From the IMG/VR virus record IMGVR_UViG_3300044637_000866, positions 1 through 36,840 of that record: 36,840 nt of DNA; one strand, written 5' to 3'. The notes below the pieces were generated by a model, which was not told the DNA's origin, ran no database searches, and saw nothing but the letters and a program-made list of their open reading frames with translations. A program made the position numbers and the translations under genes. This document shows positions 1-36,840 of this stretch, piece by piece (position 1 is the first letter of the stretch; each line of letters begins with the position of its first letter). The stretch is from a virus.

Positions 1-284
1 CTCTTGTGGGTACTGTGCATGAAGCACTTTCAAGAAGAGAAAGATGGGATGATCCTGATTATTTGACACGCATGATCTTTTGTGCAATGGTTCCACCAGA
101 TGAGTGGGATTCTAGCAAAGGATTTGGCATTGGAGTTCAATACTATATAGATTCAAATCTACTGATTACCATAGACATACAAGAACGATGGATTACCATA
201 AGCAGTTATGGAAGTGGCGTTGACAATGTAAGAATGGACATTGAAGACTTTGTATCTAATTTTTATAACAGTGCACAATTTTAG
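1..284 (+). CDS. Hypothetical protein, 5'-truncated by window edge
   Basis: The frame is open from the first in-frame codon (base 3) and ends at TAG 282-284. A GTG at 6-8 could start a 92-residue protein, but no leader is visible, so a gene entering from outside the window is more likely. The visible part has no motif that I recognise. It is a soluble alpha/beta-looking sequence with a GFGIGVQYYIDSNLLITIDI beta-rich core and an acidic C-terminal helix (MDIEDFVSNF). It is followed by a 94-base non-coding gap that probably holds the promoter of the next gene. Function unknown. Confidence 0.6.
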   Translation, partial: LVGTVHEALSRRERWDDPDYLTRMIFCAMVPPDEWDSSKGFGIGVQYYIDSNLLITIDIQERWITISSYGSGVDNVRMDIEDFVSNFYNSAQF

Positions 285-317
285 TTAGCTATATAGTACA
301 AAATCTTTTATATTTAT

Positions 318-325
318 TAAATTTG
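318..325 (+). promoter_or_regulatory. Candidate Bacteroidota -7 element (TAAATTTG)
   Basis: The 285-378 gap contains TAAATTTG, an exact match to the Bacteroidota -7 consensus TAnnTTTG, 53 bases upstream of the ATG at 379. No TTTG is seen at the expected -33 spacing, so this is only half a promoter. The phage may also use its own polymerase with different signals. The motif is simple and AT-rich, so chance occurrence is quite possible. Confidence 0.25.
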
Positions 326-378
326 TGACAAGCTTAAGTCAGTTATTTTCATAACTTAGTTCTATAATTTTTGCTAAT

Positions 379-678
379 ATGTTATACCAGCTTCCAAATG
401 GTAAATGTATTGAGCTGAAAGTAGAACAATATGCAGGAATGTCTGATATAGAATGGAACAGAATGCTAAAGGAATTAGAAGCTGCCAATTGGGGCGAAGA
501 AGTAAATGATCCTTTTGCAATCAGTGTTTTATATTATGGTCCATCAAAAAACAACAGAGATGATGATGAAGATGATGATTATTACATAGTAGAAAACGAG
601 CCAGATCTAACAGATATAAGTGACATAGACAAACTAACTGACAGTGATTTCATTGACATTGACAATATAGAAATCTAA
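379..678 (+). CDS. Small acidic hypothetical protein
   Basis: A 99-residue protein. The N-terminal part (MLYQLPNGKCIELKVEQYAGMSD) reads like a short beta-hairpin plus helix. The C-terminal half is strongly acidic: a DDDEDDDYY run near residues 61-69, then repeated Asp/Ile segments up to DIDNIEI. It is the first complete gene of the early + strand block, 19 bases before an HNH-type gene. Acidic phage early proteins sometimes mimic DNA or bind basic host proteins, but nothing here proves that. Function unknown; the start is the only good ATG and follows an A/T-rich leader. Confidence 0.7.
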   Translation: MLYQLPNGKCIELKVEQYAGMSDIEWNRMLKELEAANWGEEVNDPFAISVLYYGPSKNNRDDDEDDDYYIVENEPDLTDISDIDKLTDSDFIDIDNIEI

Positions 679-697
679 GCTTGCTAGAGAAAAATAT

Positions 698-1114
698 ATG
701 CAAGTAAAATTAAAAAAATGCGCTAGTTGTAATCTTGATAAGGTTATATGGAAGAACTATGAAGGAAAAAAATACTGCAAAGACTGCTGGTATTCTGACC
801 AAACAGTAAAAACTCCTTCAAGCAAGCGCCCAATCAAACCAAAATCTGACAAAAAAGACATTCTTGATGTGTTATACAGCAAGATGCGAAAAGAGTTCTT
901 AAGTGAACCTGAAAATGCTACGTGTAGAGCAAAATTGCCAGGATGCATGGGTCAGTTTAAGGAAAACCTAACTGTGCACCATACTAAAGGTAGAGGGTTA
1001 TATTATCTTGATAAGAAAACTTGGATACCTTTGTGCTTATCTTGCCATGAGTGGGTAGAAACTCATCCAAAGGAAGCAAGAGAAATGAATTTATCACAAT
1101 CTAAATTAACGTGA
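698..1114 (+). CDS. Zinc-ribbon / HNH endonuclease-like protein
   Basis: A 138-residue protein with two cysteine-rich parts. Residues 8-30 carry CxxC (CASC) and a second CxxC (CKDC), a small zinc ribbon. The C-terminal half has a Cys pair around GCMG, a VHHTKGRG segment with paired histidines near residue 92, and CLSCHEW followed by a His about six residues on. This is the Cys/His layout of an HNH (beta-beta-alpha metal) nuclease of the NinG or homing-endonuclease kind. A role in recombination-intermediate processing would fit the neighbouring helicase and NinB-like genes. A homing endonuclease is the alternative. The gene ends in TGA one base before the next ATG, so translation is probably coupled. 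Confidence 0.7.
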   Translation: MQVKLKKCASCNLDKVIWKNYEGKKYCKDCWYSDQTVKTPSSKRPIKPKSDKKDILDVLYSKMRKEFLSEPENATCRAKLPGCMGQFKENLTVHHTKGRGLYYLDKKTWIPLCLSCHEWVETHPKEAREMNLSQSKLT

Positions 1115-1115
1115 A

Positions 1116-1415
1116 ATGAAAAAGTTTATTGGCTATTTTATTATTGGTGCATCAACAAAGAAAGATGCGTATAATGAAAAAGGATTATTGTTATGGTCTA
1201 CTAAAAAACCTAATGCAATAGTCAGATTATTTAACAGAGTACTTCTAAACATTAGATGGGTAGACAAAGTGAAAGCTCTTGAAGAAAAAGGAATCAGAGA
1301 AAACAATGAGAACAATACCCAAATGTATAAAGTAACTCCAAAAAGAGACAACAAATATGAAAAACCGCATTATAATCCAAGAAGAAGCCCTAAAAGCAAT
1401 AGAGGGGAAGCGTAA
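1116..1415 (+). CDS. Hypothetical basic protein overlapping the helicase gene
   Basis: A 99-residue, Lys/Arg/Asn-rich protein. The N-terminus (MKKFIGYFIIGASTKKDAY) is hydrophobic enough to suggest a buried beta-strand and is too short for a clear membrane segment. A basic, probably disordered tail follows (KPHYNPRRSPKSNRGEA). It starts one base after the preceding stop. Its last 59 bases overlap the start of the helicase gene in another frame, which is long for this genome. Position and reading continuity support a real gene, but I recognise no family. Confidence 0.6.
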   Translation: MKKFIGYFIIGASTKKDAYNEKGLLLWSTKKPNAIVRLFNRVLLNIRWVDKVKALEEKGIRENNENNTQMYKVTPKRDNKYEKPHYNPRRSPKSNRGEA

Positions 1416-2463
1416 AGCAGGTTTAGGAATTTCAATGGGTGTTGGAAAAACACTAATAGGTTTAAAATATTTAGACAGTTTGCATATATCATGCATGTTC
1501 AAAAAATATTTGATTGTTGCTCCCAAAGTGAGCATATATAACAGTTGGAAAGATGAATGTGTCAAGCATGGTTATGCTCATTTGCTACCTCATCTTGAGT
1601 TTACAACATACAGATCTCTTGAAAAAGCAAGTAAAGATTATGATGTTGTAATACTTGATGAGTGTCACAGTCTTAAGTTTAGCCATGACTTTTGGTTAGC
1701 AACTTTTTCTGGAAAAATATTAGGTCTTACTGGTACACCACCACGTTATAAAACTTCTGAAAAAGGTCGTTTGGTAGATTTATACTGTCCAATACAGTAT
1801 ACTTACATCATGGACAGTGCTGTTGATGATGAAATCCTAAATGATTACAAGATAGTAGTTCATGTTTTACCTCTTAGTTCTGAAAGAAATCTACCAGTCA
1901 AAAAAAAGGATGGTACATATTTCATGAATAGTGAGCAGAAAGCATACGCATATTGGTCAGATCAACTTAGAAAGATGATGTCTCCTAAAGAATTGCAAAT
2001 AAAACGCATCATGCGTATGAAAGCATTAATGGGATTTCCTACTAAAGAAAAGTATGCAAAACAACTATTGGATATGATTCATGACAAGTGTATTGTATTC
2101 TGTAATACAACAGAACAAGCAGATTGGATATGTGAACACAGTTATCATAGTAAGAATCCTGATAGTGTGGAAAATCTTGATAGTTTTAAAGATGGTAACA
2201 TTACAAAACTATCTTGTGTACAACAACTCAATGAGGGTGTAAACATTCCAAACTTAAAAGCTGGTATCATTTTGCATTCTTACAGCAATGAACGTCAAAG
2301 TAGTCAGCGTATAGGACGTCTACTTAGATTGAATCCAAAAGACAAATCTACTATTCATATTCTTGCATACAAGGATACAGTAGATATGGACTGGGTTGCT
2401 GAAGCATTAAAAGATATAGATTCTGAAAAGATTGTCTATACAGAGTCTATTTTCAATGCATGA
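1357..2463 (+). CDS. SNF2/DEAD-like superfamily 2 DNA helicase
   Basis: A 368-residue, compact two-domain SF2 ATPase. Visible motifs: a Q-motif-like QEEALKAI (residues 8-15), Walker A in SMGVGKT (26-32), motif II DECH (101-104), motif III LTGTPP (124-129), and a C-terminal motif VI in QRIGRLLRL with arginine fingers. This order matches SNF2-type helicases found in the replication cluster of crAss-like phages. At this length it is near the minimal ATPase core, with no accessory domain. Likely role: DNA translocation or remodelling at replication or recombination intermediates. The ATG at 1357 is retained because the Q-motif begins only eight residues later, even though it lies inside the preceding gene. 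Confidence 0.88.
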   Translation: MKNRIIIQEEALKAIEGKRKAGLGISMGVGKTLIGLKYLDSLHISCMFKKYLIVAPKVSIYNSWKDECVKHGYAHLLPHLEFTTYRSLEKASKDYDVVILDECHSLKFSHDFWLATFSGKILGLTGTPPRYKTSEKGRLVDLYCPIQYTYIMDSAVDDEILNDYKIVVHVLPLSSERNLPVKKKDGTYFMNSEQKAYAYWSDQLRKMMSPKELQIKRIMRMKALMGFPTKEKYAKQLLDMIHDKCIVFCNTTEQADWICEHSYHSKNPDSVENLDSFKDGNITKLSCVQQLNEGVNIPNLKAGIILHSYSNERQSSQRIGRLLRLNPKDKSTIHILAYKDTVDMDWVAEALKDIDSEKIVYTESIFNA

Positions 2464-2515
2464 TATAACCATCATTAACCATTAAAATTGCACTTTATGC
2501 ATAATATAACCATCA
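2463..2515 (+). repeat. 12-bp direct repeat bracketing a palindrome over a start codon
   Basis: ATATAACCATCA occurs at 2463-2474 and again at 2504-2515. Between them, TTATGCATAA (2495-2504) is a perfect 10-bp palindrome that contains the ATG at 2497. It could be an operator or a translational control element for the NinB-like gene, or a short slippage duplication in AT-rich DNA. Confidence 0.4.
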
Positions 2516-2889
2516 AAGTTATAATTAAAGGTACTGAGATAATCCCTGCGTCAAGTGAAGATGCAGGGAAACTCAAGTTATTTAACATGGGTACTAAAAA
2601 AGAGCAAGAGATAGAAGCATATCTTACTGTTCTAGAAAATGACAATAAAACAGCAGGTCAACTTGCTAAAGCACATGCGTTGATAAGAGAGATTGCAAAT
2701 TCTACAGGACATACTCTTGAGGAGATAAAACTTATCATAAAAGAAAGAGCAGGGCTGTATAACCCTGCTACAATTGGTTCTACCTCATCAGCTTTTAAAA
2801 GTTTTGCAGATTGTAATAAACAAGATATGTCAAAAGTGATAGAAGAATGTATATCATTAGGTCATGATCTGGGAATTTATCTTTATTGA
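2497..2889 (+). CDS. NinB-like recombination protein
   Basis: A 130-residue protein from ATG 2497. An in-frame TTG at 2488 would add three residues but is a poor choice. The C-terminal half has the lambda NinB-like order: a helix with AHALIREIANSTGHTLEEIK, then KERAGLY, a short ST-rich segment, and KSFADCNKQDMSKVIEECIS ending in a GHDLGIYLY tail. NinB-type proteins bind single-stranded DNA and stand in for RecFOR-type mediators in phage recombination. Its place beside the helicase, HNH and Sak4-like genes agrees. The last 7 bases overlap the 3' end of the opposite-strand gene. The assignment rests on pattern recognition, not alignment. Confidence 0.7.
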   Translation: MHNITIKVIIKGTEIIPASSEDAGKLKLFNMGTKKEQEIEAYLTVLENDNKTAGQLAKAHALIREIANSTGHTLEEIKLIIKERAGLYNPATIGSTSSAFKSFADCNKQDMSKVIEECISLGHDLGIYLY

Positions 2890-3290
2890 CCTGATTCTTT
2901 TTGTTTCTTTTGTGCATCTTCACGTTCTTTTGCATCCTCTTTAGCCAATCGCTCTTCTGCGTTAGCCATTGCTTCACGTAATTCTGCAATTGTTATTTTT
3001 TCAATAAAGTTACCTTCATGAGCATTTTTTTCAAATTCTCTACAAAGAATCAAAAGAGTTTCATATTGAAAAATCCATGGTTCAGTAATATTGCGCGATG
3101 CAATTGCTTTATGAGAATCTTGAACTTCTTGTACAGATTTACCTTCAATCAAAAATGCAATAACATTTTGGATTCTTTTATAGTACCCTGTACTCATTTT
3201 GACAGACACAATTGCGTCTTCTTTGATGACATCAATTAATTCGCTGTCTTTACCTGATGGGATAAATGATTTTACTATTTCTTCTGACAT
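2883..3290 (-). CDS. Opposite-strand hypothetical protein, coiled-coil C-terminus
   Basis: A 135-residue protein. It is the only - strand gene inside the early + strand block. The N-terminal two thirds (FIPSGKDSELIDVIKEDAIV...) look globular and helical. The last 35 residues are a charged helix rich in Ala, Glu and Lys (AELREAMANAEERLAKEDAK), probably coiled coil. It overlaps the NinB-like gene tail to tail by 7 bases and lies head to head with the uracil-DNA glycosylase gene across only 26 bases. The opposite orientation suggests expression at another time, most likely with the late genes, which also lie on this strand. Function not recognised. The stop is TAA, as in all other - strand genes here. 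Confidence 0.75.
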   Translation of the reverse strand: MSEEIVKSFIPSGKDSELIDVIKEDAIVSVKMSTGYYKRIQNVIAFLIEGKSVQEVQDSHKAIASRNITEPWIFQYETLLILCREFEKNAHEGNFIEKITIAELREAMANAEERLAKEDAKEREDAQKKQKESGQ

Positions 3291-3316
3291 AATGTTTTGT
3301 TTTAATTACCAAATTT

Positions 3317-4081
3317 ATGAAAAATTTTACACCTGGTCAAATTAAACTTGATCCAAAAGAAATTGCTGACAAAATGCATAGTATGCTAAAGTCATATGAC
3401 ACTGACAAAAACAATGGATGGAACAATCTATTGAAAGGATTCTTGGTATCTGAAGATTTTGTGACAATAATCAAGACTCTTGAAGATCTTGTAAATGATG
3501 AGAAAAGATTTACTCCACCACTTAAGATGGTATTTAGATCTTTCTCTGAATGTCCTTTTGACAAATTAAAAGTAATTGTGGTTGGTCAAGATCCATATCC
3601 ACAACTTGGAGTTGCTGATGGTATTGCATTTAGTTGTGGTAATACAGGAAAGAAAGAAGCGTCACTTAGATACATACATGGTGCTATTGCACGAACAGTG
3701 TATGACAATAGTGATCCAAAAGAATTGAATCCTGATTTAGCAGAATGGAGTAGACAAGGCATCTTAATGTTAAATACCTCATTGACTACAGAGGTTGGAA
3801 AGATAGGTAAGCATTTTGCTATATGGGATCCTTTTGTAAAGTATCTGATAGATATGCTAAATTCTTACTCTGTAAACGCTAAAAAACCGATTATATGGGT
3901 TCTACTTGGCAAAAAAGCGCAAGAATTAGAAGAGTTACTTGATGATTCTCAAATTGTTCTTAAAGCAAGTCATCCTGCTTCAGCGGCATATGCACGCGAA
4001 AAACAATGGGATTGCAATGATGTGTTTAACAAGGTAAACACTGAGTTAGAAGCATTAGGTTCTACCAAAATTTTATGGTAG
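3317..4081 (+). CDS. ung: Uracil-DNA glycosylase, family 1
   Basis: A 254-residue protein that removes uracil from DNA in base excision repair. Motif 1 reads GQDPYP (residues 90-95), with the catalytic Asp at about 92. It is followed by GVADGIAFS, where F106 would stack on the base. GILMLNTSLT (148-157) supplies the specificity Asn at about 153. SHPASAAY (218-225) carries the catalytic His at about 219. Differences from canonical Ung: PYH is PYP, and the HPSPLS minor-groove loop is HPASAAY. The length is close to the usual 220-230 plus an N-terminal extension. UDG is a common member of crAss-like replication clusters. Ends in TAG. A role in keeping uracil out of phage DNA is inferred. Confidence 0.93.
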   Translation: MKNFTPGQIKLDPKEIADKMHSMLKSYDTDKNNGWNNLLKGFLVSEDFVTIIKTLEDLVNDEKRFTPPLKMVFRSFSECPFDKLKVIVVGQDPYPQLGVADGIAFSCGNTGKKEASLRYIHGAIARTVYDNSDPKELNPDLAEWSRQGILMLNTSLTTEVGKIGKHFAIWDPFVKYLIDMLNSYSVNAKKPIIWVLLGKKAQELEELLDDSQIVLKASHPASAAYAREKQWDCNDVFNKVNTELEALGSTKILW

Positions 4082-4097
4082 TTTGATATTTTTTTAG

Positions 4098-4105
4098 TAT
4101 ATTTG
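4098..4105 (+). promoter_or_regulatory. Candidate -7 promoter element (TATATTTG) before the DnaB-type helicase gene
   Basis: The 43-base gap after ung contains TATATTTG, an exact TAnnTTTG match ending 19 bases before the ATG at 4125. A TTTG at 4082-4085 lies upstream, but only 12 bases away rather than the usual 19-21. The gap is one of the few between early genes, so a promoter here is plausible. Confidence 0.35.
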
Positions 4106-4124
4106 TTTATCAAAAAATTACTTT

Positions 4125-5144
4125 ATGCAGAATAATTCAGAGACTGTCAGAACAGTATCTCATGCGCCAGCTTCGTACCAAAAACCATGGCGTAAATACA
4201 GTGAGATACTTGAAGAAAGCCTTGAATATGTAGCAAAACGTGCAAGAAAAGAGATTAAATCTCTTAAAACTTCATGGGATGGTTTCAATAGCATTGGTCT
4301 CAATGGTATTGAGTGGCAATCTCTATATGTTTTAGCTGCACGACCAGGTGTTGGTAAAACACTTGTAGCAGCAACATTGACAAGGTCTTTACAAGAAAAC
4401 AACAAAGACCAAGATTTTATGGTTTTGCATTTTCAATTTGAAATGCTTGGTAGAAACATGGGTGTACGCGAGTTATCTGCCTCTAACAATTTAGACATAC
4501 GATACTTACAATCTGCACAAGATGATGGCATGCCACCATTATCTAAAGCTGATTATGAGAAATTGAGTATCTATGTTGGCAAACAAAAAGGACGCAATGA
4601 ATTTGTTATAGACAGATCCATGACTGTTGGAGACATGGCTAATGCTATAAAGATGTTCTATGCAGAATATAAAAAACCGTTTGTGGTTACGCTGGACCAC
4701 ACACTTCTGGTTCGCCAGTCAGCTTCAGACACCAGCAAACAAGTTACATTACAGAATCTTGCCACAATGCTGACTGAGATGAAGAATAAACTTCCTGTTA
4801 CGTTTATTATTCTTACTCAGTTAAACAGAGAGATTGACAATGCTGAAAGACAAAAGCCAGGTAAGTTGGAGAATTATCCAACAGAAGCAGATGTCTTTGG
4901 AAGCGATTATCTCTTACAATGCGCGGACGTAATGATTGCTTACAACAGGCCAGCCAAGTATAACATAAGTAGGTATGGCCCTCAAAAGTATATCATCACT
5001 CCTAGTGACAAATATTTACTTGCGATGCATGTTCTCAAAAATAGATTTGGAGAGACTAGCATTCAATGGTATAAGGCAGATTATGCAAAAATGGAAGTTG
5101 TTGAGGCGTTGGAACCTGATAAGGAACCTCACAGCAAAAAGTAA
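4125..5144 (+). CDS. DnaB-like replicative DNA helicase (SF4)
   Basis: A 339-residue RecA-fold hexameric helicase. Walker A lies in ARPGVGKT (72-79). The DnaB-type glutamate region is in HFQFEMLGR (102-110). Walker B is VVTLDH (187-192), and a polar motif TQLNREIDN follows at 231-239. The length corresponds to the C-terminal ATPase domain with only about 60 residues before it, so the DnaB N-terminal primase-interacting domain is missing or minimal. It would unwind the fork 5'-3' and work with the primase at 7411-8415. The C-terminal arginine-finger region is not obvious by eye. Confidence 0.9.
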   Translation: MQNNSETVRTVSHAPASYQKPWRKYSEILEESLEYVAKRARKEIKSLKTSWDGFNSIGLNGIEWQSLYVLAARPGVGKTLVAATLTRSLQENNKDQDFMVLHFQFEMLGRNMGVRELSASNNLDIRYLQSAQDDGMPPLSKADYEKLSIYVGKQKGRNEFVIDRSMTVGDMANAIKMFYAEYKKPFVVTLDHTLLVRQSASDTSKQVTLQNLATMLTEMKNKLPVTFIILTQLNREIDNAERQKPGKLENYPTEADVFGSDYLLQCADVMIAYNRPAKYNISRYGPQKYIITPSDKYLLAMHVLKNRFGETSIQWYKADYAKMEVVEALEPDKEPHSKK

Positions 5145-5166
5145 GTAATAATTTAAATTTTAACAA

Positions 5167-5799
5167 ATGAGTAGTACGTTCAAAGCTACAACAGAGCCTG
5201 AAAAGAAAAAGCACATTAAGGAGATTACAAGTGAGTATCTTCCTTTCTGGCAAAATCTTTTCAACCACATGGGTATCTCCAGTCCAAAGTTTGGTGCAAA
5301 ACTCTGTTACATGGGCAAAGAGTTTGGAGATGAAAGAGTAGAGTGTATACGTTTTTGGTCAAGCGAGTTATCTTGCAACCAAGATTTTTACATTGAGTTG
5401 TTTGACTGGGATCAAGATCATTATGATCGTGCTAACAGAAAGTTGTATAGATTGGTTAACAATCCTAATTGGGCACTTAATCCTAAAAAGTATGTAGGCG
5501 TTGAGACATCTTCTGATGGTAAAACATCTACAACTTATGCTATCAGGTTGTCTGATTTAGAACTTGTAAATTCCACATCTGTAAAAGCAGCTTATGCTGA
5601 TGTAGTAACCATTGAAGAAGAACCATCTATTGATGAGTTATTTGGTGGTATGTATTCTGAAAAAGAAGATAGCCATTACAGTGCTATGACTATGCGTGAT
5701 CATTATTGCATTCAGCATAATGTGCCTATGTCAAACAAAGAGTGGTTAAATGATTTAATTAAAAAAGGAATAGAATGGCAAAAGATCAACCAGAAGTAA
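5167..5799 (+). CDS. Conserved-looking hypothetical protein between helicase and Sak4-like ATPase
   Basis: A 210-residue soluble protein. The N-terminal 150 residues are mixed alpha/beta, with aromatic-rich stretches (FDWDQDHYDRANRKLYRLV). An acidic linker follows (TIEEEPSIDELFGG) and then a C-terminal helix with His residues (MRDHYCIQHNVPMSNKEWL). No nuclease or nucleotide-binding motif is seen. It starts 22 bases after the DnaB-like gene, and its last 25 bases overlap the ATPase gene, so it is co-transcribed and probably translationally coupled with the replication genes. A helicase-loader or recombination-cofactor role is possible, but nothing in the sequence shows it. Confidence 0.75.
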   Translation: MSSTFKATTEPEKKKHIKEITSEYLPFWQNLFNHMGISSPKFGAKLCYMGKEFGDERVECIRFWSSELSCNQDFYIELFDWDQDHYDRANRKLYRLVNNPNWALNPKKYVGVETSSDGKTSTTYAIRLSDLELVNSTSVKAAYADVVTIEEEPSIDELFGGMYSEKEDSHYSAMTMRDHYCIQHNVPMSNKEWLNDLIKKGIEWQKINQK

Positions 5800-6551
5800 A
5801 ATCCACAGGAGGATTTGTGCTTCCAATGCAAAAAGTAAAAGCTGAAACCAAGAGTCCAAAGAATCTTGTAATTTTCAGCAAACCTAAAGTAGGTAAAACT
5901 ACTTTGTTATCTGCATTAGATAACTGTTTGATTCTAGACCTTGAAGATGGTACTGATTACGTAGATGCAATAAAACTAAAAGCAAAGTCTATCGCTGATA
6001 TTGTTACTATTGGTAACATGATCACAGATGCAGGCAAACCTTACAAGTATATTGCACTTGACACAATCACAGCTTTAGAAAGCATGTGTATTCCTTATGC
6101 AGAAGAATTGTATTCTAAAAGTATTATGGGTAAAGAATGGTTTACAAAACATAAAGCTAATTATGGAAACATCTTGAATATGCCCAATGGCGCAGGATAT
6201 CCATGGTTACGTCAAGCTTTTGAGAAAGTTCTTAACTATGTAAAAACTCTAGCCCCCCATGTAATTTTTGTTGGTCACATCAAAGATACATTGTTAGAGA
6301 AAAATGGTGCTGAATTTAACTCTTTAGACTTGGATTTGACAGGTAAACTAAAGCGTATCACAACCTCAAACTCAGATGCTATAGGTTATATCTATAGAAA
6401 AGGCAAAAAGAATATCTTGAGTTTTATGACAACTGACGAAATAGCCTGTGGCGCACGCCCAGAGCACTTGCGAAGTCAAGAAATTGTTATCTCTGAACCA
6501 GGAGAAGATGGCAAGATTATTACACACTGGGATAAAGTTTATATTGATTAA
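5775..6551 (+). CDS. Sak4-like RecA-fold ATPase (single-strand annealing/recombination)
   Basis: A 258-residue P-loop ATPase. Walker A is KPKVGKTT (36-43, catalytic Lys at about 41). A short acidic strand LILDLEDGTDY (52-62) follows, as in phage Sak4/AAA_24 proteins. Walker B is YIALDT (92-97). A sensor strand HVIFVGHIKD lies in the middle of the protein. The C-terminal half has a beta-rich region with RPEHLRSQE. Sak4-type ATPases are short RecA/Rad51 relatives that assist annealing on SSB-coated DNA, and they are typically encoded next to an SSB. The next gene here is an SSB, which supports the call. Confidence 0.87.
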   Translation: MAKDQPEVKSTGGFVLPMQKVKAETKSPKNLVIFSKPKVGKTTLLSALDNCLILDLEDGTDYVDAIKLKAKSIADIVTIGNMITDAGKPYKYIALDTITALESMCIPYAEELYSKSIMGKEWFTKHKANYGNILNMPNGAGYPWLRQAFEKVLNYVKTLAPHVIFVGHIKDTLLEKNGAEFNSLDLDLTGKLKRITTSNSDAIGYIYRKGKKNILSFMTTDEIACGARPEHLRSQEIVISEPGEDGKIITHWDKVYID

Positions 6552-6570
6552 TGTTTAAAAAGTAAAAATT

Positions 6571-7344
6571 ATGTTTAAGTCAAGCGATTTTAAAGAAAGC
6601 AAAGGTGGAAATGGTATCTCTAAGATTATACCTCCAGGTACTCATTATTGTAGAATTGTAGACATCACACTTGATGCTCCTGCATATAATAAAGATGCAT
6701 ATTTTGTTGTTGTTCGTCTAGAAGGAATTGATAGAGGTGATGAGTTTGAAGGGTTAGATATCAATAGAAACAATCCAAGTCAAGGTAAATTCAGAGGTCA
6801 AATTGGTAATGTAAAATCTGGTGACTGGCCTTTTAGTACTTATACCTATGAAGGTAAAGTAATCCAAAGAGATCAGCAAATCTACAACTGGGTTAACAAT
6901 CTTGCAAAACAAATGGGTGTTCTTGCAAAGATGAATGAGAAAGGTGTAGAAGGTGACACAATTGAAGACTATGTAATGGAGGTAAGAAAGTATCTTATTG
7001 ATCCAGAACTATGGGGCTATTTTACTGTTGCAGGTTCTGAGTACTTCAATGAGGGATATACAAATCCAAATTACAGATTGTTCTTTCCAAAAGCACAGCC
7101 ACGTAAAAGTTTGTATCCTTTCTCTGCATTGGAGAATGATGATAGAAAGCCACTTAACTTCATTGAATTTGATGAAGCAGTGCATATCATTGCTGCTAAA
7201 GAAAAGCCAGAAGATAAAGAGCCAATTCAATCATTTGAGCCAACACAATCAGCAACACCATCATCATCATTAGCAGATGATTTTCCTACACCTGCAGAAA
7301 GTGCAGCAAATAGTGATTTAGATTTGCCATTTGGCAATGACTAA
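6571..7344 (+). CDS. ssb: Single-stranded DNA-binding protein
   Basis: A 257-residue protein. The first 200 residues are beta-rich, with an OB-fold-like start (PPGTHYCRIVDITLDAP) and basic/aromatic patches suited to ssDNA binding (FRGQIGNVKSGDWPFSTYTY). Residues from about 210 form a low-complexity Pro/Ser/Gln/Glu linker. The protein ends in DLDLPFGND, which resembles the acidic DDDIPF tip by which SSBs recruit partners, but with three extra residues after the Phe. It directly follows the Sak4-like gene and precedes a strong terminator, so it closes the first early operon. The domain call rests on composition, tail and context. Confidence 0.82.
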   Translation: MFKSSDFKESKGGNGISKIIPPGTHYCRIVDITLDAPAYNKDAYFVVVRLEGIDRGDEFEGLDINRNNPSQGKFRGQIGNVKSGDWPFSTYTYEGKVIQRDQQIYNWVNNLAKQMGVLAKMNEKGVEGDTIEDYVMEVRKYLIDPELWGYFTVAGSEYFNEGYTNPNYRLFFPKAQPRKSLYPFSALENDDRKPLNFIEFDEAVHIIAAKEKPEDKEPIQSFEPTQSATPSSSLADDFPTPAESAANSDLDLPFGND

Positions 7345-7364
7345 TTTATTCATTGTATAAGATT

Positions 7365-7396
7365 AAGGGTGGGTATATGCTCACCCTTTTTCTTTT
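7365..7396 (+). terminator. Rho-independent terminator after ssb
   Basis: AAGGGTG (7365-7371) pairs with CACCCTT (7382-7388) around a 10-base loop, followed by a T-rich run (TTTCTTTTT). It lies 20 bases after the ssb stop and separates the helicase-to-ssb operon from the primase operon. Confidence 0.85.
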
Positions 7397-7398
7397 TA

Positions 7399-7406
7399 TA
7401 GATTTG
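7399..7406 (+). promoter_or_regulatory. Candidate -7 promoter element (TAGATTTG) before the primase gene
   Basis: TAGATTTG matches TAnnTTTG exactly and lies directly after the terminator T-run, four bases before the ATG at 7411. If used, transcription would start at or next to the start codon, giving a leaderless or nearly leaderless mRNA. No -33 TTTG is visible, so this remains a weak prediction. Confidence 0.3.
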
Positions 7407-7410
7407 TATT

Positions 7411-8415
7411 ATGTTTTCAAGTAGACAATATTTAGGATCATTGGATAATATTCCAGATGCATGGATATATAAATACTACTTGGGATTAACGCATGATTTT
7501 ACAGGTAGATCAGTAAAAATTAAAAGTATATTTAATCCTAACGACAAAACACCATCCATGTTTATCTATGTTGATAAAGACACAAACAAGATTGTCTTTA
7601 AATGTCATTCAACAGGTATGTTTGGTGATGCTCACAAGCTAGTTCAGGATTTATACAATCTTACAAAAGAACAGGCCTGTGAGAAAATTGTTAAAGACTA
7701 TCAAGAATTCTGCAAGACTGGTGAATATCAGGATATAGAGATAATTGCATGTACAAAAAGATGGTCCATTACTGATTATAAAGTAAGAGGTTGGACTAAT
7801 CTTGATGCAAAGTTCTGGTTGCAGTTTAATATTGGTAGTAGTATGCTGAATAAATACGAGGTTATACCACTAGAATATTATGAAGTAAGTGAAGTTGATA
7901 CCACTACAGGTGAGATGTCAAACTCCTTTGTAAATAATGGTGATTATATGTATGGTTATTTTGCAAATAATGAATTGTACAAGGTGTATAATCCAAAAGC
8001 AAAGAAACTTAAATTCTATTTACAGAAAAGAGATTACATACAAGGTTATAATCAACTCAAAGGACATGACACACTTGTTATTGCTTCCTCATTGAAAGAT
8101 GTGATGGCAATAGATAGTTTAGGTCTTACAATAGACTGCATTGCCCCTAACAGTGAATCAACAAAGCTTACATCAAATGATATTCATGAGTTTCAAATGC
8201 GTTACCAACATATTGTAGTATGTATGGATAGTGACGAAGCAGGTATAAATTCCATGAAATTCTATGAAAAAGAATATGGATTACCTTTTATCTATTTACC
8301 AAGAGAAAAAGATATCAGTGATATCATAAAACATCATGGTAAAGAGGTTGCTCTTTATGATTTTTACCCTAAACTCCAAAGAGCAATAGAAAAATATGTC
8401 AAAAAAAATGAGTAA
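7411..8415 (+). CDS. DnaG-type DNA primase (TOPRIM)
   Basis: A 334-residue primase that would make RNA primers for the fork. The N-terminal part (KIKSIFNPNDKTPSMFIYV and KCHSTGMFGDAHKLV, about 36-80) follows the fold pattern of the DnaG zinc domain, but three of the four zinc ligands are missing. The TOPRIM core starts at LVIASSLKDVMAI (222-233), where the usual Glu-Gly is Ser-Ser. It continues to the metal motif CMDSDEAG (271-278, D273 and D275) and ends with KDISDII (about 299-305). The protein is much shorter than cellular DnaG and lacks the helicase-binding domain. It stands at the head of the second early operon. Confidence 0.87.
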   Translation: MFSSRQYLGSLDNIPDAWIYKYYLGLTHDFTGRSVKIKSIFNPNDKTPSMFIYVDKDTNKIVFKCHSTGMFGDAHKLVQDLYNLTKEQACEKIVKDYQEFCKTGEYQDIEIIACTKRWSITDYKVRGWTNLDAKFWLQFNIGSSMLNKYEVIPLEYYEVSEVDTTTGEMSNSFVNNGDYMYGYFANNELYKVYNPKAKKLKFYLQKRDYIQGYNQLKGHDTLVIASSLKDVMAIDSLGLTIDCIAPNSESTKLTSNDIHEFQMRYQHIVVCMDSDEAGINSMKFYEKEYGLPFIYLPREKDISDIIKHHGKEVALYDFYPKLQRAIEKYVKKNE

Positions 8416-8437
8416 GTTTGTACGTTAACATCAACTT

Positions 8438-8899
8438 ATGAGCAATTGGATTTATAAACCAAATGAAGGTTTAGGCATAGACGTTTTGTCTATTGATGAC
8501 CTTCCAAATCATGAAGAAGCTGTTGGGTTTGTATACAGAATTACCAACACAGTTACTGGAAGATTCTACATAGGTAGAAAAAATCTATACAGTGAGAGAA
8601 AGACAAAAATCTCTAATAGAGAAAAGACACAAACAAAGACTAGAAAGACCTTCAAGCGTGTCGTTAAGGAATCAAATTGGAAAACTTATTATGGATCATG
8701 TGCAGAGCTGACTGAAGAGATAGCACTCACTGATAAAAAGTTTTACAAAAGAGAAATCCTTGAAGTATGTTGTTCTAAAAAGTATCTTGGTTATTGCGAG
8801 TTGGCTCATCAAATTAAAAATGATGTGCTGACTGCTAATAGCTATAATGGTAACATATTAGGCAAGTACTTCCCATCAGATATGGAAAATTGTAATTAA
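8438..8899 (+). CDS. GIY-YIG endonuclease, SegE-like
   Basis: A 153-residue protein with a GIY-YIG-like module: FVYRITNTVTGRFYIGRKN (31-49) supplies the first strand, the YIG triplet and the catalytic Arg at about 47. A basic loop then leads to WKTYYGS (81-87), which is typical of T4 SegE-like proteins. A later KREILEV may supply the metal-binding Glu. No separate DNA-recognition domain such as NUMOD or zinc finger is seen. Seg proteins are free-standing homing endonucleases. Here the gene sits neatly between primase and exonuclease with 22- and 7-base gaps, so it could be domesticated for replication or be a homing guest. Confidence 0.78.
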   Translation: MSNWIYKPNEGLGIDVLSIDDLPNHEEAVGFVYRITNTVTGRFYIGRKNLYSERKTKISNREKTQTKTRKTFKRVVKESNWKTYYGSCAELTEEIALTDKKFYKREILEVCCSKKYLGYCELAHQIKNDVLTANSYNGNILGKYFPSDMENCN

Positions 8900-8906
8900 T
8901 AATATT

Positions 8907-9950
8907 ATGGGAAAATTTGTAGCACAAGTAACTCTTTCTGAGCGTATTCAGAAGGAGCAAGAATTTTTTGACAAAGACTTTTTAATGTCTTACTCTGGTT
9001 TGAATAAACTAGTATTTAGTCCATCATCTTTCTACAAGCACTATGTTCTTGGACAAAAAGAAGATGTTATAGACAAAAACATGATGGAAGGTTCATTGAT
9101 ACATTGCTTATTATTAAAGCCAGAAGACTTTGAAAATCAGTTTGTTATCAGTGTTCAAGATTTACCAAGTGATAATCCAAGAAGTGTATTACACACAATT
9201 TTCAATCATTATAAAGAATTGAAAAAAGAAGGTGACACTCGTGAAAACTTGGAAGAATTTGCAGAAGCAATACTTGATGTTCTTAAAGATGTCAATCTTT
9301 ATCAGTCTCTTAAAACAGATGGACAACGCGTAGAGAAAATGATTATTCCTAAACATGTTGCTTACTGGGATTATCTTAAAAAGGCAGAAGGAAGAACAGT
9401 AATTGATCAAGATGTCTATGATTTCTGTAAAGCTGTAGTAGAAAAGATTACATCTACAGTATCAGTAATGGATGTCATGGGTTATTTTTCAGACTCTTTT
9501 TCTCAATTGGAAAAGCATAATGAAATTGAATTGACAAAGTTAGATCCAGAAAGTCCTTTTGGATTGAGAGGTTTTATTGACAACTTGGTTATTGATAACA
9601 TCAATAAAGAAATACGTGTGAATGACTTGAAGAAAACAAGCAAGACAATTTCACAGTTCCCTGACAGCATTGAATACTATAACTATTGGATTCAAGCAGC
9701 AATGTATAAAAAACTTGTAGAGCATGTTTATACGTCTCAGCCAAAGTACTTTGGATACAAGATTACATTTAGATTTTTAGTGGTTGATCCATTCATGCAG
9801 ATTGCTCCAATCAGAATCTCTGACGAAACACTTTCCAAATGGGAAGAAGAAACTGACAAATTACTTGATGAGGCTAAGTATCACTTTGAAACAAAGAACT
9901 TTGAATTACCTTACAAGTTTATTGTTAACAATAATGAATTGGTTTTATGA
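8907..9950 (+). CDS. PD-(D/E)XK exonuclease, Exo VIII/RecB-like
   Basis: A 347-residue nuclease. The N-terminus carries SYSGLNKLVFSPSSFYKHY (29-46), typical of RecE/ExoVIII-type phage nucleases, then EGSLIHCLLL with His at about 66. The active site is read from GFIDNL (D225), RVNDLKKT (D240 and K242) and a YWIQAAMY motif (Q263 and Y267). These are the RecB-family D, DxK and QxxxY elements. It probably resects DNA ends to give 3' tails for annealing by the Sak4-like ATPase and SSB. The gene is followed by an ATGA overlap with the next gene. The substrate is inferred from the family. Confidence 0.88.
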   Translation: MGKFVAQVTLSERIQKEQEFFDKDFLMSYSGLNKLVFSPSSFYKHYVLGQKEDVIDKNMMEGSLIHCLLLKPEDFENQFVISVQDLPSDNPRSVLHTIFNHYKELKKEGDTRENLEEFAEAILDVLKDVNLYQSLKTDGQRVEKMIIPKHVAYWDYLKKAEGRTVIDQDVYDFCKAVVEKITSTVSVMDVMGYFSDSFSQLEKHNEIELTKLDPESPFGLRGFIDNLVIDNINKEIRVNDLKKTSKTISQFPDSIEYYNYWIQAAMYKKLVEHVYTSQPKYFGYKITFRFLVVDPFMQIAPIRISDETLSKWEEETDKLLDEAKYHFETKNFELPYKFIVNNNELVL

Positions 9951-10474
9951 TAAAAGAAATGTATAAAAAATACTTTCAGAAATCTTATACCTTTTTGTAT
10001 CCTTTGCTTGGATTTAAGCGAACTAGAGACCCAAGGCCAGTGCAAGTTTATGTGCATTGGCCAGAGGAGTTCCCTGATAATGAACGCAAATTAGTTTGTG
10101 TTTATCAAAAAGAGGATACAGATCAGTGGTTGAATTTTGAGAAAAACAAATTGACAACACATGCAATGTTGGATTATGTTGTACCATTATGTGATGGTAA
10201 AATAGCATACATCTTTGACATGAATCCTGTAGGAAATGACTATGACTTGTTTATTGAAGGCAAGTACTCAAAGTTTTCACAGAATGCCAAAAGGCACTTA
10301 TCTGACTATTATGGTATTCATACACCAGAATGGGTTTATATTGAATCATTTATATTTCCAAAAAAGTATTTTAAGCATTATGCTGAGATATTATCTGTGG
10401 ATGTAAAGATGCTTCAGGAAGTTGGAGAACTTTGTGACAAGTATGATAAGCAAAAAGAAACGTTTAAATTGTAA
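9947..10474 (+). CDS. Hypothetical protein of the exonuclease-polymerase operon
   Basis: A 175-residue soluble protein, rich in Tyr, Phe and Lys (FPKKYFKHYAEIL near the C-terminus), with an acidic central part (CDGKIAYIFDMNPVGNDYDL). I see no nucleotide-binding or nuclease motif. It overlaps the exonuclease stop by ATGA and precedes the next small gene by 19 bases, so it is co-expressed with end resection and the DNA polymerase. A processivity or accessory role is conceivable, but nothing in the sequence demonstrates it. Confidence 0.75.
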   Translation: MIKEMYKKYFQKSYTFLYPLLGFKRTRDPRPVQVYVHWPEEFPDNERKLVCVYQKEDTDQWLNFEKNKLTTHAMLDYVVPLCDGKIAYIFDMNPVGNDYDLFIEGKYSKFSQNAKRHLSDYYGIHTPEWVYIESFIFPKKYFKHYAEILSVDVKMLQEVGELCDKYDKQKETFKL

Positions 10475-10493
10475 CCTTTTAATTTTTAAGTAT

Positions 10494-10916
10494 ATGAAAA
10501 ACATGATGATTTATGCAACAAAATGGAATGATAAAGATTCATTCAGAATGATGCCTGTAACTCCTGATTGTCCTTATAATGAGGCAATATTTGATCCAGA
10601 ACAAAAAGTTCTTGCAGTTATTTCAAAAGACAAAAAAGACAAGCCAATGATGATGCCTCGCTTAAATGATCGTGGTGACATTATACCTGCAAAAAGAGCA
10701 AATGGTGAGCAAGGTTGGCAAGAACAAAGAGTTATCATACCTGCATACTATGAGTATTATTTAGAAGATCCAAATGATATTATAGTATTTGCATCTACAT
10801 TTGGTCATAACAGTGAATGTAAAATATTTGTTGACACTATTAAGTCAGCATTTGACATCGCATTAGCATCATCAGCAGATTTAAAAGCAAGTGTAAGTTC
10901 AAAAAAAAGTAAGTAA
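10494..10916 (+). CDS. Hypothetical protein just upstream of DNA polymerase
   Basis: 140 residues from ATG 10494. An upstream in-frame start at 10422 would lie inside the previous gene and add a segment unlike the rest, so it is rejected. The protein begins MKNMMIYATKWNDKDSFRMM, has a short Lys/Met-rich middle (KKDKPMMMPRLNDRGDIIPA), and ends in an Ala/Ser/Lys tail. No family is recognised. Its stop TAA shares an A with the polymerase ATG (TAATG), so the two genes are tightly coupled in translation. Confidence 0.75.
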   Translation: MKNMMIYATKWNDKDSFRMMPVTPDCPYNEAIFDPEQKVLAVISKDKKDKPMMMPRLNDRGDIIPAKRANGEQGWQEQRVIIPAYYEYYLEDPNDIIVFASTFGHNSECKIFVDTIKSAFDIALASSADLKASVSSKKSK

Positions 10917-12898
10917 TGAGAAGTCGCGAATTCTGGGTAATGGACTATGAGACCATTGTCAATTGTTTCGTTGCTGTATTTGAAGCGTATGACAGAAAAA
11001 CTAGAAAAGTTTTTGTCATAAGTAAGTATCAAAATGATGCTGTTGATTTTGTCAAGTTTCTTATTGAATCAAAGAAAGCCAAGGATTGGCATTTTGGTTA
11101 CAATAATATTGCGTTTGATGCCCAGATTACTGAGTTTGTTTTGGCAAACACTGAAGAGTTTCTTGACCCTTCAGCAGATGCAGAAGCATTAGCATACAGA
11201 TTGTATGAGTATGCTCAGTATGTAATTGGTAAGTCAGACAGAAATGAGTTTCTTGATTATCCAGAATTCAAACTTTCTATAAGATGTGTTGATATATTCA
11301 AACTTAATCACTGGGATAGTAACGCTAAACGTACATCCTTGAAGTGGACACAGTTTGGGATGGATTGGGAAAATGTTGAAGAAATGCCTCACCCTCATTA
11401 TGAGAGGATAATAGACAAAGATACATTAATTATGGTTGTAAAATACTGTATCAATGACGTAAGATCTACCAAGGCGATATTCACTATGACAGATTCCAAA
11501 GGAACAAAAGTTATGGTTTCGCAGATTAATTTGCGTGCTAAACTAAGTGAAACTTACAATGTCAATTTGCTTTCAGCAAGTGAACCTAAAATTTCTAAGG
11601 AAATCTTTCTTCACTTTCTTTCTGAGAAATTAGGTAGGAGTAAGAAGGAGATTAAAGAGATGAGAACTTATCGTAAGAATGTTGTTATACGCGACATTAT
11701 CCTACCTTGTGTAAAGTTTGAAACTCCTGAGTTTAATGGTGTACATAATTGGTTTAAGAATCTAGTTGTAGATACAGCTATTCTTGATACAGATGATGAC
11801 ATCAAAAAGAAAGGTCCAAAGTATAGCATGATGCATAAAAGTGTTCCTACTGATTATGCATTAGGTGGTATTCATGGTTGTATTGCACCTGGTGTGTATG
11901 AACCAAAACCTGGAAGAAAAATACTCAGTGTTGACGTAACAAGTTTTTATCCAAATCTTGCTATTAAAAACAAGTGGTCTCCTGCTCAAATACCACAAGA
12001 TGACTTCTGTGAGTTATATGAATGGTTCTTTGAAGAAAGAAAGAAGTATCCTAAGTCTAATCCTTTGAACTATCTTTTCAAGATTGTTTTGAATTCTACT
12101 TATGGTTTGAGTAAGAGTAAGTATTCATTTCTGTATGATCCTGAACTAACATTCAGAATTACTGTAAATGGCCAATTACTTTTATCTATGTTGTATGAGA
12201 TGATTACAACAAGAATTCCAAACTGTCAACCTCTTATGCAAAACACAGATGGTTTAGAATTTGAGATAGACGATAAGGATGAAGAACTATTCTTTAGCAT
12301 CTGCAAAGAGTGGGAAGATTTGACACAACTACAGCTTGAGCCTGTAGAGTACAAAAAGATGATCATTGGTGATGTGAACAATTACATTGCTATCTACGAC
12401 AATGGTAAAACAAAATGTAAAGGTAGATTTGAGTTTGAAGAATTACCTCTTCACAAGAATAAATCTAATCTTATTATACCAAAAGCATGGTATGAGTACT
12501 TTGTAAATGGTACTGATCCAAAAGATTATCTCATGACAAATAGAAATATATTTGACTATTGCACTGGTTCCAAAATCAAAGGTAATTGGTTCTTTGTAGA
12601 GCGAGGTGTAAAAGAAGGTGTCTTCTATGAAAACAAATTGCAAAAATTAGTAAGGTATTTTGTATCTAAAAAAGGCACAAAAATAATTAAATGCAATCCT
12701 GATGGTAGACAAATACAGCTTGAGAGTGGTCCAATTTTACAGACCATATTCAACAAAGCAGTTATAAAACCATGGGAAGAATATGACATTGATGAGAAGT
12801 ATTATCTTGATAAAATCTATGATGAGATTAAAAAGATAGAAAGCACATCTGAAGTCATTCCACAAAATATGTATCAACAGTTAAAATTAGAATTATGA
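10916..12898 (+). CDS. Family B DNA polymerase with 3'-5' exonuclease domain
   Basis: A 660-residue replicative polymerase. The exonuclease motifs are DYE (residues 10-12), GYNNIAFDAQI (Exo II) and YCINDVRSTKAIF (Exo III). Polymerase motif A is DVTSFYPNLAI (D340). Motif B is KIVLNSTYG (K389, N393, Y396, G397). Motif C is QNTDGLEFEI, where the usual DTDS is NTDG: D445 keeps the essential second Asp and N443 replaces the first. Only about 49 residues separate motif A from motif B, much shorter than in phi29 or T4-like enzymes. The class matches crAss-like phages that use PolB instead of PolA. It starts by TAATG and ends by ATGA overlap with its neighbours. Confidence 0.9.
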   Translation: MRSREFWVMDYETIVNCFVAVFEAYDRKTRKVFVISKYQNDAVDFVKFLIESKKAKDWHFGYNNIAFDAQITEFVLANTEEFLDPSADAEALAYRLYEYAQYVIGKSDRNEFLDYPEFKLSIRCVDIFKLNHWDSNAKRTSLKWTQFGMDWENVEEMPHPHYERIIDKDTLIMVVKYCINDVRSTKAIFTMTDSKGTKVMVSQINLRAKLSETYNVNLLSASEPKISKEIFLHFLSEKLGRSKKEIKEMRTYRKNVVIRDIILPCVKFETPEFNGVHNWFKNLVVDTAILDTDDDIKKKGPKYSMMHKSVPTDYALGGIHGCIAPGVYEPKPGRKILSVDVTSFYPNLAIKNKWSPAQIPQDDFCELYEWFFEERKKYPKSNPLNYLFKIVLNSTYGLSKSKYSFLYDPELTFRITVNGQLLLSMLYEMITTRIPNCQPLMQNTDGLEFEIDDKDEELFFSICKEWEDLTQLQLEPVEYKKMIIGDVNNYIAIYDNGKTKCKGRFEFEELPLHKNKSNLIIPKAWYEYFVNGTDPKDYLMTNRNIFDYCTGSKIKGNWFFVERGVKEGVFYENKLQKLVRYFVSKKGTKIIKCNPDGRQIQLESGPILQTIFNKAVIKPWEEYDIDEKYYLDKIYDEIKKIESTSEVIPQNMYQQLKLEL

Positions 12899-13728
12899 AA
12901 AGAACAGTAAGTGGCATGGATGCCTATGCAAAAATTCTGTCTACTGCATTGCCAGAGAAAACAGAAACTTACACCCCAATCTCACATTCAAGTGTGATAA
13001 ACCGTGTGAGAAGTGAAATATTCAAAGCAGGTTTTGTGATAAATGGTGAGGACTATCGTTGTACCAATGATGGGCAAATTGCTCTTGGTACTTTAAGAAT
13101 GAATTACAAAGCAGATCCAGACATTGAGTTATCTGCAAACTTTACCAACTCATACAACAAACAACTTGCCTTCAGATTTAATCTTGGAGGCTTGGTGAAA
13201 GTATGTATGAATGGTATGATGCTAAACAATAGCAAATTTGGTAAGTTTAAGCGCGTCCATAAAGGTGCTGCTGATTTATTAGCTGAAGGTATCATTAGTG
13301 ATTATATCAATAATGCTAGTGAGTACTGGGAATCATTAGTGGAACACAAAGATTCTATGAAAGGAATCTTGTTATCTACCACAGCTCAACATGATATTCT
13401 TGGTGAATTATTTTTCAAGAAAGAAGTTCTCAATACTATGCAGTTAAATAGCATAAAAAAAGAACTTGTTAAACCATCTTTTGACTACAAAGTTGATTCT
13501 GATTCTGCGTGGGCATTGTATAATCATATAACTTTAGCATTGAAAGATTCACATCCATCTGACTGGATGGAAGATCAAGTAAAAGTACATGAAGTGTTTT
13601 CCAATATGCTTGACTTAGATCTAGAAGAAGAAACAATTGATGACATTATTGATGAATTAACTGAAGAAAATCCAACACTATCTGTTGATGATGTGCTGGA
13701 AGAAATTGAAAATGAAAAAGTATTATGA
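12895..13728 (+). CDS. DUF932-like phage protein
   Basis: A 277-residue protein of the phage/plasmid DUF932 type. Signs of the family are SANFTNSYNKQLAFRFNLGG followed by VKVCMNGMM (about 100-128), and a later YNHITLALKDSHPSDWM (about 209-225). The N-terminal AYAKILSTALPEKTETYTPI with SHSSVINRV also fits. The tail is a strongly acidic Asp/Glu/Ile run. The family's biochemical role is not known to me. Members are often found near replication and recombination genes, as here. It overlaps the polymerase gene by ATGA and the next small gene by ATGA. Confidence 0.75.
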   Translation: MKRTVSGMDAYAKILSTALPEKTETYTPISHSSVINRVRSEIFKAGFVINGEDYRCTNDGQIALGTLRMNYKADPDIELSANFTNSYNKQLAFRFNLGGLVKVCMNGMMLNNSKFGKFKRVHKGAADLLAEGIISDYINNASEYWESLVEHKDSMKGILLSTTAQHDILGELFFKKEVLNTMQLNSIKKELVKPSFDYKVDSDSAWALYNHITLALKDSHPSDWMEDQVKVHEVFSNMLDLDLEEETIDDIIDELTEENPTLSVDDVLEEIENEKVL

Positions 13729-13916
13729 CAAATATTGCATTTCTCAATGACATAATAAGAGATACATATTATGTAGTCATGAGGAGAAAGAAAAACTCCA
13801 ATCATGACAAGCTAGAGATTCTCAGAAGATTCTTAAAAGTAAAATACAATATTACTATTGGAATGGAATCTTTAAAAAGAAGAGATAAAGAGTACAAAGA
13901 GCAAAGTAAAGGTTGA
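13725..13916 (+). CDS. Small basic hypothetical protein, end of early block
   Basis: A 63-residue basic helical protein (RRKKNSNHDKLEILRRFLK, then KRRDKEYKEQSKG). The ATGA overlap with the DUF932-like gene supports a real, coupled gene. No family is recognised, but the charge and size would suit a nucleic-acid-binding accessory. It is the last + strand gene before the convergent hairpin at 13926-13970. Confidence 0.6.
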   Translation: MTNIAFLNDIIRDTYYVVMRRKKNSNHDKLEILRRFLKVKYNITIGMESLKRRDKEYKEQSKG

Positions 13917-13925
13917 AAATGAAAG

Positions 13926-13970
13926 TCTGTAGAAACGAAAATCCCCCATCACTGGGGGACTTTCTACAGA
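13926..13970. terminator. Two-tier hairpin between convergent transcripts
   Basis: The outer arms TCTGTAGAAA (13926-13935) and TTTCTACAGA (13961-13970) are perfect inverted repeats of 10 bp. The inner arms TCCCCCA (13942-13948) and TGGGGGA (13953-13959) form a 7-bp GC-rich stem with a TCAC loop. The two stems are separated by an asymmetric CGAAAA/C bulge. It stands between the last early gene (+) and the lysis cassette (-), so it probably ends transcription from both sides. Neither side has a clean T-run; on the - strand the inner stem is followed by TTTT. Confidence 0.7.
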
Positions 13971-14008
13971 AGAAGAAAAACCACTAAACATTTGCATAGT
14001 AGCATCTT

Positions 14009-14155
14009 TTATCGCCCTTGGCCTTTATAGCTTTTGCGATAGTTTCTTGAGTTCTTAGATTTAGATGTTTTTGTTTTTGCATGAACACCTGGTCTAGAAA
14101 CTTTAGGCTTCTTCAAAAAAGTGATAGCGCTACTAGTTTTAAGCTTCGCTGCCAT
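14009..14155 (-). CDS. 48-aa basic conserved phage protein
   Basis: Read directly on the - strand: ATG at 14155-14153, stop TAA at 14011-14009. The 48-residue product starts MAAKLKTSSAITFLKKPKVS and ends KNSRNYRKSYKGQGR, with a central SRPGVHAKTKTSKSK. It is extremely basic and has one hydrophobic patch. I recall RPGVHAKTK...Y+GQG small proteins in other Bacteroidota phages, but cannot check this. The start overlaps the end of the holin gene by 17 bases in another frame. The strong residue pattern and the position at the end of the lysis operon make a real gene likely. Function unknown; nucleic-acid binding or capsid association is possible. Confidence 0.75.
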   Translation of the reverse strand: MAAKLKTSSAITFLKKPKVSRPGVHAKTKTSKSKNSRNYRKSYKGQGR

Positions 14156-14324
14156 CTTTCTTAGGGTTTTTGTCAAGCACTGACCAGATTAAACCAGCAA
14201 GTGTAACAGTTGAACCAACGATTTCAGTTAACGTAGACTCATCTACATAACCACGCACTACAAGAAAACCTCCAACGAAAGTTAAAATGTGTCTTGCGAT
14301 TCCTAGGATTTGTTCTTTGTTCAT
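14139..14324 (-). CDS. Holin, Pam3-gp28-like
   Basis: A 61-residue membrane protein. Two hydrophobic segments (HILTFVGGFLVVRGY and the stretch around VGSTVTLAGLIWSVL) are joined by a short polar turn (VDESTLTE), and the protein ends in a charged tail (DKNPKKDG). This two-helix layout, beginning MNKEQILGIARHILTF, matches the Pam3-gp28 type of putative holin. It would form the inner-membrane holes that release or trigger the endolysin. It is 3' of the amidase gene with a 2-base gap, and upstream of and overlapping the 48-aa gene. Confidence 0.82.
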   Translation of the reverse strand: MNKEQILGIARHILTFVGGFLVVRGYVDESTLTEIVGSTVTLAGLIWSVLDKNPKKDGSEA

Positions 14325-14326
14325 AT

Positions 14327-15013
14327 TTATTTATTTAGGGATTTTAACATTTCAATCATTTTTGGCTGTGGTGAAATATCACTCTTGTCTTTTCTATAAG
14401 AATTATGAGTGTATACTCCTGGCACAGCTTTAAGTGCATTTGCAGATACGCTCCACATATCACTTTCATTATATGTAAGAGGAATGCCATGTACTTTATT
14501 CCAGTATATCAATAACTGACGTACAGATTCAATCTGTGCATCTGTATATGCATGATAGTATATATGTCCTTTATACGGTTTTGACAATGTGCATACTTGA
14601 TCATTTGGTACTACTCTATTAACATAGTTATAGAATTTACCATCATTCTTTAAAGTTAATGGTCCCCAGTTGCATATTTCAATACCAATTGCAAGTGGAT
14701 CTAATGAACGATAAGGAACAGCCATTGCTCTAAATACATCTGGTTTAATTCCTAAGTGGTATGCCCAAAACTTAGATGAAAATGCTTGGCAAATTTCACC
14801 ATCAAATGTATCTTTTGACAAACCTTTTCCAGAAATTGTAACGCAAGTAGCAATGCGTCCTCTGTCATCAGCATCCCACATTTTAATTGTACCTGGTCCT
14901 GATGAGTTTCCAGCAGTATGGTGAAGTACAATTTGTAATTTTTTAGTTTCCTCTTTGACAAACTGTTTCTCAGAAAGAGGTACTTGTTTGATTTTTGATA
15001 AGTCTAGACTCAT
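14327..15013 (-). CDS. N-acetylmuramoyl-L-alanine amidase (endolysin)
   Basis: A 228-residue Amidase_2 zinc enzyme that cuts the bond between N-acetylmuramic acid and the stem peptide's L-Ala. Visible residues: VLHHTAG (H31/H32, first zinc His), FWAYHLG (H86), GIEICN (catalytic Glu at 112), THNSYR (H203, second zinc His) and KSDISP (D212 as third ligand, with Lys at 210). The length is that of a single-domain endolysin with no added cell-wall-binding module and no signal peptide, so release must depend on the holin. The neighbouring holin and spanin candidates confirm the lysis role. Confidence 0.93.
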   Translation of the reverse strand: MSLDLSKIKQVPLSEKQFVKEETKKLQIVLHHTAGNSSGPGTIKMWDADDRGRIATCVTISGKGLSKDTFDGEICQAFSSKFWAYHLGIKPDVFRAMAVPYRSLDPLAIGIEICNWGPLTLKNDGKFYNYVNRVVPNDQVCTLSKPYKGHIYYHAYTDAQIESVRQLLIYWNKVHGIPLTYNESDMWSVSANALKAVPGVYTHNSYRKDKSDISPQPKMIEMLKSLNK

Positions 15014-15016
15014 AAA

Positions 15017-15316
15017 TTATCTGTTTAATATTAGTTGTTTTACAGCATCTGATAGTTCACTAACATTTTTTGCTAGGTTTTTAATCTCAAGTTGTGTCAA
15101 TTCTTGAATGGCCTGATACTTTAACTGATTTTCCTGTTGTACTAACTCAATCTTTCCTTTGAGTCTTCCTAATTCTTCATTTCGCTTGGCATCGCTATCC
15201 ATTAGAAATTCAATATCTTTTCTTGCATCTAGATATGCAGTTCTTAAAAAGAATCCAAAGATGGCCATGATTGAACCAGCAATGAATAGTACTATGGTTA
15301 AAGTTGAGGTTTCCAT
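15017..15316 (-). CDS. Membrane-anchored coiled-coil protein (possible i-spanin)
   Basis: A 99-residue protein with an N-terminal transmembrane helix (TLTIVLFIAGSIMAIFGFFL, about 5-24). It is followed by a long charged helix with heptad character (ELGRLKGKIELVQQENQLKY to the end). That is the architecture of an inner-membrane spanin subunit or of a holin/antiholin-like accessory. It lies between the amidase and the lipoprotein gene and overlaps the latter by 19 bases. Without an experiment I cannot say whether it acts in outer-membrane disruption or regulates the holin. Confidence 0.7.
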   Translation of the reverse strand: METSTLTIVLFIAGSIMAIFGFFLRTAYLDARKDIEFLMDSDAKRNEELGRLKGKIELVQQENQLKYQAIQELTQLEIKNLAKNVSELSDAVKQLILNR

Positions 15317-15804
15317 TTTCCAATTGTGAGTTTAAAAAGTATGTACAATAATAAGATTACAAATGTAATTCCTCCAAGCACAGCAAAGAAGTTAACCCAC
15401 CAAGGGATATATTTTACTTTCTGAGCAGGAAGTCTTTTGATTACATCACGCGTTTTAACAATAGTAGCTCCAGGTACTTTTATGTACTGAGTTTTTACTA
15501 TGGCTGTTGATGTAAGTTTGTTATTTTTGAGGTTGTTTTTCAGCTTTACAATTTCACCATCTTTTTCAGAAAGTCTTTTAATGTAAACGTTGCCTAATGA
15601 ATCGCAGTAAAGACTATCAACAACAACAGTGGTATCACCAGGTGTAGTTATTGTTGTATCGCGATATTCAATAATTGTAACTGTGCTGTCTTTTTCAGGG
15701 CATAGACTGCAATACTTGTCTAATTTTTTTTGCAAGCGCTTCTGTACGTCACAAGACGCAAACAAAAACAGTATTACTGTAAGTAGTACAAAATATTTCT
15801 TCAT
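15298..15804 (-). CDS. Lipoprotein with C-terminal transmembrane helix (u-spanin candidate)
   Basis: 168 residues from ATG 15804 (an in-frame TTG at 15810 is rejected). A lipoprotein signal peptide ends in LFASC, with the lipidated Cys at about 18 and Asp at +2. The periplasmic part has beta-prone Thr/Val runs (TVTIIEYRDTTITTPGD) and a charged helix. A strong C-terminal transmembrane segment follows (WWVNFFAVLGGITFVILLLY), with a basic tail. One chain anchored to the outer membrane by lipid and to the inner membrane by a helix is the unimolecular spanin design known from phage T1. It would fuse or disrupt the outer membrane in the last step of lysis. It is the first gene of the - strand lysis operon. 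Confidence 0.75.
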   Translation of the reverse strand: MKKYFVLLTVILFLFASCDVQKRLQKKLDKYCSLCPEKDSTVTIIEYRDTTITTPGDTTVVVDSLYCDSLGNVYIKRLSEKDGEIVKLKNNLKNNKLTSTAIVKTQYIKVPGATIVKTRDVIKRLPAQKVKYIPWWVNFFAVLGGITFVILLLYILFKLTIGKWKPQL

Positions 15805-15983
15805 ATGCAAATTTTTGTACTCTCACCTTCCTCAATATAAGATAACACAAATATCTTAAAAAACTAGGAATATACGCACACTTTTTAAAAGTTTTTTTGT
15901 TAATTACTATTGGTATACAAATTTAAATTTACGATCTTTGTTGCCTTTCCATTTTTATTTTTTAACCTTATAATTCTCTAATT
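15805..15983. promoter_or_regulatory. Divergent intergenic region, lysis operon / nrdJ
   Basis: 179 bases without a gene, between the divergent lipoprotein gene (-) and the ribonucleotide reductase gene (+). It must hold promoters for both. On the - strand TAAATTTG (15925-15918) matches the -7 consensus TAnnTTTG, without a clear -33 TTTG. On the + strand there is a TTTG at 15896-15899 but no exact -7 partner. I looked for a cobalamin riboswitch before the B12-dependent enzyme and saw none. Confidence 0.4.
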
Positions 15984-17891
15984 ATGACAGAAACAAAAGC
16001 GAGTTCTCCTGTTGTGCCTTGGGGTCCAGTAGGGTATGTTACATACAAAAGAACATACTCTAGACCAACCAAAAATGGCAAAACAGAAGAATGGCATGAC
16101 ACTATTGAAAGAGTAGTGGATGCATGTAAAAATCAACTAGAAGTTGGATTTACAAAAACAGAAGAAGATTCTTTAAGAAGAATCATGGCAAATCTAAAAG
16201 GCACAGTAGCAGGAAGATTCTTATGGCAACTAGGTACAAAAACAGTTGACAGATTAGGATTACCATCATTGCAGAACTGTGCTTTTGTAGTTTGTGACGA
16301 ACCCATTAGACCATTTACATGGGCATTTGAAATGCTTATGTTAGGTTCAGGCGTAGGATTTAACATCCAACGTGAACATGTTTACCAAATACCTAAAGTT
16401 CTTAAGAAGGTAAAGGTAGAACGCATGGATGTAAACGATGCTGACTTTATTGTACCTGATTCAAGAGAAGGTTGGGTTGAACTTATGAGACGCGTTCTTG
16501 AAGCATCATTTGTAACAGGACAAGGATTTACGTATGCATGTCACCTTATTCGTTCAAAAGGTTCACCAATTAAAGGATTTGGTGGTGTAGCATCAGGACC
16601 ACAAGATCTAGTGTGGGGAATTGGAGAAATCAATAACATCTTAAACAGTAGAGCTGGTAAAAGACTACGTTCTATTGACTGTCTTGACATTATGAATATC
16701 ATTGGTCGCATTGTAGTTGCAGGTAACGTAAGACGTTCAGCACAGATTGCACTTGGTGATTATGATGACTTTGATTTCTTGCGTGCAAAGCGTTGGGATT
16801 TAGGTAATATTCCTAACTGGCGTGCAATGAGTAACAACTCAGTTATATGTGATGACACATCAAAATTACCAGAAGAGTTTTGGGAAGGTTATAAAGGTAA
16901 TGGTGAACCGTATGGTTTAATAAACCTTGATGCTTCACGTAGAATGGGTAGAGTTGGTGAGATTCAGTATCCTGATCCAGAAGTTATGGGTTTCAATCCA
17001 TGTGCAGAACAGTCTTTGGCTAACTTTGAGACATGTTGTTTAGCAGAAATCTATTTGCCAAACATTGAATCTTATGATGAGCTAAAAGAAGTTGCTCGCA
17101 CCTTGTACAGAATCAACAAACATTCATTATCAATCAAGTGTGCCATTAAAGAAACTGAAGATATTGTACACAAAAACATGAGAATGGGTATTGGTGTTAC
17201 AGGCTATCTTCAAGCTACTGATGAGCAGCGTTCTTGGTTATCTGATTGCTATGTATACTTACGTGCATATGATGAGGAGTACAGTAAGCAAAAAGGATTC
17301 AACCCTTCTATCAAACTTACAACTGTTAAGCCATCAGGCACACTTAGTTTATTGGCTGGTGTTACATCTGGAGCACATCCTGGTTACTCTCAGTTTTATA
17401 TACGCAGAATTAGAATGTCTTCTGACAGTCCTATTGTGAATGTATGTAGAAAAAACAATTTCCCAGTTGAATTCCAGCGTAACTTTGATGGTACTGAAGA
17501 TCACAGCACTGTGGTTGTATCATTCCCATGTAAGTTTCCAAAACACACAATTCTTGCTAATGATATGACAGCAGTAGACCAATTGAATGTAATTAAAAGA
17601 TTACAAACAGAATGGTCTGATAATGCAGTGTCTGTTACAATCTACTATCGCAAGCATGAGTTGGATGAAATTAAACAATGGCTTTCTGAGAACTATTTTA
17701 ACGTGAAGTCTGTGTCATTCTTGCTTCACAATGATCATGGTTTTGATCAGGCGCCATTAGAAGAAATCACTGAAGACAGATACAATGAACTTTCAGCATC
17801 TGTAATTCCTATTGCATCTTTTGATGATACCATCAATTTAGATGACTTAGATATTGCAGACTGCGATGGAGGAGCTTGTCCTGTTAGATAA
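15984..17891 (+). CDS. nrdJ: Adenosylcobalamin-dependent ribonucleoside-triphosphate reductase (class II)
   Basis: 635 residues. It reduces NTPs to dNTPs using adenosylcobalamin, with no small subunit and no oxygen requirement. Key residues follow the Lactobacillus leichmannii enzyme: C99 in LQNCAF, and the loop FNPCAEQS with N338, C340 (thiyl radical) and E342. C351, 11 residues after C340, is the second active-site cysteine (FETC). VKPSGTLSLLAG and SGAHPG come later. The C-terminus ends CDGGACPVR, a CX4C pair (C627, C632) in the same place from the end as the regenerating cysteines of that enzyme. The chain is about 100 residues shorter than the 739-residue model. A single gene thus supplies dNTPs for phage replication. 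It is followed directly by a terminator. Confidence 0.93.
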   Translation: MTETKASSPVVPWGPVGYVTYKRTYSRPTKNGKTEEWHDTIERVVDACKNQLEVGFTKTEEDSLRRIMANLKGTVAGRFLWQLGTKTVDRLGLPSLQNCAFVVCDEPIRPFTWAFEMLMLGSGVGFNIQREHVYQIPKVLKKVKVERMDVNDADFIVPDSREGWVELMRRVLEASFVTGQGFTYACHLIRSKGSPIKGFGGVASGPQDLVWGIGEINNILNSRAGKRLRSIDCLDIMNIIGRIVVAGNVRRSAQIALGDYDDFDFLRAKRWDLGNIPNWRAMSNNSVICDDTSKLPEEFWEGYKGNGEPYGLINLDASRRMGRVGEIQYPDPEVMGFNPCAEQSLANFETCCLAEIYLPNIESYDELKEVARTLYRINKHSLSIKCAIKETEDIVHKNMRMGIGVTGYLQATDEQRSWLSDCYVYLRAYDEEYSKQKGFNPSIKLTTVKPSGTLSLLAGVTSGAHPGYSQFYIRRIRMSSDSPIVNVCRKNNFPVEFQRNFDGTEDHSTVVVSFPCKFPKHTILANDMTAVDQLNVIKRLQTEWSDNAVSVTIYYRKHELDEIKQWLSENYFNVKSVSFLLHNDHGFDQAPLEEITEDRYNELSASVIPIASFDDTINLDDLDIADCDGGACPVR

Positions 17892-17898
17892 TCACAAA

Positions 17899-17928
17899 AG
17901 GGCTGTGTAAAAGCAGCCCTATTTTTTT
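17899..17928 (+). terminator. Rho-independent terminator after nrdJ
   Basis: AGGGCTG (17899-17905) pairs with CAGCCCT (17914-17920) around an 8-base loop, followed by ATTTTTTT. It starts 8 bases after the nrdJ stop. The next ATG follows only six bases after the T-run, so the downstream small genes are either expressed by readthrough or from a promoter inside nrdJ or this hairpin. Confidence 0.9.
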
Positions 17929-17933
17929 ACATT

Positions 17934-18161
17934 ATGGAAGAACAACAAAAAATCAAAAGAAACATTTACAGATTTTTTCATCCTGAGTCAGGATCAAAAC
18001 TAAACATCTGGGCAACAACAGATGAAGAAGCTATGACAACATTTAGCACAATTGTTAAAAGTGTAATTCCTTGGAAATTGAGGAATCCTGCACCATCAAG
18101 CAAACGCTTTAAACAACGTCCACATACAAAGCCAAAGAAAAATGGAAGTTCTGTGCATTGA
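17934..18161 (+). CDS. Small basic hypothetical protein
   Basis: A 75-residue protein. The N-terminal 50 residues look folded (NIYRFFHPESGSKLNIWATT, then a helix DEEAMTTFSTIVKSV). The tail is basic and Pro/Ser/Lys-rich (SKRFKQRPHTKPKKNGSS). It starts six bases after the T-run of the nrdJ terminator and overlaps the next gene by 20 bases. No family is recognised. The overlap and continuity with the following genes support a real small operon. Confidence 0.65.
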   Translation: MEEQQKIKRNIYRFFHPESGSKLNIWATTDEEAMTTFSTIVKSVIPWKLRNPAPSSKRFKQRPHTKPKKNGSSVH

Positions 18162-18393
18162 TGCTGACAAATTACCTCCTGGCGCAGAAGTTGAGGAGGG
18201 AAAAACTTACTCAGTTGTATCTGAGTTTATAAACAACTTTGACCAAAAAGTCTACATCATTAAAGGTGTGACAAATGAAGGTAGAACAAAATATGGTCTA
18301 CCGTGGATTGGATACAGAGCAAGTAGATTTGTATTGTTATCAGAAAAATCTATATCTGTAAAAGAGAAAAAATACGAACCAATACTAAATTAA
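18142..18393 (+). CDS. Small beta-rich hypothetical protein
   Basis: An 83-residue protein, beta-rich and probably SH3-like: LPPGAEVEEGKTYSVVSEFI, a short turn, QKVYIIKGV, then PWIGYRASRFVLLSE. The GYRASRFVLL ending is a pattern I associate with small phage proteins in Bacteroidota, but I have no assigned function for it. It overlaps the preceding gene by 20 bases and ends one base before the next ATG, so it is translated with them. Confidence 0.65.
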   Translation: MEVLCIDADKLPPGAEVEEGKTYSVVSEFINNFDQKVYIIKGVTNEGRTKYGLPWIGYRASRFVLLSEKSISVKEKKYEPILN

Positions 18394-18394
18394 C

Positions 18395-19000
18395 ATGAAA
18401 GAATTCTTTGACTATCTGGTTAAGCACAAGCTTAGCCCCAATGGCTTCTACGTGTTACATTCTACATTCAATGGTTATAGTCATTCTAATTTTATAAATG
18501 TTCGCAGTGAACAGTATAGATTAGCATTATGTGACTATATGAAAGAAGTAGAAGGCACGTATGTGTTGACAACATTAGGCAAGGGTGTGTTGAGAAATGG
18601 CCAAAAGCTATTAGAAAAAGCACCTAAACCAAAAAAAGTACCATTTGAAGAATGGGAAGAACACATTACTAAGTATAATGAATGTTTTCCAAAAGGAAAG
18701 CGTCCTGATTCAACGCATGCTTATCGCACAAATCCTAAAGAACTTTATGAGAGATTCATTTGGTTCTTTAATGAGTATCCTGAGTATACTTGGGATCTTG
18801 TACATCAAGCAACAGAACAGTACACTGAAAGTTTTAAAGAGCAAAGTGATTACACTTATATCCAAAGTTCTAAATACTTTATTAAAAAGGATGACAAGAA
18901 TAAACAAACTGTTTCTGGTCTTGCTACTATGTGCTGGAATATTGTTGAAGGAAACGACACAGACATTATTAATGAAGGATTTCACTACTTTGGACCATGA
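18395..19000 (+). CDS. Hypothetical protein with possible winged-helix N-terminus
   Basis: A 201-residue protein. Residues 1-75 read like a winged-helix domain: helices around FFDYLVKHKLSPNGFYVLHS and YRLALCDYMKEVEG, then the wing TYVLTTLGKGVLRNG. A Lys/Pro linker follows (EKAPKPKKVPF). The C-terminal part is helical and aromatic (YERFIWFFNEYPEYTWDLV; QSDYTYIQSSKYFIKKDD). It overlaps the next, helix-turn-helix gene by ATGA. Two DNA-binding-like proteins in tandem just before the structural region could be regulators of the early-to-late switch or terminase-small-like proteins. Neither is proven. Confidence 0.68.
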   Translation: MKEFFDYLVKHKLSPNGFYVLHSTFNGYSHSNFINVRSEQYRLALCDYMKEVEGTYVLTTLGKGVLRNGQKLLEKAPKPKKVPFEEWEEHITKYNECFPKGKRPDSTHAYRTNPKELYERFIWFFNEYPEYTWDLVHQATEQYTESFKEQSDYTYIQSSKYFIKKDDKNKQTVSGLATMCWNIVEGNDTDIINEGFHYFGP

Positions 19001-19266
19001 GTAAACCAAACGCTGATTATGAGCTTATTTTTAATTTGGTAAAAGAAGGATTGACAATGAATGAAATTCATGTAAGAACTGGCATTTCAGTATCTTACAT
19101 TGATAAGAACTATTCTGCTTACTATAAAAAAGAAAAGCTACACAAACTAGGTCACAAAGATGAACCTTATTACAAAACAGAAGAGGAGATGCTCAAAGAA
19201 CCAGTCTACACTTATGAATCTCTAAGTGATTCTGAAAAAGAGATATATGACAACAGAGAAGATTAA
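18997..19266 (+). CDS. Helix-turn-helix small protein
   Basis: An 89-residue protein. LIFNLVKEGLTMNEIHVRTG followed by ISVSYIDKNYSAYYKKEK (about 10-47) matches a resolvase/Hin-type helix-turn-helix: a helix, then G-x-T-x-x-E-I, then the recognition helix after G-I-S. The C-terminal half is acidic (TEEEMLKEPVYTYESLSDSE). It overlaps the previous gene by ATGA and ends inside the loop of the inverted repeat at 19252-19279. Possible transcriptional regulator or small terminase component. Confidence 0.68.
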   Translation: MSKPNADYELIFNLVKEGLTMNEIHVRTGISVSYIDKNYSAYYKKEKLHKLGHKDEPYYKTEEEMLKEPVYTYESLSDSEKEIYDNRED

Positions 19267-19279
19267 ACTCTTCTCTGTT
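19252..19279. terminator. Bidirectional terminator-like inverted repeat spanning both stops
   Basis: AACAGAGAAGA (19252-19262) and TCTTCTCTGTT (19269-19279) form a perfect 11-bp inverted repeat with a 6-base loop. The loop holds the stop region of the + strand HTH gene. The far arm contains part of the TAA stop of the - strand 51-aa gene. On the + strand it is followed by ATTCTCCTTTT. It separates the convergent nrdJ-region and tail transcripts. Confidence 0.75.
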
Positions 19280-19433
19280 ATTCTCCTTTTAATGCTTGTA
19301 GTTCTGCATATAATGCAAGAAGTTGCGCTTCTTTCTGAGCAATAAGTTCCTCTTGTGTAGGTCCTTCAACTTCAATGTATTCAACTTTTACAAGTCCATT
19401 GTCATCATAAATTTCATTTCTTAATTGTGCCAT
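19278..19433 (-). CDS. 51-aa small tail-cluster protein
   Basis: Read directly on the - strand: ATG at 19433-19431, stop TAA at 19280-19278. It encodes 51 residues: a short beta start (MAQLRNEIYDDNGLVKVEYI), VEGPTQEEL, and a C-terminal helix (IAQKEAQLLALYAELQALKG) that is probably coiled coil. This hairpin-plus-helix plan is common in very small proteins at the end of phage tail-fibre clusters. It is the last gene of the - strand structural operon, 23 bases after the fibre gene. Confidence 0.75.
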   Translation of the reverse strand: MAQLRNEIYDDNGLVKVEYIEVEGPTQEELIAQKEAQLLALYAELQALKGE

Positions 19434-19456
19434 GATTGTTTAATTATAATTGATAA

Positions 19457-20119
19457 TTATTTGATTCTAATTAATGCGCAGGAGCTGGAAAAACTATTTG
19501 GAGCAGCAAGTGTAGGCGCTGTTGGATATGTCAAACTAACCTGAACCCATCCAAGAACTTGTGTAGTACCAACAAATGCAACTGGCAACGCACCGCCTTG
19601 AGTGTTCATTCCAGATATATTAGGTCCAAAGATATTTGAGTAAATTCCAAACCAATATACTGTACCTTTAGTAAACTGATAAGTAACATTTAATGTTTTG
19701 CTACCAGTTGTAGATAAATCAACCTCTGTACTTTCATATAGTCTATCTTTAGGGGCATTGATTCCATTATGAGAGTAAATATACAGCTTACATTTAGCGT
19801 TAGTTGCTGAACTTGTCACATTAAAAGCAAGTGTTGTTGATGTAAATGTATTATTTGGTACGTATGGAAAATATAGCATTTGGTTTGGCTGACACGTATA
19901 TGTACTTAGATTTGCAGAACTTACTAGATTAGACGTTTCAACTCCACCAAATAAAGAACCCCCACCTAATAACATAGAATGAATACCGCCACTACCGCCA
20001 CTACCACCAGTTGACGTAACAGTAACAACACCAGTACCATCTACTGGAGACAAAGTGATACCAGAGCCAGCAACAATCTGACTGACTCCACCGCTATTTG
20101 AATTTATTATAATACTCAT
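19457..20119 (-). CDS. Tail fibre / receptor-binding protein (short paralogue)
   Basis: A 220-residue protein. The N-terminus has the fibre-type motif VSQIVAGSGITLSPVDGTG followed by VVTVTSTGG and a Gly/Ser linker. From about residue 46 there is a beta-sandwich-like domain whose central part (KLYIYSHNG...RLYESTEVDLSTTGSKTL...YWFGI) is clearly related to the C-terminal domain of the neighbouring 381-aa protein. Likely role: host-surface recognition at the tail tip. It ends in a hydrophobic strand (CALIRIK). The 3-base gap from the upstream gene indicates coupled expression. The receptor cannot be told from sequence. Confidence 0.78.
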   Translation of the reverse strand: MSIIINSNSGGVSQIVAGSGITLSPVDGTGVVTVTSTGGSGGSGGIHSMLLGGGSLFGGVETSNLVSSANLSTYTCQPNQMLYFPYVPNNTFTSTTLAFNVTSSATNAKCKLYIYSHNGINAPKDRLYESTEVDLSTTGSKTLNVTYQFTKGTVYWFGIYSNIFGPNISGMNTQGGALPVAFVGTTQVLGWVQVSLTYPTAPTLAAPNSFSSSCALIRIK

Positions 20120-20122
20120 AAT

Positions 20123-21268
20123 TTATATTGTTTTTAGAAAAACAGCAGCAGATTGTAAACTACCACTTGATGCTGCAGTTGTATTTAATGCTGGTGTGCT
20201 TGCAAATAGGGCACTTATAAACATACCAGTCTGTATAACTGTATAATTAAAATTTCGCATGTATAAAGAATTACTAGCTAGACCTGTAACAGTTGCACCA
20301 GCAGACGCATCAATGATTACACCCATCCAATAACGTTTACCTGCTTCAAAAGTATAAGATGTAAGATATGTTTTTGCGCCAGTAGTTAATAAACTTAAGG
20401 GTGATGATTCAATTAACTTTACTCTTGGATATCCAAAACCATCGTCTGAGTAAACTAATATCTTTGCGTTACTTGCAGTACTTGCAGCAGCTACAACATT
20501 AATTGATAATTCAGATATTGTAAATGTGGTTGCAGGATAAAATAATGTCAACATCATATTATTGACCCCATTACTTAAACTAGTAGTATTGGTAGTAGTT
20601 GCATATCCTTGAGCTAAATATAACCATCCTGCTATTGGTTGACTTAACATATGGAATCCTCCACCTCCACTACTGCTAGATGGAGTTTGGTTTATCCACA
20701 AAGAAGATGTAGAGTTATATGTCAATACTTGACCATTACTTGGAGTACCTGTTATTAAAACATTGTGAAGTTCTTCTAATTCATATCCATTTTGTATAGC
20801 ATATAAAATACGACCATTTGTGTTTTGTGATCTTGTTACTGTGCCAATAAAAACTGTATGAGCAGGTTGCACAGGAGGAGTTGTTGTTACTTGACCTGCA
20901 GTCTGGCTTAACCACAACTTAGCACCTATACTATACATAGACGTATTAAGGTTATCCACTTCACCACTAGTTACAACATACCCAACAGTGCTATCATCTA
21001 TATCTTCATAAGTAGCACCTAATGTTTTAGAACTTGTTGCTTCTGTATCAGCATCAGCAAGTAGTATCTCTGGATGAGTACCACTTGATGAGGCTGATTT
21101 AAGATACACAATTGTACCTTTTGGTATTGTGACTCCTGTCTTATTAATAACAGAAACCATTTCCTTATGTGCAGATAGTACTATACCTGTATCCTGTGGG
21201 TCATACACACTTTTAAGCATGTCGCCACCCCCAGCACCAGAGCCTATAGATGTTATAAAAGTGCTCAT
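20123..21268 (-). CDS. Tail fibre protein with receptor-binding domain (long paralogue)
   Basis: A 381-residue protein. The N-terminal ~190 residues carry a fibre module widespread in phages: VYDPQDTGIVLSAHKEMVSV, GVTIPKGTIVYLKSA, TSSKTLGATYEDID, LWLSQTAGQV, HTVFIGTVTRSQNTNGRILY and QNGYELEELHNVLI. A short GQVLTYNSTSSLWINQ segment and a Ser/Gly linker (PSSSSGGGGFHML) follow. The C-terminal beta-rich domain is paralogous to that of the 220-aa protein (ILVYSDDG, LIESSPLSLLTTGAKTY, YWMGV). It probably attaches to the tail through the N-terminal module and binds the host through the C-terminal domain. Confidence 0.85.
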   Translation of the reverse strand: MSTFITSIGSGAGGGDMLKSVYDPQDTGIVLSAHKEMVSVINKTGVTIPKGTIVYLKSASSSGTHPEILLADADTEATSSKTLGATYEDIDDSTVGYVVTSGEVDNLNTSMYSIGAKLWLSQTAGQVTTTPPVQPAHTVFIGTVTRSQNTNGRILYAIQNGYELEELHNVLITGTPSNGQVLTYNSTSSLWINQTPSSSSGGGGFHMLSQPIAGWLYLAQGYATTTNTTSLSNGVNNMMLTLFYPATTFTISELSINVVAAASTASNAKILVYSDDGFGYPRVKLIESSPLSLLTTGAKTYLTSYTFEAGKRYWMGVIIDASAGATVTGLASNSLYMRNFNYTVIQTGMFISALFASTPALNTTAASSGSLQSAAVFLKTI

Positions 21269-21274
21269 AAATTT

Positions 21275-21871
21275 TTACATGTATGTGTATACAACAAGTA
21301 GTTGAGTTGATGGGTATGTTACTGTATCCCATGTAATGTCAGAAGGGCTACTTATTGTATTTAACAAACCATCAGCACTAACATTAACAGATTCACCTGC
21401 TTCAAGTTTAAAAATTGTTATGCCTCCACTTAATGAGATAATAGATGTTCCTGTTCTTGTAAAGAAAGATACAGCCAGAAGACTACCAACACTAGGATTT
21501 ACTGTAGCTAAGCTAGTCGTGCTTTCCAATGCTGATTCATATGAACCTGCTCGTACACTTTGACCAGCCTCTGAAACAGTTACATCAATTGTTCCACCAG
21601 CACCACCACACCCTTCTCCAGTATTAAGCTGATACCATTTTTCCCACTGAGCTGGACTACCAAATGGAGCACCTGAGTCATCAAAAATGTTTTCAAAAGG
21701 GATATCATAAAAGTTTTGAGGTTGTAACTGATTATTAAACACAATAGTGTATATAAATTCCTCTATATGTCTTTTAGTTACAATCACATTTGAACAATGG
21801 CACTCAAATATTTTATCATTCTCATCTAGGATGTTGATATAATTCCCTAACTTATATATTCTGTAGTTCAT
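21275..21871 (-). CDS. Tail tip / fibre adaptor protein
   Basis: A 198-residue protein. The N-terminal half (MNYRIYKLGNYINILDENDK and, later, IFDDSGAPFGSPAQWEKWYQ with LNTG) is a pattern I associate with small tail-tip proteins of Bacteroidota phages. From residue ~90 a Gly-rich linker (GEGCGGAGG) leads to a Ser/Thr-rich beta domain (VRAGSYESALESTTSLATV...ISLSGGITIFKLEAGES). It is upstream of the two fibre genes and 64 bases downstream of the giant nuclease gene. Probably a structural adaptor that carries the fibres; the exact position in the tail is not known. Confidence 0.72.
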   Translation of the reverse strand: MNYRIYKLGNYINILDENDKIFECHCSNVIVTKRHIEEFIYTIVFNNQLQPQNFYDIPFENIFDDSGAPFGSPAQWEKWYQLNTGEGCGGAGGTIDVTVSEAGQSVRAGSYESALESTTSLATVNPSVGSLLAVSFFTRTGTSIISLSGGITIFKLEAGESVNVSADGLLNTISSPSDITWDTVTYPSTQLLVVYTYM

Positions 21872-21935
21872 TTTTTTTAGTTTTTAGTTTGGACTCTTCA
21901 ATAATAATATATGAATAAATGTGCAATTTTCAAAA

Positions 21936-24900
21936 TTACTGGTTACGTTTAAGCACATCAATTCTGTAATTTGGATCAAGTATATCTCTAAAGTTTTTAA
22001 TACCAGTAAGGTCAACAATATCTTTTACAATTTTTGCATCACCTTTTTCATATGCTCCTGATTTTCTAGAATAGAATGCATCTTTCCAAATAGATTGATA
22101 CAATTCACTATCATAATCTGGATCTGCCTCTTCACCACCATTCATTGTCATGGCCATTCCATATTTAATACCATGATTTAACATTCTGATTGTTGCAGAA
22201 AATTCACGCACAAATGGTATTGCTGTCGTAAAGTTCTTAACGTATTCTTGAGAACCCTGTCCAACAGGAAACATGGATACAGTTTCACCTTTTGTACCCC
22301 AAATAACCCTGATAGCGTTACCCTCAAGCATGCTAAGTTCTTCATCATCGTCATCTCTACGTTTAACAAATGACAATAGCATCATACTAATGATTGTTAA
22401 TAGTGCCATTGCAATTGCGTCACGCCTTGCATGATGCACACGTTTTGCATAGAAGTCGCCAACATCCTCTGTTCTTATAACCTTACCTGTTTTAGGATCT
22501 TTAATGACATAAGTTTTTAGACCACCAGACATTCCCATTTTAGAAAGAGTGTTTGAACCTACCAGAAATTCTTTCATGGTATTTCCCATACCAAACAACT
22601 TCATTGATCTTGCAAATGCTCTCCAGTATCCTAATGCCATCTCAGATCCTTCCCAGTTAGGACGCAAATATCCAAATCTGTTTAGAAATTGTGGAACCAA
22701 GAATTTTCTAAAGAAGAACACCATCTTACCAAGTATTCTACTTTCAAATTCTGTTTGGTCATTCCCTGCATAGTTACCTTGTGCTCTACGCATTTCTGAA
22801 TAAACAATATTTCTTATACGTCTTTCATCTTCCTTTGTGTAGTTTACATCTTTTCTAATTACAAGATTACCATTAACATCTTTGTAATATGCTTGATGTG
22901 AAGGTATCATGATAATATTACCACTAGCATCTCTCTTGAAAGTTTTTTCACCAGTAACAGGATCAATAGACTCTATCTCCTCAAATCTATAGTTATCCAT
23001 AATTGCATACATTACTGTAACTGCAATTTCTGTATCACCTTTATCTTGAAGCATATATCCTAATTCACCAACAGATGATAACTTTTCAGCAACCCTTCTT
23101 TTTCTTGTTCCAGATGAATTTTGAAAATACTTAATGATGTCTTTTTGTGCAGGGTTCATCATTCTATAAAGCATTGTGCTTTCACTCAAATCAGAAAGTC
23201 TACCCCAGTCTTTTAAATAGTTTGCTAGAAACCCATTGTAACCATAAACTTTACCCTTAGCAAACAACCAATTCTTTTTACTATAATGATCGCTGTCATT
23301 ACCACCAGCTGCAAGAAATGCTTGAACATTACCTGAAGTGTAGTTTTTTGTTTGATTGACAATATCAAATCCAATCCTAATGAAACTTGTATACTTAAAG
23401 AAAGAATCTACCATCTTCTTCATTTTTCTACTTGCTTCTTGAGTGCTTTCAGTAATACCATATAAGTATTTACCATTTTCAAACTCAATGATTTTCAAGA
23501 GGTTATCTATTTCACTAAGTTTTGTCTCAATATCAATTTTAGTTTTTTCTCCAGTCTGTGGATCTGTCACATAGATTTCGCCTTTCAAACGATCTTTTGC
23601 TAACTGATTACGCTGAAGTCTGAGAAATTCAATAAACCCTTTTGATACAGGAGCTACTTCTTGCATTGCAATATTCATGTGTGCCTCAGTAGTCCACTTC
23701 ATAAATGACCCAACAGCATCAGTAGATTGTATTTCTTCATCAAGTTGATTAGAGAAACGCATGCGTATACGAGCACCAATATCACCATAGATATTTTCTG
23801 ACATGTCTTGTTGACCTTCAGCTTTCAAATGTTTATCTACAAATGCATTGTACTGTTTTGCAAACCCTCTACCAAATCCTTCATTTGCTATACTTTCAAC
23901 AAGACTAGCAGCAAAACCAGGAACAGTATAACCAATTGTTCTACCTTCAATACGCTTTTGCATGCCAAAGAAAATATCCATCATTGTGTTGTAGAATTCA
24001 AACATCTTAGGATTTCTCAACAAGTCAAGATATTTAGCATTTATATTTTTTGTTGGAGCTTTGGTAGGATCAATAACAAAGTGACCTTCATCTGATACAA
24101 TAATTTCTTTTGGAAGAGGAATACCATCATTGCCTTTAATAAATCCAGGATTATACGCACCTCTTTCAATTGTAAGTCTACCTGAGATGTTTAATTCTGT
24201 AACCTCTTCAGGTGTTTCTTGCAATGCTTCAATTTCTGCATTGCTAAGTTTTCTACCATCCAGTGTCCAATTACCAATACGCAAACGTTTAAGTTTGTAG
24301 TATTTAGGATTAGGCACAGTTTCCATGTACTTATCAGCAACAGTTGAAGATGGAAGTCTTTCAAAGTTAAATGACTTAGGAACCTTGTTTGCTTTTATAT
24401 CATATCCAGTTGCGATACTTTGATATTTATTGTAATGCGTTTTCTCATACCAATTTCTAAAGGAGTTTTCAACTTCACCAAATCTGCGTACAGAAAATAT
24501 TACATTGTTCTCAGCTTCTTCTATTTCATCTGCAATACCTTTTGTTCTTGCAACAGCTAAATTAGATTGAGCATTATTCATCTCATTAAACGCAGTTTGC
24601 AATAACCTATACTGTGTGTCAAACTCTTCAATGTAATTAGGGTTTAACTGGAAGGAAACAAGTTTTCTAATCTCTGCAGATATTTCTGCTACTTTTTTAC
24701 GATCTTCTTTGTCAAGTGTACTCTTTTCTGTTTTCTTACCTTCAATGATATCTTCAATCTCAGCTTCAATACCATCTAATTCTGCAATCTCTTCATCAGT
24801 AAGATATTTTGGATTAAAACGTCCTGCATTTTTGTAAGGAGCCATGATTTTTTTCTTTCTATCAATTAGCTCTTTGATTGTAGGATCACTGGAAACTATT

Positions 24901-27900
24901 TCTGAACGTTGATCATATAGCGCATTAAGCTGATCATACCACTCAGCAGTTGGTCTAGTTACTGTATTATCTTTATACCACTTGTCTAATTTCTCTGGGC
25001 TATCTGAAAAACGCACGCGTGCATTCTTTTCCATTACCCTAAAGTAATTGTCATTAGTATCAAACTCATATAAGCTGTCTAACTCATCAAGATACGCAGC
25101 ATACTCAGGACTTCTTTCTGCAGCCTCCATTCTTAACTTTTTGGCTTCTGCATCAAGTTCTTTTAGTCTATCAAAGTCAGACTCTTCAAGTAATACTTCA
25201 TTACCTCTTCCCACACTATATAGGATAACCTCTTGTTCAAGATATATTTCTTGCAACTTATCACGAATGTCTTCTGGTAATTTTAACTGAAGATTGTAAA
25301 AAGAATCAACATATGGTAGATTAGAATTTTCTAACATCCATGCAATCATTGCACGTTTATGTTCATCTCTTTCTGATTGTTTTGCTAATAGTGCATCTTT
25401 TGCTTCTTGTTCAGCTTGTGCATCAGTACCGAATTTTTCTTGATAAAGTGCATACGCTTCATAGTATTCTCTATTGAGTATTCTAAGATTTTGCTGAAAT
25501 CCTCTGTATGCGTTTTCGTACTCTTCGCTGTAAGGTTTTACATACACAAGTCTACGTTGTTGCTTTATCTCTTTTGTTTTAGGATCTTCATAAGATACAG
25601 TAATCCACTCAGACGTAAGTTTGTTTATGTCTTCTAATGAAAAACCTTGATCCTGAAGTGCACGAAGCATTCTGTCAAACTTTTGCAGTTGTGGATCTGA
25701 TAAAGTATTATATTCAGCTTGAGCTTTATGCTCTTTAAGTAATGTAGTAAATGCTGACACTGCTAAATCAGAGTTAGATGCAGAAGCAATCGCAGAATCC
25801 ATCATCCATCCTCCAAGTATTGTGTCAGAACCTTCATAAGGATTCTGCATTCCAGGATAGAATGGTGATGTATGGTCAGTAATTCCATTGATATACTTTT
25901 CCATTGCCTCTTCGCTATATTCAAATCCATTAAGCAACATTTCAATTTGCATAATGCGTTTTTCAACTCTTTGAATTTCAGCAAGAACTATATCTCCATT
26001 AGGACCCATAGCTTCTTTTACTTTTTCTTTGAAGTTCTTATTCATCAAAGAAAAGACAGAGTACTTGATTTTTTTATAGATACCTAACTTTGGATTGTTT
26101 TTAAGCATCTCAAGCTGAGCCTTAAGATTTTCTAATTCAGGTATAAGGGCTTGACGCTTTTGTTCATTTACACCAGAGAATACTTTTTCTCCAGGTGACA
26201 TTAGAACTTTAACAGCATTCATTGTACCAATACGCTTGAAGTCTGATTGAATAGACTCTACAAATATAGACAACTGTGTTAACCTTTGTCTCACAGGACT
26301 TGTTACTGATAGCTCACTACCTTCAGCAGACGCTGCTTCATTTACAACTTCATTCATGAAATCAATGATTGTTGCTAAACTTGCACTTTTATTAAATGCA
26401 ATACGCACTGACTCAAAGTTTTTACTTTGTTCTTTGCTGTCAGTTGTACCAAGATATAATTGAGTAGCTATCTTTGAAATTTGACTCAGTGTGTCTAAGT
26501 CATTTTCCATAACATTTAGCGCATTAAAGAAATTTGTTGAGTTTAACAGCACTGATGGCGATGTTGTTTTTAACTTTTCAGCAATCTGCTTTAAGTTATT
26601 TAATGTATCTCTACGTGTTTTTAATAGTTTTTCTAACTCTTTATCACGCATTGGTTTATTTTGAGCATCCTGAATTTCTTGATATGCTTTATCAATCTGA
26701 CCATTGATGACACTTTCAAGCACAGTTACAAAATCCTGCATATTTTTGTCAGTAGGATTTATGTCAAACAATTCTTCAGGTCTTTTATTTCTGATCTCTT
26801 CTTCAGTGTACTCACCTGTTGGAACCTCAATTGCTACAGCTTTTTTGAAATCTAAAACAACTTTGTTTACTGTATCAATATCATTAAACCATACACCATC
26901 AGTAGTTAAATTAACACTACGTGCTTGGTCATAATAATCTTGATCTTCAAATACATGAAGAACACTTCCTTTGTAAGATTTATTGTCATCATCAATTTGA
27001 TACATCAATGCTGATATTATTTTATTAGCAACAGGTATATCACTTTGTAATAAGATGTTTTCATATACATCCAGTTGGAGCATCCAGGTATCATACGTTG
27101 TACGTACAGGAAGTTCTCTGAACTTTTCTGCTGTACCTGGTTTGTTTCCAATTGGAAATTCTTTTAGTGCTAATCCATATAAAGCTCTATCAACATTTAC
27201 TTCTTGAGCACCTGTTAATGGGTTTCTTTCAACAAGGTATTTTACTTTCTTTGTTTTAAAGTCATAGATGTGCACCTTACCAACAGCATCAATCATTAAA
27301 ATATCTAAACGTCCAATAACCTTACTACCTGTTCTAGATGTACCAACAATAGTTACCTCTGGAAGAATGATATATCCACTTGCATTTTTAGAATTGACAT
27401 GTGACACTAAGCCCATTGCCATCTCATACATTTCTTCTTTAGAAAGTTTGTCAATATCAAATGGGTTTTTCTTTGTGTAATTCTCATACACTTTGTCAAA
27501 AAACTCTTGACTATAAACCTGAGCAATAGTTTTATTTTTAGCAATTGCCTCTTCTTGGGCAAATTCTAAAAGCTCATGCATAAAAGTACCAAACAGTTTG
27601 AAAGCTTCATATTCCTTTGGATCACCTTTGAATTCTGAGGAACCAATAAACTTAGATACACTTAATGTCTGTTCTACAGCAGTACCATTTTTAGCTGCTT
27701 CTATATTGCTTTTTAGAAATTCTTGGTATGAGTCGTTCATATCAATAAGCTTTTGTATTGTAGCTTTTTGATTTTTGTTTGCACGAAACTTCATTGTCTC
27801 TAAAACCTGACGTTGTTGTACAGCCCTTGACAATTTAAACTGATCAGATGCAAGAGAAAGTTGTTCATCCTTATCCTGAATTCTTAGATCTTTTAATATT

Positions 27901-28031
27901 TGTTTTGCCTGTTCAATTGTTGGCACTTCGTTGCCATTACGCACAAACGCAGTCATTGCATCTGCTTCACTGCTTAAGGCTATTACCAAGTCTTTCCAGG
28001 CCTGGTCATTTGGATTTGGACATGCACTCAT
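21936..28031 (-). CDS. Giant virion protein with N-terminal RecB-type PD-(D/E)XK nuclease domain
   Basis: 2031 residues. Start MSACPNPNDQAWKDLVIAL. Residues ~140-330 form an intact RecB-like nuclease site: GTFMHELLEF (H152), LPEVTI (E225), GRLDIL (D243), IYDFKTKK (D257, K259) and MLQLDVYEN (Q319, Y323). The next ~1200 residues are highly charged and helical with repeated coiled-coil stretches. A later section (around RRAQGNYAGNDQTEFES then GKMVFFFRKFLVPQFLNRFG) looks globular. A hydrophobic segment MALLTIISMMLLSFVKRR near 1875-1892, flanked by DDDDEE, could cross a membrane. It is the third gene of the giant cluster with the RNA polymerase, and in crAss-like phages such proteins are packaged. 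Likely an ejected or inner-virion protein whose nuclease may act on host or competing DNA. The function is inferred. Confidence 0.83.
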   Translation of the reverse strand: MSACPNPNDQAWKDLVIALSSEADAMTAFVRNGNEVPTIEQAKQILKDLRIQDKDEQLSLASDQFKLSRAVQQRQVLETMKFRANKNQKATIQKLIDMNDSYQEFLKSNIEAAKNGTAVEQTLSVSKFIGSSEFKGDPKEYEAFKLFGTFMHELLEFAQEEAIAKNKTIAQVYSQEFFDKVYENYTKKNPFDIDKLSKEEMYEMAMGLVSHVNSKNASGYIILPEVTIVGTSRTGSKVIGRLDILMIDAVGKVHIYDFKTKKVKYLVERNPLTGAQEVNVDRALYGLALKEFPIGNKPGTAEKFRELPVRTTYDTWMLQLDVYENILLQSDIPVANKIISALMYQIDDDNKSYKGSVLHVFEDQDYYDQARSVNLTTDGVWFNDIDTVNKVVLDFKKAVAIEVPTGEYTEEEIRNKRPEELFDINPTDKNMQDFVTVLESVINGQIDKAYQEIQDAQNKPMRDKELEKLLKTRRDTLNNLKQIAEKLKTTSPSVLLNSTNFFNALNVMENDLDTLSQISKIATQLYLGTTDSKEQSKNFESVRIAFNKSASLATIIDFMNEVVNEAASAEGSELSVTSPVRQRLTQLSIFVESIQSDFKRIGTMNAVKVLMSPGEKVFSGVNEQKRQALIPELENLKAQLEMLKNNPKLGIYKKIKYSVFSLMNKNFKEKVKEAMGPNGDIVLAEIQRVEKRIMQIEMLLNGFEYSEEAMEKYINGITDHTSPFYPGMQNPYEGSDTILGGWMMDSAIASASNSDLAVSAFTTLLKEHKAQAEYNTLSDPQLQKFDRMLRALQDQGFSLEDINKLTSEWITVSYEDPKTKEIKQQRRLVYVKPYSEEYENAYRGFQQNLRILNREYYEAYALYQEKFGTDAQAEQEAKDALLAKQSERDEHKRAMIAWMLENSNLPYVDSFYNLQLKLPEDIRDKLQEIYLEQEVILYSVGRGNEVLLEESDFDRLKELDAEAKKLRMEAAERSPEYAAYLDELDSLYEFDTNDNYFRVMEKNARVRFSDSPEKLDKWYKDNTVTRPTAEWYDQLNALYDQRSEIVSSDPTIKELIDRKKKIMAPYKNAGRFNPKYLTDEEIAELDGIEAEIEDIIEGKKTEKSTLDKEDRKKVAEISAEIRKLVSFQLNPNYIEEFDTQYRLLQTAFNEMNNAQSNLAVARTKGIADEIEEAENNVIFSVRRFGEVENSFRNWYEKTHYNKYQSIATGYDIKANKVPKSFNFERLPSSTVADKYMETVPNPKYYKLKRLRIGNWTLDGRKLSNAEIEALQETPEEVTELNISGRLTIERGAYNPGFIKGNDGIPLPKEIIVSDEGHFVIDPTKAPTKNINAKYLDLLRNPKMFEFYNTMMDIFFGMQKRIEGRTIGYTVPGFAASLVESIANEGFGRGFAKQYNAFVDKHLKAEGQQDMSENIYGDIGARIRMRFSNQLDEEIQSTDAVGSFMKWTTEAHMNIAMQEVAPVSKGFIEFLRLQRNQLAKDRLKGEIYVTDPQTGEKTKIDIETKLSEIDNLLKIIEFENGKYLYGITESTQEASRKMKKMVDSFFKYTSFIRIGFDIVNQTKNYTSGNVQAFLAAGGNDSDHYSKKNWLFAKGKVYGYNGFLANYLKDWGRLSDLSESTMLYRMMNPAQKDIIKYFQNSSGTRKRRVAEKLSSVGELGYMLQDKGDTEIAVTVMYAIMDNYRFEEIESIDPVTGEKTFKRDASGNIIMIPSHQAYYKDVNGNLVIRKDVNYTKEDERRIRNIVYSEMRRAQGNYAGNDQTEFESRILGKMVFFFRKFLVPQFLNRFGYLRPNWEGSEMALGYWRAFARSMKLFGMGNTMKEFLVGSNTLSKMGMSGGLKTYVIKDPKTGKVIRTEDVGDFYAKRVHHARRDAIAMALLTIISMMLLSFVKRRDDDDEELSMLEGNAIRVIWGTKGETVSMFPVGQGSQEYVKNFTTAIPFVREFSATIRMLNHGIKYGMAMTMNGGEEADPDYDSELYQSIWKDAFYSRKSGAYEKGDAKIVKDIVDLTGIKNFRDILDPNYRIDVLKRNQ

Positions 28032-28032
28032 T

Positions 28033-28614
28033 TTATAAACACTTTATTTTATCAAGTATATCATCATTATTGTAGTTAAGACCTCGCATATTTGCAACAA
28101 GATCTCTAGCAGCTTTTACAAATTGATCTAGTTTCATTCTTTGACTGCTCTCACTATAAAGATACTCAATTACAGCGGGAGTAAGATCAAGGTTGGCCAT
28201 TTCTTCATACATATTGTAAAGAGGATTGTCAGACTCTGGATTATCAAACAGGTATTCATCAGAGTAATCTATGCCAGCTCTTCTTGCATCTTCTTCCTGA
28301 ATTGCTCTTGCTTCTGCTTCATTAAACGCTTTCAAATACTCGTTATAGTATATGGTAACTAAATCCTGACTTGGATTAAATACAACCTCTTGACCATTAG
28401 ACATCTCTCTACGATACGCAACATTACCTTCAAAAAGTTTATTGTTTCTATTTACAATACTTTCAGCAACTCTATATGCTTGAGCTTTACCACTTGGAAA
28501 AGCAGCATTACTAATAAACAATGTATCAAAAGAGGTTTGCTGAATGTTCTTTGTTACATTAGGAGCAATTGCCTTTTTGATGATTGATCTTTTTATATCA
28601 GTTCTACATTTCAT
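28033..28614 (-). CDS. Hypothetical protein between the two giant virion genes
   Basis: A 193-residue protein. A basic N-terminus (MKCRTDIKRSIIKKAIAPNV) is followed by an alpha-helical, acidic C-terminal half (EAEARAIQEEDARRAGIDYS, then DNPLYNMYEEMANLDLTPAV). No motif is recognised. Its ATG lies 2 bases after the stop of the RNA polymerase gene, and its stop lies 1 base before the ATG of the nuclease giant. The three are therefore translated from one mRNA, probably by re-initiation, and are likely made in linked amounts. It may be a connector or chaperone for the giant proteins. Confidence 0.75.
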   Translation of the reverse strand: MKCRTDIKRSIIKKAIAPNVTKNIQQTSFDTLFISNAAFPSGKAQAYRVAESIVNRNNKLFEGNVAYRREMSNGQEVVFNPSQDLVTIYYNEYLKAFNEAEARAIQEEDARRAGIDYSDEYLFDNPESDNPLYNMYEEMANLDLTPAVIEYLYSESSQRMKLDQFVKAARDLVANMRGLNYNNDDILDKIKCL

Positions 28615-28616
28615 AG

Positions 28617-31600
28617 TTAACAGTTATTTTCATCTGTTGGGTCAATACTTGGTCTATTATTAGGTTTAATAATGGTTCTGTTCTGAGCAGCAAGAGCAAG
28701 TATTGCTTTTCTGTTGCCATCTTCTTCACCCCACATCATCCTCTTATTAGTTGTCAAAGATATGATAGTATTTTTAGATGTTACTATGTACTCTGTATCT
28801 TTGTACTCTATTATTTTTGCAACTATATCAAGAGCTTTCATGTTTGCTTCAGCTACTGATATTTTAGATTTTGCACCTTCTAATAATGGATTATAAAGTT
28901 GCCATGTACCATTTGCATTTTGTTGAGTAACAATATACGTTGTGCCATTATAATTAACATATCTTCCTCTTTGAATTTCAGGAACTTTTGCTTCATTTTC
29001 AGGTTGAGGTTTCATGCCCAATACATTCATAAGAGCTGCAAGAGAACTTTCACCAGCATCTATTTGACTCTGACTTACATCAGTTTCTTTATCTATGCCT
29101 TCTTGTAAAATACCTGGATCATTCTTTTTTAATTGTGATTCAGAAATATCATCTGTGATAACAACATTCTCAGTAGGTTTTTTACTTGCATCTGGTTTTT
29201 TGTTTTCTTCACTAACATCAGTTCCAATCTTTTCACCAGCAGTAGTATCAACAATATTTGTGTTAAATACAATTGATTCTTTTTTATCTATGTATCGCTT
29301 ATATGTTTCAGCATTTTCTGTACTGAAAGCAATTGGACTAAGTGCTTCTGAAGCATACTGTGATGGTATTATTTTGTACTTGGCAAATGTTCCAATGTTT
29401 GAAAATGTTGTTGTACCCATGATTGAATCAAACAAGTTAGATCCAATTGATTTTCCTTTAGAAGCATTATTGTCAATACCCTGTAACACGTATGTATTTA
29501 AACCAACACGTAAGATGCTTGGGAATACAAACTCAACAGAGTCTTGTTCTGTCATGTCTTTTTGAATACCAAACATTCTACCAAGTGTTACATTTGCTTT
29601 TTGATTTTTACCAGAAAGGTTTACAGTAAACTCTGAACCTAATGCATCTGCTATATTTATACGATCTACTTTTGCAAGATCTGTACCTTCAGGAAACTGT
29701 AAATCTAACGCGTCAAGTACATAGTTCATTGCCTTAGTTTTAGCTTCAGGTAAAGACTCTTTTGTCATGTCCTGTTTTTCATCCAAGAATGCTTTTACAA
29801 TAGGTTTTGAGAAATTTGGTTTCTTAGAGTTTATTGTAAACAATACTCCTCTTGTATTATTTTTATCTCTAAACTTAGGTATCTTTCTATTGTTATTTTC
29901 TGATGCTGCAGCATATGCAATTTGATCAAACATCTCATCAAAAAACTTGATGACACCATCTTGTGATTTTTCTCCAGTATAGTTTAGCATAAAAGATTTG
30001 AAATCTTCTTCAAAGTTTTTACTCTGAACAACTGATTCAATACCTTGTATAAACTCATCAATGTAATTTGATAATGGAACTTTTAATTCTGCAGGCATAT
30101 ATGACAAGAACGAACCTTCTTTGTATTGCAATCCTGTACGTACAAGGTCATGATAGAACAAACTTTTAACAAACTGTCTTTCATCTGTACCTCCTTGATT
30201 GTATAAGAATGCGATATCATCAGCTATCTTACTTGCATATTCACCTTTGACTTTAGCTTTGCTTATCATTGATATAAATCTTTCACTTATACCTTGATAA
30301 CTTTTACCATTAAACAATACTGTTGCTGTATTCTTAGATTCAGACTGACGCAACAATTTTAAGAACTCATTGTCAGGATATTTTTCTCTAAATCTTTCTA
30401 CCTGTGTAAACAAGTCATTTGTAAACCAGTACTCAGGAGTAAATGTTCTTAGTATTACCTCATCATCAGTATCTAACAATGCTTGAATTGCTGGATTAGC
30501 TACTTTTCTAGAACCAGGATAAGTCATTTTAAACTTATTCAATGCTAAGAAACTTGTAAGAGTATTTGATATTGTCTTTGGATCTTCAAAATATCCTTTG
30601 AACGCTGTTGTTATAGGTAAAAAGAATGGTGTTCTTTCTAGGAATATTTTAGAAAACTGATCATTAGCATCATCTAGTGCTTCTTTCAAAATTGACCATA
30701 CCTGATTATCACCAAATAACTCAGATGCAGACTCTTTATCAAAAAGTTTTTCTTCATCTTTTAACTCATTGATATTGTCTCTCATCTTATCAAAAGCTAC
30801 AAGACTTGGGTTAAGTCTTTTAAACAAATTGGTAATACTAGCAGCTCTATTGATTGCCCATGTTTGTTGAGCTTGTTTTCCATAGTACATTAACAAAATG
30901 ATCTTCATTTCATTTTCAGTCAATGGTTGATCATTATCTGCATATACCATTTCAAAACCTATTGCAGATGGCGTAAGTTGATTATTTTTTAACGCATATA
31001 AACTAAGTTTCTTTGGCGCAAATCCAATCTTAACTTTAAGTGGATTTTCAAATAACACCATGTCTTTAAATGATTTTGGTGTAACAACACCTGCAGCTTT
31101 TAATCTATTAAGTGCAGATTCATCCTCTTCAATAAGTGCAGCTAGTTCTTCTTTTACTGCTTGATTGTAGAATTTATAATCTTGTTCTAGATCTTCTGAC
31201 AATGCAAACTGTGATTGCTGTACTGCTAACGCAGCTTTGCGCACCTCTGGTAAAAAGTTAAAGGCCAATGCAAACTCAGGATCAAGTCCTACACCAATCA
31301 TCGCAAGTGTGGTACTTGCGTTTACTTCATTCATTTGAAGAGCTGCAGGAATAGGATCTTTAGCACCATCAGCAAACATACCAAGTATATTACCAATTAT
31401 TGCAATAACTCTTTGATCCTTTTCATTCATTTGTCCAAATGTATCTTTCAATACTATTCTTCCTTCAAGTGTTTGATATGCCCACACTATAGCTTTGTCA
31501 GACAACTTTAAGTTGTATTGACTAGCTAATGACAAGAACTTGTTCATGACTGCTGTACGTCCAATACCATCTTTGTTCATATTGTTTTCTACCTTAGATT

Positions 31601-34600
31601 CAATCATATTGGTAGGAGTAAACAAGTTGGATTTCTTTGTAATTGCTTTAAGATCAATTCCAAACGAAGACAAGATATCTTTAAACTCTTGTGTTGATGA
31701 TCTTTGGTTTATGTATAAAAAGTTAAACACAGCCTCATTTGCAAGTATTTGCAAGCTTGCAGCAAGATTTTTATTCTGATACTTTGGTGAAACCATTTCT
31801 GAGAAACCTGGTCTGGAAAGATATTGCGACACATTACTTGGTATACCATACTTGGCAAGTGTATCCATTATTGCTTGATACTCAAATACAGAATCCAAAT
31901 AGTTTAACAGTTCTTTTGTTTCACGTTGTTTTCTTACAGACTCTTTTCTTATTGCTTTAAGATCAGCCAATTCTTTACCATAAACATTACGTGTTTTTGC
32001 AAGTTCTCTATTTTCTGGATTTTGCTCAGCTATTTCTTTTGCTTTTACATACAGTTCCTTAGACTCTTTTGTAAGTTCAAACATGTAATTTGTAAAATCT
32101 AATTGTTCTGTATATTTAGATTTTAAAGCCACTTGCGTAAACGCACCCATAAACTTTTCGTCACCAAATCCTAATGCTTCCATTACTTCAAATAATGGAC
32201 CTTCACCTGGCATTTCTATTGTGCCTTCATTTAGAAGTTCTTGTTTGCGTTGTTTTATGGCTGGTGCAATATCTTCATGTTTAGACATGTAGTGCATAAA
32301 CTCAATAAACTCACCAACTTCAGGATTCTCATATATACTATAGTCGCCATATAACGAGTAATTTCCTTTACCATTTTTATAGTATGACATCATTCTTCCA
32401 AACAATGAGTCAATATCAAAGTCAGATCCTGCCAACAAGTGTACAAAGTGTGGCACAATAATATTGTTCATTTTAGAAGAATCAGTAAAGTCAACAACTT
32501 TTAAAGCAATCATTGAACGTTTATCTTCTGTAGGAATACGTACACCAAACATTCTGGTCAAGTTATCCATATAGAACTGTTCTTGTTGTGCATTCTCAAA
32601 AAATGGTTTAGGGACAATTGCTTCTACATAGTATAACTTTGTTCCATCTGCCTGTTCTTCAACACTAATACCAAGTGGTCTAGATTTAAATCTTCTTGTA
32701 TCTTCAAATGCTTGTGGATTTTCACCAATCTCTTGCGTTGTTATTACTCTATTTTCTTGAGTGTCAAACAATACATTATAACCAAATGAACTTTCATGGA
32801 AGTTTTTAAATCCTGAAACTTTTTCATCTGTTACGTTTTTACTATACTGGGCCAATAAATAATACTCAAGAGTAGAACGTATTAGACTAAGATTTGGATT
32901 AAATACTGGAGTGCCATCTGGTTTAACAGCAAACATATCAAGAATATTCTTTGGTGCATTTTGTTGTTGTAAACTATCACGTATCATTGTAAATAATTTA
33001 CCCATGTCAAAGTCATCACCTTTTCTAAGAACTTCAGTAAAGTACAACAACCTTGCTTTTGTTGCTTGACGTAATGATAATTGATAATCATTAAGTGCAG
33101 TTTTTATATTCTGCATTGCAATGATGTCACCTTCAGAAACTGTTCTTCCTGTTTTACGTACTTCTGTTTCAATTATCTTTCTAAACTCTTCTTCATTGAT
33201 ATTAGCTGGAAGTAAAAGTTTTGACTGAACAGAATGTTTTGCTTTGTCTTTAACACCACTTGTTTCAACCTGTAAATACTTTGCACTATTTGGAACATTA
33301 AGTGCTGACATTTTAAAGTTAATGTATCCATCTTCTGTTTTTTCTGAGAAGAATACATCTACTGGAAGAAGTGTGGCATTTTTAGATGCTGTAGTATCCA
33401 TCAACTGATCAATTTGGAAAAGCTCCATTGAGTTGAGAATATTATGCATCATTTGGCGATGTGGCATTGGCCTGTAATAAGAGTGTATGTCTCTATACAA
33501 GTTTTGAATTTCAATATCTATTTTAGTTATTTGATTTTTGGCATCAGGCATTTCTGCTGCTAATTCGCGATCCTTACGTAAATCATAAACAGACATGTAT
33601 AACCCATGCAACTCATCATATGTACGAGCAGTTGCCTCATCAATTGACTCTTCTCCTTGTGGTATAATGTCAAGAATACTTACATCTGTTCTGTCAATAT
33701 AACTTTCAGATTGCTTGTGATAAACATTACGATCTGCTGTAATTGTTTTCTTAGCATTATTAACTACTTTCATTGACTCAAGATATCGTGCTTCATCTTG
33801 AGTAAGTGCTCTGTAGTGTTTAGCAACTAAGATGTACAATGCTCGATCATCTAGTCTACCTAGTGTATCATGCATATCTATCTGGTGCATCAATGATGAA
33901 ATACTTTGACCATCAAAGATTTCACGCATCATATCTGCCCATTTTATAATACGCCCATTGATATTCTCAACAGTATTACCTTTTGCTTTTTCAAAACCTT
34001 CCATTAACTCCTCACGAATATTTTCATTAGGAATTGTAAAGTCACTTTCAATTTGTTCTGCATCAAAGTATGGTCCAAATTGAGGAAACTCTTCATGGAT
34101 AAAAGCTGTAATTGTATTCATGTATGCAACCTTGTGAGTTCCATTTTTCATATTGGATCCACTTGCCACAATTTTCTTAAGACGTTTTACATAATCTTGA
34201 GCATTCTTTACATTTAATGCCATGTCACCATCCATCAACTGATTTAAATGAAGTCCATTTCTCCAGTTATTCATGAACATGTCAAACAACAATTTCTCAA
34301 TTGGTTCAATCGCTGATGCTTCATTAGTACCATGTGGTGTTCCATATGCATCTGTAAGAGATTGTTTAGCAAAACCTTCTTTAAGAGATGTTGGTAACAT
34401 GCTTGAAGAATAATACTCAGATGGCAACAATGCTGCAACAGCTGGTCTTATTTCAGCCTTCTTATCTTTTTCATTGATGGGAAGTTTCTCTATCAAACCA
34501 AGTGTTTCAAGTTTTTCCAAATATGTTTGAAACTCTTTTTGTGCATAATCATTTAATGCTGATAATAAATCAGACATGTCTATCTCTTCAAATGCAACTT

Positions 34601-36840
34601 GTTTTTTAGCCAAGTCAATTAAATCATCTCTTAGAGATTGGTTATTTGGATCATCAAAAAAGTCTTCTAATATGTTAAACCTGTATGCCCTTAAGCTTGA
34701 GTCATCAACATTTGCTGTTACATTGTCATCTTCTAATACAGCATTATACTTATTTATTAACTCATTGCTTTTACCATTTTCAAAGTTAGCTTTTAAGTCA
34801 AGTCTACGATTCCATTCACGTGATGCTCTATTGTATTCTTGATTTACAATAGAAACAAGATCTTCAACTATCTTGAGATATTTTCCTTGATAAAGCAATT
34901 GGCCTTTATCATTGGTTTGTTTTGCTTCTTTTGAAGTAAATGGTTGGTATAATGCAGATATTAAAAAGTTTGTAGATGTAGCTTCTAACTGATGGAATGA
35001 TCTTAAGTATGTAGATATTTCATTACCTCCTTTATCACGCAATACTTTTTTATCCATAAATGCCAATACTTGCAGCATATGTAAAGACCTTTCATCAACA
35101 GACTTAAAGGTTTGTCCTTTTTTAGTGACATCTCCAATACGTTGTTGTACACCACCAAACATTGCTACAGTAAAGTTGTCTAAAAACAACTGCATTTTTA
35201 CACTATCTTCAGTAGCTTCTCCTTTTAAAATTGGACCAAGTAATGCATTGTCTTCAATGAAAGATCTTAATGTATTTTCAAAATATGGATCATCAGCCAA
35301 TGCTTCCTCTAATGTCATTGTGTTTAAACGTTGACCAAGTAGCAATAATGGATTGTATTTTGTAAAACGATATATTGGTTTACCCTCAGCATTTTTTACA
35401 ACACTTGGTATTTCAGTTGGATCATATTTTACAACATATGTAGATGCCTTTTTAAGAATAGTAAGCAATCGTTTTGCATCTTTGTTTTTAGATTTTTCAT
35501 CATCTAGTATGTTTCTAATACCACTATTTGGCTTACCACTTTCAAGATAAGATGCATCTAAAACAATCTTCAAACTTCTGAAAAAGTCTTTTTCTAAATA
35601 TTGTTCTTGGCGTACAAAGTCTTCATTGACATCATAAAACTTTTGCAGTTTTGCATCAACATCAAGATTGATATTATTCTCAACCTTATTGATTCCCATC
35701 AATGATAATCGCACTAATGATTTTGGAACTCGCATTCCAATTGTAATCATAGCATTGTGAATCTCATCAGTAAGCTTTTGTAAACGCATTGTTTGACCAA
35801 CCATTCCATCAAGAATGTCTGGTGCGTTCATAAAGTTTGTGGCAAAGTTTTTAAGATATTGAACTGCTTCTTTAAACTCATCAGTATTTGCGTCTGTTGA
35901 ATGTTTCTTAATGAATCCTGAAATGATATCATTACGTTTTTTAGTAACATCTGCATCAACAACCTTATCAAATACTCTAAAGTTTACAGACTCAGAACGT
36001 AACAATTCTTCACCAGACGTGATGTCTTCCATGTTAATCTTACGTGGGGTAGACACATTGAACATCACATTATTCAACTCAACACCATGCAATACTTCTA
36101 CAATAAGATTTAGTAATTGCTTATTGGTTTGTGCAACACCATTTGAGTCTGCTTTTGTACGTGTTTGTATTTCATTAAATATTGTTTGAAGATCTTTACC
36201 CACTTGTGTGTATCCATCTTCAATCATTTGCTCTGACATTACACCAATACTATCAATGATATTTTTTGGATTAATGCCAGCTGTTATTTTTAAAAGCGTA
36301 GGGAATAACACTTGTCCATCAATCATGCGTGGAAAGTATATTCCATTCTTTTCATCAAATTGATCACTTCTAAGAGTAGAAAAGAATCTTCTTATTTGAG
36401 CTACATAAGAATCCATACGATTGTATTCTGCCATTCCAGAATCAAAGTCATTGCTTTCTAATTCTTCCTGTGCTGATACGCGCTCATCATCTTGTACCTC
36501 AGTTGCAGTTTCACCATTAAATGTATTTTCTACTTCCTCTGAATCTAACGTAAACTCATCATTTTCTCTTAGTATTTGTACACTATTAGCTTTAGTATAC
36601 TTGTCTTTTACCAATCGTTTCAATGTTTCAAAAGAGTATTGACCCATAGTGTTGTCTATAACTTCACCATTGATTAGTCTTATCTTATTTACGTTAGCCT
36701 TGCTGTCATACTTTGAATCACCAGTAAGGTTGATATCATTTACATTTAAACCTTTCATTCTTGCACCAAGAATAAATCTGTAAGATGATATTAATGGTCC
36801 ATAGTCTTTTTCAATTTGTTCTCTTGCTGCAGGATTTTGC
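28617..36840 (-). CDS. Giant single-chain virion RNA polymerase (5'-truncated by window end)
   Basis: At least 2740 residues; numbering is from the first in-window ATG at 36758. The frame stays open to the window end (...YGPLISSYRFILGARMKG), so the true start is outside. The catalytic loop DFDIDSLFG (D1446, D1448, D1450) is the DxDxD magnesium site of two-barrel RNA polymerases. RIPTEDKRSMIALKVVDF, about 40 residues before it, matches the RxPT region that precedes NADFDGD in beta'. A first barrel may lie ~280 residues earlier around TSGVKDKAK (K1170). The C-terminal ~300 residues hold a low-complexity linker and two repeated beta units (GRYVNYNGTTYIVTQQ; IIEYKDTEYIVTSK). Related crAss-like enzymes (phi14:2 gp66) are packaged and transcribe early genes. 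Confidence 0.87.
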   Translation of the reverse strand, partial: QNPAAREQIEKDYGPLISSYRFILGARMKGLNVNDINLTGDSKYDSKANVNKIRLINGEVIDNTMGQYSFETLKRLVKDKYTKANSVQILRENDEFTLDSEEVENTFNGETATEVQDDERVSAQEELESNDFDSGMAEYNRMDSYVAQIRRFFSTLRSDQFDEKNGIYFPRMIDGQVLFPTLLKITAGINPKNIIDSIGVMSEQMIEDGYTQVGKDLQTIFNEIQTRTKADSNGVAQTNKQLLNLIVEVLHGVELNNVMFNVSTPRKINMEDITSGEELLRSESVNFRVFDKVVDADVTKKRNDIISGFIKKHSTDANTDEFKEAVQYLKNFATNFMNAPDILDGMVGQTMRLQKLTDEIHNAMITIGMRVPKSLVRLSLMGINKVENNINLDVDAKLQKFYDVNEDFVRQEQYLEKDFFRSLKIVLDASYLESGKPNSGIRNILDDEKSKNKDAKRLLTILKKASTYVVKYDPTEIPSVVKNAEGKPIYRFTKYNPLLLLGQRLNTMTLEEALADDPYFENTLRSFIEDNALLGPILKGEATEDSVKMQLFLDNFTVAMFGGVQQRIGDVTKKGQTFKSVDERSLHMLQVLAFMDKKVLRDKGGNEISTYLRSFHQLEATSTNFLISALYQPFTSKEAKQTNDKGQLLYQGKYLKIVEDLVSIVNQEYNRASREWNRRLDLKANFENGKSNELINKYNAVLEDDNVTANVDDSSLRAYRFNILEDFFDDPNNQSLRDDLIDLAKKQVAFEEIDMSDLLSALNDYAQKEFQTYLEKLETLGLIEKLPINEKDKKAEIRPAVAALLPSEYYSSSMLPTSLKEGFAKQSLTDAYGTPHGTNEASAIEPIEKLLFDMFMNNWRNGLHLNQLMDGDMALNVKNAQDYVKRLKKIVASGSNMKNGTHKVAYMNTITAFIHEEFPQFGPYFDAEQIESDFTIPNENIREELMEGFEKAKGNTVENINGRIIKWADMMREIFDGQSISSLMHQIDMHDTLGRLDDRALYILVAKHYRALTQDEARYLESMKVVNNAKKTITADRNVYHKQSESYIDRTDVSILDIIPQGEESIDEATARTYDELHGLYMSVYDLRKDRELAAEMPDAKNQITKIDIEIQNLYRDIHSYYRPMPHRQMMHNILNSMELFQIDQLMDTTASKNATLLPVDVFFSEKTEDGYINFKMSALNVPNSAKYLQVETSGVKDKAKHSVQSKLLLPANINEEEFRKIIETEVRKTGRTVSEGDIIAMQNIKTALNDYQLSLRQATKARLLYFTEVLRKGDDFDMGKLFTMIRDSLQQQNAPKNILDMFAVKPDGTPVFNPNLSLIRSTLEYYLLAQYSKNVTDEKVSGFKNFHESSFGYNVLFDTQENRVITTQEIGENPQAFEDTRRFKSRPLGISVEEQADGTKLYYVEAIVPKPFFENAQQEQFYMDNLTRMFGVRIPTEDKRSMIALKVVDFTDSSKMNNIIVPHFVHLLAGSDFDIDSLFGRMMSYYKNGKGNYSLYGDYSIYENPEVGEFIEFMHYMSKHEDIAPAIKQRKQELLNEGTIEMPGEGPLFEVMEALGFGDEKFMGAFTQVALKSKYTEQLDFTNYMFELTKESKELYVKAKEIAEQNPENRELAKTRNVYGKELADLKAIRKESVRKQRETKELLNYLDSVFEYQAIMDTLAKYGIPSNVSQYLSRPGFSEMVSPKYQNKNLAASLQILANEAVFNFLYINQRSSTQEFKDILSSFGIDLKAITKKSNLFTPTNMIESKVENNMNKDGIGRTAVMNKFLSLASQYNLKLSDKAIVWAYQTLEGRIVLKDTFGQMNEKDQRVIAIIGNILGMFADGAKDPIPAALQMNEVNASTTLAMIGVGLDPEFALAFNFLPEVRKAALAVQQSQFALSEDLEQDYKFYNQAVKEELAALIEEDESALNRLKAAGVVTPKSFKDMVLFENPLKVKIGFAPKKLSLYALKNNQLTPSAIGFEMVYADNDQPLTENEMKIILLMYYGKQAQQTWAINRAASITNLFKRLNPSLVAFDKMRDNINELKDEEKLFDKESASELFGDNQVWSILKEALDDANDQFSKIFLERTPFFLPITTAFKGYFEDPKTISNTLTSFLALNKFKMTYPGSRKVANPAIQALLDTDDEVILRTFTPEYWFTNDLFTQVERFREKYPDNEFLKLLRQSESKNTATVLFNGKSYQGISERFISMISKAKVKGEYASKIADDIAFLYNQGGTDERQFVKSLFYHDLVRTGLQYKEGSFLSYMPAELKVPLSNYIDEFIQGIESVVQSKNFEEDFKSFMLNYTGEKSQDGVIKFFDEMFDQIAYAAASENNNRKIPKFRDKNNTRGVLFTINSKKPNFSKPIVKAFLDEKQDMTKESLPEAKTKAMNYVLDALDLQFPEGTDLAKVDRINIADALGSEFTVNLSGKNQKANVTLGRMFGIQKDMTEQDSVEFVFPSILRVGLNTYVLQGIDNNASKGKSIGSNLFDSIMGTTTFSNIGTFAKYKIIPSQYASEALSPIAFSTENAETYKRYIDKKESIVFNTNIVDTTAGEKIGTDVSEENKKPDASKKPTENVVITDDISESQLKKNDPGILQEGIDKETDVSQSQIDAGESSLAALMNVLGMKPQPENEAKVPEIQRGRYVNYNGTTYIVTQQNANGTWQLYNPLLEGAKSKISVAEANMKALDIVAKIIEYKDTEYIVTSKNTIISLTTNKRMMWGEEDGNRKAILALAAQNRTIIKPNNRPSIDPTDENNC

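Follow-up and report, generated by a model that had tools for sequence, protein, structure and literature searches.

Paired terminal cysteines at cargo protein junctions suggest a disulfide-linked thread around the virion RNA polymerase of crAss-like phages

In crAss-like phages, the virion RNA polymerase (RNAP) and its two large partner proteins, here called A and B, were found to be almost free of cysteine, save for a single residue close to each of the ends that face another member of the set. This pattern was seen in dozens of lineages, and from it we infer both a bond between the facing ends and a role for that bond; on the simplest reading, which we consider quite likely, terminal disulfides connect the cargo proteins head to tail into one thread. 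The window, that is, the whole stretch of DNA analysed, is a 36,840-base virus fragment in IMG/VR (IMGVR_UViG_3300044637_000866). Its RNAP is a fresh member of a known enzyme family, and it is the cysteine linkage that appears to be new. A literature search for terminal cysteines or disulfides in crAss-like RNAPs or ejection proteins found no report, a prior mention in the phi14:2 structure paper being possible. The earlier note on this DNA had recognized the polymerase but missed the terminal-cysteine pattern.

The RNAP polypeptide is encoded on the minus strand at 28617–36839, in a giant frame of 2,740 codons that is stop-free up to the window edge and, as had been noted, runs past it. Judged by sequence comparison and a structure model, this frame is the C-terminal two thirds of a virion RNAP of about 4,004 residues, from an environmental, uncultured crAss-like phage. 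The full length was taken from the loci L006 and L008; in contigs with a 95–98% identical protein the complete gene has 4,004 codons, and by comparison with such near-identical contigs the N-terminal 1,264 residues are missing from the window. The size of at least 2740 residues proposed earlier was therefore a correct lower bound but an incomplete figure. The protein is indeed larger than the phi14:2 enzyme (2,180 aa), as was also proposed, but this is not unusual, as crAss-like RNAPs in GenBank reach 4,070–4,620 residues (p-crAssphage gp44, 4,070 aa; crAss002 gp33, 4,245; cr271_1, 4,620). A record size for the window RNAP was rejected because larger homologues are known.

The strong identification of the RNAP came only from profile–profile and fold comparison. 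In tblastn, catalytic subunits of crAss-like RNAPs matched the active-site region at 25–30% identity. No relevant hit for the RNAP came from phmmer or profile searches run directly on PDB sequences, PHROGs and Pfam did not recognize it, and relatives were not found in the genome_contigs scan or in the viral_contigs scan with the p-crAssphage core. A family profile of 19 sequences was aligned by hhalign with phi14:2 gp077 over 1,255 columns (E 3.6e-35), spanning the region of both barrels, with RIP[TN]...DFDID in register and conserved lysine segments at the expected first-barrel position. The structural comparison with the phi14:2 enzyme around DFDID that the earlier note had suggested was run on the core, residues 860–2000 (30840–34262, minus strand). 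The AlphaFold2 model (pLDDT 74, pTM 0.53) had as its top PDB match 6vr4, the phi14:2 enzyme (Foldseek E 2.2e-11, next match E 0.4; VIA Z 15.3); the match covers model residues 21–1141, and the resemblance was judged on the whole core, not barrel by barrel. Sequence, profile alignment, and fold thus agree with the first reading of a giant crAss-like RNAP with both barrels in one chain. The view that most of the protein has no known role did not hold for the flanks, since fragment residues 458–2087 align with 514–1838 of phi14:2 gp077. In a separate tblastn match, residues 2625–2716 of the RNAP shared 40% identity with a segment of a protein annotated as hypothetical in Alteromonas phage vB_AmeP_R8W; these residues fall in a C-terminal extension that is absent from the lineage L011.

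The catalytic metal-binding motif of the second double-psi barrel, DFDID, is encoded at 32409–32423 on the minus strand. It begins at fragment residue 1473 (1446 if numbered from the ATG at 36758, and 2737 in the complete protein), is the sole DxDxD in the RNAP fragment, and its D-x-D-x-D is invariant in relatives. The RIPT segment said to lie about 40 residues ahead of it is likewise encoded, at residue 1434 (32529–32540, minus strand), with a spacing of 39 residues. Because every row of the 19-sequence alignment of relatives, which extends down to 37% identity, preserves R-I-P-T-E-D-K-R-S-M and D-[FL]-D-[IV]-D, these motifs are not due to chance. Two further minus-strand segments with conserved lysines are candidates for the first barrel: TTASKN (residues 1149–1154, 33378–33395), which supplies a candidate first-barrel lysine and aligns with the DGVKVG segment of phi14:2 gp077, and the lysine-rich QVETSGVKDKAKHSVQSK (residues 1190–1207, 33219–33272), placed by alignment with relatives and phi14:2 gp077. 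The active-site residues of the window RNAP are intact in the sequence, and the enzyme is predicted to transcribe early genes. In the RNAP frames of L032, L033, and L034, the catalytic motif is DLDID in place of DFD[IV]D.

Homologues and gene order suggest that the RNAP is packaged in the virion. Phi14:2 gp076–gp078 are annotated as structural from MS/MS, and the crAss001 homologues gp47, gp49, and gp50 were detected in virions by mass spectrometry (PMC10172136). In a near-identical contig of 119 kb (G001), the RNAP gene comes after those for portal, capsid, and tail and shares their strand, and the terminase (TerL), portal, and major capsid protein (MCP) are homologous to those of crAss001 and Flavobacterium phage Fpv3; a phi14:2 MCP query was unmatched in ten related contigs. 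The plus strand of the window (1357–17891) carries a replication module in a crAss-like layout, with genes for a helicase, UDG, DnaB, Sak4, primase, exonuclease, DNA polymerase, and class II RNR. The genome is of the Crassvirales type, as seen from the TerL, portal, and MCP homology and from the opposed replication and structural/transcription modules. Fpv3 is about as close as Crassvirales to the window lineage. Earlier work (PMC7886860) described large multidomain proteins of the transcription block in the crAss-like group, some of which contain a PD-(D/E)XK domain.

The cargo series of the window family runs from A (1,932 aa, outside the window) through RNAP (4,004) and a link protein (193) to B (2,031), an order that is fixed. 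The three proteins seen in the window are all encoded on the minus strand. The link protein (28033–28614) has exactly two cysteines, at residues 3 and 192, and B (21936–28031), the last protein of the chain, matches crAss002 gp33, crAss001 gp49, and phi14:2 gp076 in its C-terminal part. At the N terminus of B lies a PD-(D/E)XK nuclease-like domain (27159–27614) similar to crAss001 gp47 residues 1719–1815, and the N-terminal third of the RNAP contains a zincin domain (HEAFH), for which L006 residues 1004–1178 correspond to gp47 2102–2293, the end of gp47 in crAss001. The only cysteine of the RNAP fragment is its last residue (...DENNC*, 28620–28622), at the junction with the link, whose N-terminal cysteine (MKC, 28606–28608) faces the RNAP. 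At the following junction, the C-terminal cysteine of the link (...KIKCL*, 28039–28041) is met by the only cysteine of B, residue 4 (MSAC, 28020–28022), which faces the link. The window therefore holds four cysteines in 4,964 residues of the series, all at junction ends. In the whole four-protein series of L006 and L008 (8,160 residues in L006), the six cysteines occupy the 6/6 junction ends, with none at the two outer ends. The last 56 residues of the link, including KIKCL, are 46% identical to the RNAP end of L011, which has no link; this tail stays with the junction to B. The ends of the link could not be placed from its AlphaFold2 model, which was of low quality (pLDDT 53).

Two scans, with phi14:2 and crAss001 proteins as queries, yielded 142 loci, and these, together with the window family, were clustered at 70% identity into 79 lineages. 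Starts were taken as the first ATG, and a terminal cysteine was scored within 12 residues of the end. Junction-facing ends carried a cysteine in 226 cases out of 234, against 6 of the 117 outer ends (79 lineages less than 70% identical; Fisher p 3e-73, not corrected for phylogeny). Total cysteine content was exactly four in 21 of 28 three-protein lineages, two in 8 of 15 two-protein lineages, and zero in one-protein lineages. In keeping with the latter, five all-fused proteins of 5,220–5,639 aa have no cysteine, and the three that were mapped have the order A–RNAP–B, as the cysteine polarity predicts. In part of the lineages (crAss001-like and gut groups), internal cysteines number from several to 40, with the terminal ones still present; because of these gut lineages, the strict totals hold in part of the family only. 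Internal cysteines made up 0.057% of the residues of the block proteins, and the rest of G001 had a cysteine content of 1.3%. Among control ORFs of the same loci, cysteine content was 0.85%, a terminal cysteine was present at 7.5% of N ends and 12.9% of C ends, and none of 24 adjacent pairs had both.

The isolates phi14:2, crAss001, and DAC15 obey the same rule, as do an Azobacteroides phage, Suoliviridae cr118_1, and Flavobacterium phage Fpv3. In phi14:2, for example, gp078 ends in ...NTIC (one cysteine in 1,797 residues), gp077 begins with MACK and ends in ...QECK (two in 2,180), and gp076 begins with MSCK (one in 1,421). The phi17:2 (epsilon group) region offered nothing useful for the cysteine test.

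Gene fusions and additional breaks follow the same logic. Proteins in which RNAP and B are fused retain the N-terminal cysteine only, while fusions of A and RNAP retain the C-terminal one only; what is lost on fusion is precisely the pair of the junction concerned, which ties the cysteines to junctions. Conversely, each additional break adds a pair, and the extra links of 193 aa (window), 665 aa (L022), and 754 aa (L129) carry both cysteines. No terminal cysteine occurs in small ORFs that merely separate chain genes (163 aa in L111, 157 aa in L118). When A is on the opposite strand, its C-terminal cysteine is present in 8 of 8 cases, so the cysteines follow the proteins and not the gene neighborhood. 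For two lineages with a cysteine at the RNAP start but no adjacent A, a displaced A was predicted, and gp47 homologues were then found, one elsewhere in the same genome and the other in a sister record of the other lineage, with the ends ...GECL* and ...ITCG*. A nucleotide constraint at gene overlaps was also considered as the source of the terminal cysteines and rejected, since opposite-strand or distant A genes keep the cysteine and outer ends are without it; both TGT and TGC codons are in use.

On supported branches, changes in the A|RNAP configuration gave three pairs that agree with the rule, none that disagree, and two with no difference, and both pairs available for RNAP|B agree; with so few independent changes (five pairs and two pairs), a sign test has no power. 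The two mismatching A|RNAP rows are the lineages whose A later turned up elsewhere. The other deviations were mostly broken RNAP frames (L089, L094, L101), a cysteine of A at position −18 (L091), a likely wrong start call (L099), and truncation of the upstream gene at the edge of the locus (L037, L188). In L089/L090, L094, and L101, the RNAP frame is interrupted after the catalytic motif, by a frameshift, an intron, or an assembly error. The annotated starts of L014 (crAss002 gp33) and L040 (the giant ORF of cr110_1) are probably too far upstream, and an internal M-S-C, 32 codons downstream in L014 and 14 in L040, matches the conserved RNAP start.

A fuller scheme, which we regard as somewhat probable, is that of a protein train released by redox change, in which disulfides between C-terminal and N-terminal cysteines secure ordered passage through the tail, are reduced in the host, and are interchangeable with gene fusion over evolution. 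The paired cysteines would form disulfides once the virion meets an oxidizing environment, turning the separate gene products into one covalent thread equivalent to the single chain of 5,200–5,600 residues of some relatives. This thread would leave the narrow tail in order, in equal numbers, and partly unfolded, with A first if ejection runs from N to C, and would cross the envelope without internal cysteines liable to misoxidize. The host cytoplasm would then reduce the bonds, allowing the proteins to separate and the RNAP to refold and transcribe early genes. The loss of internal cysteines fits passage through an oxidizing periplasm and refolding in a reducing cytoplasm. That many gut hosts are anaerobic counts against disulfides as regards the timing of oxidation. 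In crAss001, disulfides were seen by cryo-EM in the tail and vertex, and the cargo is thought to pass constrictions of under 50 Å partly unfolded; the cargo proteins were not resolved, and the disulfides mentioned in the text concern other proteins only (PMC10172136). The mass spectrometry in that study covered a reduced and a non-reduced sample. For crAss001 we calculated the disulfide-linked tryptic peptides expected at the two junctions: gp47 CNS with gp50 CITTNSTIEELAAK, of monoisotopic mass 1812.823, and gp50 ICGANTLYEL with gp49 CAIIPQVR, of mass 1992.017. The three crAss001 proteins joined in this way would have about 690 kDa (262.5 + 276.9 + 154.5).

The least certain step is ordered ejection, as opposed to co-packaging or complex stability. 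A real linkage might instead serve stoichiometric co-packaging or an intracellular polymerase complex, which is possible, though we lean against it. A, RNAP, and B are all conserved, and by volume the three crAss001 proteins could be present in equal copy numbers (PMC10172136), which would suit co-packaging; the scarcity of internal cysteines, however, fits passage through an oxidizing periplasm, and the ejected N4 vRNAP, gp51, and gp52 are also without cysteine. As for an intracellular complex, the reducing cytoplasm would open the bonds. Nor need the cysteines pair with each other as disulfides: at docking ends they might bind a metal or make some other contact, such as a zinc site or a thiol-dependent clamp, and this would likewise give pairing at junctions and loss on fusion. 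We consider this unlikely, as there is one cysteine per side, with no conserved histidine or second cysteine nearby in the ends listed, and a typical zinc site has four ligands. Moreover, disulfides are already documented in crassvirus virions (PMC10172136).

Two further accounts do without any linkage. That the window encodes an ordinary crAss-like virion RNAP whose terminal cysteine is incidental would agree with its catalytic and genomic features, all of which fit the known family, but we find it highly improbable given the excess at junction ends (226/234 versus 6/117 at outer ends), the zero cysteines of the five all-fused proteins, the inserted links that carry both cysteines, and the correct prediction of the displaced A genes. 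Termini are a common site of sorting signals, and the cysteines could for that reason be packaging or processing signals of the individual proteins; this we give very little credence, since the all-fused proteins lack them and the first and last proteins have them on the inner side only.

Among known systems, the virion RNAP of phi14:2 (Crassvirales; gp077 in KC821624, "gp66" in structural work, PDB 6vr4) is the nearest to that of the window. It is likewise a virion protein with RIPx and DFDID in a single chain, gives the 1,255 aligned columns and the best structural match, and has only two cysteines, one per end (MACK..., ...QECK). It differs in its length (2,180 aa versus 4,004); proper to the window family are an N-terminal third that is zincin-like and falls outside the window, a longer C terminus, and the 193-aa link before B. 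The RNAPs p-crAssphage gp44 and crAss002 gp33 (Intestiviridae) are also giants (4,070–4,245 aa) with a homologous catalytic core and an N-terminal MSC; in these, RNAP is fused to B with no cysteine pair there, while in the window B stands alone and the fusion is on the upstream side of RNAP. In the crAss001 series gp47–gp50–gp49, as in the window, A, RNAP, and B are separate, with zincin and PD-(D/E)XK domains and the same terminal cysteines. However, both domains are in A in crAss001, whereas the window family has the zincin on its RNAP and the PD-(D/E)XK domain on B, and crAss001 gp47 is on the opposite strand.

The coliphage N4 (Schitoviridae) also ejects a giant RNAP, gp50, with the co-packaged proteins gp51 and gp52. 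The N4 vRNAP has a T7-like RNAP fold, and the N4 proteins, unlike those of the window, are without terminal cysteines and so give no sign of such linkage. In the N4 locus (L196, 4524–17524), gp50 (3,500 aa), gp51 (644 aa), and gp52 (150 aa) have zero cysteines, and ejected phage proteins in general may be marked by avoidance of cysteine.

CrAss-like phages, which rank with the most abundant human gut viruses, and N4-like phages share the problem of moving proteins of 250–450 kDa out of the head through a channel of less than 50 Å while keeping their order and number correct. For crAss-like phages, the cysteine rule would be a concrete and cheaply testable answer, and would explain why the cargo genes split and fuse freely. 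From it one can predict, genome by genome, the proteins that travel together and their sequence in the thread, and it would mark as cargo proteins of unknown function such as the 193-aa link.

Two late proteins of G001 (69743–74542, 1,599 aa; 59208–61886, 892 aa) have no cysteine, termini included, and the same was observed for the "NRY" proteins of about 600 aa present in many loci; all of these may be unlinked cargo. Finally, in Leptolyngbya phage Lbo-JY46 (L198, 3693–16599), the only cysteine of a 1,552-aa protein is its last residue (...VNC*), and the only one of the next protein, of 2,748 aa, is residue 4 (MSNC), the C-terminal part of this second protein resembling B of the window. By the sequences of its termini, this cyanophage follows the same cysteine rule outside the phages of Bacteroidetes.
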